Below are positions 1 to 57,748 of a stretch of 57,748 nt of DNA, piece after piece. How positions within the stretch are numbered: the stretch's first letter is position 1; each line of letters starts with the position of its first letter. Both the position numbers and the translations under genes were made by a program. The notes under the pieces are model-generated. The model was not told where the DNA came from. It did not search any database and saw only the letters and a list, made by a program, of their open reading frames with translations. The stretch lies in contig JAFUES010000006.1 of NCBI GenBank assembly GCA_017470325.1, forward strand, positions 1 to 57,748. The letters run 5' to 3'. The DNA comes from Oscillospiraceae bacterium. GTDB taxonomy: Bacteria > Bacillota_A > Clostridia > Oscillospirales > Oscillospiraceae.

Positions 1-285
1 CAGGATGATGCCACCGTGGATGGGCACGCAGCCGCCCACCAGGCCCGTGCCGGAGCCGCGCACCGTCACCGGCAGCTTGTTCGCGCTGGCCAGCTTCATG
101 ATCGCGCTGACTTCCTCTGTGCTCTGGACAAACACCACCGCCTCCGGCATGTGCTTGCCGTACAGCGGCATCTCGTCTCTGGCGTAATCCTCATTGATGT
201 CCTCGCCCATCAATACCTGGTCAGCCCCGACGATCTTCTTCAGCTCTTCCGCCAGTTCCGGCGTAAGCTTCCCGTATTCTGCCAT
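1..285 (-). CDS. FAD-binding oxidoreductase, GlcD family (partial)
   Basis: Only the first 95 codons are in the window; the rest lies beyond its left edge. The N-terminus has a short helical lead, then a FAD-binding type 4 (PCMH) start: a segment reading EAVVFVQSTEEVSAIMKLAS followed by the glycine-rich nucleotide loop VRGSGTGLVGG at about residues 76-86, typical of glycolate oxidase GlcD and D-lactate dehydrogenase. Such enzymes oxidise 2-hydroxy acids and usually work with an electron-transfer flavoprotein or an Fe-S subunit in anaerobes. The start at 285 is chosen for the AAAGGAGTG ribosome site just upstream. The exact substrate cannot be read from this fragment. Confidence 0.85.
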   Translation of the reverse strand, partial: MAEYGKLTPELAEELKKIVGADQVLMGEDINEDYARDEMPLYGKHMPEAVVFVQSTEEVSAIMKLASANKLPVTVRGSGTGLVGGCVPIHGGIIL

Positions 286-334
286 ATAAAACACTCCTTT
301 TCAGATTCAAATTTTGCGTGGCTTTGGTGAAAAT

Positions 335-363
335 ATTATAAGCCTATTTGTGAGATATGTAAA
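335..363 (-). promoter_or_regulatory. Sigma-A-type promoter for the GlcD-family gene
   Basis: On the minus strand TTTACA (358-363) is followed after 17 bases by TATAAT (335-340). The start point would be near 328, about 43 bases upstream of the start codon. Confidence 0.65.
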
Positions 364-432
364 GCAGCGTTTTCCAGATTCCCTTTCCCGGGAAAACTTT
401 AGTGCGAATTGCACAAGCGCCGCCCTTTTCTC

Positions 433-461
433 TTTACGCTTCTGACAAAAGAGAGTATACT
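433..461 (+). promoter_or_regulatory. Promoter for dinB
   Basis: TTTACG (433-438), 17-base spacer, TATACT (456-461). The transcript would begin about 13 bases before the start codon, leaving just enough room for the GAGGTGAG ribosome site. No LexA-type SOS box was recognised nearby. Confidence 0.6.
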
Positions 462-480
462 AAGATTGTGAGGTGAGACT

Positions 481-1746
481 ATGGAGCGTCTGGTATTCCA
501 TGTGGATGTGAACAGCGCCTATCTGTCCTGGGAAGCGGCCCGCCGGGTCAGCCAGGGCCTGGAAGACCTGCGCCTCATCCCCTCCGCCATCGGCGGCGAT
601 CCGGCCAAACGCACAGGGGTCATCCTGGCCAAGTCCATCCCCGCCAAAAAATACGGCGTCCAGACCGGCGAGCCGGTGGCCGCGGCTCTGCGCAAATGCC
701 CGCAGCTGCAGCTTGCAAGGCCGGACTTCACCCTGTATGAAAAGAATTCCAAAGCCTTCATCGCCATCTGCCGGCAGTATGCGCCGGTGGTGGAGCAGGT
801 CTCTATCGACGAGTGCTTTCTGGATATGAGCGGCACCAGTTATCTCTACCCCGATCCTCTGGAAATCGCCGACCGCATCAAGGACCATATCCGGGACGAG
901 CTGGGCTTTACCGTAAATGTGGGGATCAGCCGCAACAAGCTCCTGGCCAAGATGGCCAGTGATTTTGAAAAGCCCGACAAGGTCCACACCCTTTTTCCGG
1001 AAGAGATCGCAACGAAGATGTGGCCGCTTCCCGTGCGGGAACTGTTTTCCGTGGGCTCCGCCACGGCGGACAAGCTGCGCCGCTCCTCCATCTACACCAT
1101 TGGGGAGCTGGCCGCATCGGACGTCCGGGTCATCCGGCAACTGGTGGGCGTCAAGCTGGGCGACCAGTTGCACGCCTACGCCAACGGGATCGATGATTCC
1201 CCCGTGGCCACCGAGCCGGAGGAGGCCAAGGGCTACAGCATCTCCACCACGCTGGAGGATGACGTGCGCTCCGCAGAGGACGCCAAGCGCATCCTGTTGG
1301 TCCTCAGTGACAGCGTGTCCACCCATATGCGGCGTGAGGGCGCGCAGGCGGGATGTATCGCCGTCACCATCCGCGCCAACGATTTCAAGAACCGTTCCCA
1401 TCAGCGGCACCTGGATCTGGTGACCGACATCTCCGATGAGATCTATACCGTCGCCGCAGAGCTTTTCGACGAGCTCTGGGACAAGAAAACGCCGCTGCGT
1501 CTGCTGGGTATTGCCCTGACCGACATTGCCCGGGGCGAGGAGGCGCAGCTGTCCCTCTTTGCGGATGAACGGCGTGAACGCACCCGGAAACGGGAGCAGG
1601 CGATAGACGCCATCCGGCAGAAATTCGGTGCGGACACCATCGTCCGCGGCTCCTCTCTGGAGGTCCCTGTCTCCGTAGGCCGCCGTTACAGGGCCAAGGC
1701 GGAGCAGGAGCGCCAGCAGACGGAAAAAGAGGATCTGCTGGACTGA
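481..1746 (+). CDS. dinB: DNA polymerase IV (Y-family translesion polymerase)
   Basis: A 421-residue translesion polymerase that copies damaged templates with low fidelity. The N-terminus HVDVNSAYLSWEA holds the first metal-binding aspartate, and SIDECFLDMSG at about residues 107-117 is the second catalytic motif with adjacent Asp-Glu. A helix-hairpin-helix region follows (about 170-215), then the little-finger domain. QLSLF near residue 356 matches the beta-sliding-clamp binding pentapeptide and probably docks the enzyme to DnaN. Length is slightly above the usual 350-410. Start chosen at the ATG after GAGGTGAG. The small Cys-rich gene downstream probably shares its function. Confidence 0.95.
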   Translation: MERLVFHVDVNSAYLSWEAARRVSQGLEDLRLIPSAIGGDPAKRTGVILAKSIPAKKYGVQTGEPVAAALRKCPQLQLARPDFTLYEKNSKAFIAICRQYAPVVEQVSIDECFLDMSGTSYLYPDPLEIADRIKDHIRDELGFTVNVGISRNKLLAKMASDFEKPDKVHTLFPEEIATKMWPLPVRELFSVGSATADKLRRSSIYTIGELAASDVRVIRQLVGVKLGDQLHAYANGIDDSPVATEPEEAKGYSISTTLEDDVRSAEDAKRILLVLSDSVSTHMRREGAQAGCIAVTIRANDFKNRSHQRHLDLVTDISDEIYTVAAELFDELWDKKTPLRLLGIALTDIARGEEAQLSLFADERRERTRKREQAIDAIRQKFGADTIVRGSSLEVPVSVGRRYRAKAEQERQQTEKEDLLD

Positions 1747-1792
1747 AACAGGGCTTTCTTTTTTCCCCGGATCGGCGTATACTATGAGCACA

Positions 1793-1814
1793 GCCGCAAG
1801 CTTTTTTTGCGGCA
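1793..1814 (+). other. Hairpin in the leader of the DinB-linked gene
   Basis: GCCGCAA (1793-1799) and TTGCGGC (1808-1814) form a perfect 7-bp stem ending four bases before the GGAG ribosome site at 1819-1822. No T-run follows it, so it is not a standard terminator. A TATACT (1778-1783) with a weak TTTCTT -35 sits just upstream, so the hairpin may be at the 5' end of its own transcript. Confidence 0.4.
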
Positions 1815-1828
1815 GAATGGAGCGCATT

Positions 1829-2314
1829 ATGGACCAGACTTCCCTTTTTGCCACATCCGAACAGGACGCCTACGCCCAGCTTGAACCCCAGCTTCTGGCT
1901 GTGGTGGACGCCAACTGGGCGGATCCCGCCCAACTCCGCCTGGATCCTCGGAAAAACTATTGTTCGATCCTTTTCGGCAATTCCGTCGTCGCGCGGCTGA
2001 GCGCCGGCGCCTCCCCCACGTTAGCCATCCTCAAGGGAAAGACGCCGATCCCGGACACCGTGGAGGACGGCAATTTCTATAAGCTCTCCCTGTCCGATCT
2101 GGCGGATGCCGCCGCCTATATCCCTCAGATGCAGGAAGCGCTGCAGGCCATCATCGACCGCATCCCCAAGGACTTTTCCTGCTGCAGCCGCTATGAGGAA
2201 TGCAGCGGCAAAAAGGCCTGCACCAACCCCAACAAGGATATGGCCCTGCGCTGCGGTTACCGGAAAGCGCTGCACAGCGGCAAAGTTTTCTACGGGGAAA
2301 ACCGAAATATCTGA
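1829..2314 (+). CDS. DinB-linked protein with C-terminal cysteine cluster
   Basis: A 161-residue soluble protein of unknown function. The N-terminal two thirds are mixed alpha/beta (about 1-115, with SILFGNSVVARLS and YKLSLSDLADA). The C-terminal 45 residues contain five cysteines: CCSRYEEC, then KKAC, then RCGYRK, ending in KVFYGENRNI. This spacing suggests a metal or Fe-S site. From memory, proteins of this kind commonly follow dinB in Clostridia, but I cannot check that here. The ATG at 1829 is chosen because GGAG lies six bases upstream; in-frame ATGs at 1784 and 1817 lack a ribosome site. Confidence 0.7.
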   Translation: MDQTSLFATSEQDAYAQLEPQLLAVVDANWADPAQLRLDPRKNYCSILFGNSVVARLSAGASPTLAILKGKTPIPDTVEDGNFYKLSLSDLADAAAYIPQMQEALQAIIDRIPKDFSCCSRYEECSGKKACTNPNKDMALRCGYRKALHSGKVFYGENRNI

Positions 2315-2330
2315 ACCCAATCGATATCAA

Positions 2331-2362
2331 AAGCCGCAAACTCTGTTTCGAGTTTGCGGCTT
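2331..2362. terminator. Bidirectional terminator between convergent genes
   Basis: AAGCCGCAAACTC (2331-2343) pairs with GAGTTTGCGGCTT (2350-2362) around a short loop, with T-rich sequence on the plus side and A-rich on the minus. It separates the convergent DinB-linked gene and pyruvate-kinase-family gene. Confidence 0.8.
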
Positions 2363-2365
2363 TGC

Positions 2366-3340
2366 TTATTGTCTGTACCGTTCCGCTTCCCTGACTGTGG
2401 CGGTCAGGTAGCGGATCACCTCCACCGGGTAGCGCCCGGCAGCGGTCTCTCCGGTGACCATCACCGAGCTTGCGCCGTCCAGCACGGCGTTGAAGATATC
2501 GCTGACCTCCGCCCTGGTGGGCACCGGGTTTTGCTCCATGGAGCTGAGCATCTGGGTCACCACCATGAAGGGCTTTCCCGCCCGGCTGCAGGCGGCGGCG
2601 ATCTGCTTTTGCGCGGCGGGCAGCTCCCACAAGGGCATGGCGTTGCCCAGGTCGCCCCGGGCGATCACGATCTCGTCGGCGGCGGGCAGCAGGCTCTCCA
2701 GCCGCTCCATCCCCTCCCGGCTTTCGATCTTGGCAAACAGCCGGATCCCCGCACCGCCCATGGCGTTGAGTGCGGTGCGTACAGCCTCCAGATCCTCCCG
2801 GCTGCGCACGAAGGGCTGCATCACCCCGGTGACGCCAAAGTCCCGCGCCCTGGCGAGGTTGGCAAGATCGGCCTCCGTCAAAGCGGGCAGCATGACCGTC
2901 AAGCCAGGCAGGGCGATGCTCTTGCGGCTTTGCAGCGGGCCGCCCCGCAGCACCGCAGCCCTGGAATTTTTCTCTGTCACCTGCAACAACAGCTTCCCGT
3001 CGTCCAGCAGGATCTCCTGCCCCGGCTTCAGCTTTTCCAGGACCAGTGCGGGCATGGGGATGCCGTCTCCGCCCAGTTCGGTCTCCTGTCCCGGCTCCAG
3101 GAGCATCGGCTCTGCCAGCGTCCCCACGCGCAGCTCAGGCCCCTGCATATCGATCAGCAGCTTCGGGGAAAGACCCGCACGGGCCGCCGCAGTATGAAAA
3201 GCCTCCACCTGCTCCGCCGCGTCCGGCAGGCTCACATGGGACAGGTTCAGCCGCATGCCGGTCATACCCGCGCGAAACATCTCTTCCAGGATCTCTGTTG
3301 ATGCGCAGGCCGGGCCCAGCGTTCCGTAGATCTCTACCAT
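2366..3340 (-). CDS. Pyruvate kinase family protein, short form without C-terminal domain
   Basis: Family members transfer phosphate from phosphoenolpyruvate to ADP. At 324 residues it is far shorter than the usual 470-590. The barrel is recognisable: GTLGPAC and MRLNLSH near the N-terminus (substrate loop), FAKIESREG with the catalytic Lys, IARGDLG (metal and phosphate site), TQMLSSM, PTRAEVSDIFNAVLDG and VMVTGETAAGRYPVE. The inserted B domain appears shortened (about residues 65-130), and the allosteric C domain is absent, since the protein ends soon after YPVEVIRYL. Start at 3340 follows AAGGAG; an upstream in-frame ATG lacks one. It may be a non-allosteric isozyme or a paralogue with another phospho-substrate. 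Confidence 0.85.
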   Translation of the reverse strand: MVEIYGTLGPACASTEILEEMFRAGMTGMRLNLSHVSLPDAAEQVEAFHTAAARAGLSPKLLIDMQGPELRVGTLAEPMLLEPGQETELGGDGIPMPALVLEKLKPGQEILLDDGKLLLQVTEKNSRAAVLRGGPLQSRKSIALPGLTVMLPALTEADLANLARARDFGVTGVMQPFVRSREDLEAVRTALNAMGGAGIRLFAKIESREGMERLESLLPAADEIVIARGDLGNAMPLWELPAAQKQIAAACSRAGKPFMVVTQMLSSMEQNPVPTRAEVSDIFNAVLDGASSVMVTGETAAGRYPVEVIRYLTATVREAERYRQ

Positions 3341-3378
3341 CACTCGTCTCCTTGCTGTGAAATCATCGTACTGCCACG

Positions 3379-3407
3379 AGGGTAGCATTTCCCAGGGGAA
3401 AAATCAA
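3379..3407 (-). promoter_or_regulatory. Promoter for the pyruvate-kinase-family gene
   Basis: Minus strand TTGATT (3402-3407), 17 bases, TACCCT (3379-3384). The -10 is imperfect. Confidence 0.4.
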
Positions 3408-3414
3408 CTTCAAT

Positions 3415-3443
3415 TTTACAAAGCCGCTCCGCTGTGGTAAGAT
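3415..3443 (+). promoter_or_regulatory. Promoter for proC
   Basis: TTTACA (3415-3420), 17-base spacer, TAAGAT (3438-3443). It starts transcription about 25 bases before the chosen ATG, back to back with the divergent pyruvate-kinase promoter. Confidence 0.55.
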
Positions 3444-3475
3444 ATGGCTATCAAAAACGACATGGAGGATCTGTC

Positions 3476-4264
3476 ATGCTTACACTTGGATTTATCGGGA
3501 CCGGCAGTATGGGCGGCTCCCTGGCAAAGGCCGCGGCACTGGATCCGGAAAACCAGCTGCTTCTGGCCAACCGGCACCCGGAAAAGGCGCAGAAGCTGGC
3601 CGGGCAGATCGGCGGAATCGTGACCAGCAACGAGGACGCCCTTTTAAAAGGCGACTATGTGTTCATCGGCGTCAAGCCCAAGATGGTCCCCGCCCTGCTG
3701 ACTGGGCTGCTGCCGGTGTTCGAGCAGCGCAGCACGCCGCCCGTTCTGGTCAGCATGGCGGCCGGTGTGTCCGTAGCCCAGCTACGGGAATTGACCCGGG
3801 GACGCTGCCCCATCATCCGCATTTTGCCCAACATCCCCGTCTCCGTGGGTGAGGGCGTGACCTTCTATACCGGCAGTGAGGATCTGACTCCGGAACAGAT
3901 GGACGGCTTCCTGCATCTGCTCCGCTTCTCCGGCGAGCTTGTCCCCCTGGATGAGGAGCTGTTCGACGCAGGCTCGGCGGTGGCCGGCTGCGGCGGCGCC
4001 TTCCTGTCCCAGTTCGTGGAGGGACTGGCCGACGGTGGGCTGGCCTGCGGCCTGCCCCGGCGGCAAGCCTACCGGCTGGCAGAGCAGATGGTACTGGGCG
4101 CAGCCAAGTGGCTTCTGGTCAACGACGAGATCCCCGCCACACTGAAGGACGCCACCTGTTCCCCCGGCGGCACCAGCATCCGGGGTGTGATCGCCGCGGA
4201 AAAGGGCGGCCTGCGCAGCGCGGCCATGGAGGCGGTCATCGCCGCATACGGCGGGTTAGACTGA
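3476..4264 (+). CDS. proC: Pyrroline-5-carboxylate reductase
   Basis: Catalyses the last step of proline synthesis, NAD(P)H-dependent reduction of 1-pyrroline-5-carboxylate, in the cytoplasm. The 262 residues begin with a Rossmann fold (LGFIGTGSMGGSLA), continue with GVKPKMV, SMAAGVSV and RILPNIPVSVGEGVTFY, and end with the family signature region DATCSPGGTSIRGVIAAEKGG. Length is normal. The start at 3476 follows GGAGG; the longer frame upstream has no ribosome site. It stands alone with its own promoter, and no proA or proB is in this window. Confidence 0.95.
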   Translation: MLTLGFIGTGSMGGSLAKAAALDPENQLLLANRHPEKAQKLAGQIGGIVTSNEDALLKGDYVFIGVKPKMVPALLTGLLPVFEQRSTPPVLVSMAAGVSVAQLRELTRGRCPIIRILPNIPVSVGEGVTFYTGSEDLTPEQMDGFLHLLRFSGELVPLDEELFDAGSAVAGCGGAFLSQFVEGLADGGLACGLPRRQAYRLAEQMVLGAAKWLLVNDEIPATLKDATCSPGGTSIRGVIAAEKGGLRSAAMEAVIAAYGGLD

Positions 4265-4376
4265 TCCATTGTTTTTCCTGCAAATGCCGCAGCCGATCTT
4301 CTTGACAATATATATATAATGGGACTGAATCCAGATATTTCTGAACTTTTGAACGGACATAAAGGAGGAGGCCCCG

Positions 4377-4850
4377 ATGAAGGAACTGTATGAAGAGCTG
4401 AGGCTGGAAATCATCCGCTTCGACGCGGCGGATATCATCACCGCCTCGGACGCGGCTGAGACCACTGCCAAGGAAGACACCGCAGCCAAGGACGAGATCT
4501 CCACCAAGGAGGAGGCGCCTGCCAAGGAGGAAACCGCGACCAAGGATGACGCCACTGAGTCCAAGAGCAATACCGGAAACGATACCGATACGAAAGACGA
4601 CACCGACGACAACACCGTGGACAACACCGTGGACAACACGGTGGACAACACGGGCAATGATACGGAGCCTGTTACCGGGACGGAAGTCAGCAGCTATTTT
4701 GATGGTGTTGAAACAAGCCACATATTGACGCCTACGGAGCGCCTCGAAGAATATCCCGAATATAATGCCTATGTGGATGAAAACGGAACGATTTGGCTAG
4801 AATGCGACGATTCCTATGACACGCCGGAGTGGCATATTCTGCATGGGTGA
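4377..4850 (+). CDS. Acidic Thr/Asp/Asn-rich repeat protein, unknown function
   Basis: A 157-residue protein with no signal peptide or membrane segment. The first 25 residues (MKELYEELRLEIIRFDAADI) form an amphipathic head that ends in ITASDAAE. Residues about 30-100 are low complexity, rich in Thr, Asp, Glu, Lys and Asn, with a perfect TVDN repeat. The last 50 residues are ordered-looking and aromatic (YPEYNAYVDENGTIWLECDD, then PEWHILHG). The start follows AAAGGAGGAGG. A TTGACA (4302-4307) lies upstream, but the best -10 at 17 bases is only CTGAAT. The head resembles a pattern I recall in small clostridial proteins of unknown role; I do not assign a function. Confidence 0.7.
   Translation: MKELYEELRLEIIRFDAADIITASDAAETTAKEDTAAKDEISTKEEAPAKEETATKDDATESKSNTGNDTDTKDDTDDNTVDNTVDNTVDNTGNDTEPVTGTEVSSYFDGVETSHILTPTERLEEYPEYNAYVDENGTIWLECDDSYDTPEWHILHG
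4608..4654 (+). repeat. 12-bp tandem repeat inside the acidic protein gene
   Basis: GACAACACCGTG occurs at 4608-4619 and 4620-4631, as GACAACACGGTG at 4632-4643, then as a partial copy to 4654. Each unit encodes Asp-Asn-Thr-Val in frame, so copy-number change would lengthen or shorten the protein without a frameshift. Confidence 0.9.
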
Positions 4851-4863
4851 TCATCTTAAATTA

Positions 4864-4897
4864 AAAAGTCCGCACACGGTTCGGTGTGCGGACTTTT
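4864..4897. terminator. Bidirectional terminator, acidic protein gene / rpoC
   Basis: A 14-bp stem, AAAAGTCCGCACAC (4864-4877) with GTGTGCGGACTTTT (4884-4897), with T-runs in both directions. It serves the convergent ends of the acidic protein gene and rpoC. Confidence 0.9.
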
Positions 4898-4913
4898 CTT
4901 GTTTTGCTTTGGA

Positions 4914-7900
4914 TCAGAGCGCGTTGGTCTTGCTGACCAGGGCGGACAGATCCACATATTCTTCGGGAGCGTCGCTGATGCTCTCGTCGGTCTCCTCCTC
5001 GAAGTCCCGATAGACAGCCAGGCCGGAGCCCGCGGGGATCAGCTTGCCGATGATGACGTTCTCCTTCAGACCCACCAGGTGGTCCACCTTGCCCTTGATG
5101 GCGGCGTCGGTGAGCACCTTGGTCGTCTCCTGGAAGGAGGCGGCGGACAGGAAGCTCTCCGTGGCCAGAGAAGCCTTGGTGATGCCCATCAGCAGCTGGG
5201 TGTAGGTGGCCAGACTCAGATCCTCTTCGCCTGCGGCGATGCGGTCCTCCACCTTCTTGTTGGCGGCCTTCAACGTGGAGATATCCACCGTGGCGCCGGA
5301 CAGCAGATCGGTGCTGCCCGCGTCTTCCACGCGGACCTTGCGCATCATCTGACGGACAATGACCTCGATGTGCTTGTCGTTGATGTCAACACCCTGCTGA
5401 CGGTAGACCTTCTGGACCTCGCTGGTGATATAGCTGCGAACGCCCTGACGGCCGAACTCGTCGTCGTTGATGCCGCGGATGCGCAGCACGTCATGGGGAT
5501 TGAGGGCGCCGGAGGTCAGCTCCTGGCCCCGGTCCACATGGTCGCCGTTGTGCACCAGGATGCCCGCGGAGTGGGGCACGGTGTACACATTGGTGCTGCC
5601 CTCTTCCTCGTTGGTGACGGTGATGGCGTACATGACGCCCTTCTTGGCCTCCTCGATGGAGACGGTACCGGAGGTCTCGGACAGGATCGCCATCTTCTTG
5701 GGCTTGCGAGCCTCGAACAGCTCTTCGACACGGGGCAGACCCTGAGTGATGTCGTCGCCCGCGACGCCGCCGGTGTGGAAGGTACGCATGGTCAGCTGGG
5801 TGCCCGGCTCGCCGATGGACTGGGCGGCGATGACGCCTACAGCCTCGCCGGCGTTGACCGGCTTGCCGATGGCCAGGTTGATGCCGTAGCACTTGGCGCA
5901 GACACCGGAGTGAGCCTCACAGGTCAGCACGCTGCGGATATAGGCCTTGTGGATACCGCGGCTCTCCAGGATCTCCGCGTCCTCGGGCATGAGCATATGG
6001 TCGGTGCCGAACAGAAGCTCGCCGGTGGCGGGATCGGTGATGGGTGCCGCCGGGAAGCGGCCGTGGATGGCGGTGCCAAAGGTCTCCACCATCTGGCCTC
6101 TGTCATACACAGCGGAGGCCCAGACGCCCTCGCTGGTGCCGCAGTCTTTCTCCCGGATGATGACCTCCTGGCACACGTCGACCATACGACGGGTCAGGTA
6201 ACCGGAGTCCGCGGTACGCAGAGCGGTATCGGCCATGCCCTTACGGGCGCCTCTGGTGGAGATGAAATACTCCAGGACAGACAGGCCTTCACGGAAGTTG
6301 GACTTGATGGGGATCTCGATGGTCTTACCGGCTGTATTGGCCATCAGGCCGCGCATGCCGGCCAGCTGACGGATCTGGTTCATGGAACCACGAGCGCCGG
6401 AGTTTGCCATCATATAGATGGGGTTGTACTCATCCAGGCAGTTCTGCAGGGCGTCGGTCACGTCCTTGGTGGTCTTCTCCCACTCGGAGACAACCAGACG
6501 GTAGCGCTCGTCATCGGTGATGAAGCCGCGCTTGTACTGACGCTCGATGCGCACCACTTCCTGCTCGGTCTCGTGGATCAGCTCCTGCTTGGCGCTGGGC
6601 ACGGTCATGTCGGCGACGGAAATGGTGATGGCGCCCTTGGTGGAGTACTTGTAACCCATGGCCTTGATGCTGTCCAGCACCTCGGCGGAGATGGTGAAGC
6701 CGTACTTCTGGATGCAGCGGTCGATGATGTCGCCCAGCTGCTTCTTGCCCACCTGGAATCCGATCTCATGATCGAAGGCATGCTCGGGATCGGTGCGGTC
6801 CACATAGCCCAGATCCTGGGGGATAGGCTCGTTGAAGATGATACGGCCCACGGTGGTGATGATGGTCTTCTTGACCTCCACGCCGTCCACGGTCTTGGTG
6901 ACGCGCAGGCGGATGGGGGCGTGCAGGCCCACGACGCCCTCGTTGTAGGCCATGATGGCTTCGTTGGCGTCACGGTACATGAGGGTGGGCTTATAGGTGG
7001 CGGGACGGAGCTTGTTGTTCTCCGCCTCCAGGTTTTTGGCGTAGAGCTCGTCGCCGTCCACGATGCTGCCCGCTTCCAGACCGGTGTCGCCCGGATCGTC
7101 CACGATCAGCCGCTCGGCGCCCTTCTCGGCGCTGCCGATGCGGATCATGGTCAGGTAGTAGGAGCCGAGGATCATATCCTGGGTCGGAACCGTGACCGGG
7201 TGGCCGTCCTGGGGACGCAGCAGGTTGTTGGCGGAGAGCATGAGGATACGGGCCTCTGCCTGAGCCTCGGCGGACAGAGGCACATGGATGGCCATCTGGT
7301 CCCCGTCGAAGTCGGCGTTGTAAGCGGTGCAGACCAGGGGGTGCAGACGCAGAGCGCGGCCTTCCACCAGGATCGGCTCAAAGGCCTGGATGCCCAGACG
7401 GTGCAGGGTCGGCGCGCGGTTGAGCAGCACCGGGTGCTCCTTGATCACGTCTTCCAGCGCGTCCCAGACCTCGGTGCGCTGCTTGTCGACCATCTTCTTG
7501 GCGGACTTGATATTGTTGGCCACGCCGTCCTCCACCAGCTTCTTCATGACGAAGGGGCGGAACAGCTCGATGGCCATCTCCTTGGGCACGCCACACTGAT
7601 AGATCTTCAGATCCGGGCCGACCACGATAACGCTTCGGCCGGAGTAGTCCACACGCTTGCCCAGCAGGTTCTGACGGAAGCGGCCCTGCTTGCCCTTGAG
7701 CATATCGCTGAGGGACTTGAGGGCGCGGGAATTGGCGCCGGTGACGGCACGGCCGCGGCGGCCGTTGTCGATCAGGGCGTCCACCGCCTCCTGGAGCATG
7801 CGCTTCTCGTTGCGCACGATGATGTCGGGCGCGTTGAGCTGCTGCAGTCTCTTCAGACGGTTGTTGCGGTTGATGACCCGGCGATACAGATCGTTCAGGT

Positions 7901-8654
7901 CGGAGGTGGCGAAACGGCCGCCGTCCAGCTGGACCATGGGACGGATCTCAGGCGGGATCACAGGCAGGATGTCGATGACCATCCACTCGGGGCGGTTGCC
8001 GCTCTGGCGGAAGGCTTCGACCACTTCCAGGCGCTTGACGATCTTGGCCTTCTTCTGACCGCTGGCGGTCTTCAGCTCCTCCCGGAGCTGGGCAGCCAGC
8101 TGCTCGCAGTCGATCTGCTGCAGCAGCTTTTTGATGGCCTCGGCGCCGATGCCGGCTTCAAAATCGTCCTCATACTTTTCGCGCATCTCCCGATATTCTC
8201 TTTCGGAGAGGATCTGGCAGCGCTCCAGGGGCGTAAAGCCGGGGTCGATGACGATATAGTTGGCGAAGTACAGGACCTTCTCCAGCATGCGCGGGGTCAG
8301 ATCCAGCATCAGACCCATGCGGCTGGGGATGCCCTTGAAATACCAGATGTGGCTGACAGGGGCGGCCAGTTCGATGTGGCCCATGCGCTCACGGCGCACC
8401 TTGCTCTTGGTGACCTCGACGCCGCAGCGGTCGCAGATCTTGCCTTTATAGCGGATCTTCTTATACTTGCCGCAGTGGCATTCCCAGTCCTTGGTGGGTC
8501 CGAAAATACGCTCGCAGAACAGACCGTCCCGCTCAGGCTTGAGCGTTCTGTAGTTGATGGTCTCCGGCTTTTTCACTTCGCCGTAAGACCAGCTGAGGAT
8601 CATCTCAGGGGAGGCAATGCCGATCTGAATGGCGTCAAACGGTGTATAACTCAT
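4914..8654 (-). CDS. rpoC: RNA polymerase subunit beta'
   Basis: The 1246-residue beta' subunit forms half of the RNA polymerase active-site cleft. Landmarks in order: N-terminal zinc ribbon [22 protein letters not shown] (about 60-80), the clamp and lid regions, the absolutely conserved [10 protein letters not shown] with the three catalytic aspartates (about 443-452), trigger-loop and bridge-helix region ([16 protein letters not shown]), the second zinc site [13 protein letters not shown], and the conserved [13 protein letters not shown]. Its ATG overlaps the last base of the rpoB stop codon (TAATG), so translation is probably coupled. The ribosome site GAGGACATG lies within the end of rpoB. 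Confidence 0.99.
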
Positions 8655-11600
8655 TACATGTCCTCCTCACTATCATCATAATCCATATTCAGGTCCGCGC
8701 CGAACTCGTCCTCCGGCACGTCCTCGATGCTGTAGCCTTCAGCCTCGATCTCGCTGTCGTCGGCCTGGTACAGCTCGCCCTTGAGTTCGGGGATGAAATC
8801 GTCTTCCTCGTCGTCCTTGAGCTCGATCTCATTGCCGTCGGCGTCCAGCACCCGGATATCCAGGCACAGGCTCTGCAGCTCCTTGACCAGGACCTTGAAA
8901 GACTCAGGCACGCCGGGCTGCGGGATGTTGTTGCCCTTGACAATGGCCTCGTAGGTCTTAACACGGCCCGTCACGTCGTCAGACTTGACGGTCAGGATCT
9001 CCTGCAGGGTGTAGGCCGCGCCATAGGCCTCCAGGGCCCAGACTTCCATTTCGCCGAAGCGCTGGCCGCCGAACTGGGCCTTGCCGCCCAGAGGCTGCTG
9101 GGTGACCAGGCTGTAGGGGCCGGTGGAACGGGCGTGGATCTTATCGTCGACCAGGTGGTGCAGCTTCAGGAAGTACACCCAACCCACGGTGACGTCGTTG
9201 TCGAACTTCTCACCGGTACGGCCGTCGTACATCTCGCTCTTGCCATCCTCACGCAGGCCCGCCTGACGCAGGGTCTCGCGGATGGTGGTCTCATTGGCGC
9301 CGTTGAAGATGGGGGTGGCTACCTTCCAGCCCAGAGCCTGGGCCGCGTAGCCCAGATGGACCTCCAGCACCTGACCGATGTTCATACGGGACGGAACGCC
9401 CAGAGGATTCAGCACGATATCCAACGGGGTGCCGTCGGGCAGGTAAGGCATATCCTCGCGGGGCAGGATGCGGGACACAACGCCCTTGTTGCCGTGACGG
9501 CCGGCCATCTTGTCTCCCACGGAGATCTTGCGCTTCTGGGCGATGTAGACCCGGACCACCTGGTTGACGCCGGGATTCATCTCGTCGCCGTTTTCACGGG
9601 TGAAGACCTTCACGTCCACGATGATGCCGCTCTCGCCGTGGGGCACCTTCAGGGAGGTGTCGCGGACCTCGCGGGCCTTCTCGCCGAAGATGGCGCGCAG
9701 CAGGCGCTCCTCCGCGGTCAGATCGGTCTCGCCCTTGGGGGTGACCTTGCCCACCAGGATATCACCGGCGGTGACTTCCGCGCCCACCATGATGATGCCG
9801 CGCTCGTCCAGATATTTCAGCGCATCGTCGCCCACGCCGGGGATGTCGCGGGTGATCTCCTCGGGCCCGAGCTTGGTGTCACGGGCATCGCACTCGTACT
9901 CCTCCACATGGATGGAGGTGAACACGTCTTCCATGACCAGGCGCTCGTTGAGCAGGATGGCGTCCTCGTAGTTATAGCCTTCCCAGTTCATGTAGCCCAC
10001 CAGGATGTTCTTGCCCAGGGCGATCTCGCCCTGCGCGGTGCTGGGACCGTCGGCCAGAACGTCGCCCTTCAGGATCCGGTCGCCCAGATTCACGATGGGG
10101 CGCTGGTTGATGCAGGTGCCCTGGTTGGAACGGGCAAACTTGATGAGCTTGTAATCCTTGATCTCACCGGAGTCATACTTCACGGTGATGTAATTGGCAT
10201 CCACACGGGTGACCACGCCGTCGTCCTCGGCGAGCACGCAGACGCCGGAGTCCACCGCGCACTTGTGCTCGATGCCGGTGGCCACGATGGGGGCCTGGGT
10301 GGTCATCAGAGGCACGGCCTGACGCTGCATGTTGGCGCCCATCAGCGCGCGGTTGGCGTCGTCGTTCTCCAGGAAGGGGATCATGGCCGTGGCAATGGAG
10401 ACCATCATCTTGGGGCTGATGTCGATGTAGTCCACATCTTCCCGGTTGACTTCGATGGTATCGTTGCGGTGACGGCAGGTGATACGCTTGTTGATCAGGC
10501 AGCCGTTCTCGTCCACAGGCTCGGAGGCCTGGGCCACGATGAACTGGTCCTCCTGGTCAGCGCTCATATAATCGACCTGGTCGGTCAGCCGGCAGGTACC
10601 CTTTTCCACCTTGCGGTAGGGGGCCACCAGGAAGCCATACTCATTGGCGCGGGCATAGGAGGCCAGGTAGCTGATCAAACCGATGTTGGGACCTTCAGGA
10701 GTCTCGATGGGGCACAGACGGCCATAGTGGCTGTAGTGCACGTCACGCACGTCAAAGCTGGCGCGCTCACGGGACAGGCCGCCGGGGCCCAGGGCAGACA
10801 TACGGCGCTTGTGGGTCAGCTCGGCCAGGGGGTTGGTCTGGTCCATGAACTGGCTCAGCGGAGAGGAGCCGAAAAACTCCTTGATGGCCGCGGTCACAGG
10901 GCGGATGTTGATGAGGCTCTGGGGCGTCACGATGTCCAGATCCTGGATGCTCATGCGCTCCCGGATCACACGCTCCATGCGGCTGAAGCCGATGCGGAAC
11001 TGGTTCTGCAGCAGCTCGCCCACACAGCGGACGCGGCGGTTGCCCAGATGGTCAATATCGTCGGCCTCACCGATGCCGTGGGCCAGGCAGTTGAGGTAGT
11101 TGACAGAGGAGAACATGTCGTCCACCACGATGTGCTTGGGGATCAGAACATCGATGTTCTCGCGGATGGCGTCCTTCAGAGCCTCGCCCTCGTACTGCTC
11201 CATCAGGCTCTTCATCACGATGCCGCGGACCTTCTCCTTGACGCCCAGCTCCGCGGGGTCAAAGTCCACATAGCGGCTGATATCCACCATGCCGTTGGAG
11301 AAGACGCGCACGTCCTTGTCCTCCACCTTCAGCGTCACGCTGATGACGCCGGCGTCGGCGATCTCTCTGGCCTTGTCGCGGCTCAGGATCTCCCCCGCCT
11401 CGGCCAGGATCTCACCGGTGAAGGGGTCGGCCACGGGCATGGCCAGCTCAAAGCCGGCGATACGCGGGAAGAGGGAGAGCTTCTTGTTGAACTTATAGCG
11501 GCCCACATTGGAGATCTCATAGCGGCGGCGGTCAAAGAACAGGCCGTCCAGCAGGGACTCGGCGGACTCCACCGTGGGAGGATCGCCGGGACGCAGCTTC

Positions 11601-12370
11601 CGGTAGATCTCGATCAGGCACTCTTCGCGGCTCTGGGCGGTGTCCTTGTCCAGGGTGGCCACGATGCGCTCATCCTCGCCGAAGATCTCCTTGATGCGCT
11701 CATTGGTGACGGCGCCCACAAAAGGATCGTCCACACAGCTGAGCCAGGTGGCGGGCTTCTCGGGATCGTAAGCGCCCATGGCCTTCAAAAACCAGGTGAT
11801 GGGCAGCTTGCGGTTTTTGTCGATACGGACGTTGAATACGTCGTTGGCGTCCGTCTCATACTCCAGCCAGGCGCCGTGATACGGGATCACGGTGGAGGCG
11901 TAGATGTTGATCATGGACTTGTCCGTGGTCTTGTCGAAATAGACGCCGGGAGAGCGGACGATCTGAGAGACGATCACGCGCTCCGCGCCGTTGATGATGA
12001 AGGTGCCGCCATCGGTCATGATGGGGAAATCTCCCATGAAGATCTCCTGCTCCTTGATCTCCTCCGTCTCCTTATTGCGCAGACGGACCCGGACCTTCAA
12101 AGGCGCGGCGTAGGTGGCGTCACGGGCCTTGCATTCTTCCTCGCTGTACTTGGGCTTCTCATTCATGGAGAAGTCGATGAAGCTCAGTTCCAGATTGCCG
12201 GAAAAGTCCGTAACGGAATCCACATCCTTGAAGACCTCATGCAGACCGGTTTCCAAAAACCATTTGTAGGAGCTCTTCTGGATCTCCAGCAGATTGGGCA
12301 TCTCCTGGATCTCCTCGGTGCGGGCAAAGCTCTTACGCAGAGTTTTGCCGTAGAGAACATCTTTTGGCAT
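8654..12370 (-). CDS. rpoB: RNA polymerase subunit beta
   Basis: The 1238-residue beta subunit. Recognisable segments are the N-terminal [19 protein letters not shown], the rifampicin-pocket region [38 protein letters not shown], the [11 protein letters not shown] motif, and the C-terminal KFATRSTG-like region reading [27 protein letters not shown]. The C-terminus is strongly acidic (residues about 1190-1238). In the rifampicin pocket the usual Gln, Asp, His and Arg/Lys positions appear wild-type-like ([23 protein letters not shown]). Start at 12370 follows GTAAGGAGAG. The gene immediately upstream is divergent, so no rplL precedes rpoB here. Confidence 0.99.
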
Positions 12371-12390
12371 TGGTGCACTCTCCTTACTCT

Positions 12391-12419
12391 AAATTGCAAA
12401 CGCCCGGCTGAGTTGTCAA
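12391..12419 (-). promoter_or_regulatory. Possible promoter for rpoBC
   Basis: Minus strand TTGACA (12414-12419) is a perfect -35, but 17 bases on the -10 is only CAATTT (12391-12396). The promoter would lie very close to the start codon. Transcription from further upstream cannot be excluded. Confidence 0.3.
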
Positions 12420-12436
12420 ATAATCAACCTGTGGCA

Positions 12437-12465
12437 TTGATTTTACTGGGTACTCCTGCTATACT
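12437..12465 (+). promoter_or_regulatory. Promoter for the membrane glycosyltransferase gene
   Basis: TTGATT (12437-12442), 17-base spacer, TATACT (12460-12465). The leader to the chosen ATG at 12628 is about 155 bases and ends in a T-rich stretch (12599-12610). Confidence 0.6.
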
Positions 12466-12627
12466 GAACACAGTAGATAGTGGGGTGTGATGCCCTTCTC
12501 CTGCATAGATAGCAAGGTATTTTACCATTGATTGCCTGTAAAAGTCAAGAATAATTTTGTTAAATTCAGAAAGTTCGGCAGGGGTGACGATCTCCTGCTT
12601 CTTTTTTTGTTCAAAGGGACCAAGTAT

Positions 12628-13857
12628 ATGGATCTTCGTGTTCTTTTCCTGTTGATTGCCGAGGCGCTGCTGGGCCTGTTTCTCCTATACCGGGAGGGGC
12701 TTTTGCGCAGCCGCTGGGCCTGGGCCTTTTCCATTTTGCTGCTGGCCGGGGCCTTCGTCCTGCGGGGCGCAGCGCTGGACTATCAGACCTTGGATTACAA
12801 AAATTTCCTCACTCGCTGGGTGGACTTCTTCCGGGACAACGGGGGCTTTCAAGCCCTGGCCTCCCCGGTGGGGAATTACAATATTCCTTATCTGTATTTT
12901 CTGGCGCTTTTTTCCTACTCCACCATCAAGGATCTCTATCTGATCAAGCTGCTGACCATCCTTTTCGACGTGCTGCTGGCCTGGGCCTGCCTGCGGCTGG
13001 CCGGGCGCTTCACGGAAAGCCCCGCACGGAAGCTGGCCTGTTTCTTCACGGTCCTGTATCTGCCCACGGTCTTCCTCAACGGAGCCGTCTGGGGACAGTG
13101 TGACGCCATCTATGTGGCGCTGGCAGTACTGAGCATCGCGTTGGCGTTGGAGGGCAGGCCCATCCCCTCCATGATCTGCATCGCCCTGTCCTTCGGCTTT
13201 AAGCTCCAGGCCGTATTTGTGATGCCGGTCTTCGCGGTGTTGTGGATGTATGGCAAGTTCAACTGGAAGCATTTCCTTATCTTTCCGCTGGCCTATCTCA
13301 TTCTGGTGCTGCCGGCGGTGCTGCTGGGCCGTCCTTTTCTGGACACGCTGACCCTGTACGCCTCCCAGACCGGAAGCATCGGCGATGGGCTCAACTACAA
13401 CTCCCCCTCCATCTTCGCGGTATTTACCCAGATCACCGATCCCCAGCGGGCCTCGGCCATCGCCATTGGGGCCGCTGTCGTCTATACCCTGAACGTTCTG
13501 GCCGTTGCCTTTGCCAACCGACGGAAGCTGACAGATCAGGCGGTCCTGGGGGCGGCGCTGCTTTTTGCCGTAGTGATCCCCTTCCTGCTGCCCCACATGC
13601 ATGACCGCTACTTCTTCGCGGCCGATATCCTTACCCTGGTCCTGGCCTTTTCTCTGCCTCTCTATTTCCTCACAGCGGTCCTGGCCCAGTTTGCCTCGCT
13701 GCTGGGGTATCACGCTTATCTGAAAATGCGCTATCTGCTGCCCATGCGTTACGGCTCCGCGGCGCTGATCCTGGTCCTGGCGCTGGCCCTGGTGGTCCTT
13801 CTCACTGGTCTGCGTGAGCCGCCGAAGCCCAAGCGCAGGCGAAAAACCGTCAAATAG
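12628..13857 (+). CDS. Membrane glycosyltransferase, GT-C fold, Gpi18-like
   Basis: A 409-residue integral membrane protein with about ten hydrophobic segments and a basic tail (KPKRRRK). An early loop contains YQTLDYKNFLTRWVDF, matching the acidic catalytic loop after the first helix in GT-C transferases. Later landmarks are NGAVWGQCDAIYVA and HMHDRYFFAADI, which resemble COG5542 (Gpi18-related mannosyltransferases). Such enzymes take sugars from polyprenyl-phosphate donors on the outer membrane face. The start at 12628 follows a weak AAAGGGA; the frame is open back to 12532 without a ribosome site. The acceptor is unknown. Confidence 0.75.
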   Translation: MDLRVLFLLIAEALLGLFLLYREGLLRSRWAWAFSILLLAGAFVLRGAALDYQTLDYKNFLTRWVDFFRDNGGFQALASPVGNYNIPYLYFLALFSYSTIKDLYLIKLLTILFDVLLAWACLRLAGRFTESPARKLACFFTVLYLPTVFLNGAVWGQCDAIYVALAVLSIALALEGRPIPSMICIALSFGFKLQAVFVMPVFAVLWMYGKFNWKHFLIFPLAYLILVLPAVLLGRPFLDTLTLYASQTGSIGDGLNYNSPSIFAVFTQITDPQRASAIAIGAAVVYTLNVLAVAFANRRKLTDQAVLGAALLFAVVIPFLLPHMHDRYFFAADILTLVLAFSLPLYFLTAVLAQFASLLGYHAYLKMRYLLPMRYGSAALILVLALALVVLLTGLREPPKPKRRRKTVK

Positions 13858-13904
13858 CTCTCCTCTTTTTTATTGGTAAATTGCGTGATATGCGAAATTA
13901 ATTG

Positions 13905-13934
13905 TTGCTTTTTGTCATGCAGGCTCGTTATACT
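13905..13934 (+). promoter_or_regulatory. Promoter for the NSS symporter gene
   Basis: TTGCTT (13905-13910), 18 bases, TATACT (13929-13934). The start point is about 22 bases before the ATG, enough to hold the GGAGG ribosome site. Confidence 0.5.
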
Positions 13935-13962
13935 AAAAGCAGTCTTATAGGAGGATTTAAGA

Positions 13963-15303
13963 ATGAAAAACGAAAGAGATAGATTGGGCAGCCGCCTTGG
14001 CTTTATCCTTCTGAGCGCCGGCTGCGCCATCGGCTGCGGAAATGTGTGGAAGTTCCCCTGGATGACCGGTCAGTACGGCGGAGGCGGTTTCGTGCTGGTC
14101 TATATCCTGTGCCTGCTCCTGCTGGGCCTCCCCTCCATGATCATGGAGTTTGCCATCGGCCGTGCCTCCCAGGCCAGCCCTGTAAAGATGTATCAGAAGC
14201 TGGAGAAGCCCGGCCAGAAATGGCATATCCACGGCTACCTGGCCCTGCTGGGCAACATCGCCCTGATGGCCTTCTACACCGTGGTCACCGGTTGGATGAT
14301 CTATTACTTTGTCCGGTTTCTCACCGGGCAGAGCGCGGATCTGGGCTTTGTGGGCATGATCACCAACCCCGGCGTCAACGTGATCTACCTGCTGATCGCT
14401 GTGGTCCTGGGCTTTGGCGTGCTGAGCTTTGACCTGCAGGGCGGTCTGGAACGAGTCACCAAGTATATGATGGTGGCGCTGTTCCTGCTGATGATCGTCC
14501 TGGCGATACACAGCGCCATCCTCCCCGGTGCAGCGGAGGGTCTGCACTTCTATCTGGTGCCGGACTTCTCCAAGATCAACGGCTCTGTGATCGTGGGCGC
14601 CATGAACCAGGCCTTTTTCACCCTGAGCATCGGCATCGGCTCTATGGCCATCTTCGGCAGCTATATCGGCAAAGATCACAGCCTCATGGGCGAGTCCGTC
14701 AGCATCATCCTGCTGGACACCTTTGTGGCCATCATGGCTGGCTTTATCATGTTCCCCGCCTGCTACACCTACGGCATCGAGGTCAATGCCGGGCCTTCCC
14801 TGCTGTTTGACACCATGGCCACCGTTTTCAACAACATGGCCGGTGGCCGCGTATGGGGCACGCTGTTCTTCCTGTTCATGGTGTTCGCCGCCTTCTCCAC
14901 GGAGCTTGCGGTGTTTGAGAACATCCTGGCCTGTATCCGTGAGCTCACCGGCTGGAGCCGCCCCAAAGGCTGCCTGATCTGCGGGGTGGGCATCTTCCTG
15001 ATCGCTCTGACCACAGCTCTCGGCTACAGCGTTTTCAGCTTCCAGCCCTTTGCGGACGGATCCGCCTGGCTGGACTTCTGGGACTTCATCGTCAGTACCA
15101 ACCTGCTGCCTTTGGGCGCGCTGATCTTCGCGGTGTTCTGCTGCTATAAGTTCGGCTGGGGCTGGGACAATTTCCTGGCCGAGGCCAACGCTGGCAAGGG
15201 CCTGAAGGTTCAAAACTGGATGAAGCCCATCTTCAAGTATTTCGTTCCCCTCTGCGTCCTCGCCCTTTATATCTACGGTCTGGCCACCTTTGGCTGGAAA
15301 TAA
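13963..15303 (+). CDS. Sodium-dependent transporter, NSS/SLC6 family
   Basis: A 446-residue membrane protein of the LeuT fold that couples Na+ entry to uptake of an amino acid or related solute. The diagnostic first helix is clear: GFILLSAGCAIGCGNVWKFP at residues about 8-28, with the unwound substrate site and Na+-binding backbone. About eleven hydrophobic segments follow, a number common in bacterial members. The sixth helix region (FFTLSIGIGSMAIFGSY) carries the second unwound substrate segment. Start after GGAGG. The substrate cannot be told; tyrosine, tryptophan and alanine are known in relatives. It converges on another amino-acid symporter. Confidence 0.93.
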   Translation: MKNERDRLGSRLGFILLSAGCAIGCGNVWKFPWMTGQYGGGGFVLVYILCLLLLGLPSMIMEFAIGRASQASPVKMYQKLEKPGQKWHIHGYLALLGNIALMAFYTVVTGWMIYYFVRFLTGQSADLGFVGMITNPGVNVIYLLIAVVLGFGVLSFDLQGGLERVTKYMMVALFLLMIVLAIHSAILPGAAEGLHFYLVPDFSKINGSVIVGAMNQAFFTLSIGIGSMAIFGSYIGKDHSLMGESVSIILLDTFVAIMAGFIMFPACYTYGIEVNAGPSLLFDTMATVFNNMAGGRVWGTLFFLFMVFAAFSTELAVFENILACIRELTGWSRPKGCLICGVGIFLIALTTALGYSVFSFQPFADGSAWLDFWDFIVSTNLLPLGALIFAVFCCYKFGWGWDNFLAEANAGKGLKVQNWMKPIFKYFVPLCVLALYIYGLATFGWK

Positions 15304-15320
15304 CAAAGCATAGCAAGCAG

Positions 15321-15362
15321 GAAGCAGGCACGGCGGCCTGGAAAGGTCGCCGTGCCTGCTTC
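15321..15362. terminator. Strong terminator between the two symporter genes
   Basis: GAAGCAGGCACGGCGGCC (15321-15338) pairs with GGTCGCCGTGCCTGCTTC (15345-15362) with one wobble, followed by T-rich sequence on the plus strand. Confidence 0.85.
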
Positions 15363-15406
15363 TGTTTTTGCTTTTGTTTCAGATGTACTCAGTCCTTCTG
15401 CCGGAA

Positions 15407-16579
15407 TCAGATTTGGGCGATGTGTTTCTTCTCCGCGTAGCCGGTGAGGAACAGGGTCAGCGCACCGTCTCCGGTCACGTTGCAGGCAGTGCCGAAGCTG
15501 TCCTGCAGGGCAAAGATGGCCAGCATCAGCGCTGTGCCCGCGTCGTCAAAGCCCAGCACACCGATGATCAGGCCCAGGGAGGCCACGACCGTACCGCCCG
15601 GCACACCCGGGGCGCCGATGGCGAATACACCCAACAGCAGGCAGAACAGGATCATGGTGCCCAGGCTGGGCAGCTGACCGTAGAGCATCTTGGAGATGGT
15701 CATGCAGAAGAAGACCTCCGTCAGTACGGAGCCGCACAGGTGGATATTGGCAAACAGCGGGATGCCGAAGTCCACCAGGTCCCGCCGAAGCACCTTGCTC
15801 TTACGAGCGCCGTCCAAAGCCACGGACAGGGTGGCTGCGCTGGACATGGTGCCCACGGCGGTCAGATAGGCCGGGCCGTAGTGACGCAGCACTTCCCAGG
15901 GGCTCTTGCCCGAATAGGCGCCGGCGATCAGATACAGCACCGCCAGCCAGATGTAATGGCCCAGCATGACGATCAGGATGATCTGCACGAAGGCGGGCAG
16001 CTGATGGGTGATCATGCCCTCATAGCTGAGATTGCAGAAGGTGGCGCAGATATAGAAGGGCAGCACCGGGATCATCACCCGCTCCACGATCTTCAGCACG
16101 ATGCTCTGGAATTCCTCCAGCAGATCGCAGGTCAGCTTGCTCTTGGTCCAAACGGCCGCGAGCCCTACCAACAGTGAGAAGGCCAGCGCGCTCATGACCG
16201 GCATGATCTGCGGGATGTTCAGCTGGAACACCACCTCGGGCAGATCGCGCAGGCCCTCGATATCCGTGGCGATGGACAGATGCGGGATCAGCCCATAGCC
16301 CGCCGCCGTGCTCATGAAAGCGGCACAGATGGAGCTCAGGTATGCGATGGTGACAGCCACGCCCAGCAGCCGGGAGGCGTTGTTGCCCATGCGGGTGATG
16401 GAGGGCGCAATAAAGCCGATGATGATCAGCGGCACGCAGAAGGTGATAAGCTGCCCCAGGATATACTGGATAGAGACCACGACTTTCATGGGGCCGATCC
16501 CGAAAACCTGACCCAGCAGAATGCCGATGACCAGTGCAACGATCAGCCGAAACGGCAGGCTGCTCAAAAACTTCTTCAT
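15407..16579 (-). CDS. Dicarboxylate/amino acid:cation symporter
   Basis: A 390-residue protein of the DAACS (GltP/SstT) family that imports glutamate, aspartate, serine/threonine or C4-dicarboxylates with Na+ or H+. Hydrophobic helices begin at once (LIVALVIGILLGQVFG). The re-entrant and substrate regions are visible as AVGTMSSAATLSVALDGA (the serine-rich HP1 loop), GVFAIGAPGVPGGTVVAS (HP2 loop), and FALQDSFGTACNVTGDGAL, the last helix with the conserved Asp, Asn and Asp positions. Two ATGs lie side by side (16582 and 16579); the second is chosen for better spacing from GAGG. The neighbouring NSS gene converges on it. Confidence 0.92.
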   Translation of the reverse strand: MKKFLSSLPFRLIVALVIGILLGQVFGIGPMKVVVSIQYILGQLITFCVPLIIIGFIAPSITRMGNNASRLLGVAVTIAYLSSICAAFMSTAAGYGLIPHLSIATDIEGLRDLPEVVFQLNIPQIMPVMSALAFSLLVGLAAVWTKSKLTCDLLEEFQSIVLKIVERVMIPVLPFYICATFCNLSYEGMITHQLPAFVQIILIVMLGHYIWLAVLYLIAGAYSGKSPWEVLRHYGPAYLTAVGTMSSAATLSVALDGARKSKVLRRDLVDFGIPLFANIHLCGSVLTEVFFCMTISKMLYGQLPSLGTMILFCLLLGVFAIGAPGVPGGTVVASLGLIIGVLGFDDAGTALMLAIFALQDSFGTACNVTGDGALTLFLTGYAEKKHIAQI

Positions 16580-16644
16580 CATATTTCCTCTCTTTTTCCG
16601 ATTCTTCGGCGCCGCCTCTCCCGACGGAGCCGACAGCATCGGCT

Positions 16645-16673
16645 ATTCTATGATAGGTTTATGGCAAAGTCAA
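16645..16673 (-). promoter_or_regulatory. Promoter for the dicarboxylate/amino acid symporter
   Basis: Minus strand TTGACT (16668-16673), 17 bases, TAGAAT (16645-16650). The region 16580-16920 (341 bases without a gene) holds this promoter, the divergent one at 16748-16776, and a leader of about 140 bases; I see nothing else in it. Confidence 0.65.
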
Positions 16674-16747
16674 CTCTTTTTTTGCCTGCGCAACCGCATT
16701 TCGAAAGAGGCTTTCCCGGCTTCTATTTGTTCCCGCGCGGCTTTTTG

Positions 16748-16776
16748 TTGTACAAATCGCCGGTATATGCTATACT
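16748..16776 (+). promoter_or_regulatory. Promoter for the DUF4230 operon
   Basis: TTGTAC (16748-16753), 17 bases, TATACT (16771-16776). The transcript has a leader of about 137 bases before the first ATG. Confidence 0.65.
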
Positions 16777-16920
16777 TTGGGCAAATTCTTATCAAAACCG
16801 GGAACTGTCTGCAGAGAATATCGTCATATTTTCAGAGATTTCAAAGCAAGTGTCGGCAAAATCTGCCGCTGAAAACCAACAGGGGTCCGACTCCACTTGC
16901 TTTACAGGGAGGGATCGTCC

Positions 16921-17613
16921 ATGCCAAGCACAACCAAGACACGGAAGAGCCAGATCCTGATCGTTTTGATCGTCCTGGCGGTATTGGCCATCGCCGTTCT
17001 GCTCTTCTGGCACCGGGGGCATAAAGCAGACGCCGCCCTGCCGGCGGTGACGCCCAGACCTGCCATGGAGAATACGGTCAAGGAAAAGCGGCCCGGCCCC
17101 ATTGTGGTGGAGACGGAGATCACTGCCGAGACCATCGAGGAAGGACTCAACGATATCGGGCAGCTGGTCACCGAGGAGTATTACTTCACGGAAGTGGTCC
17201 GCTATTCCAGCATCAAGAAGTTGTTCAACATCGAGCTGGGGATCACCGCTTCCAGCTTTCTGGCCAGCTATGACGGCGTTGTCACCGCGGGCCTGGACTT
17301 CACCGGTATACGCATCCAAAAGAACGAGGTGGACAAGGTCATCCTGGTGACGCTGCCCAAGGCGCAGATCCTCAGCGTGGACATCGACCCGGATAGCTTT
17401 GAGCTGTACTCGGAGAAGGAAGGTCTGGGCAACCCCATCTCCATGGAGGACTATAACGCCTCTCTGGTGGAGCTGGAAAACTCCGCCCGGGAGAAAGCGG
17501 TCAAGCTCGGCGTGTTGGATCGGGCCGATGAAAATGCCCGCCGCATCATCCGCAACTTCATCACCGGTCTGGTGGATCCTTCCGCTTATTCTGTTGAGTT
17601 CACAAACGCGTAA
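16921..17613 (+). CDS. DUF4230 membrane-anchored protein
   Basis: A 230-residue protein with a basic N-terminus, one membrane helix (about 12-30, ILIVLIVLAVLAIAVLLFW), a proline-rich linker, and an extracytoplasmic domain matching DUF4230: ITAETIEEGLNDIGQLVTEEYYFTEV, then YDGVVTAGLDF and VILVTLPKAQILSVDID. The family is widespread but has no assigned biochemistry. The start at 16921 follows GGGAGG. It is the first gene of a three-gene plus-strand operon with spacings of 23 and 33 bases; all three products have membrane helices, so a shared envelope role is likely. Confidence 0.8.
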   Translation: MPSTTKTRKSQILIVLIVLAVLAIAVLLFWHRGHKADAALPAVTPRPAMENTVKEKRPGPIVVETEITAETIEEGLNDIGQLVTEEYYFTEVVRYSSIKKLFNIELGITASSFLASYDGVVTAGLDFTGIRIQKNEVDKVILVTLPKAQILSVDIDPDSFELYSEKEGLGNPISMEDYNASLVELENSAREKAVKLGVLDRADENARRIIRNFITGLVDPSAYSVEFTNA

Positions 17614-17636
17614 GGCCCATAGGGAAAGGAGCTTTC

Positions 17637-18443
17637 ATGGAACGCACATTGACAAAAACACTGATCGCGGTGCTTCTCATTCTGGTGGCGCTGATCTCTT
17701 TCCTGCCGGTGGCGGACAGGGCCGTCGACCCTGAGAGCCACGCGCGCACCATTGCCGCCATCGACGACAAGGTGGATACGGTCCTGAAGCTGACCGCCAC
17801 CTCCACCGTCGCCTCCGCCGCGGTCTCCGCCATCCCCGGCGATACCGCCACGCCCATCGCCTCGAAGCTTGCGGATTTCACCGAGTATTTTCTGCTGATC
17901 CTCTGCGTATTGTATTCGGAGAAATACCTGCTGACCATCATCGGCTTTGGGACCTTCAAGATCCTGATCCCCATCGCCTGCCTGCTGACGATCCTGGGCC
18001 TGTTCATGAATCCCCGAGTGCTGCGCCGGATCGCGGCGAAGCTGGCGATCATCGGACTGGCGCTGTATTTTGTGATCCCTCTCAGCCTCAAGGTCTCCGA
18101 CATGATCTATGACGCCTACCGGCTCTCCATCGACAGTACCATCGCCTCGGCGGAGGAGTTGTCCGAGGAGACGGCGGATTTGGCCGATGCCGCAGACGAC
18201 AAGAACGTGATCAACGCCATCCTCAACCGGCTCTCCGAGACAGCGGACAGTCTGACCGACAAGGCCGCCAACATCCTCAACCGCTTTGTGGAGACCCTGG
18301 CGGTGATGATCGTCACCTCCTGTGTGATCCCGATCCTGGTGCTGCTGTTCTTCTTCTGGATCATCAAGCAGCTGACCGGTGTGGACCCGGGTTATGTGCT
18401 TTCCTTCCGGCGTGAGGGCCATAGAGAGCGCGCCCATGTGTAA
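17637..18443 (+). CDS. Membrane protein of unknown function
   Basis: A 268-residue protein with an N-terminal hydrophobic segment (6-26, possibly an uncleaved signal), two to three central helices (about 85-155), a long polar, Asp/Glu/Ser-rich amphipathic stretch (about 160-220, SAEELSEETADLADAADDKN and onward) and a final membrane helix (about 225-247) with a basic cytoplasmic tail. I do not recognise a family. The start follows AAAGGAG. It sits between the DUF4230 gene and a SHOCT-like membrane protein and is probably co-transcribed with both. Confidence 0.75.
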   Translation: MERTLTKTLIAVLLILVALISFLPVADRAVDPESHARTIAAIDDKVDTVLKLTATSTVASAAVSAIPGDTATPIASKLADFTEYFLLILCVLYSEKYLLTIIGFGTFKILIPIACLLTILGLFMNPRVLRRIAAKLAIIGLALYFVIPLSLKVSDMIYDAYRLSIDSTIASAEELSEETADLADAADDKNVINAILNRLSETADSLTDKAANILNRFVETLAVMIVTSCVIPILVLLFFFWIIKQLTGVDPGYVLSFRREGHRERAHV

Positions 18444-18476
18444 GTGCCGCGCCCATATTAGAAAGGAGTGTGCCCT

Positions 18477-18926
18477 ATGAAGCGCAACAAGAAACGCATG
18501 CCCCCTGCGTTTTACACCTTCATCCTGTCTCTTTTTTTGCTGTCATACGGTTTTGAACCTGGTTCCAGGCAGCTTAGGATGCTGTTTCTCCGGACTCCAC
18601 TCAGCCTGCGCAGGCTGCAGATGATCTGGCATGCCAGCCCCGCTACCGTTCTCATTGCCTGCGGCTATCTGCTGCTGATCCTGATCATGATCATTTCCTT
18701 TGTCCGCTGGATCTCTCCCCGCAAAAAGGCCGCGCGCCCTGTTCCCAGGGCTGTGAAGCCCCCGGCGGAATCCGAGGACGCCCTCCACTGTGACCACAGG
18801 CGGGGCAAGGAAAAGTACCTGCAGCAGTTGGACAACTACCTTGCCAGCGGCTTGATCGAGCGGGAGGAATACCGGGTATTGCGTGCACGCTATGAGAAGC
18901 TGGAGATCGATGACGACTATCATTGA
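18477..18926 (+). CDS. Small membrane protein with SHOCT-like C-terminus
   Basis: A 149-residue protein. A basic N-terminus leads into a hydrophobic segment (about 12-24), a second strong membrane helix lies at about 61-84, and the cytoplasmic tail ends with KYLQQLDNYLASGLIEREEYRVLRARYEKLE. That pattern (Leu-rich helix, then GLIxxxEYxxLxxxYxxL) is the SHOCT arrangement, a short oligomerisation motif found at the ends of many membrane proteins. Start after AGAAAGGAG; the longer frame from 18468 lacks a site. It is the last gene of its operon and is followed by a terminator. Confidence 0.7.
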   Translation: MKRNKKRMPPAFYTFILSLFLLSYGFEPGSRQLRMLFLRTPLSLRRLQMIWHASPATVLIACGYLLLILIMIISFVRWISPRKKAARPVPRAVKPPAESEDALHCDHRRGKEKYLQQLDNYLASGLIEREEYRVLRARYEKLEIDDDYH

Positions 18927-18948
18927 GTGATCTCCGGAAGCGCCAAAC

Positions 18949-18980
18949 AGGACAGCCCATCCGAATGGATGAGCTGTCCT
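18949..18980. terminator. Terminator after the SHOCT-like gene
   Basis: AGGACAGCCCATCC (18949-18962) pairs with GGATGAGCTGTCCT (18967-18980) with one mismatch, followed by a T-run at 18985-18991. Confidence 0.85.
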
Positions 18981-19002
18981 GCTTCTTTTTTTAGACCTGC
19001 CC

Positions 19003-19437
19003 TCAGGGATAGAGCCGTATGTTTTCCAGCAGCCGGTCTACATCCTCCGCAGCAGCTGCCAGAGAGCCGCAGGCCTGTCGGGCACTTTCCATCCGGGCAG
19101 CATAACGCCCGGCCATCTCCTGATCGCCGACAGCCTGGAAAAACTGATGCTGGAAGGCCGCGTCGGCATACTGTGCTACATGGTATTCCTCCTCATGGGT
19201 GCTCGCGAAGGGGGCCACATCGTAGTTGCGATAATAATAATTCCGGATCATTTCCGCATAGTCCCCTTCCCGCAGGGCGTATTCGATGCCGCTGTACGGG
19301 TCCCGGTTAAAGACTCTGTGCAATTCGCCCACCATACGTCCCAGAGAGATCAGCATGACGAATACCATCAGCACAGCGAGGACGTTCAGAAGCTTCACGG
19401 CTTTGGACGACTGTCGTTCAGCTTTCATTCTGCGCAT
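19003..19437 (-). CDS. Membrane-anchored protein, third of three paralogues, no zinc ribbon
   Basis: A 144-residue protein with a basic start (MRRMKAERQSSKAVKLL), one membrane helix (about 16-38) and a helical extracytoplasmic region beginning YALREGDYAEMIRNYYYRN and continuing with Tyr- and Gln-rich helices. The GDY turn followed by repeated aromatic residues is shared with the two upstream genes, so I take it as a paralogue that has lost the N-terminal zinc ribbon. The start at 19437 follows GAGGAGGTG and overlaps the upstream gene by 20 bases, indicating coupled translation. Function unknown. Confidence 0.7.
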   Translation of the reverse strand: MRRMKAERQSSKAVKLLNVLAVLMVFVMLISLGRMVGELHRVFNRDPYSGIEYALREGDYAEMIRNYYYRNYDVAPFASTHEEEYHVAQYADAAFQHQFFQAVGDQEMAGRYAARMESARQACGSLAAAAEDVDRLLENIRLYP

Positions 19438-20176
19438 CAAAAAGCACCTCCTCAATGGCCGCGGCCTTGCGGTTATCTGACAGAGCGAGGAATGAATCCA
19501 GCTCTGATTCATCGATGCCGAGATACACATGCAGCATATCCATCATGTTCTGCCGCATGGTCTCAAGATGATCCAAATACAGCTCCGTATCCGTATTGCG
19601 CTGCGCCCTCTCATAATCCTGCAGGAAGTATTCCAGGGACTGGCACAGAGACCGAATATCGCTGGATGCGCTGTTCTTGAGCCAATCTTCCCGATCTGTG
19701 TGCAGGAACAGTCTCTCCATCCGCAGCACGAAATCTCCGTAATACTCCGCACACCAGTACAGATCCGAGTAGTCCTCAAAGGCCGTTCCGTAGGTCCGGA
19801 TCCCGTTGTAGTCGATATAGGAGGCAAAGCTCCTGTAATCCCCTTCTTCCAGGTAGCCGTCCAGTATGGCGATTGTATGCTCCGGATCTCTCTCCGCCGC
19901 GCGGCGCCGCATGCTCTCCGGGATGGAATAGGCGTTTTCCGTGACCGCGTACATGACAACGGCGGCGATCAGGAGCAGGAGGATCAGTACCGCGCGCAGT
20001 ACGATCTGGGTGTTGCGCCTGGTCTTGTTGACAACAGCCGCCTCCGTTGCGGCAAAGCGTCTCCGGAAGTTGACCATGTCCTGTGTATGGCGTACCGCCT
20101 GATCGTTGGGCCGCCCGCAATAGCTGCAGAAGTTTTCCTCCAGGCCGACTTCTCCCCCGCAGTATTTACACTTCAA
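19418..20176 (-). CDS. Zinc-ribbon membrane protein, second of three paralogues
   Basis: A 252-residue protein starting with a double-CxxC zinc ribbon (MKCKYCGGEV, then FCSYCGR), a linker, a membrane helix (about 57-79) and a helical outer region with DGYLEEGDYRSFASYIDYNG and a long acidic C-terminus. It belongs to the broad class of zinc-ribbon-plus-helix proteins common in Clostridia; no enzymatic motif is visible. Its ATG overlaps the preceding stop (ATGA, 20173-20176), and its end overlaps the next gene, so the three form one tight operon. Confidence 0.8.
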   Translation of the reverse strand: MKCKYCGGEVGLEENFCSYCGRPNDQAVRHTQDMVNFRRRFAATEAAVVNKTRRNTQIVLRAVLILLLLIAAVVMYAVTENAYSIPESMRRRAAERDPEHTIAILDGYLEEGDYRSFASYIDYNGIRTYGTAFEDYSDLYWCAEYYGDFVLRMERLFLHTDREDWLKNSASSDIRSLCQSLEYFLQDYERAQRNTDTELYLDHLETMRQNMMDMLHVYLGIDESELDSFLALSDNRKAAAIEEVLFDAQNES

Positions 20177-20937
20177 TTCTCCTGCCCCCTCTCTTTGAGG
20201 AATCGTTCACATTCTGAAAATGGGATATAACCGTCCTTCTCCAGCATTCTCCGGAAAGGCGTCAATTCCTCTTCCGTGAGCTGGAAGCGCTCCTCAAAAT
20301 CCTCCAGCAGCGGAGCGCGCAGCTCCTGCAATGCGCCGCGCTCCTCCTCGCTGAGATTTCTCAGATACTCCAGCCTGTAAAGAGACACTTCCTCCCGGAA
20401 AAGCCATTCCGGATCGTCATAGCCATCCTCGAATTCCCGCAGTGCGGTCTGCGCGGCCGCGATATCCTGCAAATAGTCGCAAAATGTACTGTGCTTATAC
20501 TGCCAGACCTGATGTTCGGCCTCCTGTGCCTCAAGATAACAGGCCAGCAGGGACTCATAGTCCCCGGCTGTATAATAGGCATCCATCTGGGCAAAGGCCT
20601 CCCGCTGCCACAGGTACTCCTCCTTTGCCTTTCTGCTGTCTGCCCGGTCCCGGTAGACATGGACGCCGTACAGCACTCCTGTGACCAGCGCAAGGAGCAC
20701 AGCCCCCAACAGAAGCTTTCTGCGCATGGACCGAAAGCCCCTCTTGGTCTCCCGTCCGGCCAGGCCGCCAAGGCCTTCCAGATCGTTGCGCATATGCTCG
20801 AGCTTGCCCATATATTCCGTTTCTGCGGCGGGGAGATTCATGGTGCCGCAGTAAGGACAATTGGCCAGGTCCGCCGAATAATCGGCGCCGCAGCTTCGGC
20901 AAACAATAATTCTGTTTTTCTCGTGGTCAGGCTGCAT
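20173..20937 (-). CDS. Zinc-ribbon membrane protein, first of three paralogues
   Basis: A 254-residue protein with a zinc ribbon near the N-terminus (IVCRSCGADYSADLANCPYC, Cys pairs spaced 2-12-2), a linker, a membrane helix (about 74-94) and a helical outer domain with DAYYTAGDYESLLACYLEAQ. The final 60 residues are acidic and helical. The GDY turn and following aromatic positions match the two downstream genes. GAGGTGG precedes the start at 20937. It is the first gene of the operon and is driven by the consensus promoter upstream. Confidence 0.8.
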   Translation of the reverse strand: MQPDHEKNRIIVCRSCGADYSADLANCPYCGTMNLPAAETEYMGKLEHMRNDLEGLGGLAGRETKRGFRSMRRKLLLGAVLLALVTGVLYGVHVYRDRADSRKAKEEYLWQREAFAQMDAYYTAGDYESLLACYLEAQEAEHQVWQYKHSTFCDYLQDIAAAQTALREFEDGYDDPEWLFREEVSLYRLEYLRNLSEEERGALQELRAPLLEDFEERFQLTEEELTPFRRMLEKDGYIPFSECERFLKERGQEN

Positions 20938-20976
20938 CGGTCCACCTCATCCGGTACGTTCTCTGATGTGTCTTAT

Positions 20977-21005
20977 ATTATAGCAGTCCGCAGTGGGGAG
21001 TGCAA
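20977..21005 (-). promoter_or_regulatory. Consensus promoter for the zinc-ribbon operon
   Basis: Minus strand TTGCAC (21000-21005), 17 bases, TATAAT (20977-20982); start point near 20970, about 33 bases before the ATG. The -35 lies 46 bases downstream of the end of the MerR gene. Confidence 0.75.
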
Positions 21006-21050
21006 GTTTCACATACGCATAGCCGGATGATGTGGATGCCGGACCAGAAG

Positions 21051-21893
21051 TCAACGATTATAGAATGCCTCTATTGCTTGCTTGAGAAAGGCGGAAAATC
21101 CATCGCCGTATTGATGGTCGGTCAATTCTCTTATCCTCTCATCCAGGTATGTTTTTGCCTGTGCGAGCATCACGGCTTTCTCATCCTTCAACTGCAGCAG
21201 CTGCTTCATCACGAAGCCGTATTCCCCGATCAATTCCCGGATCTCGAAGTCGTCCACAGCCAGCTGCCTCTTCCAGGCCAGCTTGTCGAGGATTCGATCG
21301 ATCCGCTTTTTGTAGCTCATCCGGACTTCTTCGCTCAGGGGATGCTTGACCGAATCGGTGTAAGCCTCTTTCCCGCCGTACCATTCCACGACCTTGGCAT
21401 ACTGTTTTTGGACATTCGACGAGGAGACGGCCTTCAAATAGTGCTCCCTCCAACTCTCGACAGAGCCAAACTCTGCGATCGCAGTGCCTCTCATCGTTTC
21501 GGGCATGTGTTCAAGCAGCGCGCCAAACAGCGCCGCAGATTCTTCCCGGCTGAAAACTGTAAAATCCATCGCACTCTCTCCTTTCAGCGCTTCCTCGATG
21601 CTTTCGATCAAACGTTCCAGACGTTCCTTTTCCGCCGTCAGCATCGCTTTCTGCGCGCTCAAAATATGATTTCTGTCAAGAGCAGGGTTCTCCAGGATCT
21701 CTTTGATGGTCTTCAGCGGAATATCCAGTTCCCGAAAATAGAGGATCTCCCGCAGTTCATCCAACGCGCTTTCGTCGTACAGCCGATAGCCGGCTTCACT
21801 TTTCCCGGTTGGATGGAACAGTCCGATCTCATCATAGTATCTGAGCGCCCGTGCACTGACGCCCGTCAGCTTCGACATCTCCTGAATGGTCAT
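21051..21893 (-). CDS. MerR-family regulator with TipA-like effector domain
   Basis: A 280-residue activator. The N-terminal winged helix reads MTIQEMSKLTGVSARALRYY and continues DEIGLFHPTGKSEAGYRLYDESALDEL; the MerR dimerisation helix follows (about 75-110, ending in an Ala/Glu/Lys-rich coiled coil). The C-terminal region (about 120-280) starts with a FSREE(S) segment and contains MPETM and a WREHYLKAVSSSNVQK stretch, resembling the TipAS-type ligand-binding domain of TipA, Mta and SkgA. Start at 21893, preceded by GGGAGGG; an adjacent GTG is possible. The promoter dyad at 21928-21958 indicates autoregulation. No efflux gene lies next to it. Confidence 0.85.
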   Translation of the reverse strand: MTIQEMSKLTGVSARALRYYDEIGLFHPTGKSEAGYRLYDESALDELREILYFRELDIPLKTIKEILENPALDRNHILSAQKAMLTAEKERLERLIESIEEALKGESAMDFTVFSREESAALFGALLEHMPETMRGTAIAEFGSVESWREHYLKAVSSSNVQKQYAKVVEWYGGKEAYTDSVKHPLSEEVRMSYKKRIDRILDKLAWKRQLAVDDFEIRELIGEYGFVMKQLLQLKDEKAVMLAQAKTYLDERIRELTDHQYGDGFSAFLKQAIEAFYNR

Positions 21894-21927
21894 CACAGTG
21901 TGGTCCCTCCCGTCTCTTGATGGAACT

Positions 21928-21958
21928 ATCATAAGGCTTGACGCCGCGTCAAGGTCAA
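21928..21958 (-). promoter_or_regulatory. MerR-type promoter with 19-bp spacer and operator dyad
   Basis: Minus strand TTGACC (21953-21958) and TATGAT (21928-21933) are 19 bases apart. The spacer contains a perfect 17-base palindrome, CTTGACGC-C-GCGTCAAG on the plus strand (21937-21953). An over-long spacer filled by a dyad is the hallmark of promoters activated by MerR proteins through DNA distortion. Confidence 0.85.
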
Positions 21959-21975
21959 GCATTTTTTAATAACGA

Positions 21976-22005
21976 AAAGCACCCATCCGTCCGGATGGGT
22001 GCTTT
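21976..22005. terminator. Terminator after tRNA-Leu
   Basis: AAAGCACCCATCC (21976-21988) pairs perfectly with GGATGGGTGCTTT (21993-22005). On the minus strand it follows the tRNA directly and leads into TTTTCGTTATT. Confidence 0.75.
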
Positions 22006-22008
22006 CGA

Positions 22009-22093
22009 TGGTGCGAGAGAGGAGACTTGAACTCCCACGTCGGTTGACACACGCCCCTCAAACGTGCCTGTCTACCTGTTCCAGCACTCTCGC
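22009..22093 (-). tRNA. tRNA-Leu (anticodon GAG)
   Basis: Read on the minus strand: acceptor stem GCGAGAG pairing with CTCTCGC, a D arm, anticodon stem CACGT/GCGTG around the loop TTGAGGG giving anticodon GAG (codons CUC and CUU), a long class II variable arm as expected for leucine, T arm GGGAG-TTCAAGT-CTCCT, and an encoded CCA end (22009-22011). It is a single tRNA gene with its own promoter and terminator, not part of an rRNA cluster. Confidence 0.95.
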
Positions 22094-22164
22094 TTATAGC
22101 CGGTGCCCCGACCCCATTTAAGGCCGTTCGCACCAAATGGCATACCACATTTAAGGCAAAAGTT

Positions 22165-22192
22165 ATTATAACAGATAATCCCTTTTTGTCAA
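22165..22192 (-). promoter_or_regulatory. Promoter for tRNA-Leu
   Basis: Minus strand TTGACA (22187-22192), 16 bases, TATAAT (22165-22170): both hexamers are perfect. The start point is about 65 bases before the mature tRNA, so a 5' leader is removed. The leader contains two copies of CATTTAAGGC (about 22117 and 22148 on the plus strand). Confidence 0.75.
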
Positions 22193-22204
22193 GGACGAAT
22201 TTTC

Positions 22205-22234
22205 TTGTACTGCGGGCCTGAAATGTGCTATACT
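22205..22234 (+). promoter_or_regulatory. Promoter for the CotH lipoprotein gene
   Basis: TTGTAC (22205-22210), 18 bases, TATACT (22229-22234). It is back to back with the tRNA promoter. Confidence 0.6.
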
Positions 22235-22268
22235 AATTGCACTATTTTTTCTCAAAGGGTACGCAGAT

Positions 22269-24263
22269 ATGCTGAAGAAACAAGGACAAAAGGCCGCGAC
22301 CGCCGCTCTGATCGGAGCAATGCTCCTGTCGCTGCTGAGCGGCTGCGGAAAACTTGGTTCAAACCCGGTGCAGGAGGTCACCGCATCTGCGGCGCCGGCT
22401 GCCACAGAAGCACCCGCCGCCACAGCGGAGCCCACGCCTGCACCTACTCCGGAGCCAACGCCGGAACCGCTCCCCCGCTATGAGGATCATGAAGACAGCA
22501 TGGAAGTTCCCATGGGTCCGCTGGTGATCAACGAGGTCAAGGTCGCCGACGGTGACTGTGTGGAGATCAAAAACCGCTCTTTGCAGACGGTCCGGCTGTC
22601 GGACTACTATCTCTCCGACAAGAACAAGAACCGTCTGAAGCTGCAGCTGCCGGATATGAGTCTGGAGCCGGGCGGTCTGTATGTGACCGAGGAGCTGTCT
22701 CTTTCCGTAAAAGGTGAACGTCTATGGCTCAGCGACGCCGAGGAGACCGTGTTGGACTATGCCAACATCGCCGGCCTTCCCGTAGGCGGCAGCTACGGGC
22801 GGATGGACGGGCAGGACGGCTGGTTCTATTTTACAGAGCCCAGCATCGGGGAAGACAACAGCGACGGTTATCGCCGCGTCTCCGAGGAACCACAGTCCAG
22901 CATCCCCAGCGGTCCTTATGACGCCATCGACGACGGTCTGTATGTAGAGCTCAGCGGCAGCGGGACCATCTACTACACCCTGGATGGGCAGAAGCCGGAT
23001 GAAAGCTGCGCGGTCTACACGGAGCCCATCCACCTGATGCAGACGACCGTGGTACGCGCCTACGCTGTGGAAGACGGAGCGATCCCTAGCCGTGTGGCCA
23101 CTTACAACTATTTTATCAACGAATACCACACGCTCCCCATCATTGCCTTCAGCGCCGATGATTACGGCGCCTGGTACACCCATTACCACAGCGGAAACCG
23201 TTTTGGTGAGTATGAGGGTACCGCCGCCTTCTACCAGGGCAAGGAGGAAGTATTTAACCTGGACTGCGGTCTGCGGCTCAAGGGCTTCTCCGCTGTGATG
23301 GATGAGATGAAGAAGAACTTCGGCTTCTACTTCCGCGGCAAATACGGCGACGGCAACCTGGAAAACTGCGATCTGTTCGGCACCGGGATCACCGAGCACT
23401 CCTCCCTGCTGATTCGCGCCGGTCAGGACCACCATGAGGCGCTGATCCGCAACGAGGTCCTACAGGAGCTTTGTCTGGAGGCTACCGACGCGGTCCCCGC
23501 CCAGCACAATGTTTTCTGCGTGGTGTATATGAACGGGCGCTATAAGGGCATCTACAGCATCAAGGAAAACATGAACGAGTATTTCTTCGCGGACACCTAT
23601 GGGATCAGTCCGGAGAGCGTCACCACTTTGCGCGTCCGGGCAGATGTGGAGGAATGTGAGGAGCTGCAGGAGATCTTCCAGTTCGGAGAGACCGCAGACA
23701 TGACCGATCCCGCCAATTACGAACATTTCTGCGAGATGTTCGACATCGACAATTATATCGACTGGATCCTGCTGGAGGGCTTCAGCGGCAATACCGACCT
23801 GCTGGAAAACGTACGGTACTTCAAATCTCCCGAGATCGACCAGAAATGGCGCTTTGCCTTCTTTGATTTGGACTGTGCCTTCTATGAATTTGCCGGCGGT
23901 ATGCGCTGTGTTTTTGAGAGCTATTCCCGTCCCAGCTACGAGGTCACCTTCATGTCCCGCAATCTGATTCACAATGCGGAATTTCGCGACAAGCTGCTCA
24001 GCCGCTACGCTGAATGGCTGCGCGGCCCCCTGTCACCGGAAAATGTGACGGCCACCATGGCCCGCCTGGCCGCTGAGATCGAGCCGGAGATCGACCGAGA
24101 CCGCAACAGCAACGGCATCGAACGCAGTTACTGGGACCAGATGATGGACCTGTTGTACCGATACGGGACCGCAGATTATACCCGGGCCACCATCGATGCT
24201 CTGCGGCAGGACCTGGAGATGAGCCAGGACGAAGTCAATCATTATTTCCCCGAGTGGACCTGA
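22269..24263 (+). CDS. CotH-family kinase lipoprotein with lamin-tail-like domain
   Basis: A 664-residue predicted surface lipoprotein. The signal peptide ends in the lipobox LLSGC (Cys26), followed by an Ala/Pro/Thr-Glu linker (about 30-70). A lamin-tail-like domain follows (about 82-195, LVINEVKVADGDCVEIKNRS, then LSDYYLSDKNKNRL), then a small sheet domain (about 215-275) with GTIYYTLDGQKPD typical of chitobiase/sensor-type folds, and the CotH kinase-like domain (about 290-610) with GLRLKGFS, YMNGRYKGIYSIKENMNEYF and FAFFDLDCAFY. CotH proteins are atypical secreted kinases first known from spore coats. AAAGGG precedes the ATG. The substrate is unknown. Confidence 0.88.
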   Translation: MLKKQGQKAATAALIGAMLLSLLSGCGKLGSNPVQEVTASAAPAATEAPAATAEPTPAPTPEPTPEPLPRYEDHEDSMEVPMGPLVINEVKVADGDCVEIKNRSLQTVRLSDYYLSDKNKNRLKLQLPDMSLEPGGLYVTEELSLSVKGERLWLSDAEETVLDYANIAGLPVGGSYGRMDGQDGWFYFTEPSIGEDNSDGYRRVSEEPQSSIPSGPYDAIDDGLYVELSGSGTIYYTLDGQKPDESCAVYTEPIHLMQTTVVRAYAVEDGAIPSRVATYNYFINEYHTLPIIAFSADDYGAWYTHYHSGNRFGEYEGTAAFYQGKEEVFNLDCGLRLKGFSAVMDEMKKNFGFYFRGKYGDGNLENCDLFGTGITEHSSLLIRAGQDHHEALIRNEVLQELCLEATDAVPAQHNVFCVVYMNGRYKGIYSIKENMNEYFFADTYGISPESVTTLRVRADVEECEELQEIFQFGETADMTDPANYEHFCEMFDIDNYIDWILLEGFSGNTDLLENVRYFKSPEIDQKWRFAFFDLDCAFYEFAGGMRCVFESYSRPSYEVTFMSRNLIHNAEFRDKLLSRYAEWLRGPLSPENVTATMARLAAEIEPEIDRDRNSNGIERSYWDQMMDLLYRYGTADYTRATIDALRQDLEMSQDEVNHYFPEWT

Positions 24264-24271
24264 GCAACTAC

Positions 24272-24301
24272 AAAACGCCTGACCGGCCGGTCAGGCGTTT
24301 T
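24272..24301. terminator. Bidirectional terminator, cotH-like gene / ABC exporter
   Basis: AAAACGCCTGACC (24272-24284) pairs with GGTCAGGCGTTTT (24289-24301), loop GGCC, T-run on the plus side. Confidence 0.9.
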
Positions 24302-24304
24302 TAT

Positions 24305-26101
24305 TTATCCCAGGAGATCCCGGGTCTCTTCTTCCTCATACTGCCGGGTATAGAGCCGCCAGTAGCCGCTGTGGGCGGCCATCAGCTGCTCATGGGTCCC
24401 CTGCTCCACGATCTTGCCGTTCTCCACATGGAGGATCCAATCGGCGTTGCGGATGGTGGAGAGCCGGTGGGCGATCACGACAGAGGTCCGCCCCTTGATG
24501 ATCGTGTCGATAGCGGATTGGATCTTCTGCTCGGTGAGGGTGTCCACCGAGGCGGTGGCCTCGTCCAGGATCAGGATCCTGGGATCGGCCAGGATGGCCC
24601 GGGCAAAGCTGAGCAGCTGCTTCTCCCCAGTGGACAGCAGATCGCCGCCCTCGCCCACGTCGGTGTCCAATCCCTGTTCCAGCCGCTCCACCAGGTCCTT
24701 GGCGGACACCAGCTCCAATGCTCGGTCGATCTGTTCGTCCGTGGCATGGGGATTGCCGTACATCAGGTTCTCCCGGATGGTGCCGGAGAACAGATGGGGC
24801 GTCTGCAGCACATAGCCGATGGCACTGTGCAGCCAGAGCTGCGAGCGCTCCCGGGCGTCTCTGCCGTCGATCAGCACCCGGCCCTCAGTGGGCTCATAGA
24901 AGCGGCAGATCAGGTTGGCCAGGGTGGATTTCCCGGCGCCGGTCTCCCCCACGATGGCCAGGTTGGTGCCAAAGGGGATCTCCAGACTGAAGTGCTCCAG
25001 CACCATCTCCTCCCCGTCCGGGTATCGAAAGCTCACATCATCGAATGAAATGTCACCGGTGATGGGCTCCCAATTCTCCCGTTTGGGCGAAAAGCTGTCG
25101 CCGTAGCGCTCGATCACCGCTTCGCTGTCCAGCACATCCGGCCGGGTCTCCAACAGGGTGCTCAGCCGCTCGATGTTCACCTGGGTGGTGATCAGGCTGC
25201 CCACGGCGTCCACCACCCAGCGCACCGGCTCCATCATGCCCTGGGCATAGGACATAAACAGGGAGAAGGTGCCGATCTGGCTCCTGGCGATGACGCCGCC
25301 TTTCCACAGCACCAAAGCGATGGCAAGAGACGAAGCAAAATGCATGGTACCGCTGAACAGGCCCCGCAGCCGGGCGGCCCGCACGCTCTGACGCCGCATG
25401 TCCGCCGTGTCCGTCACGAAGTCCCGCTCCATCTTGTCCTCGATGACCAGGCTTTTGATGGTCCGGGCGCCCACGATCCCCTCGTTGAAATTGCCGGTGA
25501 TGCGGGAATTGACCTCCCGGATCCGGCGGTTGAGCAGGGTCAGCTTCCGCTGGAACAGGCTGAACAGAAATACCGTCAGCGGCAGCACAGCCATCACCAA
25601 CAGGGCGAGCCTTGTATTGACAGCCAGCATCACCGCGATGGCGCCGATCAGATAACAGCCCTGCCAGACCCCGTTGAGCAGGGTCCAGGAGCACAGCTCC
25701 CCGATCCGGGAGGTGTCGCTCATGACACGGGAGTGGATATACCCCACGCTGTTTTGGTTGTAATAGGAGAAGGACAGGGTCTGCAGGTGAGAGAAGGCCG
25801 CGTTGCGAAGATCCCGGTCCATCCCCACCTCGATCTTCATGCCGTAGATGCAGGAGATGTAGTTGAATACCGCGCTCACAAGGATGACCGCGATATATAA
25901 AACCAGGAATAACGGCAGTGTATCCAGGGTCCCCAGGGTGACGAAATGATTCAGCGCATAGCGCTGGAACAGAGGCACGCCGATATCCACGATGCTGCCT
26001 GCTCCGCTGGTGAGCAGCATCAGCAGCAGCGGGATCCGGTATGCTTTCAGGTAGGGCCGCAGGGGCGCAAAGCCCAGGAAGCCCTTTCGCTTTTGCCTCA
26101 T
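24305..26101 (-). CDS. ABC exporter half, catalytic-site subunit (TM288-like)
   Basis: A 598-residue fused membrane-plus-ATPase protein. Six membrane helices (about 25-310) precede a nucleotide-binding domain with Walker A GETGAGKST, a Q-loop (VLQTPHLFSGTIRENL), signature LSTGEKQLL and Walker B ILILDEAT with catalytic Glu, then the switch His in VIAHRLS. The signature is non-canonical (LSxGEKQ instead of LSGGQ), as expected for the subunit whose signature serves the degenerate site in heterodimeric exporters. The ATG overlaps the upstream gene's stop (ATGA), so the two halves are translated together. The substrate is unknown; drugs or lipids are usual. Confidence 0.92.
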   Translation of the reverse strand: MRQKRKGFLGFAPLRPYLKAYRIPLLLMLLTSGAGSIVDIGVPLFQRYALNHFVTLGTLDTLPLFLVLYIAVILVSAVFNYISCIYGMKIEVGMDRDLRNAAFSHLQTLSFSYYNQNSVGYIHSRVMSDTSRIGELCSWTLLNGVWQGCYLIGAIAVMLAVNTRLALLVMAVLPLTVFLFSLFQRKLTLLNRRIREVNSRITGNFNEGIVGARTIKSLVIEDKMERDFVTDTADMRRQSVRAARLRGLFSGTMHFASSLAIALVLWKGGVIARSQIGTFSLFMSYAQGMMEPVRWVVDAVGSLITTQVNIERLSTLLETRPDVLDSEAVIERYGDSFSPKRENWEPITGDISFDDVSFRYPDGEEMVLEHFSLEIPFGTNLAIVGETGAGKSTLANLICRFYEPTEGRVLIDGRDARERSQLWLHSAIGYVLQTPHLFSGTIRENLMYGNPHATDEQIDRALELVSAKDLVERLEQGLDTDVGEGGDLLSTGEKQLLSFARAILADPRILILDEATASVDTLTEQKIQSAIDTIIKGRTSVVIAHRLSTIRNADWILHVENGKIVEQGTHEQLMAAHSGYWRLYTRQYEEEETRDLLG

Positions 26102-27921
26102 ATGGCCACCTCCCCGCTGCCGGATTGGATGGCACAGATCTGTTCATACAGGCCGCCCGCGCTTTTCAGCTGCTCGTGGCTTCCCTGCTCCACGATCCGC
26201 CCCCGGTCCAGCACCAGGATCTTGTCCGCCTTGGACAGGGTGGTGATCCGGTGGGAAATGAGGATGATGGTGGCGCTGCCGAAGCGGCTCTCCAGAGAGG
26301 CTCGGATCTTCGCGTCGGTCTCTGTGTCCACGGCGGACAGGGAGTCGTCGAAGATCAGGATCGGTGTATTCTGGCTCAGAGTCCGGGCGATGGCCGCCCG
26401 CTGCTTTTGTCCGCCGGAGAGGGTCAGGCCCCGCTCGCCTACAAAGGTGTCGTAGCCCTTGGAAAAGCCCATAATGGTATTGTCCAGGCAGGCGTCTTTG
26501 GCGGCTTGCCGGATCTTGTCCATATCGAGGGTATCGCCGTAAATGCCGATATTTTCCGCGATGGTGCGGGAGAACAGGAAGGGCTCCTGCAGCACCATGC
26601 CGATGTTCCCGCGCAGATGGTCGGTACGGATATCCCGGATATCCACGCCGCTGATGGAGATGCTTCCCTGCCCCTCCGGCAGCTCGTACAGCTTGTCCAG
26701 CAGCAGCATCAGGGTGGACTTGCCGCTGCCTGTGCCGCCCAGGATGCCCAGTGTGGTCCCGGCGGGCACCGTAAAGCTCAGATCATGCAGCACCTCCGCC
26801 CCGCCCTCATAGGCAAAGGACACATGGGAGAAAGCGATATCCCCGCTCATGTCCGGCGTCAGGCCTTTTCCGGTCTCCCGCTCCTCGGGGGACTGCATGA
26901 TGTAGCGGATACGGTCCAGGGAGACCCCCGCCTTGCTCATCTCAGAGATCATGCGCCCCAGCATGCGCACCGGCCAGGTCATCATGGCGCAGTAGGACAA
27001 GAACGCGATATACGCGCCCGCACCCATCTCGCCCCGGATGCAGGCCGCCGCGCCGAAGACCACGGTCAGCAGGATCTGCGTGCCGGAGAGCACATCGCCC
27101 ACGCTCCAGAAGGTGGCCAGGGGCCGCGCCAGCTTCATCCACAGGGAGGTGTAGTACTCGTTCTGCTGCTCAAAGCGGTCTCGCTCGCTGCGCTCCCGGC
27201 CGAAGGCCCGCACCACGCGTACCCCGGTCAGATTCTCCTGGGCAATGGTGGACAGCACACCCTCATTCTCATCGCAGGCCAGGAAGGCCTCACCGATCTG
27301 CCGGTGGAAATAGAACGAGTATAGGACGATTACCGGCACCGGCAGCATGGTGATCAAGGTCAGCTTTCTGTCCATATCCAGCATAAAGGCCAGGGACAGT
27401 CCCAGCAGGATCAGGATACGGATGATGTTGGTCATCTGCTCGGCCAGGAAGTTCTTCAAGGTATCGATATCCGAGGTGCAGCGCTGGATGATATCCCCGG
27501 TGCGGTTTTGCATATGCCAGGCGTAGGGAAGCCGCTCGATGTGGGAAAACAGGCCGTCCCGCATGGTCTTGACCAGGGTCTCCGCGGCCTTGGTCTTCCA
27601 GACCTCATAGCCGTACTGGGCAAGTGCCTTCGCTATCGCCACTGCAACCAGCGCCAGCGCCAGCAGGCCGATATGTTCTGCCAGATACGCGGTCCCTCCA
27701 AGGCCTTCGATCAGCCTCCGGATATAGGCTGGGAGCGTATCCAGGGACTGACTGCCCAGCACACTGTCCACCGCCGCGCGCACAATCTGGGGCGCGACCA
27801 TATCCGCCAGCGCCGCCAGGGCGGAGGCGAGCATGCTCAGCAGGAACAGCAGCCGGCTGCCCCGTAGGAAGGTGCCAATCATCTGCCGGTTATATCGTTT
27901 TTCCGCTCTCTTGGGATCCAT
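26098..27921 (-). CDS. ABC exporter half, degenerate-Walker-B subunit (TM287-like)
   Basis: A 607-residue partner of the downstream exporter subunit. Six membrane helices (about 20-325) and a nucleotide-binding domain: Walker A GGTGSGKST, canonical signature LSGGQKQR, and Walker B ILIFDDSLSAVD in which Asp replaces the catalytic Glu. Its canonical signature faces the good Walker B of the partner, so the pair has one active and one weak ATP site, as known for TM287/288, BmrCD and LmrCD. Start at 27921 is preceded by GAAAGGG. First gene of a two-gene operon. Confidence 0.92.
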   Translation of the reverse strand: MDPKRAEKRYNRQMIGTFLRGSRLLFLLSMLASALAALADMVAPQIVRAAVDSVLGSQSLDTLPAYIRRLIEGLGGTAYLAEHIGLLALALVAVAIAKALAQYGYEVWKTKAAETLVKTMRDGLFSHIERLPYAWHMQNRTGDIIQRCTSDIDTLKNFLAEQMTNIIRILILLGLSLAFMLDMDRKLTLITMLPVPVIVLYSFYFHRQIGEAFLACDENEGVLSTIAQENLTGVRVVRAFGRERSERDRFEQQNEYYTSLWMKLARPLATFWSVGDVLSGTQILLTVVFGAAACIRGEMGAGAYIAFLSYCAMMTWPVRMLGRMISEMSKAGVSLDRIRYIMQSPEERETGKGLTPDMSGDIAFSHVSFAYEGGAEVLHDLSFTVPAGTTLGILGGTGSGKSTLMLLLDKLYELPEGQGSISISGVDIRDIRTDHLRGNIGMVLQEPFLFSRTIAENIGIYGDTLDMDKIRQAAKDACLDNTIMGFSKGYDTFVGERGLTLSGGQKQRAAIARTLSQNTPILIFDDSLSAVDTETDAKIRASLESRFGSATIILISHRITTLSKADKILVLDRGRIVEQGSHEQLKSAGGLYEQICAIQSGSGEVAI

Positions 27922-27954
27922 GCTTTGAGCCCTTTCAATCAGTGTCGTGAAAGG

Positions 27955-27960
27955 ATTATA
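27955..27960 (-). promoter_or_regulatory. Extended -10 promoter for the ABC exporter pair
   Basis: Minus strand TGGTATAAT, a TGn-extended -10 with TATAAT at 27955-27960. No good -35 is visible, which fits the extended class. Confidence 0.45.
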
Positions 27961-27991
27961 CCATAGGTCATACAGAAAGAAAAGTGCACAT

Positions 27992-28024
27992 GGGAAAGCC
28001 GCCCGGTCTCCCGGGCGGCTTTCC
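27992..28024. terminator. Hairpin downstream of asd
   Basis: GGGAAAGCCGCCCGG (27992-28006) pairs with CCGGGCGGCTTTCCC (28010-28024). It lies 15 bases beyond the asd stop. The T-run on the minus strand is weak and offset, so termination may be partial. Confidence 0.6.
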
Positions 28025-28039
28025 CATATGGCGATGTTT

Positions 28040-29047
28040 TTAATCCTTTTCGGCCAGCAGCTTCAGGATCTGCACGGCGTTGCTGGCAGCGCCCTTGCGG
28101 ATCTGGTCGCCGCAGCACCAGAGGGTCAGGCCCTTGTCGTCGGTCAGATCCTCACGGATGCGGCCGGCCCAGACCAAATCCTGATCGGTGGTGTCCAGCG
28201 GGGTGGGATAGCAGCGGCCCTCATAATCCTCGATGAGGCGCACGCCGGGGAAGGAAGCCACGGCGGCCTTGGCAGCCTCCACGGAGACCTTTTCCTTGGT
28301 GCGCAGGGTCACAGCTATGGAGTGGGAGCGCATGACGGGTACGCGCACACAGGTGCAGTTGACCTTCAGCTCCGGCGCATGCAGGATGCGGCGGCCCTCG
28401 TTCTGCATCTTCATCTCTTCCTTGGTATAGTCGTTGCCGTAGGGCGCGTCGATGAATGGGATCACGTTCAGCGCGATCTGAGCGGCAAAGGTCTTGACCA
28501 CCGGCTGCTCACCGGCTGCGATGGCGGCCATCTGCTGCTCCAGCTCCCTGATGCCGTTCTGTCCGGCGCCGGAGACGGCCTGATAGGTGCAGACCACCAT
28601 GCTCTCAATGGGCGAGAGCTTGGCGATTCCGGCAACCGCCATCAGGGCGATGATGGTGCAGCAGTTGGGATTTGCGATGATGCCCTTGTTCTCAAAGGCG
28701 TCCGCGCCGTTGATCTCGGGGACCACCAGGGGCACGTCCGGATCCAGACGGAAGGCGGAGCTGTTGTCGATGTACACGGCGCCGCTCTTTTTGATGGCGG
28801 GGGCGAAGCGCTGGGACATGTCGCCTTCCACGGCACCCAGCACGAAGTCCAGGCCCTCGAAGCTGTCGTCCGTGGCCTCCTGGATCACCACGTCCTTGCC
28901 CTGGAACTTCACGGTGCCGCCGGCACTGCGTGCGCTGGCCAGGGGCCGCAGCTCATTGACGGGGATCTCATACTCTTCCAGGACCTTCAGCATCTCCTGG
29001 CCCACAGCGCCGGTGGCGCCGAGAATCGCAACATTGTATTTTTTCAT
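28040..29047 (-). CDS. asd: Aspartate-semialdehyde dehydrogenase
   Basis: Reduces aspartyl-4-phosphate with NADPH to aspartate semialdehyde, the branch point to lysine/diaminopimelate and to threonine/methionine. The 335 residues start with the Rossmann loop VAILGATGAVGQEML; the active-site Cys lies in ANPNCCTIIAL (about 128-138), and later conserved parts are TYQAVSGAGQNGI and RVPVMRSHS. Length is normal. Start at 29047 follows GGGAGG; the nine extra codons upstream are not needed. It is the last gene of hom-lysC-asd, 16 bases after lysC. Confidence 0.96.
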   Translation of the reverse strand: MKKYNVAILGATGAVGQEMLKVLEEYEIPVNELRPLASARSAGGTVKFQGKDVVIQEATDDSFEGLDFVLGAVEGDMSQRFAPAIKKSGAVYIDNSSAFRLDPDVPLVVPEINGADAFENKGIIANPNCCTIIALMAVAGIAKLSPIESMVVCTYQAVSGAGQNGIRELEQQMAAIAAGEQPVVKTFAAQIALNVIPFIDAPYGNDYTKEEMKMQNEGRRILHAPELKVNCTCVRVPVMRSHSIAVTLRTKEKVSVEAAKAAVASFPGVRLIEDYEGRCYPTPLDTTDQDLVWAGRIREDLTDDKGLTLWCCGDQIRKGAASNAVQILKLLAEKD

Positions 29048-29063
29048 TGTTTCAGCCTCCCAT

Positions 29064-30380
29064 TTATCCTGCAAATCCGTCGTACATCACGCGGATCGCG
29101 GTCTCAAACTGTTCATTTTCAACGCCCACGATGATGGAGATCTCATCCGCCCCCTGGGCAATGGTGCGGATGTTGACGCCGTGCTCGCCCAGGGCCTGGA
29201 ACAGGCGGCCCGACACGCCGGGGCGAAACGGCATCTTACGGCCCACCGCGGCTACCAGGGAGATCCCATCCTGGATCTGCACGTCGTCCGGCCGGCAGGC
29301 CTTGCGAATATCGGCGATCACATCGAACAGGCTGTCGCCCAACGCCGCCGAGGCGGCCACCAGAGCGAAGGAATCCAGCCCCAAGGTGATGTGCTCCACC
29401 GGGACCTTATAGCGGTCCAGGATCTCCAGTGCCTGCCGCAGGGGCACGCTCTGGTTCATGTTCCGCTTGCTGACGGTGAGGATGGTAAAGTTCTTCCGTC
29501 CGGCGATGCCGGTGATGAAGCGCTCCCTGTCCCCCTCTTCCTCGGCCACGCTCTCCACGATCATGGTGCCCGGGTCCTGGGGCCGGTTGGTGTTGCGGAT
29601 GTTCAGGGCGATCCCCCGCTCTTTCACCGGAAGTACCGACTCCTCGTGGAGCACCGACGCGCCCATGAAGGCCAGCTCCCGCAGCTCGGAATAGGTGATG
29701 CTGGCGATGGGGCTGGGATCCTGGACGATGCGCGGATCTGCCATCAAAATGCCGGACACATCCGTCCAGTTTTCGTACACATCCGCGTTCACTGCCGCCG
29801 CCGCCAGAGCGCCGGTAATGTCGCTGCCGCCCCGGGTCATGACCTTGATGCGGCCAGTAGGCAGCTTGCCATAAAAGCCGGGGATCACGATCTTCCCGTT
29901 TTCTTCCAAAGCCCGGGCGATGGCCGCGTCCGTCTTCTCCCGGTCGATCTGACCGTCGAAGCCGAAGAAGATGCAGTCCGCCGCATCCACGAAAGCGAAG
30001 CCCAGGTATTCCGCCATCAGCCGGGAGGTGAAATATTCGCCCCGGCTGACCAGCTCATCCACCGACATGTCCTTGGAAAGCCGCTTTTCCAGGGCTTCCA
30101 GATCCTGCTCGATGGGATAGGACAGACCCAGCGCGTCCCGGATCTCGATAAAGCGCTGCTCTATTGTATGCATGATCTCCGCACAGGAGACGCCATAGGT
30201 GAGATGAGCGTGGCACAGGTACAGCAGGTCTGTCAGCTTGTGATCCTCGGAGGAGCGCTTGCCCGCCGCGGAGACCACCACCAACCGTCTGGCCTCGTCC
30301 GCCTCTACGATGGCTTTGACCTTTTTGAATTGCTCGGCCCCCGCCACAGAGGAGCCGCCGAATTTTGCGACCTTCAGCAT
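29064..30380 (-). CDS. lysC: Aspartate kinase
   Basis: Phosphorylates aspartate, the first and usually feedback-controlled step of the aspartate family. The 438 residues show the kinase N-terminus VAKFGGSSVAGAEQFKKV, the substrate segment VVSAAGKRS, and MTRGGSDITGALAAAA (about 187-203). The C-terminal third holds two ACT-type folds (from about 300, FTILTVSKRNMNQSV and VSGRLFQALGEHGVNIRTI), where lysine and/or threonine bind in relatives. This is a monofunctional enzyme. It begins four bases after the hom stop codon, so the two are coupled. Confidence 0.95.
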   Translation of the reverse strand: MLKVAKFGGSSVAGAEQFKKVKAIVEADEARRLVVVSAAGKRSSEDHKLTDLLYLCHAHLTYGVSCAEIMHTIEQRFIEIRDALGLSYPIEQDLEALEKRLSKDMSVDELVSRGEYFTSRLMAEYLGFAFVDAADCIFFGFDGQIDREKTDAAIARALEENGKIVIPGFYGKLPTGRIKVMTRGGSDITGALAAAAVNADVYENWTDVSGILMADPRIVQDPSPIASITYSELRELAFMGASVLHEESVLPVKERGIALNIRNTNRPQDPGTMIVESVAEEEGDRERFITGIAGRKNFTILTVSKRNMNQSVPLRQALEILDRYKVPVEHITLGLDSFALVAASAALGDSLFDVIADIRKACRPDDVQIQDGISLVAAVGRKMPFRPGVSGRLFQALGEHGVNIRTIAQGADEISIIVGVENEQFETAIRVMYDGFAG

Positions 30381-30384
30381 AAGC

Positions 30385-31530
30385 TCAGCCTCCGATCGCG
30401 GCGAAGAAAATCGACGCTTCCGCGGAACGGACCCGTGCCGCCGTAAAGTGCATCTGGGAGACCGAGATGGGCTTGGTGATCATACGGACCACGTCGCCGT
30501 CCAGCTCCGCGCTCTCCGCGGGCAGCTCCCCTGCCAGCTCTGCGGGCAGGCGCACATAATAGGCATGCTCCACCTGGCTGTTGTCCGCGTCGGTGTGAGC
30601 GCAGCCCGGTTCCAGCATATACTTCTTCCCGTGCTGGATGCAGGTCAGATCCCGCACCACCGCAGAGGCCGTGGGATACCGGCCAGCCCCCTGGCCCATC
30701 AGCACGATGGAGCCGGAGCATTGACCCAGATAGCTTGCCATGTTATAGTTTTCCAGGACCGCGCACTCCGGCGCACCGGCGCGCAGCAGCACCGGCTCCA
30801 CATAGGCGGAGACGCTGTCGCCCGCCCGGCTGCCCTTGGCCAACAGACGGCAGGTATAACCCCGCGCCTGGAAATGGGCCACGTCCGCTGCTGTAATGGA
30901 CTCGATGCCCTCATGGAGCAGGCCCTCGGCGGGCAGCTTGTCATAGGCCACGGCGCAGGCCAGCATGATCTTGCGCAGGGCGTCCAGACCGGACACATCC
31001 GCCGTGGGGTCCGCCTCGGCATAGCCCAGACGCTGGGCGTCCTTCAGAGCATCCTCGTAATCCAGACCCAGACGCTGCATGGCGTCCAGCATATAATTGG
31101 TGGTGCCGTTGAGGATGCCGCCCATGGAGAGGATCTCATCCGTCTCCCGGGCGATGGACAGATTGTGCAGGAAAGGCACACCGCCGCCGCAAGCCGCGCT
31201 GAACAGGAAGGCAGCTCCGTTTTCCCGGGCAATGGCGTTGAGCTCGATCCCCTTGGCCGCCACAAGAGCTTTGTTGGAAGTGACGAAATGCTTGCCCGCC
31301 CGGAGCACCGCGGCGCCGTAAGTGAAGGCCGGCTCGATACCGCCCATCACCTCCGCCACAGCGTCCACACTGGGGTCCTCCGTGATCTGCTCGATGCTCG
31401 TCACCTTAAACGGCGCGTCGTCCTTCCCCGGGCGGACCAGAACCGGTCCGGCCTCCAGGCACTGGGCGTTCTGCAGCATCTCGTAAACGCCGACGCCTAC
31501 CGTACCAAAGCCCAATACAGCAACCTTCAT
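30385..31530 (-). CDS. hom: Homoserine dehydrogenase, short C-terminus
   Basis: Reduces aspartate semialdehyde to homoserine for threonine and methionine. At 381 residues it is shorter than the usual 400-440. The Rossmann start is VAVLGFGTVGVGVYEML, followed by SNKALVAAKG and the family signature GGILNGTTNYMLDAM with the substrate-binding region around GLDYEDALKDAQRLGYAEADPTADVSG. The last 65 residues start like an ACT domain (YYVRLPAEL) but lack its usual D-x-PGVL element. The start at 31530 follows TTGGAGG. It heads the hom-lysC-asd operon and is divergent from a stand-alone ACT-domain gene. Confidence 0.94.
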   Translation of the reverse strand: MKVAVLGFGTVGVGVYEMLQNAQCLEAGPVLVRPGKDDAPFKVTSIEQITEDPSVDAVAEVMGGIEPAFTYGAAVLRAGKHFVTSNKALVAAKGIELNAIARENGAAFLFSAACGGGVPFLHNLSIARETDEILSMGGILNGTTNYMLDAMQRLGLDYEDALKDAQRLGYAEADPTADVSGLDALRKIMLACAVAYDKLPAEGLLHEGIESITAADVAHFQARGYTCRLLAKGSRAGDSVSAYVEPVLLRAGAPECAVLENYNMASYLGQCSGSIVLMGQGAGRYPTASAVVRDLTCIQHGKKYMLEPGCAHTDADNSQVEHAYYVRLPAELAGELPAESAELDGDVVRMITKPISVSQMHFTAARVRSAEASIFFAAIGG

Positions 31531-31581
31531 AACTGCCTCCAAATACCACAAAAAATTATCGTGTCCGCGAAAAAAAGACAC

Positions 31582-31629
31582 TTGTTTTTTCGACGGAGAC
31601 AGTGTATCATAGGGGCTGGACAAAATCAA
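31582..31629. promoter_or_regulatory. Overlapping divergent promoters, hom operon / ACT regulator-thrC
   Basis: Minus: TTGATT (31624-31629), 17 bases, TACACT (31601-31606). Plus: TTGTTT (31582-31587), 17 bases, TATCAT (31605-31610). The two -10 boxes overlap by two bases, so polymerase cannot occupy both at once. The hom leader carries an A/T stem (CGAAAAAA with TTTTTTTCG, about 31568-31592). Confidence 0.65.
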
Positions 31630-31669
31630 GCCCAATTTTTACAGTTTTTTCGTTTTTGGAGAATTGAAC

Positions 31670-32107
31670 ATGCTTGAGAATTATTTGATCATCCATAAGA
31701 GCATTTTGCCGGATTATTTCGAAAAAGTGCTCCAGGTGCGCCGCCTCATGGAGAGCGGCAAGATCCGGGAAGTCAGCCAGGCGGTCAAGCAGGTGGGCAT
31801 TTCCCGCAGTACCTATTACAAGTATAAGGACTATGTTTTCGCCCCCTCCGACATGGAGGGCGGGCGCAAGGCGGTCCTGGACATGATGCTGGACCATACT
31901 CCGGGCGTGCTCAGCGCTTTGCTGAGCCGGATCTCCGCGGTGGACGCCAGTGTGGTCACCATCAGCCAGAGTCCGCCCATCAACGGCCGGGCCAGCGTGA
32001 CCGTCACGCTGGATATCAGCGCCATGTCTGTCAACATGCAAGAGCTGCTTGAACTTATAAGCAGTACAGCCGGCGTGGAAAATCCCAAGCTGCTGGCAAT
32101 GGAATAA
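31670..32107 (+). CDS. ACT-domain regulatory protein (UPF0735/PheB type)
   Basis: A 145-residue protein. The N-terminal half is helical with a helix-turn-helix-like stretch (EVSQAVKQVGISRSTYYKYK, about 37-56); the C-terminal half (about 70-145) is an ACT domain beginning MMLDHTPGVLSALLSRISAV, with the D/H-TPGVL ligand loop. Members are annotated as PheB-like ACT proteins and often stand near homoserine dehydrogenase. It probably senses an amino acid and acts on transcription or on the neighbouring enzymes; this is inference. The ATG at 31670 follows GGAG by eight bases; a TTG six bases upstream is less well placed. thrC follows after 13 bases. Confidence 0.85.
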   Translation: MLENYLIIHKSILPDYFEKVLQVRRLMESGKIREVSQAVKQVGISRSTYYKYKDYVFAPSDMEGGRKAVLDMMLDHTPGVLSALLSRISAVDASVVTISQSPPINGRASVTVTLDISAMSVNMQELLELISSTAGVENPKLLAME

Positions 32108-32120
32108 GGAGGATCACACC

Positions 32121-33593
32121 ATGAACTATCAGAGCACCAGAAGCGCCATGTGCGCCAACGATACCGACGCTGTGCTGCAGGGCATCGCCCCGGACGGCGG
32201 TCTCTACATCGACCCGGAGCTGGGCAAGCGCCCCTTTGACTGGCAGGGCTGCCTGGCCCTCTCCCCTCTGCAGATGGCGGAGAAGATTCTTTCCCACCTG
32301 CTGCCGGGCTATCGGGACATGGGACGCCTGGTCAAGCAGGCCTATATTGGTAAATTTGACTCTGACGAGCTGACGCCGCTGGTGGCTGTAGGCGAGGACC
32401 ATGTGCTGGAACTGTTCCACGGCCCCACCGCCGCCTTCAAGGATGTGGCGCTGTCCATGCTGCCCCAGTTGATCACCGCAGGGCGGGAACAGTCCGGCGT
32501 GAACGATAGGATCGTGATCCTCACCGCCACCTCCGGCGACACCGGCAAGGCGGCGCTGGAAGGCTTCCACGATGTGGACGGCACCGGGATCGTGGTGTTC
32601 TTCCCCGACGAGGGCGTCTCTCCCGTACAAAAGGCCCAGATGGTCACTCAGACCGGCGGCAACGTACGGGTCTGCGCCGTGCGCGGCAATTTTGACGACT
32701 GCCAGACCGGCGTCAAGCAGGCCTTCGCCGCCATCAATCAGAGCGGGGCCCTGGCAAACAGCGGGCTGCGCCTGTCTTCCGCCAACTCCATCAACATCGG
32801 CCGTTTGGCCCCCCAGGTGGTGTACTACTTCATCGCCTACGCGGAGCTTGTAAAGCGGAGTGTCATCGCCTGCGGCGATCCGGTGGACTATGTGGTGCCC
32901 ACCGGCAACTTCGGCGACATCCTGGCCGGATATTTTGCCAGGCTCATGAGCCTGCCCGTGGGCCGGCTGGTCTGCGCCTCCAACGCCAACCGGGTGCTGA
33001 CGGACTTTCTGGAGACCGGGTGCTACGACAAGCGCCGGGAATTTTTGAAGACCAGCTCCCCCTCCATGGACATCCTGGTATCCTCCAATCTGGAACGGCT
33101 GCTGTTTTTAGCCGCAGACGGAGACTGTGAGCTGGTGGCAGACTGCATGCGCAAGCTCAGCGAGGAGGGTTTCTATCAACTGCCCGAGGGACCGCTGAAG
33201 AAGATCCAGGCCGTTTTCTCCGCCGGCTGCTGCGATGAAGAGCAGACAGCCGAGACCATCGGCCGCGTCTGGCGGGAGCAGGGCTATCTCTGCGACACCC
33301 ATACCGCCGTGGCCATGCATGTGGCCCGGAACTACAAGGCCCAGAACCCCAACCACGCGCCGGTGGTGGTGCTCTCCACCGCCTCGCCCTTCAAGTTCCC
33401 GGCGGCAGTGCTGGGAGCCATCGGCGGCGATTTGAGCGGCGACGAGTTTGAGCAGATGGAGCGTCTGTCGCAACTCAGCGGGCTGCCCATTCCCCGGGGC
33501 CTTGCGGGACTGCGGGAGAAGGAAGTGCTGCACAGGGACGTGATCGACCGGGATCAGATCCTCCCCTATGTGCTGGAACACCTGAAAGGCTAA
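32121..33593 (+). CDS. thrC: Threonine synthase
   Basis: Converts O-phosphohomoserine to threonine with pyridoxal phosphate. The 490 residues are the long form: an N-terminal part (MNYQSTRSAMCANDTDAVLQ), the Schiff-base Lys in FHGPTAAFKDVALSML (about 94-110), the phosphate loop ATSGDTGKAALEGF, and PTGNFGDILAGYFA. The start follows AAGGAGG. Probably transcribed with the ACT regulator; no separate promoter was seen in the 13-base gap. With hom, lysC and asd across the divergent promoter, it nearly completes the aspartate-to-threonine route; homoserine kinase is not in the window. Confidence 0.96.
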   Translation: MNYQSTRSAMCANDTDAVLQGIAPDGGLYIDPELGKRPFDWQGCLALSPLQMAEKILSHLLPGYRDMGRLVKQAYIGKFDSDELTPLVAVGEDHVLELFHGPTAAFKDVALSMLPQLITAGREQSGVNDRIVILTATSGDTGKAALEGFHDVDGTGIVVFFPDEGVSPVQKAQMVTQTGGNVRVCAVRGNFDDCQTGVKQAFAAINQSGALANSGLRLSSANSINIGRLAPQVVYYFIAYAELVKRSVIACGDPVDYVVPTGNFGDILAGYFARLMSLPVGRLVCASNANRVLTDFLETGCYDKRREFLKTSSPSMDILVSSNLERLLFLAADGDCELVADCMRKLSEEGFYQLPEGPLKKIQAVFSAGCCDEEQTAETIGRVWREQGYLCDTHTAVAMHVARNYKAQNPNHAPVVVLSTASPFKFPAAVLGAIGGDLSGDEFEQMERLSQLSGLPIPRGLAGLREKEVLHRDVIDRDQILPYVLEHLKG

Positions 33594-33607
33594 CAGGAAC
33601 GGACGAA

Positions 33608-33640
33608 CCGGGATGCCGACTGCATCCCGGATCGTTTTTT
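33608..33640 (+). terminator. Terminator after thrC
   Basis: CCGGGATGC (33608-33616) pairs with GCATCCCGG (33622-33630), followed by ATCG and six T. Confidence 0.85.
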
Positions 33641-33644
33641 CGTA

Positions 33645-33673
33645 TTGAATTTGCCGCACGGAAAGAGTAATAT
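33645..33673 (+). promoter_or_regulatory. Promoter for ilvA-ridA
   Basis: TTGAAT (33645-33650), 17 bases, TAATAT (33668-33673), directly after the thrC terminator. The start point is about 16 bases before the ATG. Confidence 0.55.
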
Positions 33674-33695
33674 GGAGGCAAAGGAGGTCTGTACC

Positions 33696-34904
33696 ATGGA
33701 ACTTGAACTTCGCGATTTTGAGCGCGCTGCCGAGCGACTCAAACCGATCCTTCACCATACGGAGCTGGACCTGTCCTCCACCTTCTCGGGGATGACCGGC
33801 GGTCAGATCTATCTCAAATGTGAAAACCGGCAGAAGACCGGCTCTTTCAAGATCCGCGGTGCCAGCAATAAGATCGCCTCCATGATCGAGGCGGGCAAGC
33901 GCTGTCCCGTGGTGGCGTCTTCCGCGGGCAACCACGCCCAGGGCGTGGCCTATGCCGCGGCCAAGTTCGGCATCCCCGCCACCATCGTCATGCCCAAGGC
34001 GGCGCCCATCGCCAAGGTCCAGGCGACCCAGGGCTATGGAGCCAAGGTGGTCCTGGCAGGCGACTGCTATGACGACGCCTATGCGGAGGCCTGCCGCATC
34101 TGTGAGGAGGAGGGCGCGGCCTTTCTGCATCCCTACAACGACCCGGAGGTGATTGCCGGGCAAGGTACTCTTGGCCTGGAGATCCTCTCCGATCTGCCCT
34201 ATGTGGACGTGATCATCGTCCCCGCCGGAGGCGGCGGCCTGCTGGCCGGCATTGCCTCCGCCGTGAAGCTCATCAATCCCCGTGTCAAGGTCTACGGCGT
34301 GCAGGCCGAGGGGGCGGACGCCATTGCCCAGAGCTACGCATCCGGTAAACTGTGCACTACGGAGACCGCCGCCACCATTGCCGACGGCATCGCGGTCAAG
34401 GTGCCCGGCGATCTGACCGTGGAGCTGATCAACCGTCATGCCGATGGGGTGGTCACCGTGTCCGACTCGGAGATTGCCAACGCCATCCTGCTGCTGATGG
34501 AGCGCTGCAAGCAGATCGTGGAGCCTGCAGGCGCCACACCGCTGGCCGCCGTGCTCAGCGGCAAGCTGGACGTGAAGGACAAGCGCGTGGTCTGCGTGCT
34601 CTCCGGCGGCAACATCGACGTGAGCTTTGTGCAGAACATCATCGAGCAGGGCCTGGTGGCCCGGCACCGCCGCATCCGCTTCCTGGTCAAGCTGCTGGAC
34701 CGTCCGGGCAGCCTGGTGCAGCTGCTGAACGTCATCGCCGACGCGGGCGCGAACATCATGTCCGTGGAGCATGACCGGCTGACCGCCAATCTCAACCCCA
34801 ACGAGACCAGCGTCCATATCGCCTGCGAGGTGGGCGGCAAAGAACATGGCGAAGCCCTTATCGCCCGGCTTATGGAGCGGGGCTACGTGGTCGAGATCGA
34901 GTAA
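33696..34904 (+). CDS. ilvA: Threonine ammonia-lyase with one ACT domain
   Basis: Deaminates threonine to 2-oxobutyrate with pyridoxal phosphate, feeding isoleucine synthesis or catabolism. The 402 residues show the Schiff-base Lys in CENRQKTGSFKIRGA (about 44-58), SSAGNHAQGVA, the phosphate-binding loop VPAGGGGLLAGIA, and a single C-terminal ACT domain (about 325-402, FLVKLLDRPGSLVQLLNVI). One ACT domain marks the medium-length form; whether it is biosynthetic (IlvA) or catabolic (TdcB) is not settled by sequence. Start at 33696 follows AAAGGAGG. ridA follows after 23 bases. Confidence 0.93.
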   Translation: MELELRDFERAAERLKPILHHTELDLSSTFSGMTGGQIYLKCENRQKTGSFKIRGASNKIASMIEAGKRCPVVASSAGNHAQGVAYAAAKFGIPATIVMPKAAPIAKVQATQGYGAKVVLAGDCYDDAYAEACRICEEEGAAFLHPYNDPEVIAGQGTLGLEILSDLPYVDVIIVPAGGGGLLAGIASAVKLINPRVKVYGVQAEGADAIAQSYASGKLCTTETAATIADGIAVKVPGDLTVELINRHADGVVTVSDSEIANAILLLMERCKQIVEPAGATPLAAVLSGKLDVKDKRVVCVLSGGNIDVSFVQNIIEQGLVARHRRIRFLVKLLDRPGSLVQLLNVIADAGANIMSVEHDRLTANLNPNETSVHIACEVGGKEHGEALIARLMERGYVVEIE

Positions 34905-34927
34905 TCATTTTTAAAGGAGATATGAAT

Positions 34928-35299
34928 ATGAAAACAGTCGCAACCGAAAAGGCCCCCGCCGCACTGGGTCCCTACTCCCAGGCGCAGATCGTGGGCAACC
35001 TGGTGTTCACCTCCGGTCAGATCGGTGTGGACCCCGCCACCGGCGCGGTCTCCGACACCATCGAGGGTCAGGCCCATCAGGTGTTCAAAAACATCGCCGC
35101 CATCCTGGAGGCCGCCGGTACCAGTATGAGCAAGGTGGTCAAGACCACGGTCTTCGTCAAGGACATGAACGACTTTGCCACGGTCAACGGCATCTATGCC
35201 CAGTATTTCACCGAGCCCTTCCCCGCCCGCTCCTGTGTGGAGGTGGCCAGACTCCCCAAGGATTTCCTGGTGGAGTGCGAGGTCATCGCGGAGCTGTAA
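34928..35299 (+). CDS. ridA: RidA-family enamine/imine deaminase
   Basis: A 123-residue trimeric protein that hydrolyses reactive enamine/imine intermediates such as 2-aminoacrylate and 2-aminocrotonate released by PLP dehydratases. Diagnostic pieces are APAALGPYSQAQIVGN, SGQIGVDPATG, KTTVFVKDMNDF and the catalytic Arg in FPARSCVEVARLP. Lying directly behind threonine ammonia-lyase, it meets the product of that enzyme, so its role is well supported by context. The ATG at 34928 is chosen because AAGGAG lies eight bases upstream; the ATG at 34922 is too close. Confidence 0.95.
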   Translation: MKTVATEKAPAALGPYSQAQIVGNLVFTSGQIGVDPATGAVSDTIEGQAHQVFKNIAAILEAAGTSMSKVVKTTVFVKDMNDFATVNGIYAQYFTEPFPARSCVEVARLPKDFLVECEVIAEL

Positions 35300-35314
35300 A
35301 CAGAGAGAAGCTGA

Positions 35315-35347
35315 AAAAGCGATCGGCAATGTGCCGATCGCTTTTTT
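35315..35347. terminator. Bidirectional terminator, ridA / glyA
   Basis: AAAAGCGATCGGC (35315-35327) pairs with GCCGATCGCTTTT (35332-35344), with a T-run on the plus strand. Confidence 0.88.
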
Positions 35348-35368
35348 GCATGCAATTCAATGGTTCGT

Positions 35369-36610
35369 TTACAGCTCGGGATACAGGGGGAAGCGCTCGC
35401 ACAGGTCGATGACCTGCTCCTTCACCTGGGGCACGGCGCTCTCGCCCTCCTCCAGCAAGCGGCAGATCATGGCGCCGATCTGGTGCATCTCCGCCTCCTT
35501 CATGCCGCGGCTGGTGGTCGCGGGCGTGCCCAGACGCAGGCCGCTGGTCTGCTTGACCGGGAGGGTGTCGAAGGGGATGGCGTTCTTGTTGGCGGTGATG
35601 TTGGCCAGATCCAGCAGCTCCTGTACCTCGGCGCCGGTGCGGCCGCGGCTCATCACATCCGCCAGCATCAGGTGGTTGTCGGTACCGCCGGAGACCAGGC
35701 GCACGCCGTTGGCCTTCAGCTCGTCCGCCAGGGCGGCGGCGTTCTTCACGATCTGGGTCTGGTAAGCCTTGAACTCCGGCTGCAGCGCCTCCTGGAAGCA
35801 AATGGCCTTGGCCGCGATCACGTGCATCAGCGGGCCGCCCTGGCTGCCGGGGAAGACAGCGCTGTCGATCTTCTTGCCGATGGCCTCTTTGCAGAGGATC
35901 ACCGCGCCGCGGGGGCCGCGCAGGGTCTTGTGGGTGGTAGTGGTCACCACGTCGGCATAAGGCACCGGGTTGGGATGGACGCCCGCGGCCACCAGGCCGC
36001 CGATATGGGCCATGTCCACCATCAGGTAAGCGCCCACGGAATCCGCGATCTCACGGAACCGGGCGAAGTCGATAAAGCGGGGGTAGGCGCTGGCGCCGGC
36101 GATGATGATCTTGGGCCGGTTCTCCTCCGCCACCCGCTGGACCTCGTCATAGTCGATGGTCTCAGTCTCGGGATTGACGCCGTAGAAGCAGGACTTGTAC
36201 ACCTTGCCGGAGATGGACGCCTTGGAGCCGTGGGTCAGATGGCCGCCGTGGCTCAGATTCATGCCCAGGATGGTATCGCCCGGCTGGAGCAGGGCCAGAT
36301 ACACGGCGATGTTGGCCTGAGAGCCCGCGTGGGGCTGCACATTGGCATGCTCCGCGCCGTAGATGGCCTTGGCCCTCTCGATGGCGATGGTCTCCACCTC
36401 GTCCACGAACTGGCAGCCGCCATAGTAGCGGGCGCCGGGATAACCCTCGGCATATTTATTGGTGAGATGACTGCCCATGGCCTGCATGACAGCCTCACTG
36501 ACAAAGTTCTCGGAAGCGATCAGCTCCAGATGATCCCGCTGGCGGCCCAGCTCGCGTATCATGGACGCATAGATCTCCGGATCCTGCTTCTTTACCCAAT
36601 CGTAACTCAT
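35369..36610 (-). CDS. glyA: Serine hydroxymethyltransferase
   Basis: Interconverts serine and glycine with tetrahydrofolate, the main source of one-carbon units; many also cleave threonine slowly. The 413 residues carry [20 protein letters not shown] near the N-terminus, [16 protein letters not shown], and the PLP-Lys segment [17 protein letters not shown] (about 222-238), followed by FPGSQGGP. Start at 36610 follows GGAGGAG; 36 extra upstream codons lack a site. It converges on ilvA-ridA and has its own promoter. Confidence 0.97.
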
Positions 36611-36680
36611 AACTTTTCTCCTCCATCTATTTCTTGCCCGGCGGGGATCATACCGCCGCCGGACGAAAGGAACCGAGAGC

Positions 36681-36710
36681 ATTATAATATACCATCCCCA
36701 TCCTTGGCAA
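36681..36710 (-). promoter_or_regulatory. Promoter for glyA
   Basis: Minus strand TTGCCA (36705-36710), 18 bases, TATAAT (36681-36686). The 65-base leader contains a perfect 7-bp hairpin (CCGGCGG with CCGCCGG, 36639-36663). No known riboswitch shape was recognised. Confidence 0.65.
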
Positions 36711-36741
36711 TCGGACAAATATACGAAGTTTTTACCAATGC

Positions 36742-36770
36742 TTGAAGCTTTTTAGAAAAGATGGTACAAT
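36742..36770 (+). promoter_or_regulatory. Promoter for the EEP-family gene
   Basis: TTGAAG (36742-36747), 17 bases, TACAAT (36765-36770); leader about 25 bases. Confidence 0.6.
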
Positions 36771-36801
36771 CAAGGCGATCCTATTCCCTGGAGGTATCCC
36801 T

Positions 36802-37863
36802 ATGAAAAAGATCCTCAGATTTTTTCTGATCCTGATTTTGATCATCATTCTGGCTGTGGGCGGTCTATTCGGGTGGCTGACAGCCACAGAGTATAAGCCC
36901 GAGGCTGTGGAGGACCTGGCGCTGCTGCAGTCCGCGGACCGGCAGCTGATCCCCGGTCAGGAGCTGGATGTGCTCAGCTGGAATGTGGGCTACGGCGGTC
37001 TGGGCAAGAATTCGGACTTCTTTATGGACGGCGGCAAGGAGGTCAAGGCAGCGGGCCCTAACGCCGTTGGCGAATATCTCAACGGCATCAACGCCTATCT
37101 GTACGACGGCGAAACGCCGGACCTGATCCTGCTGCAGGAGGTGGACACCGACTCCACCCGCACCTATGGCATCGACGAGACTGCGTACCTGGCCGGCGAT
37201 CTGGAGCTGTCCCGGGTCCACGCCCTCAACTATTCCTGCAACTTTGTCCCCTATCCCCTGCCGCCCATCGGCAAGGTGCACAGCGGGCTCTATACCATGA
37301 CCCAATACGACATCGCTTCAGCCCAGCGGATCGCGCTCCCCTGCCCCTTCTCCTGGCCGGTCAGCACCGCCAATCTCAAGCGCTGCCTGCTGGTCAGCTA
37401 TCTGCCCATCGAGGGCAGCGACAGCCAGCTGGTGCTGGTGAATCTGCATCTGGAGGCCTACGACAGCGGCGAGGGCAAGATCGCCCAGACCAATCAGCTG
37501 CGGGAGTTTATTCAGAGCGAGTATGAAAAGGGCAACTATGTGATCGCCGGTGGGGACTTCAACCAGGTCTTCCCGGGCAGTCTGGAGGTCTATCCCAACA
37601 CCCACCCGGAGCTCTGGGCCGTGGGTACGCTGGATGACAGTCTGCTGCCGGAGGGCTGGCAGTTCGTCTATGACCTGTCCAATCCCACCTGCCGCCTGCT
37701 GAATCAGCCCTATGACCCCAGCGACACGGTGAACACCCAGTACTATGTGATCGACGGCTTCATCGTCTCCCCCAATGTGACGCTCAACAGTGTGGAGAGC
37801 GTGGACCTGAGTTTTGAAAACTCCGACCACAACCCGGTGCGCATGAATGTGACCCTGAACTGA
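36802..37863 (+). CDS. Membrane-anchored endonuclease/exonuclease/phosphatase family protein
   Basis: A 353-residue protein with one N-terminal membrane helix (about 4-27) and an extracytoplasmic EEP fold. All signature motifs are present in order: SWNVGYGGLG (Asn), LLQEVDTDS (metal-binding Glu), a central YSCNF region, LVNLHLEAYD (His and Asp), AGGDFNQV (Asp-x-Asn) and SDHNPVRMNV (catalytic Asp-His). The family includes DNases, sphingomyelinases and inositol phosphatases; export suggests a lipid or nucleic-acid substrate outside the cell. Start at 36802 follows GGAGG. It is a single-gene unit with its own promoter and terminator. Confidence 0.85.
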   Translation: MKKILRFFLILILIIILAVGGLFGWLTATEYKPEAVEDLALLQSADRQLIPGQELDVLSWNVGYGGLGKNSDFFMDGGKEVKAAGPNAVGEYLNGINAYLYDGETPDLILLQEVDTDSTRTYGIDETAYLAGDLELSRVHALNYSCNFVPYPLPPIGKVHSGLYTMTQYDIASAQRIALPCPFSWPVSTANLKRCLLVSYLPIEGSDSQLVLVNLHLEAYDSGEGKIAQTNQLREFIQSEYEKGNYVIAGGDFNQVFPGSLEVYPNTHPELWAVGTLDDSLLPEGWQFVYDLSNPTCRLLNQPYDPSDTVNTQYYVIDGFIVSPNVTLNSVESVDLSFENSDHNPVRMNVTLN

Positions 37864-37874
37864 ACAGGACCAGC

Positions 37875-37912
37875 AAATCGCCCTGCCGTGAAGATGCGGC
37901 AGGGCGATTTTT
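37875..37912. terminator. Bidirectional terminator, EEP gene / MacB-like gene
   Basis: AAATCGCCCTGCCG (37875-37888) pairs with CGGCAGGGCGATTT (37897-37910), T-run on the plus side. Confidence 0.88.
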
Positions 37913-38997
37913 CATGTCTCGTGATAACCGTGCTTTTTCTCCCAGCGTCGCCGCTGGCGGACCCGGATGGCCTCCTCCGCTTTCTCCTTCCAGTCGGGCA
38001 GCAGATCGTCCTCCATCTTGTCCTTGCCCCGGCGCAGCCAGCGCACGAGCCAGACGATCAGAGTGATCGCGGGCAGCACCGCGGCCAGGATCACCAGCAG
38101 CAACAGCAGCGCGCACCAGTCCTCCACGCAGCGGGCCGCGTTCTCCCAATAGGGATAGCTGATGCTCCGGCTCTGCATGGAGCGCAGGCCAAACTGCCGC
38201 AGCAGGCCAAGCAGACGCCCGGCGGTGAAGCGCTCACTGTTTTCCAGGATCACACCGCCGCCGATGGGGAATTTCTCCCGAACGAAATTGACCGCAAAGT
38301 TGTTGACCGGCTCCGCCATGACCAGTTCATAGCAGGTGATGCCCGCATCGTCATGCAGCCGCTTATAGGCGTCGTAGGACATGAACAGACCCATGCCGTC
38401 AGTATAGGCCTTTTTGCTGGCGAAGTCCTGCTCCCGCTCAATGACGCCGGCCACTACGAAGGGCACATTGTCGATCCGCAGCTCCAGACCGGTCAGATCC
38501 GTGCCGCCGAAGAGCAGCCAGGCCGTGTCCTCGTCCAGCAGCACCCGGTCCTGCATCAGGTCGCCTTCCGCCAGGTAATTGCCGCTGAGCAGGCGGATGG
38601 GATGAAAATCGAAGAACGCGCCGCCCACGGCGGTCACGACCACGTCGCCCCTGCCCAGGGTGGTGGAGGCGACACCCTTGCCGCCGGTGCTCCAGGCGTC
38701 CACGAACAGGGTGCTGTCGTTGTCCACATCCAGAGCGGCCTCATGGAACTTGTCCAGCATGGCGTAGCGAAAGGCGTAGACGTCGGCGATCCCGATCCTG
38801 TCATCCGTGGGGATGAAGCAGCTAATCTGGGTAAAGTCCAGTTCATTGTCCCCTCGCCAGCGCCGTGCCTCCTTCTGGGTCTCCAGCAGGCCGGAGAGAT
38901 GCCGGATGGCGATCAACCCGGCAAGCACCGCCAGGACCAGAAGCAGGTTCAGCGCCAGGAAAAGGAGCCGTTTTTTGCTTACGTGTAGTCGTTTCAT
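37912..38997 (-). CDS. MacB-like periplasmic-core permease with two membrane helices
   Basis: A 361-residue protein. An N-terminal helix (about 9-31) leads into an outer domain (about 35-285) like the MacB core domain of ABC efflux permeases: CFIPTDDRIGIADVYAFRYAM, VVVTAVGGAFFDFHPIRLLSGNYL, VLLDEDTAWLLFGGTDLTGL and IDNVPFVVAGVIE. This is the usual MacB order (FF..P..l..G, v.d...A..LFG...G..l.i....f.VvGV). A second helix (about 293-318) and a basic tail follow. MacB has four helices and a fused or adjacent ATPase; here only two helices are seen and no ATPase gene lies nearby. It starts one base after the adaptor gene's stop. Confidence 0.75.
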   Translation of the reverse strand: MKRLHVSKKRLLFLALNLLLVLAVLAGLIAIRHLSGLLETQKEARRWRGDNELDFTQISCFIPTDDRIGIADVYAFRYAMLDKFHEAALDVDNDSTLFVDAWSTGGKGVASTTLGRGDVVVTAVGGAFFDFHPIRLLSGNYLAEGDLMQDRVLLDEDTAWLLFGGTDLTGLELRIDNVPFVVAGVIEREQDFASKKAYTDGMGLFMSYDAYKRLHDDAGITCYELVMAEPVNNFAVNFVREKFPIGGGVILENSERFTAGRLLGLLRQFGLRSMQSRSISYPYWENAARCVEDWCALLLLLVILAAVLPAITLIVWLVRWLRRGKDKMEDDLLPDWKEKAEEAIRVRQRRRWEKKHGYHET

Positions 38998-38998
38998 A

Positions 38999-40876
38999 TC
39001 AGCTGTCCGCCAGCCGGACCAGATCGCCGTTTTTCACCGGAGCGTTGCTGGTGGTGATCACATAGTCGCCGTAGCCCAGATCCGCGGTGACGGCGGAATT
39101 CACATCGTCGCTGGCCAGAACCTCCACATTAACCCGGCGGGCCACATAGCGGTTGCCCAGAGGGGAATTGCGGGCCTCCACCGCCAGCACGAAGCTGCCG
39201 TTGGAGTCGCTGCGGATGGCACTGTTGGGGATGATGGTGTCATAGTTTGCGCTCTTCTGCCCCACAGAGATGGTCAGCTCCGAGCCGGTATTCACATCAC
39301 CGTCCAGATCGAAGGTCAGCATCTTGTTGGTCTGGGGATTTTTCGGGTCCACCTGGATGGTGGTGAGGGTGGCGGTGATCTGATTGCCCCAATAGAAATT
39401 GCTCACAGAGCCCACGTCGCCCGGACGCAGCCGCCGGGCCTGCTCGTTGGTCACCGAGAAGCTGAGGGTGTGACCCATGTCCGGCACCTCGATGCTGCAG
39501 AGCACATCGCCCTTGACCTTGGTGTCGCCGGCGGTGCAGTCCACTGTCTGCACGGTACCGGACACATTGGCGGTGATCTGGTTCTCCTCGCCGCCGGACA
39601 GATCCGCAAGCTTCTCCCGGGCCCGTTCGATCTGGCCCGACAGATCGGCCAGGTCGATCCCGGCCAGGGCCTGGGATCTGGCGTCGCTGGCCTTCTGCTG
39701 CTCCAGGTTGTACACCAGGGTCTCATAGTGGAGCTTGGCCGCGTCCCGGGCGTCCTTGGCTTTTTTATATTCCTCGCTGCTGGAAGAGTTGATGACGATC
39801 TCGTCGATCACGGCTTCGATGGCCGCCAGCTTGTCCTGGGCGGAATTGAGCTCGGCCTCCGCCGCTGTTACAGCATTCTGTGCTTCTTCCAGTTTGTTTT
39901 GCTGTTCAAGCAAATCTCCTTTTGGAGTATTGTTTCTATCCTTCTCTTTGTCTTCAACAGCTTTTGTTTTATTACCAACAGCGTTATCAGCCGCTTGTTT
40001 TGTTAGCGTAGCTGTAGTAATTTCTTCCTTTATAAGAGCAATCTTAGCTTCCGCAGCTTCAATCTCTTCCTGGCTTACCCTCTCATCCTCGGGAGTTTCT
40101 TCTGTCTCATTCTGCTTTCTCTGTTCAAGTGCCGCCTTTTCATCTTCTGCTAATTCTAAATCCCTTGCCAAATCGCGCAGCACACTATCAGCCTCATCAA
40201 CAGCTTTTTGAGCATCACCAAGGTCCTTTACAGCTGCATCCACTTCGGCCTGGGCATTCGCATATGCCTCATCATAAACTGCCTGATACAGGGCAACCGT
40301 CATTTCCTGCTCCGCTACCGCCTTCTTCGCCGCTTCTACCGCGGCCTGAGCGGCTTCCACCTCAGCCTGGGCGGCCGCTTTCTGGGCGTTGGGCAGATCC
40401 CGGGGCGCGGTGTTCTGGACGTCCTGCAGCGCCCGCTCGGCCTCATACCAGGCCTGCTCCGCCGACTCGATCTCCAGCTCCTGCACCTTGTAGCTGTAAA
40501 CAGGGCCCACCGCGGCCTTCTGATAGCTGATCTGCAGGGCGCGCAGGGCCTCTTCCGCGGCCTCGATCTCAGCGCTGTCCCCCTCGCCCAGGATGAACAG
40601 CACGTCGCCCGCGCTGACCTCCTGTCCGGCCTTGACCATGACGGCCCGGATCTCCCGGGTCTGGTCGGCCTTGACCTGATGGGTGCCGTTGGCCGTCACG
40701 GTACCGGTGCCCCGGACCTTGGCGGTGATGGCCCCGTCGGTCACGGACTGGGTGGCCACCTCCGGCAGGCTGCGATTCATCCAGGTGTTGGAAAAGAAGG
40801 TGAGCACCAGCAGCACGGCCAGAAAAACGATGGCCGCGTTCTTGACCCATTCTCTGTTTTTGGGTTTGAAATCCAT
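38999..40876 (-). CDS. HlyD/MacA-type adaptor with very long coiled coil
   Basis: A 625-residue membrane-fusion-protein relative. One N-terminal helix (about 13-33) precedes a lipoyl half (VKADQTREIRAVMVKAGQEVSAGDVLF, about 68-95), a very long Ala/Glu/Lys/Gln-rich coiled coil (about 100-455), the second lipoyl half (ITANVSGTVQTVDCTAGDTVKG-like region, about 450-480), and beta-barrel and membrane-proximal domains to the end. Adaptors of Gram-positive ABC exporters are usually 350-450 residues; the extra length is all coiled coil. Bases about 39890-40230 are much lower in GC than the flanks. AGGAGG precedes the start. It lies 49 bases after a CUT1 permease gene and one base before the MacB-like gene. 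Confidence 0.82.
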   Translation of the reverse strand: MDFKPKNREWVKNAAIVFLAVLLVLTFFSNTWMNRSLPEVATQSVTDGAITAKVRGTGTVTANGTHQVKADQTREIRAVMVKAGQEVSAGDVLFILGEGDSAEIEAAEEALRALQISYQKAAVGPVYSYKVQELEIESAEQAWYEAERALQDVQNTAPRDLPNAQKAAAQAEVEAAQAAVEAAKKAVAEQEMTVALYQAVYDEAYANAQAEVDAAVKDLGDAQKAVDEADSVLRDLARDLELAEDEKAALEQRKQNETEETPEDERVSQEEIEAAEAKIALIKEEITTATLTKQAADNAVGNKTKAVEDKEKDRNNTPKGDLLEQQNKLEEAQNAVTAAEAELNSAQDKLAAIEAVIDEIVINSSSSEEYKKAKDARDAAKLHYETLVYNLEQQKASDARSQALAGIDLADLSGQIERAREKLADLSGGEENQITANVSGTVQTVDCTAGDTKVKGDVLCSIEVPDMGHTLSFSVTNEQARRLRPGDVGSVSNFYWGNQITATLTTIQVDPKNPQTNKMLTFDLDGDVNTGSELTISVGQKSANYDTIIPNSAIRSDSNGSFVLAVEARNSPLGNRYVARRVNVEVLASDDVNSAVTADLGYGDYVITTSNAPVKNGDLVRLADS

Positions 40877-40925
40877 GAGGCTTCCTCCTGTTTGACAGGC
40901 TTATACACGTGGTTTTTATTAGTTA

Positions 40926-41804
40926 TTATCCCTTGACGCTGCCGGAATTGGCAATACCTTCTACCAAGTATTCCTCACCGTGGAGGAACAGCAGCAGGGA
41001 CGGCACCATGTAGATGGTGGCCATGGCAAAGGCCAGGCCGATCTCCCCGGCGTTGATGGAGGAGAGGAACACCGACAGGGGCTGCTGCTCCGCGTCCTGC
41101 AGCAGGATCAGCGGCTGCTCCACCATGTTCCAGTAGTCGATGAATACCAAAATCGCGATGGAGTACAGGGCCGAGCGGCACTGGGGCAGGCAGATCTTCG
41201 TAAAGATCTCCCACTCGCCCGCGCCGTCCACCTTGGCCGCCTCGATCAGCGAATAGGGGATGCGGCGCATGAACTTGGTCAGCAGGAACACCGAAAAGGG
41301 GGCGAAGATCCCGGGCAGGATGATGGCCCAGCGGGTGTTCAGGATGCCCAGCCACTGGCTGACCAGATAGTTGGGGACCAGGGTCACCTGGTAGGGCATG
41401 AGCATCAGGATCACGTAGAAGAAGAAAATGCCGCTCCTGATCTTGCCCCGCCAGCGGGTGAAGCTATACGCCGCCACCGCGGCCACAGCCACCTGGAAGA
41501 TCACGATGGGGACCACCAGGATCAGACTGTTCCAGAACTTGATCAGATAATCCGGGGACTTGATCAGCCCTGTCACATACTGGGACAGGGTGACCTTGTC
41601 GGGGATGAATTTCAGATTCACCGTCTCGGACACATAGCCGCCCGAGGTGGTGGAAAAGATCATGCCGTAGTTGGATTTGATCTCCGACTCGGACATGAAG
41701 GAATTGGTGATGGTCAGTACCGTGGGCATCAGGAACATCAGCGCGAAGACGGCGCAGAGGATGAACATGCCCACACGGCCGAAGGTACGCTTCTTTTTCC
41801 TCAT
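40926..41804 (-). CDS. Carbohydrate ABC permease, MalG/CUT1 type
   Basis: A 292-residue inner-membrane permease with six helices. The coupling loop that contacts the ATPase reads LIEAAKVDGAGEWEIFTKICLPQCRSAL, the EAA motif of binding-protein-dependent importers (about 188-215). The N-terminal domain matches MalG-type proteins (ALMFLMPTVLTITNSFMSESE). It overlaps the preceding permease gene by ATGA. No ATPase is encoded nearby, which is usual for CUT1 systems served by a shared MsmK-type ATPase. The substrate cannot be told from the permeases. Confidence 0.92.
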   Translation of the reverse strand: MRKKKRTFGRVGMFILCAVFALMFLMPTVLTITNSFMSESEIKSNYGMIFSTTSGGYVSETVNLKFIPDKVTLSQYVTGLIKSPDYLIKFWNSLILVVPIVIFQVAVAAVAAYSFTRWRGKIRSGIFFFYVILMLMPYQVTLVPNYLVSQWLGILNTRWAIILPGIFAPFSVFLLTKFMRRIPYSLIEAAKVDGAGEWEIFTKICLPQCRSALYSIAILVFIDYWNMVEQPLILLQDAEQQPLSVFLSSINAGEIGLAFAMATIYMVPSLLLFLHGEEYLVEGIANSGSVKG

Positions 41805-42688
41805 CCCTCCACGTCCTTTCCGAACCAGTCCTCCACCTTGAACAGCAGGGCGATCAGCACCACCATCACGATGGCCATGATCACCGCCGCGGCGGAGAGC
41901 TTCTGGTAATCCAGACTGCGGAAGGTGTTGTTCATAAAGTGCTGCAGCATATACAGCTTCTCATAGGGGTAATCCCCCGTGAGCAGATACACCTCACGAA
42001 AGACCTTGAAGGAATTGATCAGCGACAGGATGGTGACGAAAAGTACCGTGGGCGACAGGTAGCGCAGCTTGATGGCAAAGAACTTGTAGACCTCCGAGGC
42101 GCCGGACACGTCCGCCACCTCCAGCAGATCCCGGGGGATGTTGGACAGGCCCGCCATGAACAGGATCATGTTGTAGCCCAGATTCTTCCACAAAAACAGG
42201 ATCAGCACCACGATCTGGCAATAGTCGGACTGGAGCCAGTCGATCTTGTCCCCGCCAAAGAGCAGCAAAAACTCGTTGACGGTCCCGTTGTAGTTAAACA
42301 GCACCTGCCAGATCAGCACCACCGAGGCCACGGGGACCATCATGGGACTGAGGAAAAAGGTGCGAAACTGGGACTTCAACGGGATCCGGCATTCCAGCAT
42401 CAGGGCCAGAACGATGGCCAGTACCACCGCCAGCGGCACCGCGATCAGGGAAAAGTGCAGGGTGTTCCTGGCCGCCATCAGAAAGGCCGAATTGTGAAAC
42501 AGCTTTATGAAATTTTGCAGGAACACGAAATTCCTGGAGCCCACCCCGTCGATCAGGGCGTAATAGACCACCACGCCGAAGGGCAGGATGAAAAACACGC
42601 CCACCCCCAGCAGGCTGGGTGACAGGTAACAGAGGCTGTGCAGGAAATCCTTTTGCCGGTCGCTCAATTGTATGCTGTGCCTTTTCAT
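41801..42688 (-). CDS. Carbohydrate ABC permease, MalF/CUT1 type
   Basis: A 295-residue permease with six helices and the EAA loop LLEVADVSGASEVYKFFAIKL (about 190-210). It pairs with the MalG-type protein to form the importer channel. The start is set at 42688 (MKRHSIQL) because the longer frame from 42724 would start at the inferred transcription start; the ribosome site is weak (GGTAACGAATCC). It is the first gene of the promoter-distal operon permease-permease-adaptor-MacB-like. Confidence 0.88.
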   Translation of the reverse strand: MKRHSIQLSDRQKDFLHSLCYLSPSLLGVGVFFILPFGVVVYYALIDGVGSRNFVFLQNFIKLFHNSAFLMAARNTLHFSLIAVPLAVVLAIVLALMLECRIPLKSQFRTFFLSPMMVPVASVVLIWQVLFNYNGTVNEFLLLFGGDKIDWLQSDYCQIVVLILFLWKNLGYNMILFMAGLSNIPRDLLEVADVSGASEVYKFFAIKLRYLSPTVLFVTILSLINSFKVFREVYLLTGDYPYEKLYMLQHFMNNTFRSLDYQKLSAAAVIMAIVMVVLIALLFKVEDWFGKDVEG

Positions 42689-42732
42689 GGATTCGTTACC
42701 ACTTCGTAATATCTTGTGTTTCAATTCATCGT

Positions 42733-42782
42733 ATTATACTACATCTGGAATCTCTGCGCAAGGCAAGCTAAGGATTCTTAAG
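42733..42782 (-). promoter_or_regulatory. Promoter and paired regulator boxes for the permease operon
   Basis: Minus strand TTGCGC (42756-42761), 17 bases, TATAAT (42733-42738). Immediately upstream lie CTTAAG (42777-42782) and CTTAGC (42767-42772), spaced 10 bases from first base to first base and ending five bases from the -35. This arrangement is that of OmpR/PhoB-type activator sites and matches the boxes at 45326-45341. Confidence 0.6.
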
Positions 42783-42794
42783 AATTTCCGAAAG

Positions 42795-42820
42795 AAAAAG
42801 GCGGGAAAACCCGCCTTTTT
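42795..42820. terminator. Terminator after the binding-protein gene
   Basis: AAAAAGGCGGG (42795-42805) pairs perfectly with CCCGCCTTTTT (42810-42820). It lies between the binding-protein gene and the permease promoter, so the two are separate units. Confidence 0.9.
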
Positions 42821-42832
42821 CCTGGCGCCCGT

Positions 42833-45253
42833 TCAGCGCTGTTCGTTGACGTAAATATTGGCCTTGCTCTGGATCAGACGGGCCACCTCCTCGGCGCTCT
42901 TCTGGCCGGCGAAGAAGGCCTGGGCCTGCTCGTTGACAATGTCGTAGATGCTGTCGCTCTCGTCCGCCACCTTGGTGGTGCTCATGATGACCGCCAGCAG
43001 CTTGTCGGCCTGCTCCTGGGTCAAAGCGTAGATATACTTGATGGAGCCGTCCGCCATGCCGTAGGAGCCGCGGCTGACCTGGATCTTTTCACCGTTTTGG
43101 TCCAGGACGAAGTTGCCTTCCGCATCCTTGCGGTACTCGGGGGTCATGGCCTTTTTCAGCATGGTGTTGAAGGCGTTCACATTGGTGGGCAGACCCCAGC
43201 CGTTCTGCTGGTTCTCCTCCAGCAGGAAGCTGCGCAAAAACTGCCAGCCGGCCTGCTTGTCGATGCACTTGCTGCTCATGGCGTAGAGCGAGCCGTCCCC
43301 GGCCCCCAGGCGGAGCATGCTGCCCACGCCCTCGTTGGTGGGATAACCGATATAGGTGGTGTCGCCGCCGAAGTACATGTCGTTGTAGATGATGCTGTCC
43401 ACATAGTAGATGCCGGCGTTCATGAGCATCTGGCGGCCGTCTTTGATGCGGTTTTCCGTCTGGTCGGCGTCGGTCCACTCATAGTTGTCCCAGTCGAAAG
43501 CCTTGGGGAAGCGGGCCGCAAAGTTCAGCATGTCGATGAAGTTCTGGCTGTCGAAGCTGACCTTGCCTGTGTTCCAGTCCACCAGGCTGTCCATCTCCAG
43601 AGAGAGCAGGGTGCGCAGCATATCGTCCCGGGTGGTATACTGGTCCAGGGGATCGCAGCCGGCGGGCATCCTGGCCAGGGCCGCGTTGAATTCCGCGTAG
43701 GTCCAGCCCGGGGTGTCCCCCACCACAGAGCTGGCGCCGATCAGGGTGTTGATGGCAAAGAACGGGGTGATCTCATACAGCTTACCGTCCACCTCCATGG
43801 CCTTCAGCACATTGGCGAAGAAGTCGCTGCGGTCCAGCTGCTTATCCGCGTCCAGATAGGGGTACAGGTCCTCCAGCAGGCCCTTGGCAGCCAGCTGGCT
43901 GTAGGGCAGATTGCTCAGGCACAGCAGATCGGGCAGCTTGCCGGAGAGGATCTCCGTGGTCAGCTTGGTGAGGCCGGCGCTGGTATCCTCCTCGGTGTTG
44001 TACTGGGAATAGTCCACCACGCGGATGCGGCTGGTATCGCTGCCCCGGTTGAAGCGGATGATGGCGTTGCTCAGCTCATAATTGTAGTTGATATCCATGA
44101 CCGCCAGGGTCAGCTCCGTCTTGTGCGGAACGGAATCATAGGGCACCTGGGTCAGGTTCACCAGCTCCGTGGTGACCTGTTCCGACTGATCGTAGTTGTT
44201 GAGCACGCCGATGATGCTGCCGTCCTCGTTCACATGGACGCCGCTCATGTAGTTGCCGTTGATGTCCACATCCAGCCAGTTGAGGATGCGCTCCCCCTCC
44301 TGGGTCTCCAGCTTGTAGCCATAGAGGCTCTGCCCGCCGATGTAGTAGAGATCATAGTCTCCGCCGCCGGGCAGCATGTCGTAGGCGTCATTGGGCAGGG
44401 CATAGATCTCATCGGTCAGTTTATGAGCGTCCATGTCCAGCATGTGCAGCTCCATGCCGTTTTCCCCATACTGACTGAAGCCCAGACGGCCGTCCTTCAG
44501 CTGGACGACGCTGTTCACATAGTCCTCGGTCGGGATGGTGTAGGCCACGCTGCCGTCCTGCTTGACGGCCACCACTTGCATGTCGCTGGTGGCGAGGATG
44601 TTGTCGTCTCCGTCCAGCTTCATGTTATAGAAGCCCAGGTAGCCGCCGTTGCCGGTATCGTAATCGACCTTTGCCTGGCTCAGCTCCTTGCCCTTGCTGT
44701 CCAGGATACGGATGATGTAATCGTCGTTGTACTCCCAGAGCTGCCAGGCATCGTCCGCATCCATCTGGGATTCATCGCCGGTGAAGTAGCTGACATAGTT
44801 GTTCTCCACGACAATCAGCTTCCCGTCGCCGGTAAGGCTCATGCCCACGATGCCGGAGCCGGAATAGAAGCCGACATAGCCCTCGGTGTTCTCCGCCGCG
44901 GGCAGCGGCTCATAGTCCGTCAGCTTTTTGGCGCTGCCGTCCTTGCCAACGAAGTACAGCCGCGGCTCAAACACGTCGTACTGGCCCTCATACTCGATGG
45001 TGGCTCCCTCGGGGACCGCCGTCCCCACCTTTTCATGGGAGGTCACATAGAAGCCGCCCTCGGTAAAGACCTGGGGACTCATAAACGAATCGCCGCCGTT
45101 GACGGTCTTATACGCCGCGGTATAGACATATTCCGGGGTCTCTGTCTCCTCTGGCGCGGGCTCCTCCCCGCCCTGCTTGCCGCAGGCGGTTAAGCCCAGC
45201 ATCAGCACCAGGGTCAGAAACAGCGCAAGCAAAGATCTCACTTTTTTATTCAT
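42833..45253 (-). CDS. Solute-binding lipoprotein with N-terminal beta-propeller-like domain
   Basis: An 806-residue lipoprotein: signal peptide with lipobox GLTAC (Cys24), an acidic linker, then about 330 residues of repeated beta-rich segments (FEPRLYFVGKDGSAKKLTDY; LTGDGKLIVVENNYVSYF; DDNILATSDMQVVAVKQDGS; VQLKDGRLGFSQYGENG; VHVNEDGSIIGVLNN) that look like propeller blades. A type 1 sugar-binding-protein fold follows from about residue 373 (TELTLAVMDINYNYELSNAI, FNRGSD, LPDLLCL, GLLEDLYPYLD). Ordinary CUT1 binding proteins are 400-550 residues. Start at 45253 follows AGGAGG by six bases; the frame upstream is an artefact. It is divergent from a two-component system. Confidence 0.85.
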   Translation of the reverse strand: MNKKVRSLLALFLTLVLMLGLTACGKQGGEEPAPEETETPEYVYTAAYKTVNGGDSFMSPQVFTEGGFYVTSHEKVGTAVPEGATIEYEGQYDVFEPRLYFVGKDGSAKKLTDYEPLPAAENTEGYVGFYSGSGIVGMSLTGDGKLIVVENNYVSYFTGDESQMDADDAWQLWEYNDDYIIRILDSKGKELSQAKVDYDTGNGGYLGFYNMKLDGDDNILATSDMQVVAVKQDGSVAYTIPTEDYVNSVVQLKDGRLGFSQYGENGMELHMLDMDAHKLTDEIYALPNDAYDMLPGGGDYDLYYIGGQSLYGYKLETQEGERILNWLDVDINGNYMSGVHVNEDGSIIGVLNNYDQSEQVTTELVNLTQVPYDSVPHKTELTLAVMDINYNYELSNAIIRFNRGSDTSRIRVVDYSQYNTEEDTSAGLTKLTTEILSGKLPDLLCLSNLPYSQLAAKGLLEDLYPYLDADKQLDRSDFFANVLKAMEVDGKLYEITPFFAINTLIGASSVVGDTPGWTYAEFNAALARMPAGCDPLDQYTTRDDMLRTLLSLEMDSLVDWNTGKVSFDSQNFIDMLNFAARFPKAFDWDNYEWTDADQTENRIKDGRQMLMNAGIYYVDSIIYNDMYFGGDTTYIGYPTNEGVGSMLRLGAGDGSLYAMSSKCIDKQAGWQFLRSFLLEENQQNGWGLPTNVNAFNTMLKKAMTPEYRKDAEGNFVLDQNGEKIQVSRGSYGMADGSIKYIYALTQEQADKLLAVIMSTTKVADESDSIYDIVNEQAQAFFAGQKSAEEVARLIQSKANIYVNEQR

Positions 45254-45325
45254 CTTCATCCTCCTGTAAAGAAAGATTTGTTTTCTCAGGCAGCCGTAGT
45301 ATATCACATAATACAGTGGAAGTAT

Positions 45326-45373
45326 CTTAAGTTTTCTTAAATTATTGGTATCGCTGAAAAAATGTGGTACAAT
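45326..45373. promoter_or_regulatory. Divergent control region: paired CTTAA boxes and kinase-pair promoter
   Basis: CTTAAG (45326-45331) and CTTAAA (45336-45341) are 10 bases apart. On the plus strand they end three bases before TTGGTA (45345-45350), then 17 bases and TACAAT (45368-45373), the promoter of the two-component system. On the minus strand the same boxes abut the weak -35 region of the binding-protein gene, whose -10 is TATACT at about 45298-45303. One site could thus serve both directions. Confidence 0.6.
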
Positions 45374-45404
45374 GATCCCGTCAACCGACAGATCGGAGGT
45401 GCCT

Positions 45405-46094
45405 ATGGCCGCTCTTTCCCGTATCCTCATAGTAGATGACGATCCCGACATCCGAAAAGTTCTCCAGCTTTTGCTGAAAGATAAATATTTTGTCGCCGAG
45501 GCGGCGGATGGTCTTGCCGCCATCGAGTTCATCCGCGCCAATCCCGATACCGACCTGGTGGTGCTGGACGTGATGATGCCCGGTCTGGACGGCATCCAGA
45601 CCTGCGAGGAGCTGCGCAAGCTCTCCAACGTCCCGGTGCTGTTCCTCACGGCAAAGTCCGCCGAGCAGGACCGGGTCTCCGCCTATGAGAGCGGCGGGGA
45701 CGATTTCCTGTCCAAGCCCTTTTCCCAGGCGGAGCTGCTGGCCAAGGTCAGCTCCCTGCTTCGCCGCTATCAGGAGTACCGGGGCAAGCCCGCCGGGGTG
45801 CTGACGGTGGAGAATCTGGAGGTGGACTTCGCCTCCCGCACGGTCAAGAGCGCCGGAAAGAGCGTCACCCTCACCGACACCGAGTATTCCATCCTGGAGT
45901 TCATGCTGAAAAACCGCGGCACAGTGGTCACCGCCGCCGATCTCTACGAGTCCGTTTGGGGCGAGAAATTCCTCTCCGGCTCCGGTAACACCGTGATGGT
46001 GCACGTGCTGAACCTGCGCCGCAAGATCGAGGAGAATCCCTCCGCGCCCAAGATCATCCGTACCGTCTGGGGAAGGGGTTATCAGATTGATTAA
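45405..46094 (+). CDS. OmpR-family response regulator
   Basis: A 229-residue regulator. The receiver domain has the acidic pair in ILIVDDDPDIRKV, the phospho-acceptor Asp55 in VVLDVMMPGLDG, Thr in FLTAKS and Lys in LSKPFSQAELL. The C-terminal winged helix (about 130-229) reads VTLTDTEYSILEFMLKNRG and ends with KIIRTVWGRGYQ, as in VanR/PhoB. Start at 45405 follows GGAGG. Its likely target sites are the CTTAAG-type pairs at 45326-45341 and 42767-42782. Confidence 0.95.
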   Translation: MAALSRILIVDDDPDIRKVLQLLLKDKYFVAEAADGLAAIEFIRANPDTDLVVLDVMMPGLDGIQTCEELRKLSNVPVLFLTAKSAEQDRVSAYESGGDDFLSKPFSQAELLAKVSSLLRRYQEYRGKPAGVLTVENLEVDFASRTVKSAGKSVTLTDTEYSILEFMLKNRGTVVTAADLYESVWGEKFLSGSGNTVMVHVLNLRRKIEENPSAPKIIRTVWGRGYQID

Positions 46095-47412
46095 GCGTCT
46101 TCCGCGCTCTCTGGACGCGAAGATCCTGTACATCATTATACTGGCATTGCTCTGCGCCTTGCTGGTGTATTTTGTCGCCTACGGGCTGGGCACCATGGCC
46201 CTGGACAGGATCTACATGAGCCAGGAGTCTGTCTCCGCCCGCCAGGCGGCCTTCTATACCGATTTCAGCCAGTTCGTGGCCCAGTATCAGGTCCGGGGCG
46301 ACGACGGGCAGAGCATCGCCCGCTGGACGGTGGACAACGCCTATGTGACCATCCTGGTCTTCCGGGAGGGCGAGCTGCAGCTGCGCGCCTGGGACGGGAT
46401 CGTCCAGACCGCCAGCGACATGCAGGGCTATGAGCGGCTGCTCTACGCCTCCCAATACAACAAGCTCTACCCCATGGGCTTTGCCGACGGGCAGTATCAG
46501 ATCGCCATCGGCGACGGCACCGACGCCCGGGAGGACCAGCTCAACTGGGACATCTCCCTGCTTCTGGCGGTGGTCAGCTTCTTCGCCGTGGTGCTCTGGT
46601 ATATGCGGCGGCTGACAAGGCGGGTCATCCTCCTGTCTCAGGAGGCGGGCGCCATCGGCGCCGGCGACCTGGACCACCCCATCACCGTCAAGGGCGGCGA
46701 CGAGCTGGCGGAGCTGGCCACGGATGTGGACAGCATGCGCCGCTCGGTCATTGAGCGCATGGGCAACGAGAAGCGGGCCTGGGAGGCCAACAGTGAGCTG
46801 ATCACCGCCATCTCCCACGACATCCGCACCCCCATGACCTCCCTGCTGGGCTATCTGGACCTGCTCCACGAGGGCAGCTTCGAGACGCCGGAGCAGGGTC
46901 GGCAGTTCGCCGCCTCCGCCCGGGACAAGGCCATGGAGCTCAAGGACCTGACCGACGAGCTGTTCCGCTATTTTCTGGTGTTCAGCCGTTCGGAGCTGGA
47001 GCTGAACATGGAGAGCTTCGACGCGCGGCTGCTGCTGGAGCAGCTGCTGGGTGAGGCGGAGTTCGATCTCAGCGACGCGGGCTTCACGGTCAGCCGCATC
47101 GAGTTTGAGGGCGAATGCGGCGTTCGCGCGGACCCGCTCTATCTCAAGCGGGTGCTGGACAATCTGGTGTCCAACGCCAAGAAATACGCCGATAAAGAGC
47201 GCCCCATTCTGGTAGTCACCGAGCGGAAGGAGTCTTCCCTCTCCGTCTGCATGTCCAACTATGTGGCAGCCGCGGCCCCTCGGGTGGAGAGCACCAAGAT
47301 CGGCCTGCGCACCTGCGAGAAGATCATGTCCGCCATGGGCGGCAGCTTCAACACCACCCGGGATGAGGAGCACTTCGCCGCGGAGTTCACCCTGCCGGTA
47401 CAAAGCCTGTAA
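46087..47412 (+). CDS. Sensor histidine kinase with compact ATPase domain
   Basis: A 441-residue kinase with two membrane helices (about 14-36 and 158-176) around a 120-residue outer sensor domain, a HAMP-like linker (about 178-230), the H-box AISHDIRTPMTSLLGYLDLL with His near 244, and the N-box DNLVSNAKKYAD. After the N-box the usual DxGxG and F-box elements are not visible: the chain passes from CMSNYVAAAAPRVESTK to IGLRTCEKIMSAMGGSF, so the ATP lid is short. The start is a TTG overlapping the regulator's stop codon (eight-base overlap), with AAGGGG upstream. It likely senses an envelope or solute signal for the divergent transport genes. Confidence 0.92.
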   Translation: MIKRLPRSLDAKILYIIILALLCALLVYFVAYGLGTMALDRIYMSQESVSARQAAFYTDFSQFVAQYQVRGDDGQSIARWTVDNAYVTILVFREGELQLRAWDGIVQTASDMQGYERLLYASQYNKLYPMGFADGQYQIAIGDGTDAREDQLNWDISLLLAVVSFFAVVLWYMRRLTRRVILLSQEAGAIGAGDLDHPITVKGGDELAELATDVDSMRRSVIERMGNEKRAWEANSELITAISHDIRTPMTSLLGYLDLLHEGSFETPEQGRQFAASARDKAMELKDLTDELFRYFLVFSRSELELNMESFDARLLLEQLLGEAEFDLSDAGFTVSRIEFEGECGVRADPLYLKRVLDNLVSNAKKYADKERPILVVTERKESSLSVCMSNYVAAAAPRVESTKIGLRTCEKIMSAMGGSFNTTRDEEHFAAEFTLPVQSL

Positions 47413-47419
47413 AAGCGCA

Positions 47420-47447
47420 AACAAGGACCTGCTGATGCAGGTCCTTG
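47420..47447. terminator. Hairpin between the kinase and NifX-like genes
   Basis: AAGGACCTGC pairs with GCAGGTCCTT around a TGAT loop. T-runs are poor, so termination is uncertain. Confidence 0.55.
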
Positions 47448-47454
47448 CTGTCGT

Positions 47455-47895
47455 TTACCAATCCTCTTCCTCGCCGTCGTAACCGCCGCCACAGCCGCAG
47501 CTGCAGCCGGGTCCGCAGTTGCAGGCACTGTCCCCACTGCCGCAGCTTCCGCCGCAGGAGCAGCCGCCGCCCTCCCCCGGGGAGATGGGCAGCTGACCGG
47601 TGACCAGCAGGTCCGAGGCGGTGTCCGCATCGCCGGAGTAGCCCACCACGGGCACGATGCCGTAGCTGAGCAGCGTGGCCTTGGCCTCCGGCCCCATGTT
47701 GCCGACGATCACCGCGTCCACGCCCTGCTCGCGCATCAGGTCCGCCATGGCCTGGTGGCCGGAGCGGCCCTCGGTGGGGACCAGGCGCTTGACGCAGTCG
47801 GAGACGTATTCGCCGTATTCGTAGGTGGCAAACATCTCACAGTGGCCGAAGTGGCCGAAGATCTCGCCGTTGTCGTAAGCGACCGCTATCTTCAT
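47455..47895 (-). CDS. NifX/NifB-C-like cofactor-binding protein with Cys-rich tail
   Basis: A 146-residue protein. The first 105 residues match the dinitrogenase iron-molybdenum cofactor family (IAVAYDNGEIFGHFGHCEMFATYEY, then RSGHQAMADLMREQGVDAVIVGNMGPEA), which in non-fixing anaerobes accompanies Mrp/ApbC ATPases. The last 40 residues are Gly/Cys-rich with about nine cysteines (CSCGGSCGSGDSACNCGPGC and more), a likely metal or Fe-S site. It follows the Mrp gene by 17 bases on the same strand. No nitrogenase gene is present, so a general Fe-S or metallocluster role is more likely. Confidence 0.88.
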   Translation of the reverse strand: MKIAVAYDNGEIFGHFGHCEMFATYEYGEYVSDCVKRLVPTEGRSGHQAMADLMREQGVDAVIVGNMGPEAKATLLSYGIVPVVGYSGDADTASDLLVTGQLPISPGEGGGCSCGGSCGSGDSACNCGPGCSCGCGGGYDGEEEDW

Positions 47896-47912
47896 GCTCT
47901 GTCCTCCGTGTC

Positions 47913-48743
47913 TCAGGCGTCCAGCTTTTCGATCACGTCCACCATGGAGGCAATGTGCTCACCGCTGACAGACTCCACCTCGCCGGCATCCACCATAGTG
48001 GCGACCGCAGGGTCGATGGGCAGGCGGGCGGTGTGGGCAATGCCGAACTCCTTGGCGATCTGCGCCACCTTGCTCTCGCCGAAGATGGCGTGCTCTTTGC
48101 CGCAGTCGGGGCACTTGAAATAGGACATGTTCTCCACGATGCCCAGCACGGGCACGTTCATCATCCCGGCCATGTTCACGGCCTTGGACACGATCATCCC
48201 CACCAGATCCTGCGGGGTGGTGACGATGACCACGCCGTCGATGGGCAGGGACTGGAACACCGTCAGGGGCACGTCGCCGGTGCCGGGAGGCATGTCCACG
48301 AACATGTAGTCCACATCCGTCCACAGCACGTCCGTCCAGAACTGGGTCACCGCGCCGGCGATGACCGGGCCGCGCCAAACCACAGGCTCGGTCTCATTTT
48401 CCAGGATCAGGTTGATGGACATGATCTGCATGCCGGTGTGGGTGGTAACGGGGATCAGGTAATCCTCGGTGCCCTTGCAGTGCTCGGTGATGCCGAAGGA
48501 CCGAGGGATGGAGGGGCCGGTGATGTCCGCGTCCAGCACCGCGCAGTTGTAGCCGCGGCGCTGCATCTCGGAGGCCATCAGGCTGGTGACCAGGGACTTG
48601 CCCACGCCGCCCTTGCCGCTGACCACGGCGATGACCTTCTTCACGCTGGAATAGGGGTTGAGCTCCTTCAGAAAACTCTGGGGGCCGGTGCGCTCGGCAC
48701 AGCTCTCCCCACAGGTAGAACAATCATGGGTGCATTCGCTCAT
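47913..48743 (-). CDS. Mrp/NBP35-type Fe-S cluster carrier ATPase
   Basis: A 276-residue P-loop protein that holds and delivers Fe-S clusters. An N-terminal Cys motif (MSECTHDCSTCGESC; C-x3-C-x2-C-x3-C) precedes the deviant Walker A VVSGKGGVGKS (about 39-49), then DADITGPSIPRSFG and VDMPPGTGDVPLTVFQSLP, with a CxxC near the C-terminus (FKCPDCGKEH). The ribosome site GAAGGAA precedes the ATG. It is co-directional with the NifX-like gene and probably shares its transcript, driven by the promoter at 48945-48973 and preceded by a folded leader. Confidence 0.94.
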   Translation of the reverse strand: MSECTHDCSTCGESCAERTGPQSFLKELNPYSSVKKVIAVVSGKGGVGKSLVTSLMASEMQRRGYNCAVLDADITGPSIPRSFGITEHCKGTEDYLIPVTTHTGMQIMSINLILENETEPVVWRGPVIAGAVTQFWTDVLWTDVDYMFVDMPPGTGDVPLTVFQSLPIDGVVIVTTPQDLVGMIVSKAVNMAGMMNVPVLGIVENMSYFKCPDCGKEHAIFGESKVAQIAKEFGIAHTARLPIDPAVATMVDAGEVESVSGEHIASMVDVIEKLDA

Positions 48744-48938
48744 AAAAGGGATTCCTTCTTTCTCAAATGTTATACTAAAATCTGATAGAAAAGTTCAAAT
48801 CTTTCCGGGTGAATTTGCGCCATGCTTCGTTGCTCTCCTTGCAAATATATCTCCATTATTCGCTGCGGAAAGCGCCTCGCCTGACACAAATTCCCCTCGG
48901 AAATCGATTGAACTCCCTTATCAGGTTTTAGTATTAGC
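48744..48938 (-). other. Structured leader of mrp: long imperfect inverted repeat
   Basis: The two ends of this gene-free stretch are inverted copies of each other: on the plus strand 48771-48820 (ATACTAAAATCTGATAGAAA and onward) matches the reverse complement of 48887-48936 (ATACTAAAACCTGATAAGGG and onward), with matching blocks at AGTTCAA, TTTCCG and GAATTTG. A transcript from the promoter upstream would start at the edge of one arm, and the other arm ends about 20 bases before the mrp ribosome site. Inside is a 17-codon reading frame with its own AAGGAGAG site (MAQIHPERFELFYQILV, ATG near 48823). Confidence 0.6.
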
Positions 48939-48944
48939 CTTGCT

Positions 48945-48973
48945 ATTATATGCAAAATATCTCATTTCGTCAA
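48945..48973 (-). promoter_or_regulatory. Promoter for mrp
   Basis: Minus strand TTGACG (48968-48973), 17 bases, TATAAT (48945-48950). The -35 touches the stop codon of the upstream Gx transporter gene; start point near 48938. Confidence 0.75.
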
Positions 48974-49489
48974 TCACCGCTGCAGCTTGCGCAACGCGCG
49001 GATCAGATACATGGCAGCAAGCCCGGTGAACACGCCGGTGATCAGGCCCGAGACCGCCAGGATCGGCGCATAGACCCAGAGGCCCGGGGTCTTCACCACC
49101 CAGATGCTGGCCAGCAGCTGACCGGCGTTGTGGGCCACGGCGGCGATGGCGCTGGTGACCCAGAGCCGCTTTTCCGGGATGACGGTCGTCAGCACACACA
49201 TGCAGACATAAGCGAAGGTCCCGCCCACGGCGCTGAAGATCAGCGTGGAGGGACTGCCGGCAAACATGGCGCTCATGAGGATACGCACCGCCAGTACCGC
49301 CCCGGCCTCCTTCCTGCCCAGGAGCAGCATGGCCGTGAGGGTGATGATGTTGGCAAGGCCTAGCTTCACCCCCGGGATGGGCACCAGGGAGGGCAGCTGC
49401 GCCTCCAGCATGAAGATGCCCAGAGCCATGGCGGTGAGCAGCGCCATCAGCGTGAGCTTTTGGGTTTTGGAACGGGGCGGGTCAGCCAT
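48974..49489 (-). CDS. Gx transporter family protein (HepS1-like membrane protein)
   Basis: A 171-residue membrane protein with about five helices. It matches the family once called heptaprenyl diphosphate synthase component I and now treated as ECF-type substrate-binding (Gx) proteins: LTLMALLTAMALGIFMLEAQLPSLVPIPGVKLGLANIITL, followed by GRKEAGAVLAVRILMSAMFAGSP. Its start overlaps the end of the NusG-domain-II gene by eight bases. This pairing is common in anaerobes, often near flavin or quinone genes; neither is in view here. The substrate is unknown. Confidence 0.9.
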   Translation of the reverse strand: MADPPRSKTQKLTLMALLTAMALGIFMLEAQLPSLVPIPGVKLGLANIITLTAMLLLGRKEAGAVLAVRILMSAMFAGSPSTLIFSAVGGTFAYVCMCVLTTVIPEKRLWVTSAIAAVAHNAGQLLASIWVVKTPGLWVYAPILAVSGLITGVFTGLAAMYLIRALRKLQR

Positions 49490-49841
49490 CGATCTCGCTC
49501 CCCTCGATCTGGATGATCAGGTGGTGGGGCATGCACACGATGGGGATGCCGCCGCCCTGGAGCCTGCCCATGGCCACGCAGATGTGGTCCGGGCAGTCCG
49601 CCTCCGTCACAGAGATGGCGCCGGGCTCCACATGCACCAGGTTCCGGCCGTAGCCGGTGTCCACCTCAATGTCATAGGGCTCCTTCACCCGGGACAGGTC
49701 GATCCGGTCCAGCTCCTCCCCGTCCACGGAGATCACCGCGATGGTCCCCCCGCGGTCGCTGCGCAGCAAAAGAAAAGCCCCGACACACAGGGCGCACAGC
49801 AGCACGAACACCAATATCCAGATTTTTGTCTTTTTGTCCAT
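49482..49841 (-). CDS. NusG domain II-containing exported protein
   Basis: A 119-residue protein with one N-terminal membrane helix (about 7-26) and a small beta domain ending in CPDHICVAMGRLQGGGIPIVCMPHHLIIQI. The C-x4-C and the later Cys-x2-His-His may bind a metal or form disulfides. The domain is called NusG II in Pfam from its fold; it is not a transcription factor here. No ribosome site precedes the ATG, and the promoter is only six bases away, so the mRNA probably begins at the start codon. It is translationally linked to the Gx gene. Confidence 0.88.
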   Translation of the reverse strand: MDKKTKIWILVFVLLCALCVGAFLLLRSDRGGTIAVISVDGEELDRIDLSRVKEPYDIEVDTGYGRNLVHVEPGAISVTEADCPDHICVAMGRLQGGGIPIVCMPHHLIIQIEGSEIDG

Positions 49842-49847
49842 GGGTTT

Positions 49848-49899
49848 ATTTTAGTTGACTTGCCTGCCGTTGTCAATGCCCCGGCATTTGTGGTATAAT
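49848..49899. promoter_or_regulatory. Overlapping divergent promoters, NusG II-Gx / FHA-SEDS
   Basis: Minus: TTGACA (49871-49876), 17 bases, TAAAAT (49848-49853), placing the start point at or next to the ATG at 49841. Plus: TTGTCA (49870-49875), 18 bases, TATAAT (49894-49899) with the extended TGG before it. The two -35 hexamers cover the same bases. Confidence 0.75.
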
Positions 49900-49905
49900 A
49901 ATAAA

Positions 49906-50123
49906 ATAAGTCTCAATTATTCTAAATCCCGATCGAAACCAGGCGCAGCCGTTTCGGTCGGGAAGAGGAAGAAGGAGCTTGCGGATATGCAGCTTTTTCT
50001 ATTATACCAAAAGCAAAGCGCCTGCTTTGCTTTTGATAGGAGGCGCAGCGGAGGGAGCAAGCTTTCCCGTTTACGGGGAAGCGGGTCGATCCGGAGCTTG
50101 CGCCGACGAAGGGAGGTGTCTCC
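49906..50123 (+). other. Structured leader of the FHA-SEDS operon
   Basis: This gene-free leader contains three strong hairpins: CCGATCGAAAC with GTTTCGGTCGG (49928-49961), a perfect 12-bp stem CAAAAGCAAAGC with GCTTTGCTTTTG (50009-50036), and GCAAGCT with AGCTTGC enclosing a TTTCCCG/CGGGGAA stem (50059-50102). Near-identical GGAGCTTGCG segments recur at its two ends (about 49975 and 50092). A 54-codon frame from 49987 with AAGGAG crosses these hairpins and overlaps the SEDS start; I do not call it a gene. Confidence 0.5.
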
Positions 50124-51989
50124 TTGGAAGTCTTTACACAATATATGCTGACCACGTCGAAGTTCGTGCTGATCCTGCTGTCGCTGGCCATCATCATCCG
50201 CTGCCTGCGCTCCATGCTGCAGGAGCATTATGAGCCTGAGACCTGGGCTTACATCAAGTCCGGCAGGGAGACCCTGCCTGTGAACCACTGGGAAAACATC
50301 ATCGGCTTCTCCCGCAGCGCGGACGTGCTGATCCAAAAGCCCGGCGTGCGCCGGGTCCACGCGGTGCTGACCCGGGACGACGCGGGCCAGTGGCGGGTAT
50401 ACGACGTGTTCGGCCGGGGCGGCGTCTGGGCCAACGGGACCAAGGTGGGCGGCAAGGGCGAGTGCGTCTTTGACGGGGATGTGATCAATCTCCAGGGCAA
50501 CATGCTCCGCTTCCAGGACATCCCCCAGGACAAGCGCATCCGGCTGGACGAGAGCCGCACCATCGCGGGCAAGCGCTTCTCCCCCGCCATTACCCTGCTG
50601 GAGCTGAGCATTTTTCAGCTGTTTCTGCTGATGCAGCACGCCTTCTTTGCCAAGCCGGAGTACCTGGCCCCCATCGCCCTGGGCTTCTTCGCGCTGATCA
50701 TGCTCCAGTGGAGCTGCTACAACGCCATGCGCATCATGGGCCGCAGCGGCTTTGAGGTGGAGACCCTGGCCTTCTATCTGAGCACCCTGGGCATGTCAGT
50801 GGCCGCCACCTCCACCCCCGGCGATATGTACAAGCAGATCCTGCTGACCATCGCGGCGGTAGCCCTGTTTTTGCTGGGCGGCTGGTGGCTGCGCAATCTC
50901 AAGCGCACCTATGCCATGCGTCTGCCCATTGCCGTCGGGGCCCTGTTGCTGCTGGCGATCAACGTGGTGGCCAGCGACGCGGTGCTGGGCGCCCGCAACT
51001 GGCTGGAGATCGGCGGCTTTTCCTTCCAGCCCTCGGAGCTGGTGAAGGTGGCCTATGTGTATGTGGGCGCCTCTACCCTGGAAAAGCTGTTTCGCAGGCG
51101 AAACCTCTTCAGCTTCATCGCTTTCTCCGCCATCTGCGTCATGGCCCTGGCCCTGATCGGGGACTTCGGCACGGCGCTGGTGTTCTTCGTCAGCTTCCTG
51201 GTGATCTCCTTCATGCGTTCCGGCTCCATCGCCACGGTGTTCCTGGCCGTCTCCGGGGCGGGCCTGGCGGGCTTCCTGGCCGTCAGCGTCCGGCCCTATA
51301 TCGCCCAGCGCTTCGCCTCCTGGGGCCATGTGTGGGAGGACGTGTTCGATACCGGCTACCAGCAGACCCGGGCCATGTCCGCCGCCGCGGCGGGCGGTCT
51401 CTTCGGCAAGGGCGCCGGCAGCGGCTGGCTGAAGGATATCTTCGCCGCCAACACCGACCTGGTCTTTGCCGTGATCTGTGAGGAGCTGGGCCTGATCATC
51501 GGCCTGTGCGCCATCCTGGCCATGCTGACCCTGGCCTTCTTCGCGGTGCGCAGCGCCCGCAACGGCCGCTCCGCCTATTACGCCATCGCGGCCTGCGCCT
51601 CCATGAGCATCCTGCTGACCCAGCTGGCCCTGAACGTGTTCGGCTCGCTGGATATCCTGCCCTTCACCGGCGTCACCTTCCCCTTCGTGTCCCGGGGCGG
51701 CACTTCCCTGCTGTCCTGCTGGATGTTGATGGCCTTCATCAAGGGCGCCGACAACCGCAAGGACGCAAGCTTTGCCGTGCGTCCCGGCGCCCGCCTGCGC
51801 TCTGTGGTGGACGATCCCCTGGGCCCGCGCATGGCCGATAAGCGCCCCAAGCTCTCGAAGGCCAAGACCCCGACAGCCAAGGGCGCCGCCTCGGCAAAAG
51901 GTACCGCCGGGGCCAAGAGCGCGACCGCCGCCAAGAATACCCCTGCCGCCAGGAGCGGCAAAGCGAAAGGGGGCAAAGCCGCAAAATGA
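50124..51989 (+). CDS. FHA-SEDS fusion (FtsW/RodA/SpoVE family glycosyltransferase)
   Basis: A 621-residue peptidoglycan polymerase candidate. One helix (about 9-28), then a cytoplasmic FHA domain (about 50-130: IIGFSRSADVLIQKPGVRRVHA, VWANGTKV, GDVINLQGNMLRF) that would bind phosphothreonine, then ten or so helices of the SEDS family (about 150-545) with NWLEIGGFSFQPSELVKVAYV, AGSGWLKDIFAANTDLVFAVICEELG and FPFVSRGGTSLL. The last 60 residues are an Ala/Lys-rich cationic tail. The start is a TTG after GGGAGG. The class B PBP gene overlaps its stop (ATGA), giving the usual SEDS-bPBP pair. Confidence 0.92.
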   Translation: MEVFTQYMLTTSKFVLILLSLAIIIRCLRSMLQEHYEPETWAYIKSGRETLPVNHWENIIGFSRSADVLIQKPGVRRVHAVLTRDDAGQWRVYDVFGRGGVWANGTKVGGKGECVFDGDVINLQGNMLRFQDIPQDKRIRLDESRTIAGKRFSPAITLLELSIFQLFLLMQHAFFAKPEYLAPIALGFFALIMLQWSCYNAMRIMGRSGFEVETLAFYLSTLGMSVAATSTPGDMYKQILLTIAAVALFLLGGWWLRNLKRTYAMRLPIAVGALLLLAINVVASDAVLGARNWLEIGGFSFQPSELVKVAYVYVGASTLEKLFRRRNLFSFIAFSAICVMALALIGDFGTALVFFVSFLVISFMRSGSIATVFLAVSGAGLAGFLAVSVRPYIAQRFASWGHVWEDVFDTGYQQTRAMSAAAAGGLFGKGAGSGWLKDIFAANTDLVFAVICEELGLIIGLCAILAMLTLAFFAVRSARNGRSAYYAIAACASMSILLTQLALNVFGSLDILPFTGVTFPFVSRGGTSLLSCWMLMAFIKGADNRKDASFAVRPGARLRSVVDDPLGPRMADKRPKLSKAKTPTAKGAASAKGTAGAKSATAAKNTPAARSGKAKGGKAAK

Positions 51990-53281
51990 AAAAGATCACC
52001 AACCGCGCCGTCTCTGTATTACTGATCGCGGCGCTGGTCATCGTGGGCATTTTGACCTATGTCATCCGCTATGTTGATGAGGGCGAGGACTGGGCTTTGT
52101 ACTTTTCCCGGCTGAACACCGAGGCCACGGGGCAGATCCTGGACCGCAACGGCCTGGTGCTGGCCTCCTTCAATCCCACAGAGAACCTGTTTGCCGAGGA
52201 TCGGGCCACCCGGATCGCAAACTACCATGTGACCGGGGACTACTGGGGCCGCAGCGGCACCGGCGTCCTGTCCGCTTTCTGGCAGAACATGCGCAGCTTC
52301 AGCCACATCTACGGCACCACCCGGAGCAACACCGGCTCCCTGCAGCTGAGCATAGACGCACGCCTTAATAACGCCGCTTATAACAGCCTGATCGGCCAGA
52401 AGGGCGCGATCCTGATCTGCAACTACAAGACCGGGGAGATGCTGTGCATGGTCTCCGCCCCGTCGGTGGACCCGGCGGACCCGGATGCGGAGCCGGAGGA
52501 CGGCGCATTTCTCAACCGGGGCCTCTCCGCCGCCTTCGTGCCGGGCTCCATCTTCAAGCTGATCACCGCGGCCGCCGCCATTGAAAACATCAACGGCATC
52601 CAGAGCAAGACCTTCTACTGCGAGGGCGTCACGGACTTCGCCGGGGTAGAGGTCACCTGCCCCTTTGAGCACTATACCCAGACCTTTGAACAGGCCCTGG
52701 CCAATTCCTGCAACGTGGCCTTCTCCCGCATGGCCGTGCAGATGGGCCAGGACACCATGGTGAAATACGTAAAGGACTACGGCTTTCTGGACAGCCACCA
52801 GCTCAACGGCATTCCCACGGCGGCGGGCGCCTATCCCACGGAGTTCGTGGGCGACCCGGAGCTGGGCTGGTCCGGCATCGGCCAGTCCGTCGACCTGGTC
52901 TGCCCCTTCTCCATGCTGCGCTATGTCTCCGCTATCGCCAACCACGGCGTTCTGGTGGAGCCCACCCTTCTGCTGGACGACGGGGAGAACAAGTCCGAGC
53001 GGCTGATGGAGGCCTCCACCGCCGAGACTCTGGCCCAGATGATGAGCTTCAACGTGGCCTACAGCTATGGCGGCAGCGAGTCCTTTCCGGGTCTGGCCCT
53101 CTGCGCCAAGACCGGCACCGCCGAGATCGGCGACGGGACCTCTCACGCCTGGTTCACCGGCTTTCTCAACGACGAGGCCCACCCCTACGCCTTCGTGTTC
53201 CTGGTGGAGCGGGGCGGCGGCGGCCTGACCGTGGCCGGACGGATCGCCTACAACGTGCTGCACACGGCAGTAAGGAGCTGA
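51986..53281 (+). CDS. Class B penicillin-binding protein (transpeptidase), short
   Basis: A 431-residue transpeptidase that crosslinks the glycan made by its SEDS partner. An N-terminal membrane helix (about 7-29) is followed by a brief pedestal starting GQILDRNGLVLASF, then the transpeptidase domain with all three motifs: Ser in PGSIFKL (about 187), SCN in LANSCNVAF (about 240) and KTG in CAKTGTAEIG (about 374). It is shorter than SpoVD/PBP2 (550-750) and resembles PbpA/FtsI-like proteins without extra domains. Start overlaps the SEDS stop by four bases. Confidence 0.94.
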   Translation: MKKITNRAVSVLLIAALVIVGILTYVIRYVDEGEDWALYFSRLNTEATGQILDRNGLVLASFNPTENLFAEDRATRIANYHVTGDYWGRSGTGVLSAFWQNMRSFSHIYGTTRSNTGSLQLSIDARLNNAAYNSLIGQKGAILICNYKTGEMLCMVSAPSVDPADPDAEPEDGAFLNRGLSAAFVPGSIFKLITAAAAIENINGIQSKTFYCEGVTDFAGVEVTCPFEHYTQTFEQALANSCNVAFSRMAVQMGQDTMVKYVKDYGFLDSHQLNGIPTAAGAYPTEFVGDPELGWSGIGQSVDLVCPFSMLRYVSAIANHGVLVEPTLLLDDGENKSERLMEASTAETLAQMMSFNVAYSYGGSESFPGLALCAKTGTAEIGDGTSHAWFTGFLNDEAHPYAFVFLVERGGGGLTVAGRIAYNVLHTAVRS

Positions 53282-53285
53282 GCCT

Positions 53286-55151
53286 ATGATCGACGTACAG
53301 ATAAATTCTCTGGTCAAGTCCTTCGAGGTGGGCAGCAACGTGCTGGACGGTCTCAGCTTCGCCGTTAATTCCGGGGAGCGAGTGGGGATATTGGGCCATA
53401 ATGGGTGCGGAAAAACAACGCTTTTTCGCATCATGGTGGGGGAACTGTACCCGGATGAGGGTACCGTGACCACAGCGCCCGGCAAGCGCATCGGCCTCAT
53501 TTCCCAGATCCCGGTCTATCCGGAGGACTGGACCACGGAGGACGTGCTGCGCGACGCTCACCAGCGGCTCTACGCCATCAGCCGCCGGATCGACGAGCTG
53601 ACGGCACAGATGGAGACCGACCAGTCCCCCGCCCTGCTGCGGGAATACGACCGGCTCAGCGACGACTTCCGCCGCCTGGGCGGCTACAGCATGGAGACGG
53701 ACCGCAACCGGGTGGCCAATGGCCTGCAGATCCCGGCGGCCATGCGCGAGCAGCTGTTCTCCAGTCTCTCCGGCGGGGAGAAGACCCGGGTCAACCTGGC
53801 CCGCCTGATCCTTGAGGATACAGATATCCTGCTGCTGGACGAGCCCACCAACCATCTGGACCTGCGGGCCACCGAGTGGCTGGAGGACTATCTCCTGCAT
53901 TTCAAGGGCACCGTCCTCACCATCAGCCATGACCGCTATTTCCTGGACCGGGTGGTTGAGCGCTGCGTGGAGATCAGCGAGGGCAGAGCAGAGTTCTACA
54001 GCGGCAACTACAGCTTCTACGTACAGGAGCGGCAGCACCGCTTCGAGGAAAAGCTGAAGAAATACGAGAAGGACCAGGCCAAGATCGAGCAGCTGACCCG
54101 GGCCGCCGAGCAGATGCACCTCTGGGCCTTCATGGGCAACGACAAGCTGCACAAGCGGGCCTTCTCCATGGAAAAGCGCATCGAAAAGCTCCAGCAGAGC
54201 GAGAAGCCCACGGAGCAGAAAAAGCTGAGCGTGAAGTTCAAGCAGCGGGAATTCAACGGCGACGAGGTGCTGGTGACCGAAGGGCTGAGCAAGGCCTTCG
54301 GGGAAAAGCGCCTGTTTTCGGACCTGTCCCTGACCGTCACCGGCGGGGAGCGGATCGCCCTGATCGGCGACAACGGCACCGGTAAGTCCACCCTCATCAA
54401 GCTGATCATGCAGCAGGAGACGCCGGACACGGGCTATCTGTACCTGGGCCCCGCCGTGCGCAGCGCCTACCTGCCCCAGATCGTGACCTTTTCCTCGGAC
54501 AGCCGCTCCGCCCTGGACACCATGCTCTACGACTGCCGCTGCCAGCCCCAGGAGGCCCGGGACCGTCTGGCCGCCTTCGGCTTCCGGGGCGAGGACGTGC
54601 TCACCCCCGTGGGGGCCCTTTCCGGCGGGGAGCGCAGCCGCCTGCGCTTGTGCATGCTCATGGGCGGCGACGTGAACTTCCTGATCCTGGACGAGCCCAC
54701 CAACCACCTGGACATTGCCAGCCGGGAGTGGATGGAGGACGCCCTGTCCGACTATGAGCAGACCCTGCTGTTCGTGTCCCACGACCGCTATTTCATCGAG
54801 AAATTCGCCACCCGGATCTGGGCCCTGGACAGGGGCGAGATCACGGATTACCGGGGCGGCTACGCCGACTACGCGGCATGGCGGGAACGGCAGGCCGTCT
54901 TCACCCAGATCGAGAAGGCCGCCCCCAAAAAGAAGAAGGAAGAAAAGCCCCGCACCCCCAACCACGACAGGCAGATCGCCAGGGTGGAACGGGAGATCGG
55001 GCGGCTGGAAGATAAGCTGGCCGGGCTGGAAGCCCTGGCCGAGGAGCACGCCACGGACTATCAGAAGCTGATGGAGATCGAGGCGCAGAAGGAAGAGCTG
55101 AACCAGGCGCTCCTGCTCCAATATGAGAGATGGGAGGAAATGAACGGATGA
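53286..55151 (+). CDS. ABC-F ribosome-associated ATPase
   Basis: A 621-residue soluble protein with two ATP-binding domains. The first has Walker A GHNGCGKTT (about 37-45), signature LSGGEKTR and Walker B ILLLDEPTNHLD; the second has GDNGTGKST, LSGGERSR and FLILDEPTNHLD. The interdomain linker (about 240-325) is Lys/Glu-rich and helical, as in proteins that probe the ribosomal P-site tRNA, and the C-terminus (about 540-621) is a Lys/Glu coiled coil. The ribosome site AAGGAG lies inside the end of the PBP gene. It may be a translation factor or give resistance; the subgroup is not settled. Confidence 0.94.
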   Translation: MIDVQINSLVKSFEVGSNVLDGLSFAVNSGERVGILGHNGCGKTTLFRIMVGELYPDEGTVTTAPGKRIGLISQIPVYPEDWTTEDVLRDAHQRLYAISRRIDELTAQMETDQSPALLREYDRLSDDFRRLGGYSMETDRNRVANGLQIPAAMREQLFSSLSGGEKTRVNLARLILEDTDILLLDEPTNHLDLRATEWLEDYLLHFKGTVLTISHDRYFLDRVVERCVEISEGRAEFYSGNYSFYVQERQHRFEEKLKKYEKDQAKIEQLTRAAEQMHLWAFMGNDKLHKRAFSMEKRIEKLQQSEKPTEQKKLSVKFKQREFNGDEVLVTEGLSKAFGEKRLFSDLSLTVTGGERIALIGDNGTGKSTLIKLIMQQETPDTGYLYLGPAVRSAYLPQIVTFSSDSRSALDTMLYDCRCQPQEARDRLAAFGFRGEDVLTPVGALSGGERSRLRLCMLMGGDVNFLILDEPTNHLDIASREWMEDALSDYEQTLLFVSHDRYFIEKFATRIWALDRGEITDYRGGYADYAAWRERQAVFTQIEKAAPKKKKEEKPRTPNHDRQIARVEREIGRLEDKLAGLEALAEEHATDYQKLMEIEAQKEELNQALLLQYERWEEMNG

Positions 55152-55879
55152 ACAAGAAGAAAGGCCTGTGGGCCGCGGTGAGCGGCGGTCTGCTGGTGTG
55201 CGGCGCCCTCCTCCGCTTCGCCCTGCGGGGCTGTGCCTACTGGGGCTACGCCCTGGCCTTCGTGGCGGCGCTGATCGTGCTGCACCATTTCGTGGGCCCG
55301 GCGCTCTGGCGTTTCATCGTCGTGCTGGTCTGCGTCGGCCTTGCGTATTTCTGCGTCGTGGAGATCCCCATCATCAAAAACGCCCGCACGGACAGGGACG
55401 ACGAGCGGCCCTACCTGGTGGTGCTGGGCGCGGCGGTCTACGGGGACCAGCCCTCCCTGACCCTGGTGCGGCGGCTGGAGGGGGCGCTGGACTATCTGGA
55501 GCGCTACCCGGACAGCGTGGCCATCGTCTCCGGCGGCATGGGCCCCGGGGAGACCGTCACCGAGGCCCAGGCCATGTGCGACTGGCTGGTGGCCAATGGC
55601 GTAGACCCGGACCGGGTGCTGAAGGAGGACCGGGCCACCTCCACGAAAGAGAACCTGGAATTCTCTTTCGACATCATTCGACAAAGGGGCGACGAGCCCG
55701 CCGGCAAGGTGGCCATCGTCTCCAGCGCCTACCACCTGTACCGGGCAAAGCTCATGGCCCGGATGCAGGGGGTGGAGGCCGCCGGCGTGGCCGCCCCCTG
55801 GGGCTACTTCTTCGTCATGCTCAATTATTTCATCCGGGAGGCCTTCGGTGTGACCCACCTGTGGGTCTTCGGATCATGA
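55148..55879 (+). CDS. DUF218/YdcF-family membrane protein (SanA/ElyC-like)
   Basis: A 243-residue protein with two or three N-terminal helices (about 8-70) and a DUF218 domain outside them: YLVVLGAAVYGDQPSLTLVRRLEGAL, VAIVSGGMGPGETVTEAQAM, DPDRVLKEDRATSTKENLEFS and VAIVSSAYHLYRAKLMA. Relatives (SanA, ElyC, YdcF) act in envelope precursor metabolism, probably on polyprenyl carriers. The ATG at 55148 overlaps the ABC-F stop (ATGA) and follows GGAGG; six extra codons upstream are not needed. It is likely transcribed with the SEDS-PBP-ABC-F genes. Confidence 0.9.
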   Translation: MNKKKGLWAAVSGGLLVCGALLRFALRGCAYWGYALAFVAALIVLHHFVGPALWRFIVVLVCVGLAYFCVVEIPIIKNARTDRDDERPYLVVLGAAVYGDQPSLTLVRRLEGALDYLERYPDSVAIVSGGMGPGETVTEAQAMCDWLVANGVDPDRVLKEDRATSTKENLEFSFDIIRQRGDEPAGKVAIVSSAYHLYRAKLMARMQGVEAAGVAAPWGYFFVMLNYFIREAFGVTHLWVFGS

Positions 55880-55947
55880 CGGCGGCATCGGCCCGGCGGG
55901 CCGCGGCAGGCGTTTTGAGAAACCGAGATCAATGGAGGCAGCCGCGT

Positions 55948-56163
55948 ATGGACGAATATGAATACGAGATCGAGCAGATCAAGAAGCTGGGGATCAAAGA
56001 CAGCGCGCTGCGCCTGGAATATGAAGAAAAGGTCCGGGCGCTGAAGACGCTCCCGCAGAAGCTGAGGGCAGAGGGCAGCACAGAGCAGCAGCACAGGCGC
56101 GACAAAACAGGCGTGACCGCTCAGGTCACGCCTGTTTCGCTTTTCAGCCCCGGCCGATGTTGA
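55948..56163 (+). CDS. Small helical protein, unknown
   Basis: A 71-residue frame with a good ribosome site (GGAGG nine bases upstream). The first 45 residues (MDEYEYEIEQIKKLGIKDSA, then LRLEYEEKVRALKTLPQKL) are highly charged and helical. The remainder is encoded by the transcription terminator and reads QVTPVSLFSPGRC before its stop, overlapping the convergent anti-sigma gene by 20 bases. No family recognised. It is about 70 bases after the DUF218 gene and could be its operon partner. Confidence 0.55.
   Translation: MDEYEYEIEQIKKLGIKDSALRLEYEEKVRALKTLPQKLRAEGSTEQQHRRDKTGVTAQVTPVSLFSPGRC
56104..56136. terminator. Terminator inside the small-protein frame
   Basis: AAACAGGCGTGACC pairs with GGTCACGCCTGTTT (about 56105-56136), loop GCTCA, and moderately T-rich sequence beyond. 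It probably ends both the SEDS operon and the convergent sigma operon. Confidence 0.8.
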
Positions 56164-56959
56164 TCTGGCCCACGTTGTAGTCCGGGTTGTAATCCACCGG
56201 CTCGTCGGTGACCAGCACCTCCAGCTCCCGGGCGATATGCTCCATGTCCTCCATGCTATTGGTGCCGCTGACGATGAGGCAATAGCCCTCCGTCTCGTCG
56301 ATGAGCAGCAGATAGTTGCCGTCGTTGAGGTACTCCGGATAGTAGCTGCAGCGGACCTCCTTCATCTGGTAGTCCCCGAAGGTTCCCTCTTTGACCACCT
56401 GACATTCGCCGTTGAGCACCAGGGTCTTGCCCTCGTTCATGTACATAGTCTGGATCACATAGGGGATGTCCTTCCCCTCGCCGTTGTCGCTGAGATACTG
56501 ATACCAGCCCTCCGCGTCCGGCTCCCCGAAGACAGGCCCGCCGCTGTGCTCCGGCAGCCAGCCGGGCCTGAACTTCACCACATGGGGCGTGGTCTCCGCC
56601 TCAAAGGTGAACACGAAGCCTGCGTCGGGATAGCTCATGGTCTGCACATGGTCCACGGTGCCGTCCTCGTTCCGCTCGGTCCAGGTGCCGCTGACCACGG
56701 TCCCCTCTTCCGGCCGGTCCATGTGCATCTGAAACAGCCCGGCCGCGTAGGCTGTGGCGGTCAGCGCCGCCATGATGGCCGCCGCCACGGCGACGATCCG
56801 CAGCACTCTGCGCCCGGACCTGCGCCGGGGCCACTTTTCCAGTTCGATGCTTTTCATAACGCTCTCCTTGATGCGCGCGGTCATGGCCGCGTCTTTTGTT
56901 CCGAGCATCACATCCTCCGGGAAGCAGTCGCCCGCCAGGTCAAAAATCGACAGCTTCAC
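56144..56959 (-). CDS. Membrane anti-sigma factor candidate with outer DUF4367-like domain
   Basis: A 271-residue protein. A short cytoplasmic part (about 1-50, MKLSIFDLAGDCFPEDVMLG, then [25 protein letters not shown]) would hold the sigma factor, one membrane helix follows (about 51-73), and the outer domain (about 80-271) is beta-rich with KFRPGWLPEHSGGPVF and YCLIVSGTNSMEDMEHIARELEV, resembling DUF4367. The gene overlaps the sigma gene by 20 bases, the classical arrangement of an ECF sigma with its anti-sigma. No zinc-binding HxxxCxxC motif is visible, so it is not a ZAS-type anti-sigma. Confidence 0.8.
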   Translation of the reverse strand: MKLSIFDLAGDCFPEDVMLGTKDAAMTARIKESVMKSIELEKWPRRRSGRRVLRIVAVAAAIMAALTATAYAAGLFQMHMDRPEEGTVVSGTWTERNEDGTVDHVQTMSYPDAGFVFTFEAETTPHVVKFRPGWLPEHSGGPVFGEPDAEGWYQYLSDNGEGKDIPYVIQTMYMNEGKTLVLNGECQVVKEGTFGDYQMKEVRCSYYPEYLNDGNYLLLIDETEGYCLIVSGTNSMEDMEHIARELEVLVTDEPVDYNPDYNVGQINIGRG

Positions 56960-57497
56960 AGCGATACCCCCTTTCGATGAGAAATGCTCTCAGCTTGTCC
57001 CGTCCCCGGACAAGCCGCGTGCGGACGGTGGCCGGGTTCATTCCCAGCACCGCCGCGATCTCGTCCGTCTTCTGACAGAGATAGTAGTAGCGCATGAAGA
57101 TGCCCCGGTCCGGCTCCGGCAGGGCCTCCACCGCCGCCCTCGTCAACTGCCGCAGCTCCGCGCGGACCAGGCCGTCCTCCGGCCCCGGGAAGGAGAACTC
57201 CAGACAATCCTCCGCCAGGGGCTCCGGCAGACGCGCCTTGCGCAGCCGGTCCCTGGCGCAGTTGCGCGTCACCGCCGCCAGCCAGGCCTTCAGCCTGCCC
57301 TCCTGTACGTCGGAGGCGTTCCTCCACAGCCGGAGGAAAACGTCGGCGCTGATCTCCTCCACGTCCTCCGGCTGCAGGGGCGGCTCCACGATGTTGCGGG
57401 CGATGGCCGCCACATAGGCCGCGTACTGCTCGATGGCCGCGCCCAGGGCCTCGCTGTCCCCACCGCGGATCCGCCGGAGCATCCGCCCTTCGTTCAT
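56940..57497 (-). CDS. ECF-type RNA polymerase sigma factor
   Basis: A 185-residue sigma-70 family protein. Region 2 (about 15-80: YAAYVAAIARNI, EDVEEISADVFLRLWRN) contains the usual D-V-E-E-I-x-x-D-V-F helix for -10 recognition; region 4 (about 115-175: LPEPDRGIFMRYYYLCQKTD, then EIAAVLGMNPATVRTRLVRGRDKL) is the -35 binding helix-turn-helix. Start at 57497 follows AGAGGTGAG. The gene overlaps the membrane protein downstream, and an ECF-like promoter precedes it, suggesting autoregulation. Confidence 0.94.
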   Translation of the reverse strand: MNEGRMLRRIRGGDSEALGAAIEQYAAYVAAIARNIVEPPLQPEDVEEISADVFLRLWRNASDVQEGRLKAWLAAVTRNCARDRLRKARLPEPLAEDCLEFSFPGPEDGLVRAELRQLTRAAVEALPEPDRGIFMRYYYLCQKTDEIAAVLGMNPATVRTRLVRGRDKLRAFLIERGYRCEAVDF

Positions 57498-57545
57498 GCC
57501 TGCTCACCTCTTTCTGTCTTTCCTTGAAAAGCGCTTTCACTCATA

Positions 57546-57574
57546 ATAACGCCATCAGACCGCTTTTTGTTTCA
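57546..57574 (-). promoter_or_regulatory. Candidate autoregulated ECF promoter
   Basis: Minus strand TGAAAC (57569-57574), 17 bases, CGTTAT (57546-57551). The AAC-containing -35 with a CGT -10 is the pattern of ECF promoters rather than sigma-A. Confidence 0.5.
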
Positions 57575-57609
57575 AAACATAGTAAAAAATATAAAGATTC
57601 ATATAACGA

Positions 57610-57748
57610 ATAGGGTAGAAAGGGGTTAAGGCCCCTCCCTCCCGTTGCACCGTACGTACCGGTCAGGTATACGGCGCTACATCAAAGCAGAAATTCAAGT
57701 ACAACTTGCGAGATAGTACGCCAAGGGATCGACCAAGCCGGGTCGATC
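57610..57748 (-). mobile_element. Group II intron, 3' end (domains V and VI), continues beyond window
   Basis: Minus strand, domain V: TAGCGCCGTATACC (57666-57679) pairs with GGTACGTACGGTGC (57647-57660) across a short loop, including the AGC catalytic triad. Domain VI: GGGAGGGAGGGG pairs with CCCCTTTCT and CCC (57613-57643) with a single unpaired A at 57616, seven bases from the inferred 3' end CCCTAT (57610). That bulged A is the expected branch point. The stretch 57681-57748 is the linker to domain IV and begins in a GATCGACC/GGGTCGATC stem at the edge. The reverse-transcriptase gene and the 5' end lie outside the window. Confidence 0.72.

Follow-up and report, generated by a model that had tools for sequence, protein, structure and literature searches.

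Four genes on the minus strand of an Oscillospiraceae contig, encoding the CUT1 permeases PermF and PermG, a MacA-type adaptor and a MacB-like protein, form one conserved unit. We read this unit, with a probability of roughly 0.55, as a CUT1-type ABC importer into which two parts of a MacAB-type exporter have been permanently incorporated and which provides a platform for several binding proteins; both the direction of transport, import, and the cargo are points that we infer. The window, by which we mean the whole analysed stretch of 57,748 nucleotides, carries the block next to a binding-domain lipoprotein gene, and an OmpR-type regulator/kinase pair on the plus strand faces these transport genes. 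All seven open reading frames of the five-gene transport line and divergent kinase pair described in the first-pass annotation are indeed in place:

42833..45253, minus strand: lipoprotein of 806 aa with an N-terminal all-beta (propeller-like) part and a C-terminal CUT1 solute-binding domain (ORF, Pfam, strand prediction, structure search)
44141..45130, minus strand: propeller-like module of this lipoprotein, residues ~42-371, with 24 predicted strands and putatively six blades (strand prediction)
41801..42688, minus strand: PermF, MalF/UgpA-type permease, 295 aa (Pfam/profile)
40926..41804, minus strand: PermG, MalG/UgpE-type permease, 292 aa (Pfam/profile)
38999..40876, minus strand: MacA/RND-type adaptor (membrane fusion protein), 625 aa, with one N-terminal membrane helix and a hypervariable hairpin (profiles)
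37912..38997, minus strand: MacB-like protein, 361 aa, consisting of a helix, a MacB periplasmic core domain and one long C-terminal helix, without the FtsX membrane part (Pfam, fold matches, helix prediction)
45345..46094, plus strand: OmpR-family response regulator, whose true start may be internal (ORF, Pfam)
46087..47412, plus strand: HAMP/HisKA sensor kinase (ORF, Pfam)
45325..45340, minus strand: direct repeat TTAAGA-N4-TTAAGA, a predicted operator upstream of the binding-protein gene (repeat search)
42768..42783, found on the plus strand: imperfect copy of this repeat (2 mismatches) upstream of PermF, weak alone (repeat search)
42794..42822, minus strand: terminator-like hairpin between the binding-protein gene and PermF (sequence judged by eye)

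A chimeric contig can be ruled out because the sister genome G015 (L033) keeps the identical gene order including both flanking genes. One of these encodes an Exo_endo_phos protein (Pfam); the other we take, by eye, to be a glycine hydroxymethyltransferase gene.

Conservation of the permease-adaptor-MacB-like block

Among the 64 relatives with enough sequence, the four genes are contiguous and ordered in 63, the sole exception being L035, where the adaptor ORF is split; by the ORF calls, the gap between PermF and PermG is zero in 62 of the 64 loci. The same gene order is kept in all 20 loci read following a MacB-like profile search, in L157 only from PermG onward at the start of its contig. 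Among 20 remote loci identified through PermF, a set from which six low-scoring PermF places were left out, adaptor sequence was present in 19 (one a fragment) and a MacB-like gene in 16, four of them weak matches (19-25 bits); no MacB-like gene was found in the other four, among which L196 ends at a contig edge, and L191 possesses a second permease pair without an adaptor call. Since the block is kept over 64 close and 40 remote loci, chance neighbourhood or a local rearrangement can be ruled out. Its members have, moreover, diverged in a matched manner across 96 loci (r 0.93-0.98), and each of 20 genomes holds one strong MacB-like match and one PermF match of at least 71%, the next CUT1 permease reaching at most 34%. 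This co-conservation of the adaptor and the MacB-like gene with the permeases strongly supports the earlier inference of one combined device. This support does not extend to the proposed signalling of the binding protein through the adaptor, nor to a mechanical linkage of propeller, adaptor and MacB-like protein. That the set is kept together in nearly all relatives examined suggests an importer of unusual build.

Both permeases match BPD_transp_1 above the curated Pfam cut-off, and the binding protein carries the SBP_bac_1 domain of a family 1 solute-binding protein (residues 423-683 of 806; 26.9 bits against a cut-off of 26), as in the CUT1 importers MalFGK2 and MsmEFGK, the latter served by a shared MsmX ATPase. 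The block differs from such systems in possessing an adaptor and a MacB-like gene, for which there was no call in any of three ordinary CUT1 loci read in G015, whose binding proteins measure 436-466 aa. To our knowledge, no CUT1 system with an adaptor or a MacB-like subunit is known.

The view that neither half has an ATPase gene stands for the window, where a motif scan found no MalK-type ATPase and matched only a half-exporter (26098-27921; ABC_membrane and ABC_tran) and a protein (53286-55151) that carries two ATPase motifs; it does not hold for all relatives. Of the 70 loci whose sequence extends 1.2 kb downstream, 11 have a MalK/MsmX-type ATPase gene directly behind the MacB-like gene, and an ATPase gene also adjoins the latter in L156. 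These linked ATPases are of the MalK type, with OB and TOBE domains, and we saw no locus in which each half has its own ATPase as a fixed partner. In G019 and G020, the single such ATPase gene and the single CUT1 PermF match are adjacent, and in the sister genome G015 an MsmX-like gene is present but unlinked.

Binding proteins, paralogues and regulation

About 330 extra N-terminal residues had been attributed to the binding protein, and residues ~42-371 bear this out; their 24 predicted strands fit a six-bladed propeller. Structure searches returned the binding domain alone, the fold comparison covering residues 377-806, so that their lack of propeller matches is uninformative. C24 of the protein is invariant in A2. 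A plasmid origin was considered and rejected, no match to the protein being found among plasmids. Relatives of the N-terminal part, among the 120 matches listed, are 781-836 aa long save one of 525 aa, and most contain a binding-protein domain. Paralogues match better over the binding domain than over the propeller part, and many matches start near position 380. The adaptor/MacB set adjoins ordinary-sized binding proteins of 414-467 aa in six remote loci (L180, L181, L187, L188, L190 and L194), and on both grounds a strict pairing of propeller and adaptor was dropped. A propeller-type binding protein is absent beside the core in 16 of the 59 loci scored, L061 being counted only through a partial ORF pick. 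In the genome G006, 25 long binding-protein paralogue ORFs were read, and none of these shares its operon with a pair of CUT1 permeases.

The TTAAGA direct repeat is present in 32 of 33 upstream regions of binding-protein genes. Across four genomes, 13 of its 29 copies precede a long binding-protein paralogue or PermF by no more than 350 bp, so that some long paralogues and the permease operon have this site in common; among 15 core-only loci, a significant operator before PermF was not found in 11. Given the terminator-like hairpin before PermF, transcription of the permease operon may start from a separate promoter. The facing gene pair has the expected domains (response regulator and Trans_reg_C; HAMP/HisKA/HATPase; Pfam).

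These regulatory genes bear on a rather unlikely reading, in which the locus would chiefly serve as a receptor: propeller-type binding proteins carrying ligand would act on the permease/adaptor/MacB-like complex and the kinase would read its state, as in Bce-type sensory transporters, with bulk uptake being minor. Consistent with this, 32 of the 43 loci with the binding-protein gene beside the core have the kinase/regulator pair in divergent orientation to that gene, and the pair accompanies the gene also where no core adjoins it (L082, L083, L085, L086 and L088). Paralogues also occur inside regulator-kinase operons (L203, L214), fused to a BlaR1-type M56 domain (L215) and after an ECF sigma gene (L176). 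CbpC, encoded in a remote member of the family, showed no binding to any sugar tested according to passages of a 2022 study (PMC9601137). However, no such kinase pair was found beside the binding protein in the seven ATPase-linked loci with enough sequence (L063, L065, L066, L069, L071, L075 and L076), and two full CUT1 permeases plus an ATPase would make a costly sensor. Kinases next to sugar transporters are, furthermore, common regulators. Compared with Bce-type sensory transporters, the set in the window has the adjacent kinase but neither an FtsX domain nor an adjacent ATPase.

The adaptor and the MacB-like protein

The adaptor gives profile matches to MacA structures and belongs to the RND/HlyD type found in MacAB-type tripartite exporters; in Pfam, Biotin_lipoyl scores above and the other two lipoyl/HlyD domains below the cut-off, and its match to TIGR01730 (E 1.1e-12, 47.6 bits) lies below the cut-off of 94.9. 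Its description as exceptionally long holds against MacA (625 versus 371 aa in the 5nik chain), but not within its own family, which ranges from 228 to 852 aa over 96 loci.

The MacB-like protein, in turn, keeps the MacB periplasmic fold, with MacB_PCD at residues 111-215, and has two membrane helices in the clade of the window versus four or more in remote members. None of 46 scanned family members contains the FtsX domain (PF02687) at E 1e-3, a domain present in a control MacB (L206). The designation as a MacB core permease has therefore to be given up, and a role as exporter permease is rejected for this clade, in which only two helices are kept. The block thereby departs from MacAB-TolC and from the Gram-positive exporters YknWXYZ and that of pneumococcus (5xu1), as it lacks the FtsX domain, has its membrane part cut to two helices in the clade of the window, is joined to importer permeases, and has no MacB-type ATPase beside it in the window. 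In G015, the ordinary MacAB set is found at a different locus, which has an ATPase of its own and a MacB with the FtsX domain. The short locus L137 (among L110-L138) has an ATPase but neither an adaptor nor a MacB-like match; the 60 genomes with MacB-like matches therefore include ordinary MacB proteins, and some weak matches do not belong to the block family.

MacA/HlyD adaptors and MacB folds serve in export, lipoprotein release and signalling, and adaptors and MacB/Lol/Ykn folds act at the envelope. Together with the fold matches of the MacB-like protein, this lends some support to a distinctly unlikely alternative, in which the two proteins would serve envelope cargo (wall fragments, glycopolymers or lipids) that the CUT1 set recycles, rather than a dietary sugar system. 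The single strong copy per genome (20 of 20) agrees with it, as do the passages on CbpC and the tested sugars (PMC9601137). Against it, the 25 different paralogues in one genome argue for varied ligands, and L149 and L152 have GH9-CBM3 cellulase genes close to the core. That two independent transporters share an operon, the adaptor/MacB-like pair working with another ATPase and permease, is highly improbable: the pair precedes the permeases in L184, L185 and L194, but the conserved order and gapless junctions, the matched divergence and the missing FtsX domain to pump with all speak against it.

A possible wall-crossing importer and its studied relative

In the importer with incorporated exporter parts that we favor, the adaptor and the periplasmic domain of the MacB-like protein would sit on the extracellular side of the membrane, around or over the permease pair, and form a wall-crossing docking platform at which several lipoprotein binding proteins deliver their ligands to a single permease pair. 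An MsmX-type ATPase encoded elsewhere would power import, and the divergent kinase/regulator pair would regulate the binding protein and also, in certain species, the core. More tentatively, we propose a distinct Clostridia class of ABC uptake systems, the 'tripartite importer'. Above its CUT1 permease pair, a ring of MacA type and a collar derived from MacB might enclose a wall-spanning intake chamber, and the single-copy core might be supplied by a large set of propeller-tipped binding proteins that are encoded separately; a MacB permease may have been taken up in its entirety and, in the Oscillospiraceae line, later been pared down to a scaffold. If the union with an importer is true, Gram-positive cells are able to assemble an intake complex across the wall, and a single permease pair is enough for a large collection of binding proteins; the many permease-less binding proteins in gut and rumen Clostridia could be explained in this way as well.

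The open-access texts searched, subscription papers being outside this scope, yielded no description of the importer-adaptor-MacB-like combination; an apparent lead (PMC12838199) proved false, as 'MACB' is a strain name in the text concerned. One studied relative was found: L181 encodes CbpC, identical to 7x0o over residues 24-460, and its cluster ('transporter C') in Clostridium (Acetivibrio) thermocellum is a remote member of the family. In the 2022 study (PMC9601137), 'acra' is named among the clusters in the Fig. 1 legend, in a passage that does not state which cluster is meant; 'efflux' occurs in that legend only, and the main text contains neither HlyD nor MacB. Its passages on CbpC describe a pocket blocked by a loop, and growth on glucose, cellobiose and Avicel without defect after inactivation of the cluster. 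This cultured and genetically tractable organism offers a test case whose function was left open there (PMC9601137). As in the window, the binding-protein gene, here that of CbpC, is followed by PermF, PermG, adaptor and MacB-like gene; in contrast, CbpC is a protein of 460 aa without a propeller, six membrane helices are predicted in the MacB-like protein, and the adaptor reads as two ORFs.

A conserved gene block that joins importer permeases to an adaptor and a MacB-derived protein

The first-pass annotation had described five transport genes in line on the minus strand, a facing regulator/kinase pair and the absence of an ATPase gene. Open reading frames and domain matches confirm this arrangement, and the search of the window turned up no MalK-type ATPase.

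Transport and regulatory genes
42833-45253, minus: lipoprotein with a family 1 solute-binding domain
41801-42688, minus: PermF, CUT1 permease (MalF/UgpA-type)
40926-41804, minus: PermG, CUT1 permease (MalG/UgpE-type)
38999-40876, minus: MacA-type adaptor
37912-38997, minus: MacB-like protein (MacB periplasmic core domain, no FtsX domain)
45345-47412: response regulator and kinase, facing the transport genes

Our comparisons show that the importer permeases, the adaptor and the MacB-derived protein form a conserved unit, to which some family members add a MalK-type ATPase. The co-conservation of the adaptor/MacB-like pair with the permeases, on which the proposal of a combined device depended, is borne out: when the best 80 of 214 MacB-like relatives were fetched as 78 distinct loci, the four genes proved contiguous in 63 of the 64 loci with at least 4.5 kb of upstream sequence, the single exception (L035) having a broken adaptor ORF. 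A MacB-like profile matched 60 of 393 genomes of the class (E 1e-6 or less), its weak matches not all belonging to this family (L137 is an example), and the block was in order in all 20 that were read from among the stronger places (down to 46 bits; 12.5-20 kb each), in L157 from PermG on because the contig starts there.

In the reverse test, a PermF profile found 56 places in 50 of the same 393 genomes at E 1e-60. Twenty further stretches were chosen from these; the selection passed over places read before, eight strong ones and six of low score (G040:C178, G226, G048, G195:C75, G212:C15, G313). Adaptor sequence was present in 19 of the 20 (L193 holds a 122 aa fragment) and a MacB-like gene in 16, at just 19-25 bits in L184, L185, L186 and L198; none was called in L193, L195 and L197, and L196 ends at a contig edge. 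The adaptor/MacB-like pair lies ahead of the permeases in L184, L185 and L194, PermG was not called in L189, and L191 contains a second pair of permeases, accompanied by a weak MacB-like gene, for which no adaptor was called. At E 1e-25, the adaptor profile matched 41 genomes, of which 39 belong to the 50 carrying PermF, an overlap that is not fully independent since both profiles include sequences from this sample. Across 96 of 115 loci, the four proteins show correlated distances (0.93-0.98, versus no more than 0.31 in 500 permutations); L032, L035 and L061 were excluded beforehand, and 19 loci lack a full copy of one gene. The correlation shows that the four are inherited together, not that they touch. 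In L037:7693-9933 a long acidic/proline repeat run takes the place of a regular coiled coil in the adaptor hairpin, which thus differs between loci in composition and not just in length.

Searches of the open-access literature brought up no account of an importer that includes adaptor and MacB components, and we class the system among ABC importers, as one whose additional subunits derive from exporters. By the membership tests applied, it is not a MacAB system. A MacAB-like set with its ABC ATPase and an FtsX-type MacB is present in the sister genome G015 at a different locus (L206:3145-8678).

Linked and unlinked ATPase genes

A MalK/MsmX-type ATPase gene directly follows the MacB-like gene in 11 of the 70 loci reaching 1.2 kb beyond it (L061, L062, L063, L065, L066, L069, L071, L073, L075, L076, L078). 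Within the set of 78 loci, these belong to the more divergent ones (MacB-like proteins 41-46% identical), and the remote L156 has the same arrangement. G019 and G020 each have one CUT1 PermF match and one ATPase of this type, adjacent to each other; in G015 an MsmX-like gene is unlinked to the core (L202). Most simply, the operon would at first have had six genes, the ATPase gene being relocated later. In four loci (L144-L147), an ABC ATPase gene and a gene for a protein of ~725-750 aa, with a weak DUF6449 match in L144, the sole locus tested, lie directly upstream of PermF.

One core, many binding proteins and a shared repeat site

The loci led to 20 genomes. Each of these has one strong match to the MacB-like protein (a second, weak match in G015 is its true MacB) and one match to PermF at 71% identity or more, with the next best at no more than 34%. 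Propeller-type binding proteins gave 1-30 matches per genome, with only part of the candidates scored and some matches being pieces of one gene. We read 25 long binding-protein ORFs in G006 (529-907 aa, the weakest presumed from their length to have a propeller); none has CUT1 permeases in its operon, and an ordinary CUT1 pair lies 3.4 kb from a paralogue on the opposite strand in L169. Three ordinary CUT1 loci read in G015 have binding proteins of 436-466 aa and lack any call for an adaptor or MacB. Within the class sample, 14 of 393 genomes encode the propeller-type protein (E 1e-50), and every one of them also has PermF. The propeller-type binding protein adjoins PermF in 43 of 59 close loci with 7.5 kb upstream, 32 of these 43 having the divergent kinase pair, which remains with the binding protein where the core is not adjacent (L082, L083, L085, L086, L088).

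A direct repeat, TTTAAGA-AAN-YTTAAGA, precedes the binding-protein gene in 32 of the 33 kinase-pair loci, the window included (at least 13 of 16 positions); in the other, L025, the called gene start is internal.

Repeat sites in the window
45325-45340: exact copy, upstream of the binding-protein gene
42768-42783: two-mismatch copy, upstream of PermF, after a terminator-like hairpin

The window holds four matches at up to two mismatches, while shuffles averaged 0.78 and 3 of 100 reached four, so the second copy is weak alone. Among 15 core-only loci, L013 and L019 show a clear site ahead of PermF and L023 and L018 a weaker one, the remaining 11 having no significant site; in 15 loci linked to a binding-protein gene, the same scoring gave a clear site for L009 and weaker ones for L004, L022 and L024. 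Four genomes contain 29 copies at up to one mismatch, versus one for the reversed pattern, and 13 of these (two placed by coordinates) are located no more than 350 bp upstream of PermF or of a long binding-protein paralogue, with both orientations counted: 3/4 in G001, 2/9 in G015, 1/6 in G006 and 7/10 in G008, where three of the seven form one array. Most scanned G006 and G008 paralogues have no good site. From its place beside the regulator gene and its direct-repeat form, we infer that the regulator binds this predicted site. The repeat also precedes genes that encode a lipoprotein and large proteins whose starts resemble signal peptides (L220, L227, L228, L229, L203:15091), which suggests a wider envelope regulon.

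Uptake, cargo and sensing

The adaptor and MacB-like domain may form a platform at the outer face, to which several lipoprotein binding proteins would deliver ligands. CUT1 family membership and GH9-CBM3 cellulase genes close downstream of the core (L149:10744-13353; L152:12517-15141) suggest a carbohydrate cargo. Data on CbpC, the one studied relative found (in L181), count against this: in the 2022 study, CbpC bound none of the tested sugars and had a blocked pocket, and a transporter C mutant grew normally on glucose, cellobiose and Avicel; an earlier study is noted there to have reported binding (PMC9601137). This result may not carry over, since CbpC is remote and lacks the propeller.

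What stands next to the paralogues lends real support to a sensor role, namely the regulator-kinase operons of L203 and L214, the M56 fusion in L215 and the ECF sigma gene in L176. Away from the transporter core, each of two genomes has a propeller-type binding protein encoded in the same direction as a response regulator and a kinase of ~666 aa (L203:3977-9153, L214:3870-8906). In L215:4984-8268 (G003), a peptidase M56 domain of the BlaR1 type (residues 5-313) and a propeller-type binding protein are fused in one 1094 aa ORF, possibly a one-piece ligand sensor; the binding-protein part scores 595 bits against our profile, with SBP_bac_1 itself below cut-off. A sigma-70/ECF gene lies beside a long G006 paralogue in L176, where it was Pfam-tested, with similar genes, judged by eye, in L165 and L159. 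Also in G006, L173 has a long paralogue between ABC ATPase/large permease pairs and regulator-kinase genes.

Elsewhere in the window, a CotH-kinase/Fn3-associated protein (22269-24263) adjoins a pair of ABC half-exporters (24305-27921), and the minus-strand RNA polymerase beta' and beta genes (4914-12370) are opposed on the plus strand by equally long open frames without a Pfam match.
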